Positions 1-33,842 of a stretch of DNA of 33,842 nt are shown here, piece after piece. The translations under genes and the position numbers were made by a program. Below the pieces are notes generated by a model that did no database searches, was not told the origin of the DNA, and was given only the letters and a program-made list of their open reading frames with translations. Source of the DNA: a virus. The stretch covers positions 1 through 33,842 of the IMG/VR virus record IMGVR_UViG_3300032331_002958; one strand, 5' to 3'. Numbering within the stretch: the stretch's first letter is position 1; every line of letters begins with the position of its first letter.

Positions 1-1622
1 AAGTTAGAACCACTAAATCCTGTAATATTTTCAACGAAACTTGATGACGTACCGCTAAATCCGATAGTATTACCAAATTGACTAAAGTAAATTTCACCAC
101 CATTAATTGTTAATCCTGATATTTCAGGAAGAGCACTACATTGATTTGTATCATTACCCCACAAATCAATCAAGTTTAATGAAAATCCTGTTAATGAATT
201 AGCATCATATGTTACCAAACCATTATTATAGAATACTGTCTCACCACTAAAGTATGGTGGTGTTGGAGGATTACCTTCAGATTGCATAAATGTGTAACCA
301 TATTCAACAACCTGTGTAATACCTGAACAACATACTGATGTTGCACTCCAAGATGATGTTAATCCGGTATAAGTTTTAACGTTGTTAATATAAACATATG
401 GACCATCAGGTATGTTAGTTGTACCTGTCATAGGTTGACACCATGTAACTATGGCGACGAATCCCATTATTGTTCCCCCTGACCTCCAATATCCAGAACC
501 AGGTCCCGCACAACCAGGTTCACATAAATCATAGTCCAAGTAAATAGCGTTGTTATTGTTAGGTCGTGTGTTCCCTGTTGAGATATTAATATCGTTTTGT
601 GTTCCTGTAAACTTGTATTCAAGACACTCACATGGAAGTGTTGGTGTTGGTGTTAAAGTATTTGTTGGTGTTTGGGTATTTGTTGGTGTTGGACTTGGTG
701 TAATACAAGGAACTACACACTCATTATTAAGAGATGTGGAAATTCCATTGTAAAGTTGACGTTTATCTAAACATATTTCAATACCACTAGTGGTACCACT
801 TTGGTAAACACCACAACAATCTGTATAATACCAAGATGCACCGTCAGTAACGCCAGAGTAACAATATATTAGTGTCGGTGTTACCGTTGGTGTGCTAGTT
901 GGTGTTTCAGTATTTGTCGGTGTTACCGTTGGTGTTTCAGTATTTGTTGGTGTTAAAGTATTTGTTGGTGTTAAAGTGTTTGTTGGTGTTGGTGTTGGAG
1001 TATTTGTTATTGTTGAAGTAATGGTATTTGTCGGTGTAACGGTTGGTGTTGGTGTTAACGTTTTTGTTGCTGTAACTGAAGGTGTTGGCGTTGGTGTTTG
1101 CGTTTTTGTTGTAGTTACCGTAGGTGTTACCGTAGGTGTTTGTGTTGGAGTGGAAGATATTGCTCTAGTAGGTGTATTACTTGGTGTTGGCGTTGGAGTA
1201 CAAGGTGGTGAAATAACACTACAAAGTCTTTTTGTAACAACACTATTTCCAGTTGCTCCTGATATTTTAAAACCGTCACTAATACAATAAGATGGTGAAA
1301 AAGTGGTTCTTGCATTAATTTGAACGTTAATTAAATTTGAACAACAATCTCTGAATGAAACCGCAATTCTATAACTATTGTTATTTCTAATTGTAACATT
1401 AGAACATGTAAATGCCGTTGATACTGGTGGCCATCCTACTGGTGGTGATATAAATTGAGATTGGAAAGCCGTTTGTAAACTATCATCAATATACCAAACA
1501 TCAACAGTTTGATTTGGTTTTAATTCTACGTTAGAAATAAATGCAGCATCGCTACATCTTTTATATTGATAAACACTTATTTGAGATAAATTGTTGGTGA
1601 TAGTAGATTTGAAACAACCCAT
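1..1622 (-). CDS. Multidomain virion/adhesin-type protein with Thr/Pro linkers (C-terminus cut by window edge)
   Basis: The frame opens with ATG at 1622 and reads without a stop past base 1, giving at least 540 residues. It looks like beads on a string: an N-terminal globular part (about 1-141), a Thr/Pro linker (142-250), a Cys-containing bead (251-306), a short Thr/Pro linker (307-330), and a large Cys/Gly/Tyr-rich domain running off the window. The N-terminus (KSTITN, VDVWY, WPP) is paralogous to the whole 69-residue product at 27065-27274. The bead (pattern YxxDCxG...IxLC/IxIC) resembles one in the neighbouring 496-residue protein. No signal peptide or membrane segment is visible, as expected for a virion component. 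I infer a tail-fibre or head-decoration role from the architecture and the neighbours; the exact function is unknown. The real length cannot be judged. Confidence 0.8.
633..704 (-). repeat. Short Thr/Pro-encoding low-complexity tract
   Basis: Degenerate 6-base units (GGTGTT on the plus strand) encode Thr-Pro/Thr-Asn dipeptides, residues 307-330 of the protein starting at 1622. It separates the Cys-containing bead from the C-terminal domain. Confidence 0.8.
873..1199 (-). repeat. Long Thr/Pro-encoding low-complexity tract
   Basis: About 330 bases of degenerate GGTGTT-type repeats (plus strand) encode a linker in which about every second residue is Thr, with Pro, Asn and Val between (residues 142-250). 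The same kind of tract occurs three times in the gene at 2789-4279, so the loci could recombine with each other or change length by slippage. Confidence 0.85.
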
Positions 1623-1641
1623 AGTTTAATTATTAAAAATT

Positions 1642-2727
1642 TTAAGATAAAAGACCTGTAAGATAATTTGTTGTCATATCTGTCCAAGTACCAGCTGATG
1701 TTGTATTATTATATGTGTAGGATGAAAACCCATCAACTTGAACATACGATTCATATCCATCATCAGTATTGATAAAGAGTCCATCACAGAAAAATACAGG
1801 ATTTTGAGACGGTACACCTAAAGCAGATGCGGTTCCAGCTGTAATGGCACCTGGTAAATTTTGATGTAAGAATTCTTTTGCACTATCTCTAATTGTTTCA
1901 GTAGCGTATTTCATTGCGTTACCGTATGTCATTCCTGATAATACAGCTCTTTCTGGCCATAAGATAGTTTGAAGATAATAGAATTCATAATCTCCGCCAC
2001 CTGTCCAACCTGAATATTGTGGTTCTGTTGCTCCAGATGTGGTAACAACGGATATTGCTCCTGCAACAGCTCCACATGTACTTGAAGGTGTGGTACCACT
2101 TACATTACCTCTACGGAAAATTTGACCAACGGACCCACCAGATGTTATTCCAATGTGTGGTGTACTTGTAATAAACAAGGTGCCTCCTGAAGCGGTGGTA
2201 CCTGTTGTAATATGACTTGCCCATGCTCCCAATCCAACTTGACCAACAAATGGAAAACCTGCTAAACCTCCTGACATAAATGGTCCAAGAAGTGAGTTTG
2301 TTGATGTTGGAAACTGACCAATATTGTTAATTCCTTGAAATACAGGTGCGTCAACGTCATCAGAACAAATTCCTTCAGCAAAAACAATATCTTCAGGAGC
2401 AAAACCTAAGTTTTGTATGTATCCCGTAGTATATGAACCCCAAAAACTAGATAGGACAGACCCACTAAAGACTGAATTTACTGTTGTGGTATAGGCTGAT
2501 TGTGCTGGTGGAGGTTCAGGTACAAATAAAGTATAAGGTGCTCCACCATATTCAACAATGTTTAATGTATATGTTCCATATGGAAAAGTTGAGTAATAAT
2601 TAAATGGTATTGTTTGTGCACTCAATTGAACAATGGTTCCACCTGTTGTTGCTGAAAAAGTAGTAGGGTTTGATGTTTTACCTATTAAATTGCTACTTGT
2701 TATTCTAATTCCTTCTATTGATGACAT
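1642..2727 (-). CDS. Anchor module plus LCIB/theta-type carbonic-anhydrase-like domain
   Basis: 361 residues. Residues 1-70 resemble the N-terminus of the 496-residue adhesin next door (TIPF-x-YY, then GTY). Residues about 105-335 match, by my memory of the family, the LCIB/LCIC (CGHR, theta-type) carbonic anhydrases. The matches in order are CSDD at 121-124 for CRDE, a Gly-rich stretch ending GAWASH at 167-172 for the KAGLSH region, TPHIGI at 189-194 for FPHIAI, VGQIFRRG at 200-207 for VGQISRPG, STCGA at 216-220 for AACGA, and EPQYS at 235-239 for EPEYS. The three expected zinc ligands, Cys121, His191 and Cys218, are present, as are Asp123 and Arg205/206 as candidates for the Asp-Arg pair. 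The family hydrates CO2 or is structurally related to enzymes that do; activity here is inference. The gene sits in an adhesin cluster with a late-promoter-like box 14 bases upstream, which suggests a virion protein. Alternative: a fold relative used only for binding. Confidence 0.7.
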   Translation of the reverse strand: MSSIEGIRITSSNLIGKTSNPTTFSATTGGTIVQLSAQTIPFNYYSTFPYGTYTLNIVEYGGAPYTLFVPEPPPAQSAYTTTVNSVFSGSVLSSFWGSYTTGYIQNLGFAPEDIVFAEGICSDDVDAPVFQGINNIGQFPTSTNSLLGPFMSGGLAGFPFVGQVGLGAWASHITTGTTASGGTLFITSTPHIGITSGGSVGQIFRRGNVSGTTPSSTCGAVAGAISVVTTSGATEPQYSGWTGGGDYEFYYLQTILWPERAVLSGMTYGNAMKYATETIRDSAKEFLHQNLPGAITAGTASALGVPSQNPVFFCDGLFINTDDGYESYVQVDGFSSYTYNNTTSAGTWTDMTTNYLTGLLS

Positions 2728-2741
2728 AATATTTTTTATTA

Positions 2742-2749
2742 ATAAATAT
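2742..2749 (-). promoter_or_regulatory. Candidate late promoter box ATATTTAT
   Basis: Reads ATATTTAT then TAATAAA on the minus strand, 14 bases before the start codon at 2727. It matches the recurrent RTATTTAT-(1-4)-TAAA element described in the findings. It overlaps the decayed copy of the upstream gene's 60-bp repeat. Confidence 0.5.
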
Positions 2750-3019
2750 TACCATATGTTAAATCATCATTTAAAATGTATAAAGATTTTAAATTCCTGA
2801 CCAAACTATGTTATATATTAAATCGTCATTTGGAATATCTGAGGCATTTACGTTATTTGCGGGAATATTACCATAAATTAAATCATCATTTGGAATATCT
2901 AAAGAATTTATATTATTTGCGGGAATGTTGGTATAAATTAAATCATCATTTGGAATATCTAAAGAATTTATATTATTTGCCGGAATGTTGGTATATAATA
3001 AATCATCGTTAGGTATTGA
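2745..3019 (-). repeat. 60-bp tandem repeat array (20-residue units) with a decayed copy after the stop codon
   Basis: Three near-identical 60-base units and a half unit encode residues 421-490 of the adjacent adhesin (2810-3019). The unit is NIPANNINSLDIPNDDLIYT with small changes. A further copy lies beyond the stop codon, at about 2745-2775: it would read LNDDLTYGN, but in a different frame. The array therefore once extended further, or the gene end has been moved by a frameshift. Confidence 0.85.
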
Positions 3020-4279
3020 AGAATATGTCAAATTATTTGACGGTGCTGGCGTTTTAGTTGGTGTTGGTGTTAAAGTTGGTGTTGGTGTTAAAGTTGATGT
3101 TTGTGTATTTGTTGGAGTTAGTGTTGGAGTTTGAGTGTTTGTTGGTGTATTAGTTTGAGTTACTGTCTGTGTAGGTGTATTTGTGGGTGTCTGAGTCGGT
3201 GTTGGAGTTGGTGGCGGGCATAATCCCAAATCAGTTATTACTAATGAATTTACACCACCAGTTCTTATTACGCTGTTTTTTCTTGCACATAATAAAATGT
3301 CAGGGTTAGGAGGTAATATATTACCCGTTATTAAACCGCCATTACAATCAATATATGAATAAATTACATTTCCAAGGGATGAATCATTAGATAATTGGTA
3401 ATATTGACAACCTGTATAATTTTTAGTTGGTGTTGGTGTTGGAGTATTTGATTTAGTTGGCGTTGTAGTTTTTGTTGGTGTTACCGTAACTGTAGATGTG
3501 TTGGTTGGTGTGTTACTTGGTGTCACACTGGCGGTTACTGTTGGAGTTATTGTGTTAGTTGGTGTTACTGTTGGAGTTACCGTATTAGTAGGAGTGACCG
3601 ATGGTGTAATTGTATTAGTAGGTGTAACCGATGGTGTTGGAGTCGGTGTTTCAGTTGCGGTTGGTGTTAAACCGATAGTTACCGTTGGTGTTGGTGTCAC
3701 TGTACTTGTAGGTGTTACTGACGGACAGGCTCCTTGACTTTCCAAATCAAAACCATTGTAATAATATACAATACCAGAATTTGTGTAATATCCTACAGGT
3801 GCAAAAGTTGTGAAATTTGAGTTAAGGTATGCATTTTGGAACGGAGTATAAAATGGTTCATCAAAATATAATCTAACCGTATTGTTAGAATAACACGAAT
3901 TATATATTGTATTACCACTTGTAAATAATGTGTTATAAATTCCCGAAGTTTTTGTTATTGTTGGTGTTGGTGTTAAGGTTGGTGTTTGAGTTGCCGTTGG
4001 TGTAAGTCCTGTTGTTACTGTAGGTGTTGGTGTAAGCGTTGGTGTAAGCGTTGGTGTAGGTGTAGGACACGCTCCACTAACAACCAATGGATAAGTGGTA
4101 TCTGTACCTGAAAAATAAATAAAATATGTTCCTTGTGGTGAATTATCTGGTGGATAGTATGTGAATGGTATTGTCTCATTACCTAATTGGTATGTCAAAT
4201 TATCACTGGCATCCAAAAAAGTAACTTGACAAGTTTGTCCTGAAAATTTTACACTTGAAATGAAAATACCGCAAGCCAT
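2789..4279 (-). CDS. Beads-on-a-string virion adhesin with Thr/Pro linkers and C-terminal 20-residue repeats
   Basis: 496 residues. Order: N-terminal module 1-71 (similar to residues 1-70 of the carbonic-anhydrase-like protein downstream), linker 72-112, bead 113-186, long linker 187-286, bead 287-354, linker 355-416, then tandem repeats 417-490 ending in a short tail. The linkers are about half Thr with alternating Pro, Asn or Val, like mucin-type or extended stalk sequences. The second bead (YSYIDCNGG, then ILLCARK) resembles the bead in the gene at 1-1622. No enzyme motif, signal peptide or membrane segment is seen. Only 5 bases separate its start from the stop of the preceding 716-residue gene, so they are probably co-transcribed. 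A tail-fibre or surface-binding role is inferred from architecture only. Confidence 0.8.
   Translation of the reverse strand: MACGIFISSVKFSGQTCQVTFLDASDNLTYQLGNETIPFTYYPPDNSPQGTYFIYFSGTDTTYPLVVSGACPTPTPTLTPTLTPTPTVTTGLTPTATQTPTLTPTPTITKTSGIYNTLFTSGNTIYNSCYSNNTVRLYFDEPFYTPFQNAYLNSNFTTFAPVGYYTNSGIVYYYNGFDLESQGACPSVTPTSTVTPTPTVTIGLTPTATETPTPTPSVTPTNTITPSVTPTNTVTPTVTPTNTITPTVTASVTPSNTPTNTSTVTVTPTKTTTPTKSNTPTPTPTKNYTGCQYYQLSNDSSLGNVIYSYIDCNGGLITGNILPPNPDILLCARKNSVIRTGGVNSLVITDLGLCPPPTPTPTQTPTNTPTQTVTQTNTPTNTQTPTLTPTNTQTSTLTPTPTLTPTPTKTPAPSNNLTYSSIPNDDLLYTNIPANNINSLDIPNDDLIYTNIPANNINSLDIPNDDLIYGNIPANNVNASDIPNDDLIYNIVWSGI
3422..3721 (-). repeat. Longest Thr/Pro-encoding tract (with flanking tracts at 3032-3217 and 3944-4066)
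   Basis: Degenerate GGTGTT-type repeats encode residues 187-286. Sister tracts encode residues 355-416 and 72-112 of the same protein. Unit order is irregular, which suggests expansion and contraction rather than a fixed period. Confidence 0.85.
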
Positions 4280-4284
4280 CTTAA

Positions 4285-6435
4285 TTAAATATATTCATAG
4301 TAAAAGTCCCCATCTATATTAACATTACAATCTTTACAATATGGGTTCAAAAGTTTATACCGATTTTTCAAAATTCTAGCATTGTGTTGTATTTCGGGAA
4401 CTGATAATGGCTTTGCATATAGATTAAATGTTGAAATCCCACCATCAAATGTTCCCCCAAAATTTTGTTCAATTAAAATATTCGTGGTTAAAGCACTTAA
4501 ACTAGTTCCACTTAATATATTTGGTGGAAAACATTCAGGGTCTTGAATATATTGGTTAATAAAACTTGTTGGCATTGCACTGAACACTAAATTCTCATGT
4601 AAACCTTGTGTTCCACCACCCCAAGATATATTAAATGGTACACCAACTTGGGTTTCTTTTGGTCCGTATAAACCACGTGGTATGATTTCTTCAACATTAT
4701 CAAATGTTACAAAATGTTTTCCATTTACATAGATTTTAAATTTACCTTTACGATAATCTTTTTCTAATAACCAATTATTATTTAATTCAACCAATTCAAT
4801 AACTGGTGGTACTAACTGATAATGTGTTATTGGTGGTGATATTAATGAAACGGAATTTTGGTTTGTTGATGCGGTGTATGGAATAGAGGTAATTATACCT
4901 AATCCACCACGATAAACTAAATCACATTTATCAAACCATGTGTATCGTTCAAAAACGGCATCAATTAAAACCCAATGTTCTTGTTCATCATATGTGGTTC
5001 CACTACAAATATCATATATTCCTTTTTCTGAACAATAATTGTTAATTGAATATCCTGTTACGGATTCTTTAGTTAATGTTTCACAAGCTCCTGTAAAAAC
5101 ACAATCTCCTGTGAAGGTCAAAGTTCTTACACAAATTTTTGGATTGTGTGGGTCACCACTAAATCTTATGGCTAAAGCATTTGACATTGAGTCGTACCAT
5201 GTATTTAAATCATCAACCCAATCTTGAGGTCCCGTACAACATGGTGTGTTGGTATAATGGTAATTTGTGGTTCCTGTTGGTGGGTAAACACTATAACAAT
5301 TTGAAACATTATATTCTAAAAAGTTTGGTTTATCAATTAACCAAAATTCAAACTCCGTTGGGTTAACTCTTTCCGTTACTGTAAAACCAATATAACCTGT
5401 TGTTGCAGTATATCCTGTTACGGTTCCCAAAACATAATTTTCAAAATCGTGATAAACTAAAATTTCATCACCTGTTTCCCACAATAAATTTGGTGTAATT
5501 GATAATAACCCACCAACATGTGACATATTAAAATATGTTGTTGATGATGACGTATAACCAGGATTTAAATCATTACACATACATGTTGTTTCACCTGTTA
5601 ATGTTTCGGTTACACGAGTGTAAGCGGTATAACCTGAATTTGGTCCATTTGCGTGGTGCCAATATTTGTTCTCACCTCTTGTTCCCATGTAAAAAAATAT
5701 TCCAGCATTGTTAGGATAATATTCATTTAATGTTGTTTGACCTGATTGTGGAACATATTCATTAATAAATCTTGGTTTTAATGTCAGTTCAACGGTCCAA
5801 CCTTTAGGATACCTTTCAGGTAAAATTTGATAATCGTAACCAAATAATTCATAAAACCCTTGATAAAAACCACCATATAATTCATTATAAATTCCAACTT
5901 CATCTGCGTTATATGAAACAATTTCATACATTGTACCTGCAGTTACACCAGAAAATCTATGATTTGGATTCCAAGTATAACCCGTAACCTGATGAAACTT
6001 TAATCTTCTATCAAATTTTAATCTATCAAATTTTTCATTATTAGGTAATAATCCATTAGTGTATGTTATGGTTTGACCTGTCATTTGAGTAACCAATCCA
6101 TTGTCAGTTCCTGTCAAACCAATATCACAAATTGTTTTTGATGAAAAACAACTTAAATCTAATTGTAAATCATTATAATAATTTTCAGAAATAATTATGT
6201 TTTCAGGAACATAATCACCATACTCCAATATATAACCTTCACTTGAACCTGAACTATTAAGGTCCATTTTAACTGGTAAAACATTTCCATCATTAGAACC
6301 AATAATCAATGGTGAGAATACAACTTCTTCACTATATTCACGTTCATCATTAGATAATGAAAGGTCTTCAACCTGTTGAACAGGTTGTAAATACCATTTA
6401 TTATATACATATTGGTTAATGTTCTGATAAGCCAT
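4285..6435 (-). CDS. Large virion structural protein, probably with a LamG/concanavalin-A-like domain
   Basis: 716 residues, the largest product here. The N-terminus (NQYVYNKWYL, then DEREYSEEVVFSP) and the central stretch GGFYQGFYELFGYDY fit a structural family I know from T4-like phages of Bacteroidota. The middle (GWTVELTLKPRF, then AGIFFYMGTRGENKYWHH) and the end (ISTFNLYAKPLSVPEIQHN) have the look of LamG/concanavalin-like beta-sandwich domains, in which a similar phrase closes the domain. It is first in the minus-strand adhesin run and has two promoter-like motifs upstream. A role in the tail fibre or baseplate periphery is inferred. No catalytic motif is seen. Confidence 0.75.
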   Translation of the reverse strand: MAYQNINQYVYNKWYLQPVQQVEDLSLSNDEREYSEEVVFSPLIIGSNDGNVLPVKMDLNSSGSSEGYILEYGDYVPENIIISENYYNDLQLDLSCFSSKTICDIGLTGTDNGLVTQMTGQTITYTNGLLPNNEKFDRLKFDRRLKFHQVTGYTWNPNHRFSGVTAGTMYEIVSYNADEVGIYNELYGGFYQGFYELFGYDYQILPERYPKGWTVELTLKPRFINEYVPQSGQTTLNEYYPNNAGIFFYMGTRGENKYWHHANGPNSGYTAYTRVTETLTGETTCMCNDLNPGYTSSSTTYFNMSHVGGLLSITPNLLWETGDEILVYHDFENYVLGTVTGYTATTGYIGFTVTERVNPTEFEFWLIDKPNFLEYNVSNCYSVYPPTGTTNYHYTNTPCCTGPQDWVDDLNTWYDSMSNALAIRFSGDPHNPKICVRTLTFTGDCVFTGACETLTKESVTGYSINNYCSEKGIYDICSGTTYDEQEHWVLIDAVFERYTWFDKCDLVYRGGLGIITSIPYTASTNQNSVSLISPPITHYQLVPPVIELVELNNNWLLEKDYRKGKFKIYVNGKHFVTFDNVEEIIPRGLYGPKETQVGVPFNISWGGGTQGLHENLVFSAMPTSFINQYIQDPECFPPNILSGTSLSALTTNILIEQNFGGTFDGGISTFNLYAKPLSVPEIQHNARILKNRYKLLNPYCKDCNVNIDGDFYYEYI

Positions 6436-6440
6436 ATTAG

Positions 6441-6448
6441 ATAAATAC
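6441..6448 (-). promoter_or_regulatory. Candidate late promoter box GTATTTAT
   Basis: Minus-strand GTATTTAT, 5 bases before the start codon at 6435. A perfect T4-type TATAAATA also lies on the minus strand at 6460-6467, 24 bases before that start, so either could serve this gene. Confidence 0.45.
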
Positions 6449-6458
6449 CTTTGACGCA

Positions 6459-6466
6459 GTATTTAT
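6459..6466 (+). promoter_or_regulatory. Candidate late promoter box GTATTTAT
   Basis: Plus-strand GTATTTAT followed by AGTAAA, exactly 14 bases before the start at 6481. With the box at 6441-6448 it gives one copy per strand in a 45-base divergent region, each facing its own gene. Confidence 0.55.
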
Positions 6467-6480
6467 AGTAAAAAACTAAA

Positions 6481-7278
6481 ATGATTGAGTTTGGAAAAGA
6501 GTATTATTCAGAAAATACATATTTCTTTTTGAAAAAAAGAGAAACTAGAATTGATGTGTATTTTTCAAATGGGAATTCGTTAAATGAAGCCAGAAATTCT
6601 GACGATGTAGTTTCACTACCATTGAGTGAAGAAAAAAATATTAAATTGGTTGTTGAAAAAATTATAAAATCAAAGAAAAAATTTTCAAAAAAAGATTTAA
6701 AAAAAATAATTACAAAAATTTCACCTGAAAAAGAAGAAATTGATGAATTAATTGATTTTGACGGAACATTGAGTAATTCAAAAATACCAATTCACGACCC
6801 TACATTATCACCAACTAAAACTATGGACCAAACCGTCTTCTCAACAAGACAAGCAGGAAACCCGCTTACACGTGGATATAGGGTCTATTACGGTGAAAGT
6901 CTTCAAAGAGAAGAAGATATGTCAAAAGCGTTTGGTTATGAAGAAACCAAAGATTTACCACCTGATGAAACTATTGAGGTTTTGGCTGATATGGGTGTTG
7001 AAGACCCTGAAGGTAGAGCTTTAGAATTTGGTAAAGACCCAAAATTTGATAAAAAGAAAAAAAAGGGTGCTGATATGAGAATTCTTACTTTGGAGAGAGA
7101 AAAAATGATTAAAGTTCTTGAAGATATTCTTACTAAAAAAAGTAAAGATTCTGATGTTCATTCAAAAGAATTAAAAACTTCCAAAATATTTATAAAGAAT
7201 TTAAAATCTCTTAAAAAAATGGCTGAAAAAGAGGGTTTATCTACTTCAGACATAATTAAATTGATGAAAGATGAATAA
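6481..7278 (+). CDS. Conserved phage protein of unknown function
   Basis: 265 residues, charged and Lys-rich, with few hydrophobic stretches. A Lys-rich segment lies at about 62-83. A central part (DGTLSNSKIPI, then TRGYRVYYGES, then SKAFGYEETKD) resembles a conserved protein of Bacteroidota T4-like phages as I remember them. The C-terminal third is helical and basic (EREKMIKVLEDILTKK, then LKSLKKMAEKEG), so nucleic-acid or scaffold binding is possible but not shown. It opens the long plus-strand run under a late-type promoter box, and its end overlaps the next gene by 8 bases. I do not know its function. Confidence 0.75.
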   Translation: MIEFGKEYYSENTYFFLKKRETRIDVYFSNGNSLNEARNSDDVVSLPLSEEKNIKLVVEKIIKSKKKFSKKDLKKIITKISPEKEEIDELIDFDGTLSNSKIPIHDPTLSPTKTMDQTVFSTRQAGNPLTRGYRVYYGESLQREEDMSKAFGYEETKDLPPDETIEVLADMGVEDPEGRALEFGKDPKFDKKKKKGADMRILTLEREKMIKVLEDILTKKSKDSDVHSKELKTSKIFIKNLKSLKKMAEKEGLSTSDIIKLMKDE

Positions 7279-7738
7279 AGATTTATACGGCAAAGCTTGG
7301 CAATTTCCAAAACATATGCAAGACCATATGAAAATTTGTTTTGCAAAAGTAAAAAATGCCGATTCAAATGTTGAGGGTTTTAATAGAAATAAAAGATTAC
7401 AATCAACAATTAATATTGGTTATCCCGAATTAAAACGTATTAAAAATTTTTTTGATACTTATACTGGAAAACCACAAGATGCTCCGTTTATTTTAAATGG
7501 TGAAAATAAAATGAAAGATTTTGTTAATTCAATTCTTTCGGGAGCAAGACAATCACTATCAACATCTCAAACCATTAGAAATAATACTGGGATGCAAATG
7601 GATAGAGATGACCTACCAAACCCAAATGTAAATTTAAACTTATCTCAAGACACGGCAAACAAATCAAAATTAGAAAAGTATAATTTACAAGTAACTGAAA
7701 GCCTTAAAAGGATAAATGAAATAATGATTAAACTCTAA
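7271..7738 (+). CDS. Conserved phage protein of unknown function
   Basis: 155 residues. Starts inside the last codons of the preceding gene (8-base overlap), which suggests translational coupling. The N-terminus (NKDLYGKAWQFP) and the segment GYPELKRIKNFFD resemble a small conserved family of Bacteroidota T4-like phages. The middle (GENKMKDFVNSILSGAR) looks helical; the rest is polar and probably flexible. No catalytic motif, membrane segment or DNA-binding fold is recognisable. Five bases separate it from the next gene. Confidence 0.7.
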   Translation: MNKDLYGKAWQFPKHMQDHMKICFAKVKNADSNVEGFNRNKRLQSTINIGYPELKRIKNFFDTYTGKPQDAPFILNGENKMKDFVNSILSGARQSLSTSQTIRNNTGMQMDRDDLPNPNVNLNLSQDTANKSKLEKYNLQVTESLKRINEIMIKL

Positions 7739-7743
7739 AAACT

Positions 7744-8034
7744 ATGATTCAAATTCCAATAGATTTATCTCAAACAGAAAAAAACACATTAACAGTTGTT
7801 GCTGATTCTAGAAGACAAATAAACATCGTTAAAAATGACTACAATGAGGTTGGTAATCAATATGGTCTTACAAATCCAGACGCTTTGGCGGATGGAGATA
7901 ATGCTGGTAGAGGAACCGGTGTGTTCTTGGATATCTTTAACGACAGAGCTGGTACTTCAACCGATATTTTTGAAAGAAAAAATAACATAAAAATTAATAA
8001 ATTTAACGCAGATAAAATTTATCCTGATTTTTAA
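7744..8034 (+). CDS. Small conserved phage protein of unknown function
   Basis: 96 residues. Starts IQIPIDLSQTEKNTL. The core ADSRRQINIVKNDYNEVGNQ, the Gly/Asp-rich ALADGDNAGRGTG and the tail KINKFNADKIYPDF fit a small conserved family that travels with its neighbours in related phages. Its stop overlaps the next start (TAATG). A virion or assembly role is only inferred from context. Confidence 0.65.
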   Translation: MIQIPIDLSQTEKNTLTVVADSRRQINIVKNDYNEVGNQYGLTNPDALADGDNAGRGTGVFLDIFNDRAGTSTDIFERKNNIKINKFNADKIYPDF

Positions 8035-8429
8035 TGAAATTAATTTCCGCAATAAAAAGTTTAATAATTGAAAGTGCTTCAATTGACGATATTAAAAAAT
8101 CAATTGAACAAAAACAAGTAGTTTCAATTTATTATGATGGTGATGAACCAGGTGGTAAAGGTTTAAGAGAAATTGAACCTGTTGCTTTTGGTCGCTCTAA
8201 AGCGGGAAATTTTGTATTACGTGCTTGGGATAGAACGGGAGCTTCCCATACGGCATATAAAGGAGAACAACCTCTTCCATCTTGGAGATTATTTAGGGTT
8301 GACAAATTAGTTAACTACAAACCTACAAGAGAAGTATTTACAGAACCTAAACCAGGGTATAACTTTAACGGTGATAGAAGTATGTCAGAAGTAATTCTAA
8401 TCGCTAAATTTCCAACACAAACAATTTAA
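8034..8429 (+). CDS. Solitary WYL-domain protein
   Basis: 131 residues. The order of signatures fits a WYL domain: VVSIYYDGDEPGGKG, REIEPVAFGRSKAGN, NFVLRAWDRTGAS at the position of the Trp-Tyr-Leu strand, then SWRLFRVDKLVNY. WYL domains are small Sm-like ligand-sensing modules, usually attached to a helix-turn-helix in bacterial regulators. Here there is no helix-turn-helix; only a short N-terminal helix (KLISAIKSLIIESAS) precedes it. It lies between unknown virion-type genes with start-stop overlap upstream and 2 bases downstream. It may bind a nucleotide or nucleic acid, or modify host transcription; none of this is shown. Confidence 0.65.
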   Translation: MKLISAIKSLIIESASIDDIKKSIEQKQVVSIYYDGDEPGGKGLREIEPVAFGRSKAGNFVLRAWDRTGASHTAYKGEQPLPSWRLFRVDKLVNYKPTREVFTEPKPGYNFNGDRSMSEVILIAKFPTQTI

Positions 8430-8431
8430 TT

Positions 8432-9025
8432 ATGAATAACGATTTAATGCAAAAATTAGTAGTTGCAAAAAAAATTATGGATAAACATAATAATGTACCA
8501 AGAGGTAATGCAAATATTTCTACACCAATGTTAGAAAATTATAATGCACCTCCATCTACTTACAATATACCACAAGAATTTTTAGGTGAATCTCAATCAC
8601 CTGTAGTTAATCAAACACAAAATCAACAAATTCCTACAAGGGATAAGATTTTAAATTCAAAATTACCTAACGAAATAAAACAACTAATGATGGAACACCC
8701 AATAGAACAACCCGCAGGTTTTGGTGGACCAACATTATCTAATGAAGTTGTTGAAGCCGCCGCAAGATTAATGAAAACAGATGCTAGAGGTAATGTACAA
8801 GAATCAAACAATCAAAGACAACCGCAAGTACAATATCAACCACAAAATAATTCTGGTATTGACTATAGTTTGTTAAAATCAATTATCAGAGACACAATAA
8901 CAGAAGTTTTAACAGAAAAAGGATTGGTCGCTGAAAGTTCATCTAAAACAAAAGAAGCTATTAGTTTCAGAGTTGGTCAACACGTTTTTGAAGGTTTTGT
9001 AACAAAAATTAAAAAGATGAGATAA
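8432..9025 (+). CDS. Gln/Asn-rich phage protein, possibly virion-packaged
   Basis: 197 residues. The first 145 are polar and rich in Gln, Asn and Pro, probably disordered. An amphipathic helix at 146-162 (SLLKSIIRDTITEVLTE) ends in Leu-Thr-Glu, which fits the (I/L)-x-E cleavage rule of T4-type prohead proteases. A short basic tail (RVGQHVFEGFVTKIKKMR) looks like a small beta domain. I infer a head- or core-associated protein from the helix and context; there is no direct functional motif. It ends the five-gene block, and a 48-base AT-rich gap follows. Confidence 0.65.
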   Translation: MNNDLMQKLVVAKKIMDKHNNVPRGNANISTPMLENYNAPPSTYNIPQEFLGESQSPVVNQTQNQQIPTRDKILNSKLPNEIKQLMMEHPIEQPAGFGGPTLSNEVVEAAARLMKTDARGNVQESNNQRQPQVQYQPQNNSGIDYSLLKSIIRDTITEVLTEKGLVAESSSKTKEAISFRVGQHVFEGFVTKIKKMR

Positions 9026-9046
9026 TACTTTTTTTTATGTAATAAA

Positions 9047-9066
9047 TTTACTATATTTTAGTAAAA
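9047..9066 (+). promoter_or_regulatory. Hairpin and variant promoter box before the glycosyltransferase run
   Basis: Perfect 7-bp inverted repeat TTTACTA/TAGTAAA with a 5-base loop. It contains ATATTTTAGTAAA, a variant of the RTATTTAT-TAAA element, 8 bases before the start at 9074. It could be a promoter, an operator or an RNA hairpin. Confidence 0.35.
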
Positions 9067-9073
9067 GTTTATT

Positions 9074-10285
9074 ATGTCAAAAATTAAAGTATTAGTACTC
9101 CCATCAGATAGAACAGGAGTTGGTAAATTCCGTTCTATTGACCCACATACATTTTTACAAAAATTATATCCAGATGATTTTCACGTGGATATTAATTATG
9201 AACCACCATTAAATGATGACAATTTTTGGAAAGAATATCCAATAGTTCATTTTCACCGTACAATTGGTGGTAATTATGACCAATCTCAAAAACTTATTGA
9301 ACATTTAAATTCATTGGGTATCATCACCATTATGGATTTAGATGATTATTGGTTACCTACTAAAGAACACCCAATTCATGATTTAGTAAAAGTTAACAAA
9401 ATTCATGAAAAAATTATTGAAAATCTAAAAGTTTCAAAATACGTTACAACTACAACATCTATATTTGCAGATGAAATTAAAAAATACAATAAAAATGTTA
9501 TTATTTTACCAAACGCATTAAATCCAAAAGAACCACAATTTTGTTCTCAAAGTGAACCTTCAGATAAATTACGTTTTGGTTGGTTAGGTGGGTCTTCTCA
9601 CTTACATGATTTATTGATTTTAGAAGATTTATTTCAAAGAATGGAACCATATAAAGATAAAACACAAGTTTATCTTTGTGGATTTGATATTCGTGGTAGT
9701 GTTACAGAAATAAATGCTCAAACAAAAGAGCAAACAAAACGTGACATTAAACCTCACGAAACTGTTTGGTATCAGTTTGAAAATATTTTTACAGATAAAT
9801 TTAAATTAATATCACCTGAATACAGAACGTTTTTAGAAAAATTTAAGGAAGAAGACGATTCTAAATTTTCTCACGAATTTTATCGTAGAATTTGGACAAG
9901 ACCTGTAAATGTTTACGCTAAAAATTACAATAAATTTGATGTGTCATTAGCACCATTAAAAAATCACATTTTTAATAGAGTTAAATCACAACTTAAAGTT
10001 ATTGAAGCTGGCTTCCACAAAAAATGTTTAATTGCTAGTAATTTAGGTCCTTACACAATTGACTTGAAACATTCATTAAATCAAGGTAACTTTGTAGACG
10101 GTAATTCATTGTTAGTTGATGAAACAAGAAATCATAGTGATTGGTTTAAATTTTCAAAAAAACTAATTGAAAATCCAAATTGGGCTATGGAAATGGGTGA
10201 AAGATTGCACGAACACGTAATGAAACACTATGATTTAAATGTTGTCACAAAAGAAAGAGCTGAATTTTATAAATCAATAATATGA
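9074..10285 (+). CDS. GT-B-type glycosyltransferase
   Basis: 403 residues. It has two Rossmann-like halves. The N-terminal half includes FHRTIGG and the acidic IMDLDDYWLP (about 86-95), then VTTTTSIFADEI, a typical hinge phrase. The C-terminal half starts LRFGWLGGSSH (166-176) and ends with KSQLKVIEAGFHKK, where Glu311 sits at the position of the conserved acidic residue that binds the donor in GT4-like enzymes. The reaction is sugar transfer from a nucleotide-sugar donor; donor and acceptor are unknown. It is the first gene of a plus-strand run, and its end overlaps the exonuclease start by 4 bases (ATGA). Confidence 0.75.
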   Translation: MSKIKVLVLPSDRTGVGKFRSIDPHTFLQKLYPDDFHVDINYEPPLNDDNFWKEYPIVHFHRTIGGNYDQSQKLIEHLNSLGIITIMDLDDYWLPTKEHPIHDLVKVNKIHEKIIENLKVSKYVTTTTSIFADEIKKYNKNVIILPNALNPKEPQFCSQSEPSDKLRFGWLGGSSHLHDLLILEDLFQRMEPYKDKTQVYLCGFDIRGSVTEINAQTKEQTKRDIKPHETVWYQFENIFTDKFKLISPEYRTFLEKFKEEDDSKFSHEFYRRIWTRPVNVYAKNYNKFDVSLAPLKNHIFNRVKSQLKVIEAGFHKKCLIASNLGPYTIDLKHSLNQGNFVDGNSLLVDETRNHSDWFKFSKKLIENPNWAMEMGERLHEHVMKHYDLNVVTKERAEFYKSII

Positions 10286-10983
10286 TACAACCATCCGTAA
10301 CTAAAATTTTATTTTTTGACATTGAAACTGTCGGAATAACTAAAGACTTTCCTCAACTTGAAGAAAAATATCCCGCATTAACCAAACAATTTCACAATTA
10401 TTTTGATTGGTTTTTAAAAAGATTTCCTGAAGACCAAGGATTAACACCTGCCGAAGTTTATGTAAATAGAGCAGCATTGGTTCCTGAGTTTTCAAAAATT
10501 GTATGTGCAAGTTTTGCGTTTGTTGGTCCTGATGGAAAAACACACTCACAAACTTTCTCGGGTGATAACGAAAAAGAAGTTTTATTAGGTATTAACGCTC
10601 TTTTAACTAAAGTTTATAAATTAGATTTTTGGTTATGTGGACATAATATTAAAAACTTTGATATACCAGTATTGAGTAAACGTATGGTAATTAATGGGAT
10701 TAAACCATCACCATTATTACCATCATATGATACAAAACCTTGGGAAATTAAAGCAATTGATACTATGGATGTGTGGAAAATGGGAAATAATTTTGCATTA
10801 TCATCATTAGAACTTATGTGTGCCGCCATGGGTGTTAAATCACCAAAAGAAGGTGAAGTTACTGGCAATCGTGTACATGAATCCTATTATGATTTTAATC
10901 AACTTGATTTGATAATTGAGTATTGTGAAAGAGATGTGATGGTATTAATTGATATTATAAAAAAATTAAAAGAATTACAATAA
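10282..10983 (+). CDS. DEDDy-type 3'-5' exonuclease (DNA polymerase B exonuclease-like)
   Basis: 233 residues. All three exonuclease motifs of the DnaQ/RNase H-like fold are present: Exo I FFDIET with Asp13 and Glu15, Exo II HNIKNFDIPVL with Asp127, and Exo III YCERD with Tyr214 and Asp218, which marks the DEDDy type. No polymerase domain follows, so it is a stand-alone nuclease, close to the predicted PolB-exonuclease-like family. T4 has DexA in a similar role. It would degrade DNA 3' to 5' with two metal ions, for repair, recombination or host DNA breakdown. It overlaps the upstream glycosyltransferase by 4 bases and ends 1 base before the dUTPase. Confidence 0.85.
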   Translation: MIQPSVTKILFFDIETVGITKDFPQLEEKYPALTKQFHNYFDWFLKRFPEDQGLTPAEVYVNRAALVPEFSKIVCASFAFVGPDGKTHSQTFSGDNEKEVLLGINALLTKVYKLDFWLCGHNIKNFDIPVLSKRMVINGIKPSPLLPSYDTKPWEIKAIDTMDVWKMGNNFALSSLELMCAAMGVKSPKEGEVTGNRVHESYYDFNQLDLIIEYCERDVMVLIDIIKKLKELQ

Positions 10984-10984
10984 T

Positions 10985-11587
10985 ATGAATGAAGATGAAG
11001 AAATGGATTTGTTAAGAGACGAACTTAAACAAATCATTAGACAATTTGAAAATGAAATGTCTGGTGTTCAAGACGAAGACGACCTTGAAGAAATTAATGG
11101 TGTTAATCTTAAAGAATTAGAAAAAGTTTTTGAACAAAAACAACCTAAATTAGAATTAAAATTTATTAAATGTCATGTTGATGCGGTTATTCCACAATAT
11201 GCATACCCTTCTGATTCAGGTTTTGATTTACACTCAACTGAAAGTATTGGTATATCACCATTATCACGAATGATTGTTGGTACAGGTTTAAAATTTAATA
11301 TTAAAGATGGTTATGAAATGCAAATTAGACCAAAAAGTGGTTTAGCGGCTAAACAAGGACTAACAGTATTAAACACACCTGGCACAATTGATTCAGGATA
11401 TGACGGAGAAGTTAAAGTTATATTATACAATTCAACACAAAATACTCTTTACATAGAAAAAGGTCAAAAAATTGCACAAGCTTGTATTTGTCCTGTTGTA
11501 AACGGTAGATGGATTGAATTAAATGAAGTTACTGAAATAAGTGGTAAAGACAGAGGTGATAATGGATTTGGCTCAACAGGAATATGA
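10985..11587 (+). CDS. dut: dUTPase (trimeric dUTP diphosphatase) with an acidic N-terminal extension
   Basis: 200 residues. Hydrolyses dUTP to dUMP and pyrophosphate, keeping uracil out of phage DNA and feeding dTMP synthesis. All five motifs are present: DSGFDLHS (77-84), RPKSGLA (115-121), the NTPGTIDSGYDGE region with catalytic Asp136 (130-142), GQKIAQACICPV (160-171), and RGDNGFGSTG (190-199) with the stacking Phe195. The catalytic core starts near residue 58. The first 55 residues are an extra, strongly acidic helical extension not found in ordinary dUTPases of about 150 residues. It could bind a partner protein. Its end overlaps the next glycosyltransferase by 4 bases. Confidence 0.95.
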   Translation: MNEDEEMDLLRDELKQIIRQFENEMSGVQDEDDLEEINGVNLKELEKVFEQKQPKLELKFIKCHVDAVIPQYAYPSDSGFDLHSTESIGISPLSRMIVGTGLKFNIKDGYEMQIRPKSGLAAKQGLTVLNTPGTIDSGYDGEVKVILYNSTQNTLYIEKGQKIAQACICPVVNGRWIELNEVTEISGKDRGDNGFGSTGI

Positions 11588-13014
11588 TTACAATTGGATT
11601 TAGTACAAGAAAAATAGATGAAAATTATATTACACAATTAGAAAAAAGTTGTGGTAGTAAAAATGTTCAAATAATACCTATTGAAAATAATGGAGAATAT
11701 TCATTATCTGAGGTTTATAATAAAATATTAGAGCAATCTGAACACGATATTGTTGTTCTTTGCCATGATGATTTAAAATTTGAAACAAGTGGATGGCTTT
11801 ATAAAATAAAAAATCACTTTGATAAGAATCCTGAGTATGGTATTGTTGGTTTGGCTGGTTCCAAATACATGCCAAAGTCAGGTATGTGGTGGGAAATACA
11901 AACAACAATGTATGGTATTGTAAATCATGAACATGAAGGAAAAAAATGGGAATCAAAATACTCAAAAGAAATTGGTAGTAAAATTGAACCCACAGTAATG
12001 GTTGATGGTTTATTTTTTGCTTTACACAAACAAAGAATTAAAAAGAATTTTGATGAAACAGTAAAAGGTTTCCATTTTTATGATGTAACATTTTCAATTC
12101 AAAATTATCTTGAAGGTGTTAAAATTGGTATTTGTACCGATATTAGAGTTACTCACTTATCTATTGGTCAAACTAATGAAAAATGGGAAGAAAATAGAGT
12201 TGAATTTGCGAAAAAATTTGAGGATAACTTACCTTTGAATATTACAATTCCTGATAAAACACTTAGTACATTTATTTTTGTTCATGACCAAGACTTGGTT
12301 GAATTGTTTGAGGAAAATAGTAAATTTAAAGGATTTGATAATTACAAATACGTATTTGTTGGTAATAGACCTTGTGATAAAATTGAAAATTTACCAAACG
12401 TAATCATATCTCGTAACTATGATGGTCATTTAGAGGATTATCCAAAACTAACATCATTTACTGGTTGGTATACATTATGGAAACATAAATTAATTGATAC
12501 TGAATATGTAAATCTATTTGAATATGATGTAAATTATGTTCCTGATTTATTACCTCAAATTTCAAAAATGTTGTATGATAAACAAGACATGATTGGTTAT
12601 ATTCCATTCCCCGCACCTCACCCAATGTTTGTACAACACCCACCATTTATTGATACTTTATTTAAGGCAATACGAAAAACATATCATGTTGACATTCAAC
12701 GAATATTAATGACGGCAATCAATGAAATTAAAATGACCCATTGGTCGTCAACATCAAATACAACATTTAGAAAAAGTGTGTTTGACCAATATATGAATTG
12801 GATGTTACCAATGATTGACGAAATCAAAGTTGACCCAAATGCGGGACACTTACATGAAAGGTCTATTACAATTTTTGCATCTATGAAAAGCAAAAAATTG
12901 ATTCTTACAAGTGGGTTTTTAAAACATTACCAAATGGATTCTCATAAAACACAAGGACATTATGTAGATGAAAAAAATACCATAAATCAACTTATTGAAA
13001 ATAAAGTACAGTAA
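11584..13014 (+). CDS. Two-domain glycosyltransferase (GT2-like N-terminal half)
   Basis: 476 residues. The N-terminal domain (about 1-225) is a GT-A fold of GT2 type: IVVLCHDDLKF with the acidic HDD at 61-63, then VMVDGLFFALHK and GFHFYDVTFS, as in the StrF-like subgroup. A second domain (about 228-476) begins LSTFIFVHDQDLV and has VNLFEYDVNYVPD, an acidic motif placed like a DxD, and a conserved-looking MTHWSSTSNTTFRK. I infer two fused transfer activities, or one catalytic and one acceptor-recognition domain. Donor and acceptor are unknown. It overlaps dut by 4 bases and the next gene by 1. Confidence 0.7.
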   Translation: MITIGFSTRKIDENYITQLEKSCGSKNVQIIPIENNGEYSLSEVYNKILEQSEHDIVVLCHDDLKFETSGWLYKIKNHFDKNPEYGIVGLAGSKYMPKSGMWWEIQTTMYGIVNHEHEGKKWESKYSKEIGSKIEPTVMVDGLFFALHKQRIKKNFDETVKGFHFYDVTFSIQNYLEGVKIGICTDIRVTHLSIGQTNEKWEENRVEFAKKFEDNLPLNITIPDKTLSTFIFVHDQDLVELFEENSKFKGFDNYKYVFVGNRPCDKIENLPNVIISRNYDGHLEDYPKLTSFTGWYTLWKHKLIDTEYVNLFEYDVNYVPDLLPQISKMLYDKQDMIGYIPFPAPHPMFVQHPPFIDTLFKAIRKTYHVDIQRILMTAINEIKMTHWSSTSNTTFRKSVFDQYMNWMLPMIDEIKVDPNAGHLHERSITIFASMKSKKLILTSGFLKHYQMDSHKTQGHYVDEKNTINQLIENKVQ

Positions 13015-13673
13015 TGAATTATGTGAGTTTTAGTTTATGGGGTAACCAACCAATTTATAATGTTGGTGCAATTAGAAACGCTGAACTTATGAAAACAATT
13101 TACCCTGATTGGAAAATGATTGTTTATTATGACAACACAGTCCCAACCGAAACAATTGAAAAATTAAAAGAGTTGGGTGTCGTTGTTAAAGATATGACAG
13201 GTACCGACATTTATGGTATGTTTTGGAGATTTTTTGCTCACGATGAATCTGATTGTCAGTACGCTGTATTCAGAGATGCTGATGCCAGGGTAACCGAAAG
13301 AGAAAAACTTGCGGTTGAAGAATGGATTAACAGTGGAAAATCACTCCATGTAATGAGAGACCATCCAGCACACAGGATTCCTTATGGAAATTCAGGATTA
13401 GGTATTTTAGGTGGTATGTGGGGTATTAAATCGGGTATTATTCCACTCATAGATTTAATCAAACGATTCCCAAAATCAAAAGAACTTCAATATGGTAATG
13501 ACCAAACGTTCTTAAAAACAATATATTCGATATTTCAAGATGACAGATGTACACACGATGAATTCTTTGAAAATAAACCTTTTCCCATTAAAAGAAACCC
13601 TGGTGAGTTTATTGGAAGTCGTATTGACCATAATAATATGCCAGTTGGGACCGACCACTTGGCAGTATCATGA
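13014..13673 (+). CDS. GT-A-type glycosyltransferase
   Basis: 219 residues. The strand order and the phrase YAVFRDADARV (84-94), with an Asp-x-Asp at 88-90, fit a metal-dependent GT-A glycosyltransferase. Supporting parts are FWRFFAHDE, HVMRDHPAHR, GGMWGIKSG and YGNDQTFLK, which I recognise from a family found in phages and Bacteroidota. There is no membrane anchor, so it would act in the cytoplasm on a soluble or virion acceptor. It overlaps its neighbours by 1 base upstream and 4 bases downstream, which indicates one co-translated group. Confidence 0.65.
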   Translation: MNYVSFSLWGNQPIYNVGAIRNAELMKTIYPDWKMIVYYDNTVPTETIEKLKELGVVVKDMTGTDIYGMFWRFFAHDESDCQYAVFRDADARVTEREKLAVEEWINSGKSLHVMRDHPAHRIPYGNSGLGILGGMWGIKSGIIPLIDLIKRFPKSKELQYGNDQTFLKTIYSIFQDDRCTHDEFFENKPFPIKRNPGEFIGSRIDHNNMPVGTDHLAVS

Positions 13674-14299
13674 AAAAAATATTATATGTAATTCTTCACA
13701 CTTGTACAAGACCAGAAAGATATGATGGTGTTGTTAATAGTTGGGGTAAAGACGTAGATTATGTATTCTACGCAGATTGTGACAACAAAGAAAAAAATAT
13801 CATTAAAGCTTCTAATGACTCAACGTATAGTTCAAACGAACCAAAACATGTTAACATTATAAAATATTTGATTGAAAATAATTACCAATATGAATGGTTC
13901 TTTTTTTGTGATGATGATACATTTGTTAACACTAAAAATTTAGAAAAAAATCTAGACTTATTTGATAAAAACAAAATACATGGTTACATACTTAAAGCGA
14001 CTTGGCCATCAGATAAGTCATTAATTTATTGTTCTGGTGGTGGGGGATATTTAATACACAAAACACTTTTATCTACAATATCTAAAACAATTAAAACAAC
14101 TGATTCAGGTTATTCAGATGTTAGTTTAGGTATTTGTGCAAAATCATTAGGTATTGAATTTAACCATAATGAAAATTTTAAACCTTGTAACCATGAATAT
14201 TTTAAAGTAGAAAAAACTTTAATAAAAGATATTTTTACATTTCATTATGTAGACCCTGAATTAATGGGTGAACTATATGAAATATTAGATTTAAACTAA
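13670..14299 (+). CDS. Fringe/galactosyltransferase-like (GT31-type) glycosyltransferase
   Basis: 209 residues. Signatures in order match GT31 enzymes such as Fringe and core-1 beta-1,3-galactosyltransferase: HTCTRPERY near the N-terminus, the metal-binding FFFCDDDTFV (77-86), CSGGGGYLI (121-129), YSDVSLGICAKSLG (148-161) as the acidic acceptor-side motif, and FHYVDP (191-196) near the end. Animal homologues have a membrane anchor and a stem; this protein is only the catalytic core. The likely chemistry is beta-1,3 transfer of a hexose or hexosamine, by analogy; substrates are unknown. It overlaps the previous glycosyltransferase by 4 bases and is 3 bases from the dehydrogenase-like gene. Confidence 0.7.
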   Translation: MKKILYVILHTCTRPERYDGVVNSWGKDVDYVFYADCDNKEKNIIKASNDSTYSSNEPKHVNIIKYLIENNYQYEWFFFCDDDTFVNTKNLEKNLDLFDKNKIHGYILKATWPSDKSLIYCSGGGGYLIHKTLLSTISKTIKTTDSGYSDVSLGICAKSLGIEFNHNENFKPCNHEYFKVEKTLIKDIFTFHYVDPELMGELYEILDLN

Positions 14300-14302
14300 A
14301 TT

Positions 14303-15400
14303 ATGAATATTGGTATAATTGGTTTAGGGAATTTTGGTTACAACTTATCTGTATATTTTTCTAATTTTGGACACACCATATCCGTATCGGATAAAAACGA
14401 AACTAAGTTAGAAACAATTGGTTTTTCGTCATATTTGGACAACGTTGAAGTTATACGTAATTCAGATATTATTTTTTGTTGTGTGGATACTCATATCCTC
14501 CCATCAAATTTTTTGGACATTAAAAATGTGATGGATGTTGTGGAAGATTTTGGAATTGCATTTGAAAATGAAATTCCATTATATAATAAAATATTTGTTA
14601 TCTGTTCAACTTTAAATCCTGGTGATACAAAACAAGTATCAGAAATTTTAAACCCAATGAATTTAAATGTTTCTTATGTACCTTTAATTGTTAATTCTAA
14701 TAATGTTTTATTATCATTAGAATCTTTAGATACACTTGTTGTTGGAAATCTTGATTCTCACGTTTCAGGTAAAATTTCAAATCTATTTCAAAACAAAAAT
14801 TTGAAAGTTATAACAATGACTAGTAGGTCCGCAGAAATTTATAAATTGGCATACAGTTCATTCATTCATTACAAAATAAATTTTGCAAATTTTTTAGGTG
14901 AATTAATGATTAATTTTGGTTCATCAGATGAAACTAAATTATTACTAAAAAGTTTAGGTTATGATAAATCAATATCTGATGGAAATTTTGATTTTGGTTT
15001 TGGTGTTGGGGGTCCTTGGATTCCAACTGAAAATAGAGTATTTGGTCAAGTATGTAATGGAAATAGATTAAACTACATCTTACCGTTCGTAAACGATGAT
15101 TTTAATAAGAGTCATCAAACATATCTAAAAGAACATTTTACATCATTAAACACCGATAAAACCCAACCATTTATCGTTGAGGGTATTGGTTACAAGGACA
15201 ATTCAGGAAATATTATGGAATCTTCTAAATTATCTTTGGTTTATGATTTATTAAAAGATGGGTATGAAGTGTTTATTGTAGAAACTGAAGAGTTCATTAG
15301 AAATGTAAAAGTTGTTAAAGATTTAGTATCAGATTTTGGAGATAAAATAAAATTTTACAAAAAAGGAACGACGCCCAAAGGAGTATACATTAATTTTTAA
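14303..15400 (+). CDS. UDP-sugar dehydrogenase homologue lacking the catalytic cysteine
   Basis: 365 residues. The N-terminal Rossmann fold begins NIGIIGLGNFGYNL with a GxGxxG nucleotide site. Next come ICSTLNPGDTKQV (like the STVxPG motif), SAEIYKLAYSS with Lys181 (the conserved Lys of the family), and GFGVGGPWIPTENR. The C-terminal domain has IVEGIGYKDNSGNIMESSKL, matching the family's GxxxKxxxxDxRxS region. Family members oxidise UDP-glucose or GDP-mannose twice through a Cys thiohemiacetal in a GGSCF-type motif. Here that position is Trp239 (TGG codon), so normal four-electron oxidation is unlikely. It may be a sugar-binding protein, a different oxidoreductase, or inactive. The neighbouring glycosyltransferases suggest a link to sugar supply. 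Confidence 0.75.
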   Translation: MNIGIIGLGNFGYNLSVYFSNFGHTISVSDKNETKLETIGFSSYLDNVEVIRNSDIIFCCVDTHILPSNFLDIKNVMDVVEDFGIAFENEIPLYNKIFVICSTLNPGDTKQVSEILNPMNLNVSYVPLIVNSNNVLLSLESLDTLVVGNLDSHVSGKISNLFQNKNLKVITMTSRSAEIYKLAYSSFIHYKINFANFLGELMINFGSSDETKLLLKSLGYDKSISDGNFDFGFGVGGPWIPTENRVFGQVCNGNRLNYILPFVNDDFNKSHQTYLKEHFTSLNTDKTQPFIVEGIGYKDNSGNIMESSKLSLVYDLLKDGYEVFIVETEEFIRNVKVVKDLVSDFGDKIKFYKKGTTPKGVYINF

Positions 15401-15437
15401 TGTTTCTTTTATTACTAAATTTCATAGATTATAAATA

Positions 15438-16190
15438 ATGGAAAGAAAACCAAGAAAAAAACCCCTCATATCGGGTAAAATTACAACGGCTAGCGGAGAA
15501 ACAAAAACTCCAGCCAGAACAAAAAAAGATATTATCAACACTGTTATTCCAAGACCAACAAAAGAAAAATTTTTAACAGAAAATCAAAGGACTTACTATG
15601 AAAATTTGACAAAAAATCAAATTACAATATGTTCAGGTCCTGCTGGTGTTGGTAAATCATATATTGCCATGAAAGCGGCTGTTGATTTATTGAGGGACAC
15701 AAACAATTCGTATGAAAAAATAATGATTGTTAGACCAGCTGTTGAATCTGAAGAAAAACTTGGTTCATTACCGGGAACTTTAGAGGAAAAATTAGACCCA
15801 TATATTAGTCCATCTTATTATTTGTTAAATAAACTTATTGGTAAAGAAAATAGGGAGAAATTAATTGAATTAGAATTGATTGAAGTTCAAGCTTTAGCAT
15901 TTATTAGGGGTTGGAATATTGATAACACAATTTTAATTTTTGAAGAGGCTCAAAACAGTACACCAAATCAAATGAAATTATTATTAACACGTATTGGTTT
16001 TAATAGTAAGTTTTTTATCTCAGGTGATTTAGAACAAACTGATAGATACAAAGATAAAACCCAAACAGGATTATGGGATGCTATTAAGAAATTTAAAGAT
16101 ATGGATGATATTGGTATTTTTGAATTTGATGAAAATGACATTGTAAGAAACCCACTAATTACCAAAATATTAAAAAAATACGCAGAATGA
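15438..16190 (+). CDS. phoH: PhoH-like ATPase
   Basis: 250 residues. The P-loop GPAGVGKS is at 67-74, followed by IVRPAVESEEKLGSLPG (97-113) and the Walker B-type ILIFEEAQN (165-173), which carries Glu where many relatives have Asp; ISGDLEQTD (194-202) is the sensor-like motif. This order is diagnostic of PhoH. The N-terminal 45 residues are basic and probably flexible. PhoH proteins are RNA-associated ATPases and common in phages; the role in infection is not settled. A 37-base AT-rich gap separates it from the dehydrogenase-like gene, and the HAD gene starts inside its last codons. Confidence 0.9.
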   Translation: MERKPRKKPLISGKITTASGETKTPARTKKDIINTVIPRPTKEKFLTENQRTYYENLTKNQITICSGPAGVGKSYIAMKAAVDLLRDTNNSYEKIMIVRPAVESEEKLGSLPGTLEEKLDPYISPSYYLLNKLIGKENREKLIELELIEVQALAFIRGWNIDNTILIFEEAQNSTPNQMKLLLTRIGFNSKFFISGDLEQTDRYKDKTQTGLWDAIKKFKDMDDIGIFEFDENDIVRNPLITKILKKYAE

Positions 16191-16777
16191 GACTCGCAAT
16201 TGATATTGATGGTGTATTAAGGGATACATTTTTAAAAATTGAACAATTATATCAAAAATATTTTATTGATGAATTAGAAATTGTTGATGATGAGTTTGTT
16301 TATGAAATAAAAACACCATATGACACATCTGACTATCAAAATCATTTTATGTTTAAAAATGAAGAAGAATATATTTCATTTCTTTATGAAGAATTTGCAA
16401 TGCAGATTTTTGGTCACTCACCTTCATCAGAAATGTCCACATTTCAGATTTTAAATGAAACATACAACAAATATAAAGATAAGGTTGATTTTGTTTTAAT
16501 TTCTAAACAAGTTGGTAAAACAAAACCGGCAACATTGTTTTTTGTTTCAAAATTTGGATGTGAAATTGATAAAGTTGTTTTTTATAATAATCTTAATAAA
16601 GATAAAATTTGGGATGAATTTGATGTTTTATTAACAGCAAATCCTGATTTATTAAAAGAAGATAAAAATAAAACTACAATTAAATTTGAAACAACATATA
16701 ATTTAACTAATAATAACGAATTAGTTATAACTTCAATAAAAGAATTGGAGGATAAAATAGAAAACTTGCTTAAATAA
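16187..16777 (+). CDS. HAD-superfamily phosphatase, 5'(3')-deoxyribonucleotidase-like
   Basis: 196 residues. Motif I is AIDIDGVLRDT with nucleophile Asp6 and acid/base Asp8. Motif II is FVLISKQ (Ser106). A Lys in KTKPATL follows, and motif III lies at FDVLLTANPDLL with Asp146. The DGVL form and small cap fit the 5'(3')-deoxyribonucleotidase-like group, which dephosphorylates nucleotides, but other small phosphates are possible. Its start overlaps the phoH stop (ATGA), so the two are probably co-translated. Nucleotide metabolism is also the role of dut upstream. Confidence 0.65.
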   Translation: MRLAIDIDGVLRDTFLKIEQLYQKYFIDELEIVDDEFVYEIKTPYDTSDYQNHFMFKNEEEYISFLYEEFAMQIFGHSPSSEMSTFQILNETYNKYKDKVDFVLISKQVGKTKPATLFFVSKFGCEIDKVVFYNNLNKDKIWDEFDVLLTANPDLLKEDKNKTTIKFETTYNLTNNNELVITSIKELEDKIENLLK

Positions 16778-16778
16778 A

Positions 16779-17045
16779 ATGTTAGAATTACTAGGAGAAA
16801 ACTACTACCTCAATCTAGAAAGGATTGATAATTTTGTAAATGTACCATCTTCGGGAGACACCGAAGAAACTGATAAAATTGCATTTGTAAAATATGAAAT
16901 GATAAAAATAATGACTGATGTTATTATGAGTGAGACAGAAGATATTGATGAAAAATTGGGAAACAAAGCGTCATCGCAACTTACAATCCCTTTTAAATTA
17001 TCATGGAATACAATGTTATTTAATAAATTTATTGAAAAAATATAA
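16779..17045 (+). CDS. Small protein of unknown function
   Basis: 88 residues, acidic in the middle (SSGDTEETDK, then SETEDIDEKLG) with probable helices on either side. Starts 1 base after the HAD gene stop and ends 7 bases before the next glycosyltransferase, so it is probably part of the same transcript. No family recognised, and no membrane segment or Cys pair. Confidence 0.6.
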   Translation: MLELLGENYYLNLERIDNFVNVPSSGDTEETDKIAFVKYEMIKIMTDVIMSETEDIDEKLGNKASSQLTIPFKLSWNTMLFNKFIEKI

Positions 17046-17052
17046 TTAGACT

Positions 17053-18099
17053 ATGGAAAATGAAATGATAGAAAAAATCAAAGGTTCAATTGCAAATATT
17101 GAATCTAAATCAAACAGAATTTATTTCTTTGTTCAAGATACACGTGGAAACGCGAAAGCCTCAATTAAGTATATGTACGACATGGCTTTAACATTGAAGA
17201 ACGAAGGGTATAATGTTATTATGTTGTACGAGAAAAAAGAATATACACCAGTATCTTCTTGGTTAAATTCCGACTATGATGTTATTGAACATCAAATATT
17301 GGAAGGAACTAATTTAGCAATTTCACCTGAAGATACTTTAGTAATTCCTGAAATTTTTGGATTTATTATGGAACAGGTTAAAAACTTACCATGTGGTAAA
17401 ATTGTTTTAAGTCAGGCCTATGACCATATTTATGAAACAATTTCACCTGGAGCAAGTTGGTTCCAATATGGATTTCATAAATGTATTACAACATCTGACA
17501 TACAAAAAACTTACATAACAAATAATATGAAAAATGTATCAATTGACGTGATTACACCTGTTATTAGTGATGTTTTTGTTGAACCGGTGTTCCCACCTAA
17601 AACAATGATTGCTATGGTGTCAAGAGAACAAAGAGACGGTGTTAATATTATTAAGGAATTCTACAACAAATACCCACAGTATAGATTTTTTACATTTAAA
17701 GATTTAAGAGGTTTATCACATGAAGAATTTGCAAACGGTTTAAAAGATTGTTTTATGTCAGTATGGATTGACCCAACTTCTTCATTTGGAACATTCCCAC
17801 TAGAATCAATGAAAATGGGAATACCTGTTGTCGGTAAAGTACCAAATATGGTACCTGAATGGATGAAAGAAGACAATGGTGTTTGGATTGAAAACCATTT
17901 ACAATTTACTGATGTTATTGCTGATATGGTTCAAACTTGGTTGGAAGATAATGTGAAACCTGAATTATATACAAACTCAAAAGAAACTGCATCAAGATAT
18001 TCAGATATGGAAAAATTCAAATCTGAAGTTGTTTTTCTTTTTTCAGATTTTATAAATAAACGTAAAGAAGCTTTTGAAGCTCAAATATTAGAACAATAA
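17053..18099 (+). CDS. GT-B (GT4-like) glycosyltransferase
   Basis: 348 residues. The N-terminal half begins RIYFFVQDTRGNAKASIKYM, and the C-terminal half contains MIAMVSREQRDGVNIIKEF and the donor-site phrase SSFGTFPLESMKMGIPVVG (243-261), with Glu251 at the conserved acidic position of GT4-like enzymes. It is a soluble enzyme with no membrane segment. Donor and acceptor are unknown. It is followed after 5 bases by another glycosyltransferase, then by the late sigma factor, so glycosylation genes continue directly into the late-gene regulators. Confidence 0.75.
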   Translation: MENEMIEKIKGSIANIESKSNRIYFFVQDTRGNAKASIKYMYDMALTLKNEGYNVIMLYEKKEYTPVSSWLNSDYDVIEHQILEGTNLAISPEDTLVIPEIFGFIMEQVKNLPCGKIVLSQAYDHIYETISPGASWFQYGFHKCITTSDIQKTYITNNMKNVSIDVITPVISDVFVEPVFPPKTMIAMVSREQRDGVNIIKEFYNKYPQYRFFTFKDLRGLSHEEFANGLKDCFMSVWIDPTSSFGTFPLESMKMGIPVVGKVPNMVPEWMKEDNGVWIENHLQFTDVIADMVQTWLEDNVKPELYTNSKETASRYSDMEKFKSEVVFLFSDFINKRKEAFEAQILEQ

Positions 18100-18104
18100 T
18101 CGTT

Positions 18105-18911
18105 ATGGAAGAAAAATTAAATTTATCCGTTATATTACCAATTAAATCCGCTGTAGTTAAAGATTTTGACGAATTTTTTGACAAAGCGATTAAATCATTA
18201 AAAATCCAACAAATTGGTTTTAATGAATTAATAATTGTTCATACACAAGAAGAACAATTAGTTTCTAAATTAAAAGCGTATGATTTTGAATCATTAAACG
18301 TTAAATTAATTGAACATACTAAAGAACCAAATTATCAATCTCAAATTAATTTAGGTATTGAATCGGCATCTAGTGAATGGGTTTCGTTCTTTGAATTTGA
18401 TGATGAGTATTCTAACATTTGGTTTAAGAATGTTAAAAAATATTCTGAACTATACTCAGATGTTGAAGCGTTTTTACCAATTGTTGTTGATGTAGACCAT
18501 AAAGATGTGTTTGCAGGATTTACAAATGAAGCTACGTTTGCTGCAAATTTCACACAAGAAATGGGATATTTGAACAATGAAACTCTTTTAGATTATCAAA
18601 ATTTCCAAACCGCAGGTATGGTTGTTAAAAAATCAGTTTTAGAAGATTTTGGTGGGTTTAAACCATCAATGAAATTAACTTTTGTATATGAGTTCTTATT
18701 AAGAATTACATATAATTCAGTTAGAATCATGACTATTCCTAAAATTGGATACAAACATATGAGTATGAGAGAAGGTTCAATTTTTTGGAGTTACAAAAAT
18801 GGTGAAAGTACAATTACCAATGAAGAAGTTAAATTTTGGATTTCAACCGCAAAAAAAGAATATTTCTTTTCAAACGATAGAGATATAAAGTATGAAGTTC
18901 AAAGCGTTTAA
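18105..18911 (+). CDS. GT2-family glycosyltransferase
   Basis: 268 residues. Starts LSVILPIKS as in GT2 enzymes, with a donor-site Asp cluster in FFEFDDEYS (95-103), SQINLGIESASSEWVSF before it, and FQTAGMVVKKSVLEDFGGF at the acceptor side, a common GT2 pattern. It lacks a membrane anchor. The acceptor could be a protein or glycan of the virion, or DNA; nothing in the sequence decides this. Its stop overlaps the sigma factor start (TAATG). Confidence 0.7.
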   Translation: MEEKLNLSVILPIKSAVVKDFDEFFDKAIKSLKIQQIGFNELIIVHTQEEQLVSKLKAYDFESLNVKLIEHTKEPNYQSQINLGIESASSEWVSFFEFDDEYSNIWFKNVKKYSELYSDVEAFLPIVVDVDHKDVFAGFTNEATFAANFTQEMGYLNNETLLDYQNFQTAGMVVKKSVLEDFGGFKPSMKLTFVYEFLLRITYNSVRIMTIPKIGYKHMSMREGSIFWSYKNGESTITNEEVKFWISTAKKEYFFSNDRDIKYEVQSV

Positions 18912-19651
18912 TGTTTTCATCAGAAACATTAGATATATCGGCCGCAAAAAAACGTGGTCGTAAAACAACCAACACAAACTATTTTGATGTTGTGGAAGAA
19001 AATGCTGTAAGGTTATATCTATCCGCAACTACTTTTGAAGAAAAAAATCAAATATATAACGAGTATCTGCGTGGTCCATTAGATAAAATGATTTCATCTA
19101 TTATCCGCAGATACAAGTTGTATCGTAAAGATATGAATTTTATTGAAATTCATACGGATACTCATTCTTTTTTAATGACAAAAGTTGATAAGTTTAAACC
19201 TGCAAAAGAAAAAAAGGCCTATTCTTATTTTGGTACAATTTGTAAAAATTATTTAATGGGTCAAATCATTAAAGACCAAAAAGACACAAATAGAAAAATT
19301 TCGTATGAAGATATTTCAACCAATTTAGAAAATAGACCTGACATGGTTTACTATATTGAGAATGAACAAACCGAAGCTGATGAGGTAATTCAAGAATTTT
19401 TAGACGAATTAAAAAGATATTTAGAAAAAGAACCTTTAACCGACAACGAAAGAAAATTAGGTATATCATTGTTAGAATTATTTGAGAATTACAAAACAAT
19501 TTTTTTAGGTACCGACAACAACAAATTTAATAAAAATATTATTTTACTCTCAATTAGAGAAATGACTAATCTTTCCACGAAAGAAATTAGGACAGCAATG
19601 AAACGATTCAAAAAGCTTTATTATGTTGTATTAAACAAGATTATAGAATAA
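18911..19651 (+). CDS. Late-transcription sigma factor, gp55-like
   Basis: 246 residues. The middle (VDKFKPAKEKKAYSYFGTI, then KNYLMGQIIKDQK, about 93-124) fits the sigma region 2 core of T4 gp55-type factors, where a Phe/Tyr-rich phrase is followed by a basic helix. The C-terminal helices (LSIREMTNLSTKEIRTAMKR) resemble a reduced DNA-binding segment. gp55 directs host RNA polymerase to late promoters and in T4 contacts the sliding clamp by a short C-terminal motif; I do not see that exact motif here. Its own start overlaps the upstream glycosyltransferase stop by 1 base. It probably reads the RTATTTAT-type boxes; this is inference. Confidence 0.75.
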   Translation: MFSSETLDISAAKKRGRKTTNTNYFDVVEENAVRLYLSATTFEEKNQIYNEYLRGPLDKMISSIIRRYKLYRKDMNFIEIHTDTHSFLMTKVDKFKPAKEKKAYSYFGTICKNYLMGQIIKDQKDTNRKISYEDISTNLENRPDMVYYIENEQTEADEVIQEFLDELKRYLEKEPLTDNERKLGISLLELFENYKTIFLGTDNNKFNKNIILLSIREMTNLSTKEIRTAMKRFKKLYYVVLNKIIE

Positions 19652-19664
19652 AAACCCTTAAACG

Positions 19665-19672
19665 GTATTTAT
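19665..19672 (+). promoter_or_regulatory. Candidate late promoter box GTATTTAT
   Basis: GTATTTAT, 4 bases before the start at 19677. If transcription starts about 6-7 bases downstream, the message would be leaderless or start inside the gene, so this copy is weaker evidence than those at 14 bases. Confidence 0.4.
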
Positions 19673-19676
19673 AGTT

Positions 19677-20051
19677 ATGAGTAGACCAAGAAAAAAAGAG
19701 ATTGGCTTAAATAAAGAATCTATATTATCTCTTTTACAAGAAATATATAACGAACTTGTTGAACAAAGGTCAACAGCGATTAGGGTTCAAAATAAAATGT
19801 TAGCTTTATTAAAAGACCCTGAAGATATGACAGTAATTGGTCCTGTTTTGGAAAAACAACAAAAAATTATAAATGATGTTGTTGAGAAAAAATTAACTTT
19901 AGCAAAATTACAATCAACAATTTGGGAAAAATCTAGTCACAAAGAAGATGATAACATGTCATTGAGTGATATTGATGATGATATGTTACAATCATTAATT
20001 GCTAAAGATACTGAACAAATACAATCTGATAAACCATATAGATTAAAATAA
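19677..20051 (+). CDS. Small helical protein of unknown function after the late sigma factor
   Basis: 124 residues. Basic N-terminus (SRPRKKEIG), two long helices rich in Gln, Glu and Lys that could form a coiled coil, then an acidic tail with LSDIDDDMLQSLIAKD. Its size, its position next to the gp55-like gene and the acidic tail with DMLQSLI are reminiscent of T4 gp33, the late co-activator that binds the polymerase flap and the clamp. The sequence match is weak, so this is only a suggestion. It could equally be a tail or assembly protein, since structural genes follow. Confidence 0.6.
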   Translation: MSRPRKKEIGLNKESILSLLQEIYNELVEQRSTAIRVQNKMLALLKDPEDMTVIGPVLEKQQKIINDVVEKKLTLAKLQSTIWEKSSHKEDDNMSLSDIDDDMLQSLIAKDTEQIQSDKPYRLK

Positions 20052-20055
20052 GTTA

Positions 20056-22047
20056 ATGGCTGGATTAGACTATAACGAACAGTATGCAAACACTGAAAGT
20101 AAAATAAAATCTCTTGACACGTTTAATCAAGCATTAGATTCAGAGAAACAAATTACAAGTCAACAACAATCGTCTTTAGAAATGGACGATGTTCAAACAG
20201 CCACGCCTTTAACACAACTTCAAGAACAAAAAAAACGTTTTCAAAGACAAACTAAAACCCAATTAGAAAGACTACTTGATTTAAATCAACTTTTACCCGA
20301 AAATAGAGTTTCTGGGTTTACTAATACATCAACGGTTAAATTAGTTAAAAGTACATTTACCGAAGCTTTAACTCAAATCCAATCTGAATTACCTAAGATT
20401 ATAACAGATGAAATGTTAAAACAACTTGGGTGTTCTCAACAACAAACATATGATATTGCAACATTTAGTAATGGTATTTTTATACCTGTTGAAAGTATAG
20501 ATTTAGTAGGGTGGTTAAAAATTAAACCCGGTACACCAATTGGTAATGCGTTTTACGAGTCAAAAATAGTTGATTTATTAAATCCAACACCACAACCTAA
20601 TCCATATTATATGAATTTAGAGTTGTATAATATTATTCAAAATGAAGGACAATCTTATTCAGTAACTCAGGGTCAAGATTATTTAGGATTTTCAAAAGTA
20701 CCGTTGTTTGATTTTCAATATGTGACAAAAGACAATTATGGGTTTGCCGGTAATTTTATAAAAGTAACTCTTGCCGATAGAGATAAAGATACAACAGGAA
20801 CAACTAAAAATCTTGTTGGTCAATTTATACAAGATTATTTTAAAACAATTAAAATTGTTGACAAAAAACAAATATTTTTATTGGCGTTAGAACTTTTATT
20901 TGGAACACTATCAATTGAAGTAAAATCCGGTTCTAACGAAATTAAAGACAAACTTTTTTTTGAAAAATTGTTAGCCAGAATAATGGGTTTGTGTTTTGAT
21001 AATCGTAATGAAATTGATGTAAGTGGTACGGCAAAAATAGCACCATTAGATGGTGTTGATGATAGTTTTTTTGAATTAACTGACATTGATTTATTACAAA
21101 TTGAAAGTAAATTGTCAGACATTCAACTTGGTGTTGTTGAATATCAAGAATGTACAAATATAAAATTACCGATAGATACTCAAACTATCTTAAATGTTCT
21201 TTCTGAAATGAATGGTGTTGACGACAATGATACATCAAAACTAACACAAATATTTGATAAAGTTATTGATGCGGTAAAGGGTAACAGTCAATGGCCACAA
21301 ATAGATTCTATAGGTTTAAAAATTGATTCAGAAATGATTAAAGCAATTCCAAAATCATTATTTTTTGCCGTGGTTTCACCAAAAGTATTATTACCATTTA
21401 TGACCATGTTTAAAGCGTTAGAAAGTGTTTTAGGTGGTTATGGGGCATCTGCAGTTGATAATATTAACAATCTACAATCATTTACTCAAATTTTCAAATC
21501 ATTTAATATAAATGTAATGTCAAAAATCGGAGCCCGATTTGTTAAAATACTGAGAGATATTATTGTTAGAGATGTTAGAAAATTATTACAAGCAGTAACA
21601 AACGATTTACAAAAATCACAACTTACAAAAAAATATGCAATAATTTCACAACTTTTGGAATCATTAATTTTAATTACACAACTTGTGACAGATTATAGAA
21701 AATGTAAAGACGTTATTTCTGACATAGCAGCAATTATTGAATTTGCTTTAAGGGGTAAACAATTTACATTACCACCATTTTTATCTGATTTAGCACAAAC
21801 AAGAACAGGTTTCAATGACACAAGAGCATTTTTGGAAATAATCCAACAATATCAAAAACTTGGAATACCTACGGGCCCAATGCCTGATGGTAGTCCAAAT
21901 TTATTTATGTTAGCGACTAAGGGTATGATTAAAGGAACTGAAGCCGAACGTAATAAAAATTCAAAAACTATTGGTCTTTTACCAGCATTAGTTATTACAC
22001 CAGCCGGAGTTACTTTAAGACAACCTTATACTTCAATACCAGTTTAA
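20056..22047 (+). CDS. Large structural protein, probably baseplate or tail
   Basis: 663 residues. The first 90 are Gln/Lys-rich and probably helical (QLQEQKKRFQRQTKTQLERL). The rest mixes helices and short beta parts, and the end is TPAGVTLRQPYTSIPV. There is no enzyme motif, signal peptide or membrane segment. It lies 4 bases after the small helical gene and is followed by a 71-residue gene and the OB-fold baseplate protein, so baseplate or tail assembly is the best guess. I recognise no T4 counterpart with certainty. It is the largest product of the plus-strand run. Confidence 0.65.
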   Translation: MAGLDYNEQYANTESKIKSLDTFNQALDSEKQITSQQQSSLEMDDVQTATPLTQLQEQKKRFQRQTKTQLERLLDLNQLLPENRVSGFTNTSTVKLVKSTFTEALTQIQSELPKIITDEMLKQLGCSQQQTYDIATFSNGIFIPVESIDLVGWLKIKPGTPIGNAFYESKIVDLLNPTPQPNPYYMNLELYNIIQNEGQSYSVTQGQDYLGFSKVPLFDFQYVTKDNYGFAGNFIKVTLADRDKDTTGTTKNLVGQFIQDYFKTIKIVDKKQIFLLALELLFGTLSIEVKSGSNEIKDKLFFEKLLARIMGLCFDNRNEIDVSGTAKIAPLDGVDDSFFELTDIDLLQIESKLSDIQLGVVEYQECTNIKLPIDTQTILNVLSEMNGVDDNDTSKLTQIFDKVIDAVKGNSQWPQIDSIGLKIDSEMIKAIPKSLFFAVVSPKVLLPFMTMFKALESVLGGYGASAVDNINNLQSFTQIFKSFNINVMSKIGARFVKILRDIIVRDVRKLLQAVTNDLQKSQLTKKYAIISQLLESLILITQLVTDYRKCKDVISDIAAIIEFALRGKQFTLPPFLSDLAQTRTGFNDTRAFLEIIQQYQKLGIPTGPMPDGSPNLFMLATKGMIKGTEAERNKNSKTIGLLPALVITPAGVTLRQPYTSIPV

Positions 22048-22058
22048 TATTAAAAGAA

Positions 22059-22274
22059 ATGACAGGAAGCACAATGACATTGGAAAAATTTAATGAAATC
22101 ATTGCAGATATTAAAAATCAAAGTAATGATAATTTAGAAAAAGTGATGGATTTTTTGAATGATGATTTTCAAGAAACAAAAGAAATGATAATTAATTTAA
22201 CATATCATTTAGATAATATTGAAGAACTTTATAATAGAATATTAAAAGAACACGAAAGTAGGGTAAATGGATAA
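22059..22274 (+). CDS. Small coiled-coil-like protein
   Basis: 71 residues, almost wholly helical and acidic (LEKFNEIIADIKNQSNDNLE, then LTYHLDNIEELYNRILKEHE). It starts 11 bases after the 663-residue gene and overlaps the baseplate gene by 8 bases. An alternative start is Met6. It may be a small chaperone or linker of the baseplate; the function is unknown. Confidence 0.6.
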   Translation: MTGSTMTLEKFNEIIADIKNQSNDNLEKVMDFLNDDFQETKEMIINLTYHLDNIEELYNRILKEHESRVNG

Positions 22275-23754
22275 GGGGTTTAAAAAAATAATGTTCCCAG
22301 CCCAAGTGGTTGAAAACCAAGACCCATATGTTTTGGGGAGAATACGTGCGTATCCTTTAGACCAAAATATTAGAGCTACCTTGGAAGCATATAGTTTTAA
22401 CTATGAGAAAGATGCTTGGGGTCCAAATGACCCGTTTGTTCAAATGCCTTTATTACCAATGTTTATCTCTCAAGTACCATTACCAGGTGAACGTGTTAAT
22501 TTAATTTATCAAAATAGTTTTTTTCCATTCCAAGACCAATATTATGTTCAAGCCGCATATTCAAGTCCAATGTCTTTTCCGTATGAACAACTTCAAGCGG
22601 CAAATGCAAACACATCTTTAGGTGATAGAGTTAAACCTACATTGGCGTTAAAAAATCTTGATGGTACATATCAAGACGTTAAGTCAAAAGGTATATTTCC
22701 TGAACCAGGTGACAATGCTGTTATGGGAAGAGGAACTGCGGATATGATTGTAAAGCCTGACACAATCATGTTACGTGCAGGTAAAACAAAAAGACTTGAT
22801 GTTAACAAACAACCTGTTGGTAATCCATATAGGGCGTTTGTTCAAGTATCTAATTTTGATACGAAGGTAGTTAATAAAAGTACCCAATCTTATTTAACAC
22901 TAAAAAATGTAAATCAACAAATTAAAAAATTAATTGAGTGGGAAATACAAAATTTAGAAAATGAACAAGGTATTTTTACAGGAGCCGTAAGATTGTATGG
23001 ATTGAAAGCCGTACCAAAAACATTAAGTGATACAATTAGTTTTGATTCTGATTTAGAGGACGTTAAATCATTAGAATATTATCAACCGTTTACCGCATTA
23101 TCATTTGAAAATGCTGTTAAATTTATTAATAATTTTATATTGGGTTGTAATAATGGTCAAATACCAAATGGACCATCAATTACCAGTCAATTTCCGTTTG
23201 TATACAGACCAAGTTCATTTGTTAGGTCTACATTAACTCAAACAACGCCAAATTCTAATCCAATTGTTTTTTCAAACGCAACAAAATTTACAAACAATAT
23301 TACATTAAATCCAGGATTAGGGGTAATAAGTTACACATTTGCAATTGTAAGAGAACGAAACCAAGTGGGTAAACCCATTAAAGTTGAAATTGAAGATATC
23401 ACACAGAAGGACGTAGAAGATACTTATGGTACTCTTGGTGGTATGGGTGCGGATACGGTATTTTTGTTGTCTTACAAATCAAATAAACCCGTTGATTTGG
23501 AAGGAACGTTATATGGCATAACACAAGAAGATTTACTTGAAAAAATTCTTCCCCAAACATCGTCAATGGTCCGTGGTGAAGAACTTATTGATTTGTTAAA
23601 TTTGATAGTGAGATTCTTAGTTTCACATGTTCATGCAATGCCTGGAGTCGCCCCCGTACCTATTGGAACTGATGGTACTTCAGTCAATGATATACTATTT
23701 CAACTACAAAATGCTGCAAATAAAGTTTTAAATCCAAATATTAGAATTAATTGA
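22267..23754 (+). CDS. Baseplate hub/spike protein with gp5-type OB-fold domain
   Basis: 495 residues. The N-terminal motif NQDPYVLGRIRAYPL (17-31), followed by PFVQMPLLPMF and PGERVNLIYQN, matches the OB-fold domain at the start of T4 gp5 and other spike or hub proteins (DP-x-x-LGRV-R, then G-x-x-V). No lysozyme domain is seen, unlike T4 gp5. The C-terminus has LIVRFLVSHVHAMPGVAPVP, a short His-containing phrase common in phage baseplate proteins. It sits at the end of the central tail spike or wedge set. Its stop codon overlaps the promoter box of the next gene. Confidence 0.7.
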   Translation: MDKGFKKIMFPAQVVENQDPYVLGRIRAYPLDQNIRATLEAYSFNYEKDAWGPNDPFVQMPLLPMFISQVPLPGERVNLIYQNSFFPFQDQYYVQAAYSSPMSFPYEQLQAANANTSLGDRVKPTLALKNLDGTYQDVKSKGIFPEPGDNAVMGRGTADMIVKPDTIMLRAGKTKRLDVNKQPVGNPYRAFVQVSNFDTKVVNKSTQSYLTLKNVNQQIKKLIEWEIQNLENEQGIFTGAVRLYGLKAVPKTLSDTISFDSDLEDVKSLEYYQPFTALSFENAVKFINNFILGCNNGQIPNGPSITSQFPFVYRPSSFVRSTLTQTTPNSNPIVFSNATKFTNNITLNPGLGVISYTFAIVRERNQVGKPIKVEIEDITQKDVEDTYGTLGGMGADTVFLLSYKSNKPVDLEGTLYGITQEDLLEKILPQTSSMVRGEELIDLLNLIVRFLVSHVHAMPGVAPVPIGTDGTSVNDILFQLQNAANKVLNPNIRIN

Positions 23755-23776
23755 TATTTATATACTAAAGTATCAA
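23751..23776 (+). promoter_or_regulatory. Late promoter box ATATTTAT inside an inverted repeat
   Basis: ATATTTAT (23754-23761) followed by ATACTAAA, 14 bases before the start at 23776. Arms TTGATA (23751-23756) and TATCAA (23771-23776) are perfect inverted repeats around it, and ATACT-AA-AGTAT (23762-23773) forms a second small one. The site may be a promoter with an operator, or an RNA hairpin touching the start codon. Confidence 0.5.
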
Positions 23777-25260
23777 TGTCTATATTAAGGTCATATTACA
23801 ACAAGAACAATACACTTGAGTATAACAATTATACCAACACTGGTAGAAACCCTGTAACTCAATTATTTTTTGGTGGTGATTTAGCCACTTTTGCCCCAAG
23901 AGGTTTCACAAGATTTTTATTTGATTTAGATTTAGTCTATCTTAGAGAACAAATTGCTTCAGGAGTTATTTCAACAGGATGTACGTCAGGAATGACACAT
24001 ATCCTTAACATGACAAACACAGCCTCGTTTGATATTGAATTATTAAATGGGACAACATCTGATGGTTCAAGAAGAGCAACATCATTTGATTTAATTTTAT
24101 TTAGAATCCCCGAATATTCAGGTTCTACAGGAAATCCTCAATATTGGGATGAAGGAGTTGGTTTTGATTATGTTTATCAACCCGCAGTTGCAGAATATTC
24201 AAACAATCAACCATTTAGCACTCGTCCATCAAACTGGTTTCAAGGTACCACATTAAATAATTGGTCATATCCAGGTTTATACAATAACACAAACACAATT
24301 GTAGGTAATTTTTCGGGTCTTAACTACTCAGCACTTACTATCATTGACAGACAACATTTTGAATTTGGTAATGAAGACATCACCTTTGACATGTCAAATG
24401 AAATTAATGGTATCTTACATGGTACAATTACAGGTGTTACAGGTTGGGGTGTTGCGTATGTTCCTGAAATTGAAAATATTATTGGTTTAACAGAAACATA
24501 CTCTGTTGGTTTCTTTACAAGACACACTCAAACATTTTATGAACCATATCTTCAAACAACGTATGATGATATTATCAAAGATGATAGAAACGAATTTCCT
24601 GCTGGTAGAACAAATAAATTGTATCTATATGCATATTCAAGTGGTGACTTTATGAATTTAGATACTGACCCTACTGTCACAATATTGGACCCAGATGGTA
24701 ACATTGTACCAGGAATGACAGCGTTAACAACTTGTTTAAGAACAAAAGGTGTTTATGAAGTTACAATTCCACCTATCACGGGTTATTCAACACCATGTCA
24801 ATTTACTGACCGATGGTCTAATTTAGTTAAAGGTGGTGTTACATTAAGTAATGTTGAAAATGAATTTGTATTACAAAGTCAATCATCAGTATATCAAATT
24901 GGTTATCAATCAAAAGACCCAATATTATACGGATTTGACTTTAGTGGTATTAAACAAAGCGAAAAGATACTCAATACAGACATTAGGAAGGTCATGGTGA
25001 CCATCAAACAAGCATACACGAGTCAGATAGTATTAAATGACATTGAAGCGTTCTATCGTGTTTATGTGAGGGAAGGGAATACTGAAGTACAAGTTCAGGA
25101 TTGGACTCCAATAAACAGAACGCCAAATGAGTATTATTTTATGTTTGACACTAGAGATAAAATACCAAATCAATATTATGTTGATATTCGTGTGAATACT
25201 AGTGGAGAGAAAGATACTTATCAAAGAGAATTAATGTTCCAAATCGTAAACAAAAAATGA
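23776..25260 (+). CDS. Virion structural protein (tail/baseplate type)
   Basis: 494 residues. The N-terminus (SILRSYYNKNNTLEYNNYTN, then RNPVTQLFFGGD and GFTRFLFDLDL) and the phrase HILNMTNTASFD match a structural family I associate with T4-like phages of Bacteroidota. The body is rich in aromatic residues, Thr and Gly, as in beta-sandwich virion proteins; ATSFDLILFRIPE and YWDEGVGFDY recall jelly-roll or carbohydrate-binding domains of tail proteins. The C-terminal part (FYRVYVREGNTEVQV, then PNQYYVDIRVN) is again beta-rich. No catalytic motif is visible. It has its own promoter-like box and overlaps the next gene by 4 bases. The exact place in the virion is unknown. Confidence 0.7.
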   Translation: MSILRSYYNKNNTLEYNNYTNTGRNPVTQLFFGGDLATFAPRGFTRFLFDLDLVYLREQIASGVISTGCTSGMTHILNMTNTASFDIELLNGTTSDGSRRATSFDLILFRIPEYSGSTGNPQYWDEGVGFDYVYQPAVAEYSNNQPFSTRPSNWFQGTTLNNWSYPGLYNNTNTIVGNFSGLNYSALTIIDRQHFEFGNEDITFDMSNEINGILHGTITGVTGWGVAYVPEIENIIGLTETYSVGFFTRHTQTFYEPYLQTTYDDIIKDDRNEFPAGRTNKLYLYAYSSGDFMNLDTDPTVTILDPDGNIVPGMTALTTCLRTKGVYEVTIPPITGYSTPCQFTDRWSNLVKGGVTLSNVENEFVLQSQSSVYQIGYQSKDPILYGFDFSGIKQSEKILNTDIRKVMVTIKQAYTSQIVLNDIEAFYRVYVREGNTEVQVQDWTPINRTPNEYYFMFDTRDKIPNQYYVDIRVNTSGEKDTYQRELMFQIVNKK

Positions 25261-25733
25261 AAAAAATAATTAGACTCCAAGAATCAGATATTACTGAATT
25301 AGTAAGAAAGATTTTATCTGAACAAAAAAGTGAAAGATACATGTTCTTTAGTAATTTAGAACAATTACACAGACAAACTGCAATGTTACTTGAATTAGGT
25401 CAAGACGCAATTGAAGGTATTTTAGACCACGGTCATGATTGGGCTCAAGACCACGTATCTGTTGCTAAAGAAAATATTGACCAAGTATTTGATTTTATGA
25501 TGAATGAAATTAATACCAACCATATAACTGATGATTCAATGGGTGATGTTGTACAAATAGGTGAAGGAAAAAAGAAAACAGGAACAAAACTTTGTGTTCG
25601 TGGTAAAGCGGCGGCTAAATCAAAGTTTGATGTCTACCCAAGTGCATACGCTAATGGATATGCAGTTCAAGTATGTAAAGGTAGGATGCCTGGTTTAGAT
25701 GGTAAAAAACATTGTTCAGGTTCTTATTGTTAA
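25257..25733 (+). CDS. Small virion-type protein with N-terminal helix/cleavage motif and Cys-rich basic C-terminus
   Basis: 158 residues. Residues 2-22 (KKIIRLQESDITELVRKIL, then SE) form an amphipathic helix ending Leu-Ser-Glu, which fits T4-type capsid targeting and (I/L)-x-E cleavage by the prohead protease. Residues 28-90 are helical and acidic. The C-terminus is basic with four Cys (positions 113, 140, 153, 158) and has KSKFDVYPSAYANGYAV, a phrase recurring in small proteins of many T4-like phages. It may be packaged in the head, with the Cys residues holding a metal or disulfides; this is inference. It overlaps the preceding gene by 4 bases. Confidence 0.65.
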   Translation: MKKIIRLQESDITELVRKILSEQKSERYMFFSNLEQLHRQTAMLLELGQDAIEGILDHGHDWAQDHVSVAKENIDQVFDFMMNEINTNHITDDSMGDVVQIGEGKKKTGTKLCVRGKAAAKSKFDVYPSAYANGYAVQVCKGRMPGLDGKKHCSGSYC

Positions 25734-25749
25734 TCTCAATTTATTTTAT

Positions 25750-25757
25750 TATCTTTG
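25750..25757 (+). promoter_or_regulatory. Possible Bacteroidota host-type promoter (-7 box)
   Basis: TATCTTTG fits the Bacteroidota TAnnTTTG -7 consensus exactly, with a partial upstream match (ATTG) about 20 bases before. It lies 13 bases ahead of the start at 25771. It would allow transcription by the host sigma factor. Confidence 0.3.
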
Positions 25758-25770
25758 AATTATTAACGTT

Positions 25771-26178
25771 ATGAAAGAATATAAACATGCTTTTAGAAGA
25801 TGGATTCAAAAAATGTACATTGATTCTGTACGAACAATGGATTATGAACGAGGTACAAGAACTAAGTATGAATTAGATTGTTTGGCAATCTGTAAAAAAC
25901 TTATTGACAAACCTGATACTCAATTATTAATGACACCATTGTCAAATAAAAAGTATATTCACAATCCAGAAAATTCTATTTTTATTACAATTGAAGGTAA
26001 TACGGTAAATGTAATTAATCACAAATATTCATACACAGTAGTAATTCAAGACAAATCTAAAGAAGAGATAGTTAATCACTTTAATGATGTCTTAGAAAAT
26101 CAAAGATTAAAGATGGAGGAAGAAATTACTTCCAATATAAAACATTCATTAAAGAATATTTTATATACCTTAACTTGA
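25771..26178 (+). CDS. Protein of unknown function
   Basis: 135 residues. The N-terminus (KEYKHAFRRWIQKMYIDSVR) is basic and helical; the middle is beta-rich (NSIFITIEGNTVNVINHKYS) and the end helical (VNHFNDVLENQRLKMEEEI). No family recognised, and no membrane segment. It has a possible host-type promoter and ends 9 bases inside the converging gene at 26170-26760. Such convergent overlap marks the boundary between the plus-strand run and the mixed region. Confidence 0.6.
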   Translation: MKEYKHAFRRWIQKMYIDSVRTMDYERGTRTKYELDCLAICKKLIDKPDTQLLMTPLSNKKYIHNPENSIFITIEGNTVNVINHKYSYTVVIQDKSKEEIVNHFNDVLENQRLKMEEEITSNIKHSLKNILYTLT

Positions 26179-26760
26179 TGGGCAAGTTTTCTTTGCTAAG
26201 TTAGTTGCATCCGCTCCTTCAATAAGTCCTATTCTGTGTAATACACAATAATATCTTGGATTTTCATTCAAATGTTGTTGAGCAATTTTTTTTGCTTGTT
26301 TAAAATTTCCAACTTCTTTTGACTCGAACAAAGTACCAAGTTCTATCATGTTACTTTTTCTAACTTGTTCTTGGAGGATGGACTTAATAGTTTGTCTCAT
26401 ACCTTCATTTTTAGATTTTTTTGGTTTATACGATGTCATAACAGGTTTTTGACCTTTACCTGTTTGAGTATCTTTTTTTTCAGCCTTTCTTTTTTGAGAA
26501 CAAGCCGATTTTTTTTCTGAATCAGACATTTTACTCGCAACTCCCGCGGCTCTACATTTAGGGTAAGCCCCTTTAGAAGTGTCAGGTCTACCACACGGTG
26601 GGTGTTTTCCGTTTTCATCTTTACGACAAATATTCACCCATGGACCTTTTGGTTGTTTACTACCTTTTGGTTTTTTTTTGGTTCCAAACCAAACAGCCAA
26701 ATCTTCTTTTAGAATAGGTTTAAAATTAACAGTTCCACCTGATGACGTTGATTCTTGCAT
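26170..26760 (-). CDS. Basic Cys-containing virion-type protein of a family common in T4-like phages
   Basis: 196 residues. Residues 20-95 have DLAVWFGTKKKPKG, KGPWVNICRKDENGKHPPCG and GAYPKCRAAGVASKMSD, an arrangement (Trp-Phe, Cys, Cys-Gly-Arg, Tyr-Pro-Lys-Cys, Ser-Lys-Met-Ser) I recall from DUF6321-like proteins of T4-like phages. A helix MRQTIKSILQEQ (121-132) ends Leu-Gln-Glu, another (I/L)-x-E site. The C-terminal part FKQAKKIAQQHLNENPRYY resembles DUF5661-type segments. The four Cys in the front half could hold zinc. It may be packaged in the head with the 25257 product. It has no strong ribosome site and an AT-rich 5' region. Confidence 0.6.
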   Translation of the reverse strand: MQESTSSGGTVNFKPILKEDLAVWFGTKKKPKGSKQPKGPWVNICRKDENGKHPPCGRPDTSKGAYPKCRAAGVASKMSDSEKKSACSQKRKAEKKDTQTGKGQKPVMTSYKPKKSKNEGMRQTIKSILQEQVRKSNMIELGTLFESKEVGNFKQAKKIAQQHLNENPRYYCVLHRIGLIEGADATNLAKKTCPSS

Positions 26761-26811
26761 TTCTTTTTTTTAATTTTTTACTTATTATGTAATTAATAAT
26801 ATTAACCACCC

Positions 26812-26819
26812 ATAAATAT
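26812..26819 (-). promoter_or_regulatory. Distant copy of the ATATTTAT box
   Basis: Minus-strand ATATTTAT, 51 bases ahead of the start at 26760 and thus further away than other copies. On the plus strand the same DNA reads CATAAATA, close to the T4 late TATAAATA, 9 bases before the start at 26828. Which gene it serves is unclear. Confidence 0.3.
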
Positions 26820-26827
26820 AAAACTAA

Positions 26828-27055
26828 ATGGAAAACAACACACAAAGTACTGAAAAAACTGAAATAATTGGAAATCTTTTTGAAACTATTAATTATTCTT
26901 CAAAAGAACAGTTAAATTTATTTATTGATAATATGAATCAAGACCAAGCATGGTATTGTTTAAAGCAAGCAATACTATCCTGTCATAATAGAGGTGTCTT
27001 TACTTTGGAAGAAAGTGAGGCGGTTTCTAAGTCGTTAAGATTACTCTTGACTTAA
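26828..27055 (+). CDS. Small protein of unknown function
   Basis: 75 residues, helical and acidic (KEQLNLFIDNMNQDQAWYCL, then FTLEESEAVSKSLRLLLT). A single plus-strand gene between two minus-strand genes. Nothing recognisable in sequence. An ATG-proximal CATAAATATAAAA stretch could be its promoter. Confidence 0.55.
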   Translation: MENNTQSTEKTEIIGNLFETINYSSKEQLNLFIDNMNQDQAWYCLKQAILSCHNRGVFTLEESEAVSKSLRLLLT

Positions 27056-27064
27056 TAACAACTA

Positions 27065-27274
27065 TTATTCTGTTGGTGGCCAATCTATTGTGTCGGACAA
27101 TGTTAGATTTGTTGACGCTGTTCTATAGGTAAATTCAGTGTACCAAATATCAATAGTAACCAATGGTGGAATTTCATAGTTATCAATAGTTAAGTTGTTT
27201 GAACATTGTTCAAATGATATCACACCATAGCTGGTTGACGAAGTATTTGTTATTGTTGATTTTTTACAAGCCAT
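27065..27274 (-). CDS. Stand-alone copy of the adhesin N-terminal module
   Basis: 69 residues. Matches the first 70 residues of the protein starting at 1622: both begin M-(A/G)-C-x-KSTITN, share Val-x-(I/V)-Trp-Tyr (TIDIWY, TVDVWY) and end in a Trp-Pro-Pro (DWPP, GWPP). Here the gene stops right after that module, without linker or beads. It could be a head- or tail-attachment subunit that competes with or seats the long protein, or the ancestral unit. It has a late-type box 17 bases upstream and lies immediately downstream of the capsid terminator. Confidence 0.65.
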   Translation of the reverse strand: MACKKSTITNTSSTSYGVISFEQCSNNLTIDNYEIPPLVTIDIWYTEFTYRTASTNLTLSDTIDWPPTE

Positions 27275-27291
27275 AATTTTTTTATTTACAT

Positions 27292-27299
27292 ATAAATAT
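27292..27299 (-). promoter_or_regulatory. Candidate late promoter box ATATTTAT
   Basis: Minus-strand ATATTTAT then ATGTAAA, 17 bases before the start at 27274 and directly after the terminator of the capsid gene, so the 69-residue gene has its own transcript start. Confidence 0.5.
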
Positions 27300-27311
27300 C
27301 TATTAAATAAA

Positions 27312-27336
27312 AAAAGGGGACTTTTGGTCCCCTTTT
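27312..27336 (-). terminator. Rho-independent terminator after the major capsid gene
   Basis: 10-bp perfect stem AAAAGGGGAC/GTCCCCTTTT with a 5-base loop, followed on the minus strand by a T-run. It lies 20 bases beyond the stop codon of the capsid gene and is well placed to end the head transcript. Confidence 0.9.
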
Positions 27337-27355
27337 CTTTTTATGAATTTTGAGA

Positions 27356-29224
27356 TTATCTCAATTCTTGTAAGTTGAATGTTCTTACACCATCAACTGT
27401 AACTCTACCATAGAAACGGTTATTAACCATTTTCTTAGCGTATCTTGTCATGATACCTTTGATAGGTGTGAAGTTGAATGGGTTATACATAGTTGGTGTC
27501 AACTGTAAAGGAACATATGGAGCGTAGATGTAACCAGTATCCAACAAGCTTGTACCTTTGTGTCCGATTAAGACTTGGTTAGCTGGGAAGTAAGGGTCAC
27601 GATACACTTGGTATCTTCCTGACAATGTACCGATTCTTTCAATACCCATGTTGTATTGGTCTTGGTCAGGAGCTGCGTTTGATACGTGGAAGTATTCCAA
27701 ATCATCAAAGATAGCTGAAACTTCAGAAGATACAACAATCCAGTTAGCTCCACCTCTCAATGTTGATTTGTGGATTTGAGCTGACAATTGGTTGATTGCT
27801 GTAATCAAAGTTTGGTTCCAATCTTTTTGAGTGTATGGTGTAGTTCCAGAAGAAGCTAGTCTCTTCCAACCGTTGTAATCCCATCTCAAGTTCCAAGCCG
27901 CACCTTTTCTCAAATCTCTCAAGATTTCTCTATCAATTTCTGCTGCAACTTGCTCAGATAATAATGCTGTCAATTCAGCTTCAGCATCAATGTTGTGGAA
28001 CGCCGCAACGTCTTGAGCTAATTCAGGAGACCATTGTGCTCTCAATTTTCTTTCTGTAACAGAAACTGTTACTGACTCAAGGTCAAAAGAAACTTCACCA
28101 ATTTGGTCTTCAAATTCCAACTCTTTATACAATCTGTAAACCGCAATAAACGCACCGTTATTAGCTGTGTTAGATGAGAATGTTGAACCTGTGTAACCAT
28201 CCATAGATGTATCACCACAAGAAATACAAACTGGTACTTGTAAATCAAGCTCTAAGTAAATGAAACCGTTAGCATCACATACGTTGTAGTAAGAACCACC
28301 TGAGTTAGCATTTTGAGTTGCTGCAGGACCGTTAGGGAAATTAGTGTTTACATTATTTCCGTATTGTACAATACCTTTACCATATCTTTGAGTTACAACT
28401 CTAAATAAATAAGGATTAACAGTATTTGCAGATGTTGTTGTGTTAGTTGGTACACCGAAGATGTTCAAACCTGATAAGAATTCTTCTGTATCCATAGTGT
28501 TACCATTTGGACCAATCAATTGACCAGCACCAGCGTTAGAGAATCCACTCATAATGATGATTACTTTTCTGTAATTATCAAGTGAATAACCTGATTGTAC
28601 TAAGTAACCACCTGAATTCCATACCCAAGTAGTAGTTGAAGCTGTTACAGCAGTCCACTGACCTTTAGAATAATCAAACAATCCTGGAGGGTCCAAAGAT
28701 GGTTCGTTACCTTCGTAGAATAAATCATACAAATCTTTATTGTAGATGTCGTTGTAACCTGCTCCACCTGAAGGAACACTAGTGTATCCATTGTTTGGGT
28801 CACCAGGATAGTTTCCTGGAGAACCTACAGGAGCGTAGTGTTGACCACTGTTACCAAAGTATCCGTTAGTAGAAGTACCACCAGAATAACCTTGAATTTT
28901 AGGTACGAAGTAGAACAATTTACCGATAGGTAAGTTCATTGCTTGTACAGACACGATGTCGTTCGCTAATAATTTAGAGAATACTCTTCTCACGATTGGG
29001 AAAACAACCGTTTCAAAAGAACCAGAGTCAGAAGTTGAAGAAGCTTCGTTGATTAAGTGTGAAGCTTGGTTTTCATACAACTGAGCAACGTTTTCTTTCA
29101 TGTGACCTTTTAGACCTTCTAAAAAGCCAAGTTTATCCCATTTGTTAATTGTGTCTTCTTTGATAACTTTTAAGTGTTTTAAACCAATGTTACCAACAAG
29201 ACCGCTTTCTAATAATGCACCCAT
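27356..29224 (-). CDS. Major capsid protein, gp23-type
   Basis: 622 residues. Residues 76-89 (PIVRRVFSKLLAND) and the following VSVQ are the hallmark of T4 gp23, and the end (YIYAPYVPLQLTPTMYNPFN, then FTPIKGIMTRYAKK) also matches. gp23 forms the hexamers of the head after cleavage of its N-terminal about 65 residues; here HLINE at 56-60, followed by Ala-Ser-Ser, gives a Glu60/Ala61 cut after (I/L)-x-E. It is about 100 residues longer than T4 gp23, mainly in a Gly/Asn/Tyr-rich stretch near 111-330, probably an enlarged insertion domain at the surface. A strong terminator follows. No typical promoter box is visible just upstream, so it may be transcribed with the scaffold gene. Confidence 0.95.
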   Translation of the reverse strand: MGALLESGLVGNIGLKHLKVIKEDTINKWDKLGFLEGLKGHMKENVAQLYENQASHLINEASSTSDSGSFETVVFPIVRRVFSKLLANDIVSVQAMNLPIGKLFYFVPKIQGYSGGTSTNGYFGNSGQHYAPVGSPGNYPGDPNNGYTSVPSGGAGYNDIYNKDLYDLFYEGNEPSLDPPGLFDYSKGQWTAVTASTTTWVWNSGGYLVQSGYSLDNYRKVIIIMSGFSNAGAGQLIGPNGNTMDTEEFLSGLNIFGVPTNTTTSANTVNPYLFRVVTQRYGKGIVQYGNNVNTNFPNGPAATQNANSGGSYYNVCDANGFIYLELDLQVPVCISCGDTSMDGYTGSTFSSNTANNGAFIAVYRLYKELEFEDQIGEVSFDLESVTVSVTERKLRAQWSPELAQDVAAFHNIDAEAELTALLSEQVAAEIDREILRDLRKGAAWNLRWDYNGWKRLASSGTTPYTQKDWNQTLITAINQLSAQIHKSTLRGGANWIVVSSEVSAIFDDLEYFHVSNAAPDQDQYNMGIERIGTLSGRYQVYRDPYFPANQVLIGHKGTSLLDTGYIYAPYVPLQLTPTMYNPFNFTPIKGIMTRYAKKMVNNRFYGRVTVDGVRTFNLQELR

Positions 29225-29261
29225 TTTAATTTTATTTTTGTTTTTAGTTTTATGTTTATTT

Positions 29262-30944
29262 TTATTTTACGATTTTAGACATGATATCTTTCATTCTTAA
29301 GAATTGAGGATTTTCATATGTCTTAGATTCAATTAGTGTTTGTGATGAACCTGATACTGGTGATTTTTCAATCTTAGACATAGATTCAGTAACAACACTT
29401 TGATTATTACTTGTTAATTCATTTTTGATAGAGCCATATAATGACTTTGATTCTTTCAAAGTTTCAACATCATCAAATCTTCTTAGGATATTGATTTTTT
29501 CTTGTTTAGTTGTTGTATGTTCTGTAAACAATCTTGTAGCGTAAGCCAAGTTTGAATTAAATACTGCAACTTCGTTTAACTTTTCTCTGAAAATATTTAA
29601 AGCTTTTCTATACTCTTCATTTTTTTCTCTCAATTGAGATACTTCTTCAGAAAGAGCTGAATTAGGTCTAACTTTCATTTTTGGTAAACCTTTTCTCATT
29701 GGGTAATTTCTTGTACCATTAGATAAAGTTCTGGCCGCTTCTGTAGTTTCTTCTTTTTCAAACGCTTTTCTTTTTAATGTATCACCTTTTTTGGTTGTAT
29801 AATCTTTATCACCTTTGTGAGTTTTAGATTCTTCACCTTTGTTCATTCCGTACTTACCTTCTTTATATTCAAATTTCTTTGGAGATAAATTCATACCAAC
29901 ACCTTTAGCACTACCTTTTGGTTCAATAGATGCTTCTTTTGTTTCCATTTTTTTACCTTCTTTGTATTCAAATTTAGCTGAACCGGTTTTAACACCTTTA
30001 CCAACTACTGGTTTTGCCATCATTGAACCTTCTTTGGTTTCCATTTTCTTTGCTTTGTTTGTTAATGAAGATTTTGTTAATTTTCCTCTAACAGGTGAAA
30101 TTGTCATTTTACCTTCTGACACTGAACCAGTATCATTGTTATCGTCATCGTCATCGTCATCATCCTCATCCATTTCTATTTCATAAACAACTTCGCCTTC
30201 TTCATTTTCATCTCCTTCATACATGTCTTCTTCATACATGTCTTCTTCATCTATGTCTTCAGTTTGGAACATACTTTGCATTAAATCGTTTAACATGTCA
30301 TCAGACATTTCTTCGTTTTCATCCATTTCCGTGTAATTTTTGTCGTATTTCATATCGTTTTTTAAATCACGGATATGAGCTGCATCATCTTCTTCTGCAC
30401 CTCTGTAATGGTCGTAGCCGTGTCCTTCTTCCATTTCTCCTTCATTCCATTCCTCATCCATAATTGATTCATTTTCATCACCTTCCATTTGAATAATGTA
30501 TTCCACATCTTCGTTTTCATCCTCTAAGCTGATTTGGTCATCGTCTTTTGTTACAATGATGCCATCATTATCACCCATACGTTTAAAAACCTTTAAGATT
30601 TCTTCATCAGAAGCGTTTGTAAGGTCAATTGGTTGTTCATCTTCCAAGTCCGTGTCTAAACCCATTCCCATTACGCCATCAACATCAGATTCATCGTCAT
30701 CATCCATATCTAGGTCAATGTCAAATTCATCTTCGTCTCCCATGTCGTCCATAGAATCAATTTCAACGCCCGTCTCTTCTTCACCTTGTTCGTTAATCTC
30801 TCTTTTTAGAGATTCTTTTACTAATTCTGAGATTTCTTCCTTCATTGTTGAAGCAAGTATTCCTTTTGCATTTTCAGTCACTACATCTTCCAAATTTTTC
30901 ATTTGAAGTAGTGCTTCCTCGACTAATGACTTTTTGTCTGCCAT
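29262..30944 (-). CDS. Prohead core scaffold protein, gp22-like
   Basis: 560 residues from the ATG at 30944. An ATG at 30983 would add 13 residues, but the later start lies 24 bases after a promoter box that the longer form would run through. The N-terminal part is helical (KKSLVEEALLQMKNLEDVV) and reaches KREINE at 47-52, followed by Gln, a likely (I/L)-x-E cut. Then come long Asp/Glu-rich stretches, a Lys-rich middle with two related repeats (KMETKEGSM and KMETKEASI, each near FEYKEGK), and a C-terminal coiled-coil-like part. Acidic core scaffolds are typical of the gp22 position between protease and capsid. Sequence identity to T4 is low; the call rests on position and composition. Confidence 0.7.
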   Translation of the reverse strand: MADKKSLVEEALLQMKNLEDVVTENAKGILASTMKEEISELVKESLKREINEQGEEETGVEIDSMDDMGDEDEFDIDLDMDDDDESDVDGVMGMGLDTDLEDEQPIDLTNASDEEILKVFKRMGDNDGIIVTKDDDQISLEDENEDVEYIIQMEGDENESIMDEEWNEGEMEEGHGYDHYRGAEEDDAAHIRDLKNDMKYDKNYTEMDENEEMSDDMLNDLMQSMFQTEDIDEEDMYEEDMYEGDENEEGEVVYEIEMDEDDDDDDDDNNDTGSVSEGKMTISPVRGKLTKSSLTNKAKKMETKEGSMMAKPVVGKGVKTGSAKFEYKEGKKMETKEASIEPKGSAKGVGMNLSPKKFEYKEGKYGMNKGEESKTHKGDKDYTTKKGDTLKRKAFEKEETTEAARTLSNGTRNYPMRKGLPKMKVRPNSALSEEVSQLREKNEEYRKALNIFREKLNEVAVFNSNLAYATRLFTEHTTTKQEKINILRRFDDVETLKESKSLYGSIKNELTSNNQSVVTESMSKIEKSPVSGSSQTLIESKTYENPQFLRMKDIMSKIVK

Positions 30945-30968
30945 ATAAATTTTAGAATAATTTACATA

Positions 30969-30976
30969 ATAAATAT
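30969..30976 (-). promoter_or_regulatory. Candidate late promoter box ATATTTAT
   Basis: Minus-strand ATATTTAT followed by TATGTAAA, 24 bases before the start at 30944. A hairpin at 30980-30998 lies just upstream of it. Confidence 0.45.
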
Positions 30977-30979
30977 ATC

Positions 30980-31020
30980 CCAACTTAAAAAAAGTTGGTG
31001 TTGGGTTGGCATAAACCCAA
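30980..31020 (-). other. Two small hairpins upstream of the scaffold gene
   Basis: CCAACTT/AAGTTGG (30980-30998, 5-base loop) and TTGGGTT/AACCCAA (31001-31020, 6-base loop). They sit between the terminator at 31030-31057 and the promoter box. They may be weak back-up terminators or operator-like sites; the function is not shown. Confidence 0.5.
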
Positions 31021-31029
31021 AATAAATAA

Positions 31030-31057
31030 AAAAACCCCTCGGTTAAGAGGGGTTTTT
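31030..31057 (-). terminator. Rho-independent terminator after the DUF4494-like gene
   Basis: 11-bp perfect stem AAAAACCCCTC/GAGGGGTTTTT with a 6-base loop, and a T-run on the minus strand. It begins 1 base past the stop codon at 31059 and separates the protease transcript from the scaffold and capsid genes. Confidence 0.9.
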
Positions 31058-31058
31058 G

Positions 31059-31271
31059 TTAATCTTCAATAACTTCGTCAATCTTACTTTCGGATACTGC
31101 CGTGATTCTCCAGTCATGTTGGAACCCCGTGTATCGTGAAGTAACCTTGGCTTCTACATCGGTTACTGAGTAACCTTTTACCAATTTCTCTTCTCTAATT
31201 TTTTTCAATTTACCTGTATTTTCATCAGGTAGTTCGTACTGTACTTTTGCTACAAAATATTTCTCATCCAT
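31059..31271 (-). CDS. DUF4494-like small protein
   Basis: 70 residues. The pattern KYFVAKVQYE, then EEKLVKGYSVTDVEAKV, then DWRITAVSESKIDEV fits DUF4494, a small family I associate with Bacteroidota chromosomes and their phages (FVAKVRYE start, middle Glu-Ala, and an INxIxKxxxxE end). Function unknown. It sits between protease and scaffold, 10 bases after the protease stop, where T4 has no gene. It may have a head-assembly role or simply be co-expressed. It is useful evidence for a Bacteroidota host. Confidence 0.7.
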   Translation of the reverse strand: MDEKYFVAKVQYELPDENTGKLKKIREEKLVKGYSVTDVEAKVTSRYTGFQHDWRITAVSESKIDEVIED

Positions 31272-31281
31272 GTTTTTAATA

Positions 31282-32010
31282 TTATTTGTCCAAATAATGG
31301 TTTAATTTTTTCAATAAGTCAATAGAGCGATTCATTCCTTTTTCACTTACACCAATATTTGGAGTTCTTAAATTCTTTTCTTCATCTAAGTTTTCTTCAA
31401 AATTATTTCTATCCTCAACGTTTGTAAACAAATATGCTCCTGGTGTAGATGGTGATGAGACTAAATCAAAACAAATTAATTCAAAATCATCTTGTACTTC
31501 ATTTTGTTCACCCGTCTTTTTTAAAGAACCAACACCACGTGAAGATATACCTAATGTAACCCCTTGTCTTAGTAAGTTTGCCGCTTGGTCACCCTTGGTA
31601 GAGACAATACCTCTTTCATGGAACCCAGGTGACGTTAGAAGCTTTAATTTACCCATAAGTATGTGTCCGTCCCACCATACCTCATTAATGATGTGAGATA
31701 CACGGTCAAGGTCAATTAACGATGATTCAGGGTGGTTTAATTCAGACAATGATGTTCCTTTAGAAATCATGGTCTTATAGTTCTCAGCTTCTCTTTTGAG
31801 AATCTTTTCAGGATACACTCTTCCATTACGGTTTGGTGTATTGTATTTTTGTAGTACGGCATAGAATTCAAATGGTTTAGAATAATCCAACATGCTTTTG
31901 TTGGCTTGTTCCAATAAATTCTTGTTGTGAGAATCGTTTGGAGATATATATCCCGCATCCATTTCTATTAATATTCCTTTACCCGTATCTTGTGGTCCTA
32001 ATATTTTCAT
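31282..32010 (-). CDS. Prohead maturation protease, gp21-type
   Basis: 242 residues. Signature parts are NRNGRVYPEKIL (60-71), SELNHPESS with His93, VGHILMGKL-like GHILMGKLKLL, LGISSRGVGS with the catalytic Ser among 156-157, and DDFELICFDLVSSPSTPGA (174-192). These match T4 gp21 and the wider herpes-type prohead protease fold (Ser-His plus a third residue). It cleaves scaffold and capsid proteins after (I/L)-x-E during head maturation. T4 gp21 is about 212 residues; the extra length here is at the C-terminus, probably self-cleaved. A promoter box lies 15 bases upstream. It is co-oriented with the DUF4494-like gene. Confidence 0.9.
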   Translation of the reverse strand: MKILGPQDTGKGILIEMDAGYISPNDSHNKNLLEQANKSMLDYSKPFEFYAVLQKYNTPNRNGRVYPEKILKREAENYKTMISKGTSLSELNHPESSLIDLDRVSHIINEVWWDGHILMGKLKLLTSPGFHERGIVSTKGDQAANLLRQGVTLGISSRGVGSLKKTGEQNEVQDDFELICFDLVSSPSTPGAYLFTNVEDRNNFEENLDEEKNLRTPNIGVSEKGMNRSIDLLKKLNHYLDK

Positions 32011-32025
32011 AAAAACATTTTAGTA

Positions 32026-32033
32026 ATAAATAC
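32026..32033 (-). promoter_or_regulatory. Candidate late promoter box GTATTTAT
   Basis: Minus-strand GTATTTAT followed by TACTAAA, 15 bases before the protease start at 32010. It lies just outside the stop of the preceding gene. Confidence 0.5.
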
Positions 32034-32035
32034 CA

Positions 32036-32479
32036 TCAAATAGTATCTTTTACTTTTTTTGATATAGTAAAATCAAAATACTCGTTATTCTTGAAATTAT
32101 CTACGTAGATTGCTTTGGCAATTTTTTTAAGTTTTTCTTTAAGTTGGGGGTCTTTGAAATCCGTATTTTCATTTAAAAACAAAGTTATTTCTAAATTCAT
32201 AAAACTTTTTTTTCCGTAAAATATTCCACTTGTTCTTAAATCTAAATCTACAATATTTGTTTCTTTGAATGTGTCTTTATCGGCAATTTCGTAAACGGTG
32301 TGCTTTATATTTCTTCCAAAATTTCCAACAATCCTTTCCCATTTTTCATAATTTTCTTTTGGTGATACCCAACTTTGTAAGTTTAGATATACTGATTTGA
32401 AATTTTTTGAATCAACTGTACCATAACTCACTTTTGAATCACTAAATCCTATGATTCGTGCCGTTTTTCCTTTTTTCAT
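32036..32479 (-). CDS. Conserved phage protein of unknown function
   Basis: 147 residues. Parts such as FKSVYLNLQSWVSPKENYEK, IKHTVYEI, IVDLDLRTSGIFYGKKSFMN and LEITLFLNE look like a conserved family of small proteins from T4-like phages of Bacteroidota. A beta-rich core is likely, followed by a helix (LKEKLKKIAKAIYVDNF). No catalytic motif. Its start is at 32479, with an AT-rich upstream containing GTATTTAA, one base off the promoter box. It sits in the head cassette, but its role is not known. Confidence 0.65.
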   Translation of the reverse strand: MKKGKTARIIGFSDSKVSYGTVDSKNFKSVYLNLQSWVSPKENYEKWERIVGNFGRNIKHTVYEIADKDTFKETNIVDLDLRTSGIFYGKKSFMNLEITLFLNENTDFKDPQLKEKLKKIAKAIYVDNFKNNEYFDFTISKKVKDTI

Positions 32480-32577
32480 TAATTTTCATTTTAAATACAT
32501 TTATTTTATTGATTAAATTTAACTGATTTTAATTACCATGTCAAACTTTTTGGTATAATTGAATTATTTAATAAGAT

Positions 32578-32772
32578 ATGTTAAAAGTTAAAATAGATAA
32601 TAACCAAAATTTGGAGAAAGCATTGAAAGTTCTCAAAGGAAAGGTAATCAAAACTAAGCAAACTGAAAAGTTGCGTGAGAAATTAAAATACGAGAAAAAA
32701 AGTGTTTTGAAAAGAAATCAGAAATTGAAAGCCAAATACGTCCAATCTCAAAAAAATAAAGATAATTTATAA
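32578..32772 (+). CDS. rpsU: Phage-encoded ribosomal protein bS21
   Basis: 64 residues, strongly basic. The order MLKVKI, then NLEKALKVLKGKVIKTKQ, then LREKLKYEKKSVLKRNQK, then LKAKYVQS fits the bS21 family, especially the Bacteroidota form (VxEGENxxxALKxxKRKxxKT, then KPSVxRR and a Lys-Ala-x-Tyr tail). bS21 sits near the 3' end of 16S rRNA on the small subunit and, in Bacteroidota, is reported to help hide the anti-Shine-Dalgarno sequence. The gene is alone on the plus strand inside the minus-strand head cassette and overlaps the converging next gene by 6 bases. The upstream AATAAG before ATG is only a weak ribosome site. A TATAAT at 32552 region could be its promoter. Confidence 0.75.
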   Translation: MLKVKIDNNQNLEKALKVLKGKVIKTKQTEKLREKLKYEKKSVLKRNQKLKAKYVQSQKNKDNL

Positions 32773-33468
32773 GTTGTTGTGGAGATTGTATAATCTCACA
32801 TAATTGATTTTTGAAAAAGTATCTGACTGAACCTGTTCAATGGTTTCTTGTAATTTCATACTAGTAACGTCATCTAAAGATTCTGTGATGTTACTCAATT
32901 TACCAATAGTTTTTGACTTTAATTCATCAAATTCTTTTGAGAGTTCCACATCTTCTGTCATTAATACTTTTGACAAATCTCTCTTGGAATCTTCATCTAA
33001 ATTTTCAATGTATCCCTTGATTGATTTGTTGGCTATGTTTAATAAAGTTTCAATTGGTAAATTAATGTGAGATTTAATCTCAGATGATTCACTCAATAAT
33101 TTTATTAAAGTTTTTTTACTGATAACAGTCTCCATAATTTTGTCTGGAGTACCATAAACAATATTGTCAATATCTTTGTAGTTATTTTCACACACCACAT
33201 CTTTAACCCAATATTCAATACGTTGTGTTTTTAATTTTGGTAAAAAATTTTCAATGTGTTTTAAAGATTCATTAATAAATGATTCGGCGATTTCTTTATC
33301 ATAACCTTTTTTCTTAGACAACTCAGTATAAATGTAAAACATTGTACTGGCGTTTTTATTTTCCAATACCAAATGCCTAAAGTTTTTCAACTCAATTTTA
33401 GCCGTTTCATTAACATAAGAGTTAATTAATAACTCTTCTATTTTACTCATTAATTGTCCAAATTTCAT
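32767..33468 (-). CDS. Helical protein between portal and protease, possibly a prohead core protein
   Basis: 233 residues from the ATG at 33468, preferred because a promoter box lies 14 bases before it; an upstream ATG at 33495 would add 9 residues and would run through the box. The product is helical and charged (IELKNFRHLVLENKN, then YDKEIAESFINESLKHIENF, then ELSKEFDELKSKTIGKLSNI) without hydrophobic segments. T4 has the core genes 67 and 68 at this place between portal gene 20 and protease gene 21; I infer a similar role from position and composition only. It overlaps the bS21 gene by 6 bases, tail to tail. Confidence 0.65.
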   Translation of the reverse strand: MKFGQLMSKIEELLINSYVNETAKIELKNFRHLVLENKNASTMFYIYTELSKKKGYDKEIAESFINESLKHIENFLPKLKTQRIEYWVKDVVCENNYKDIDNIVYGTPDKIMETVISKKTLIKLLSESSEIKSHINLPIETLLNIANKSIKGYIENLDEDSKRDLSKVLMTEDVELSKEFDELKSKTIGKLSNITESLDDVTSMKLQETIEQVQSDTFSKINYVRLYNLHNNL

Positions 33469-33482
33469 AATAGGTTTTATTA

Positions 33483-33490
33483 ATAAATAT
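33483..33490 (-). promoter_or_regulatory. Candidate late promoter box ATATTTAT
   Basis: Minus-strand ATATTTAT followed by TAATAAA, 14 bases before the ATG at 33468. It lies 1 base downstream of the stop codon of the portal-position gene and decides the choice of start for the following gene. Confidence 0.55.
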
Positions 33491-33491
33491 A

Positions 33492-33842
33492 TCAATCTAT
33501 TAGTTTTCTAAGAGAATCTTCAATTTCTCCTAAAGAACGACTACCCCTTTCCAAATCAATGTCATCAACACCATAAATATTTTCACGTTCTAAGATAATA
33601 TTCATGTCTTTTTTAACTGACTCGGGTGTAACTCCACCTGCTCCTGGTGTTTCTCCACCTGCCGATGGTATACTTTCAGCTGGAGGTGTTCCAAAGCTTT
33701 CTGATGGTGGTGCTTCATTACCAAATCCTTCAAATCCCCCACCTTCTGTTGGTGGATTTTCAGTTGCTCCTGAAGTACTCTTATTTCCATATAATCTATC
33801 AAGACTATCAAAGATACCTGTCTTAGTAATAACGTTACCTGT
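33492..33842 (-). CDS. C-terminal part of the portal-position protein (gp20-like by location)
   Basis: 116 residues visible, entering from the right edge with an open frame and ending TGA at 33492-33494. The visible part is a Gly/Pro/Glu-rich, probably flexible stretch (GGGFEGFGNEAPPSESFG, then AGGETPGAGGV), then a short helical end (IYGVDDIDLERGS, then LGEIEDSLRKLID). The T4 order puts portal vertex protein gp20 just before the core, protease, scaffold and capsid genes. The visible part lacks a diagnostic portal motif, so the name rests only on position. Confidence 0.5.
   Translation of the reverse strand, partial: TGNVITKTGIFDSLDRLYGNKSTSGATENPPTEGGGFEGFGNEAPPSESFGTPPAESIPSAGGETPGAGGVTPESVKKDMNIILERENIYGVDDIDLERGSRSLGEIEDSLRKLID

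Follow-up and report, generated by a model that had tools for sequence, protein, structure and literature searches.

What would a phage do with a ribosomal protein whose gene stands alone against the direction of its head genes, and what would that protein do to the ribosomes of the host? Phage ribosomal proteins are common in lakes, and bS21 is already known from many lake phages. The case considered here is a gene for bS21 (32578..32772, plus strand) in a 33,842-nt stretch of viral DNA, the whole of which we call the window (IMG/VR record IMGVR_UViG_3300032331_002958, positions 1 to 33,842). It is the sole plus-strand gene within 27065-33842; the prohead protease, the major capsid protein (MCP), both flanking hypothetical genes, and the rest of the interval are on the minus strand. 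Separated from bS21 by a 98 bp gap is a divergent gene (32036..32479), followed by the prohead protease of the Peptidase S77 family (31282..32010; PF03420, E 3.6e-23; phrog_207, E 8e-44), a 70-aa DUF4494 protein (31059..31271; PF14902, E 2.9e-9, profile positions 1-64 of 139), an acidic protein which by its place between protease and MCP and by its composition probably occupies the scaffold position (29262..30983, where an ATG start would fall at 30944), and an MCP of the Gp23 family (27356..29224; PF07068, E 7.9e-73) whose relatives in IMG/VR are 75-91% identical. Family searches gave no match for the acidic protein and no confident match for the convergent hypothetical gene on the other side, which is taken from the open reading frame list (32767..33495, minus strand) and overlaps the end of bS21 by 6 bp. 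The open reading frame list and the family matches agree with the original prediction of a lone bS21 gene running counter to the head cassette, which is of T4 type. The reverse-strand bS21 with protease and MCP within a few genes is the arrangement of the phages of Chen et al. (2022). As an observation apart, the DUF4494 protein corresponds to the first half of the profile alone and lies between the protease and the protein in scaffold position; phage immuto, a T4-like Flavobacterium phage, has a DUF4494 gene too, at another place in its genome.

The gene is a real, conserved phage homologue of bS21. Pfam profile PF01165 (Ribosomal_S21) matches the 64-aa product with 33.5 bits (E 3.4e-8; gathering cut-off 27), aligning residues 4-55 of 64 with profile positions 2-53 of 55, and it matches all 32 members of an alignment of 29 phage and 3 host bS21 sequences (A3). 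The NCBIfam equivalog model TIGR00030 (S21p) gives the window protein 24.4 bits, 4.5 short of its cut-off of 28.95, and gives two sister phages 32.0 and 33.2 and host bS21s of Bacteroidota 46.6-54.7, so the window protein is a diverged bS21 homologue and no equivalog by that rule. Its top match among solved structures is the Flavobacterium johnsoniae bS21 (PDB 7jil_z, E 1.1e-6, residues 1-60). The AF2 model (pLDDT 90.5) predicts helices at 12-25, 28-36, and 41-63, consistent with the Ribosomal_S21 fold of short helices in a chain of 55-70 aa as found in ribosomes, and Foldseek ranks ribosomal bS21 chains first, at E-values (0.14 and worse) that are weak, as expected for so short a chain. Residue 54 is tyrosine in the window, and each of the 29 phage rows of the alignment has an aromatic residue there (28 Tyr, 1 Phe); in the F. 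johnsoniae ribosome, Tyr54 stacks through its ring on A1534 in the tail of the 16S rRNA (PMC9976891). An aromatic residue here is a mark of Bacteroidia-type bS21 that sequesters the anti-Shine-Dalgarno (ASD) sequence in a pocket shared with host bS18 and bS6, a role that we carry over from published work (PMC9976891, PMC9723584) and that the phage protein would share. Among relatives, pN/pS of bS21 is 0.09-0.31, and it is 0.11-0.31 for the window gene set against its relatives, which indicates purifying selection. The N-terminal region reads KGKVIKTKQ in phages versus KRKFDKTGT in hosts. The prediction that this open reading frame encodes bS21 is therefore borne out by the profile match, by a nearest solved relative from a Bacteroidia ribosome, and by Tyr54.

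The locus is shared by related phages, and not all of them have the gene. We took as informative those relatives with an MCP at least 75% identical and with enough flanking sequence (n = 28, some of them near-copies), leaving out L345, whose contig starts inside the neighbor gene, and L272 and L273, with short flanks. bS21 has the same place and orientation in 24 of the 28, lying 3.1-4.9 kb upstream of MCP. The other four (L325, L327, L329, and L350) retain both neighbors with bS21 absent between them and so form a natural comparison set; no bS21 was found elsewhere on their contigs (11-51 kb). The MCP tree requires at least three gains or losses of bS21 at this locus, which, together with its absence from four relatives, indicates that the gene is dispensable or replaceable. 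We found no earlier report of such repeated gain and loss beside a neighbor that stays.

The four bS21-less relatives bear on two ideas about what surrounds the gene. The divergent neighbor (32036..32479, minus strand, 147 aa) can be equated by position and orientation with bS21_CN of Chen et al. (PMC9723584). We collected 47 distinct sequences of it adjoining bS21, and it is also kept in the four relatives that lack bS21, which makes the published proposal of a functional pair less convincing, given an identity with bS21_CN that rests on position; the proposal that the neighbor serves bS21 specifically, perhaps as a protease removing host bS21, is weakened likewise. Its AF2 model (pLDDT 89) has one confident structural match, an uncharacterized 146-aa tailed-phage protein (TM 0.87), with no PDB match at E <0.001 and no VIA match at Z >=8. 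Between the two genes lies the element GTCAAACTTTT (32540..32550, assigned to the minus strand, where it reads TTTGAC). All 50 phage bS21 leaders have its GTCAAA core, where chance would give about 1% each. GTCAAA also survives in three of the four bS21-less relatives, all of which have the divergent gene, and is degraded to AGTCAGA in the fourth, L350, so that the likeliest assignment of the element is to the promoter of the divergent gene. A bS21-specific operator of the form GTCAAAnTTTT is rejected on account of the same three relatives.

What sets the phage gene apart from its host counterpart lies in the leader. Host rpsU is autoregulated: its leader has an extended Shine-Dalgarno (SD) sequence, and bS21-less ribosomes are the ones that use it (McNutt et al., 2023; PMC9976891). 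We computed pairing of the 16S tail (UCACCUCCUUUCU) with positions -22..-2 of each leader by the same method for phage and host, with one ASD tail applied to all hosts and Chryseobacterium-type ASDs outside the scoring. Host rpsU leaders (59 distinct, from Flavobacteriia and Bacteroidales) range from -10.6 to -19.8 kcal/mol with a mean of -18.0, and phage bS21 leaders (50 distinct) from -3.6 to +2.1 with a mean of -0.5, so that the two ranges do not overlap; mock windows for phage and host leaders give about +0.5 to +0.9 kcal/mol. By the published threshold for an extended SD (< -13 kcal/mol; PMC9976891), 49 of 59 host leaders have one and all 59 are below -8, versus none of the 50 phage leaders even below -8. 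The SD of Bacteroidales rpsU is weaker (-10.6 to -12.3), and a strong rpsU SD is thus not universal in Bacteroidota. Judged by its leader sequence, then, the phage bS21 gene is without the ribosome-sensing SD switch of the host. The further expectation that strong SD sites are lacking throughout the window also holds (mean -0.9 versus -1.8 kcal/mol in the mock window, with one gene at -9.4). Since hardly any gene of these phages has an SD, absence alone is no proof of selection, and it may reflect conformity with the phage gene style rather than a selected escape. In the literature that we searched, with subscription papers outside the search, we found no study devoted to the SD or the promoter of phage rpsU, and within that literature the SD contrast with host rpsU and the leaderless bS21 mRNA predicted below appear to be new.

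The window gene has, 7 nt before its ATG, a TATTTA box (32565..32570, plus strand; box at -13), the putative -10 element of a late-type promoter. Most phage bS21 leaders have TATTTA 6-7 nt upstream of the ATG, and the full module of GTCAAA, spacer, TATTTA, 5-18 nt, and ATG is found in 46 of the 50 distinct leaders. The position of the box suggests a transcription start at the ATG, and the bS21 mRNA is thus probably leaderless. A genome-wide motif scan of two large relatives (295 and 269 kb, 288 free leaders) placed TATTTAT among the top leader motifs. TATTTA falls at -14..-10 in 62 of 288 phage free leaders. F. johnsoniae, sampled over 400 kb, has it there in 4 of 244 (p 1e-13), and phage immuto, where bS21 was not found, has it in 1 of 74 (p 4e-6 versus the large relatives); the p-values are optimistic because leaders of related phages are not independent. 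The host-type -7 box, TAnnTTTG, likewise has its phage peak at -12 (25/288), whereas host copies lie at about -44 to -25. A box at -12 fronts about 30% of free leaders in the two large relatives and 4% in F. johnsoniae. In that host, transcription starts 4-5 nt after the -7 box and leaders average 33 nt (PMC6847099). That two unrelated boxes stand at the same distance points to starts at the ATG and to many leaderless mRNAs, that of bS21 among them. Across L211-L245 (contigs G001, G003, and G006), the late-type TATTTAT and the host-type TAnnTTTG each have their peak at precisely 12 nt upstream of the ATG, and leaderless transcripts are predicted for about 30% of genes with free leaders, unlike in F. 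johnsoniae and phage immuto. If true, genome-wide leaderless mRNAs would be an oddity for phages whose hosts make mostly leadered mRNAs.

The box also bears on when the gene is expressed. It had been suggested that a bS21 gene alone on its strand can be expressed independently of the late head genes, and one part of that suggestion stands, since its own promoter-like TATTTA at -13 would allow expression apart from the minus-strand genes. The other part is misleading, because TATTTA fronts the head genes too and bS21 is therefore probably co-regulated with them as a late gene, with which published RNA data agree.

Such leaders invite the reading that phage bS21 chooses messages: its N-terminal half, which has diverged and is close to the path of the mRNA, would favor the SD-less and often leaderless mRNAs of the phage over those of the host. 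This is the selection hypothesis already in print, with leaderless mRNAs put in as the class that gains. The N-terminal region is indeed unlike that of the host (PMC9723584), leaderless mRNA can be translated on E. coli 61S ribosomes, which lack bS1, uS2, and bS21 (PMC4929434), and the peak of both boxes at -12 in the phages differs from the 87% of predicted F. johnsoniae transcripts that have a leader of >10 nt (PMC6847099). Host mRNAs are SD-less too, however, so SD-lessness confers no selectivity. Within the head region most TATTTA boxes stand at -20 to -40, giving short leaders, with about 6% of leaders having a box at -12, and -12 boxes are present also in relatives without bS21 at the locus, so leaderlessness does not track bS21. 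A narrower version, in which phage bS21 selects leaderless late head genes, predicts that head genes are leaderless and that bS21-less relatives show no such leaders; these last two observations go against both predictions and leave it unsupported. We consider message choice as a whole unlikely.

The explanation that we favor, and hold to be fairly probable, is that a late bS21 replaces or tops up the host protein, occludes the ASD, and escapes, and perhaps silences, the SD-based autoregulation of rpsU. Phage bS21 would be made late from its own promoter and would replace or top up host bS21 on 30S subunits, where its conserved C-terminal helix and Tyr54 would keep the ASD tail occluded. In these hosts the best translators of rpsU are bS21-less ribosomes, acting through the extended SD in its leader. 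The phage copy, with no SD and probably no leader, would escape throttling once ribosomes had their full complement of bS21; as it occupied those still without, it would remove the translators of host rpsU, and phage bS21 would progressively displace host bS21 and could change which mRNAs are translated. A stronger form, in which leaderless phage bS21 is a one-way exploit that shuts off rpsU and marks ribosomes as those of the phage, and which may favor the predicted, unusually frequent leaderless mRNAs of these phages, is possible but speculative. The SD contrast sharpens the vague idea that phage bS21 selects phage mRNA into one that is directly testable: if the favored explanation is true, phage bS21 expressed in F. 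johnsoniae should lower rpsU'-gfp, the published read-out of bS21-less ribosomes, and the phage bS21 leader should be unresponsive.

A plainer account needs no link to the host circuit and no selectivity: the phage gene could be a spare copy for host bS21 that is lost or turned over. bS21 can leave ribosomes (PMC9976891), virus-carried ribosomal proteins tend to be exchangeable ones (PMC6375957), and the absence of SD sites is the general style of these phages. The long separate phage branch described below, with its own conserved N-terminal motif, exceeds what a spare copy needs, and we rate simple supplementation as doubtful, if a real contender. Less probable again is that the protein is a poison of host translation or a brake on it, or that it works away from the ribosome, in the virion for instance. 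The bS21 of pelagiphage HTVC008M, the one phage bS21 put to experiment, enters E. coli 70S ribosomes, which are then almost inactive in vitro and make about 5% of the normal amount of protein (Mizuno et al., 2019; PMC6375957), a result that makes poisoning rather than retuning possible, and the place of the gene in the head cassette fits the suggested packaging of bS21 in virions (PMC9723584). Late expression, however, falls when the phage itself needs translation, and the conserved ribosome-binding helix and Tyr54, with purifying selection as in a working bS21, speak against such roles; we find this group of explanations quite improbable.

Phylogeny separates the phage proteins from those of hosts without naming a host. 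In a bS21 tree (64 columns; host sample consisting of the closest hits), 40 phage and 22 host sequences split cleanly with support of 100/99, the phage sequences forming a single branch that nests with no sampled host, so the hope that bS21 phylogeny would name the host fails. Features that may bear on a host in Bacteroidetes are that the nearest solved bS21 is that of F. johnsoniae, that matches to the MCP include a Flavobacterium phage, and that host-type TAnnTTTG boxes occur in the large relatives. As part of the favored explanation, we think it reasonably likely that the virus is a myovirus of Bacteroidota of the 'bS21 phage' kind. Among the host sequences, L132, filed as Bifidobacterium breve, has a Flavobacterium-type rpsU with an extended SD and is likely a contaminating contig in a metagenome-assembled genome.

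Several features elsewhere in the window deserve mention in their own right. An N-terminus like MKKIIRLQESDITELVRKILSEQ or MKIIITESQ recurs on otherwise different proteins (25257-25733 and 8034-8429 in the window, and many L219-L220 genes), and has the appearance of a propeptide, or of a tag directing proteins to the capsid, that the prohead protease would remove. Two long minus-strand proteins (3-1622 and 2789-4279) are rich in TPTPTxTPTNT repeats and are probably on the virion surface or in fibers. Between structural blocks (9074-18911) lie several glycosyltransferase-like genes and PhoH (15438-16190), of which PhoH alone is confirmed by profile. No TerL gene was identified in the window, a 33.8 kb fragment.

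Both the arrangement and the hypothesis of competition for ribosomes have been published, and the window belongs to that kind. Chen et al. (2022; PMC9723584) described the arrangement in 47 genomes of Bacteroidetes-infecting phages, the complete ones being 293-331 kb, in which bS21 lies on the reverse strand, is expressed late along with capsid genes, shares a transcript with its neighbor bS21_CN, and has an aromatic residue 54, and they proposed that phage bS21 enters ribosomes and favors phage mRNA. As in their clades a-e, bS21 in the window lies opposite the head cassette, between two hypothetical genes and near protease and MCP; as in their phages, there is a divergent neighbor in the bS21_CN place, Tyr54, and PhoH, and relatives are on contigs of 112-295 kb, the 295 kb contig having a bS21 75% identical to that of the window. 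Chen et al. make no mention of promoters, leaders, or autoregulation (PMC9723584), and in two phages lacking bS21 they found bS21_CN absent as well, whereas the four bS21-less relatives here keep the neighbor. Three huge phages (LR756501, LR756502, and LR756504) have bS21 homologues 41-49% identical, with no TATTTA or TAnnTTTG peak at -12 in the 40 kb surrounding it. Pelagiphage HTVC008M, which we set beside the window by description, likewise carries bS21 in a T4-like myovirus and differs in its alphaproteobacterial host. With the bS21 of Flavobacteriia hosts (rpsU; F. johnsoniae 7jil; PMC9976891), the window protein shares length, helices, Tyr54, and about 40% identity, and it differs in a diverged N-terminal helix and in a gene that has a box at -13 and no extended SD, where the host SD is near -20 kcal/mol.
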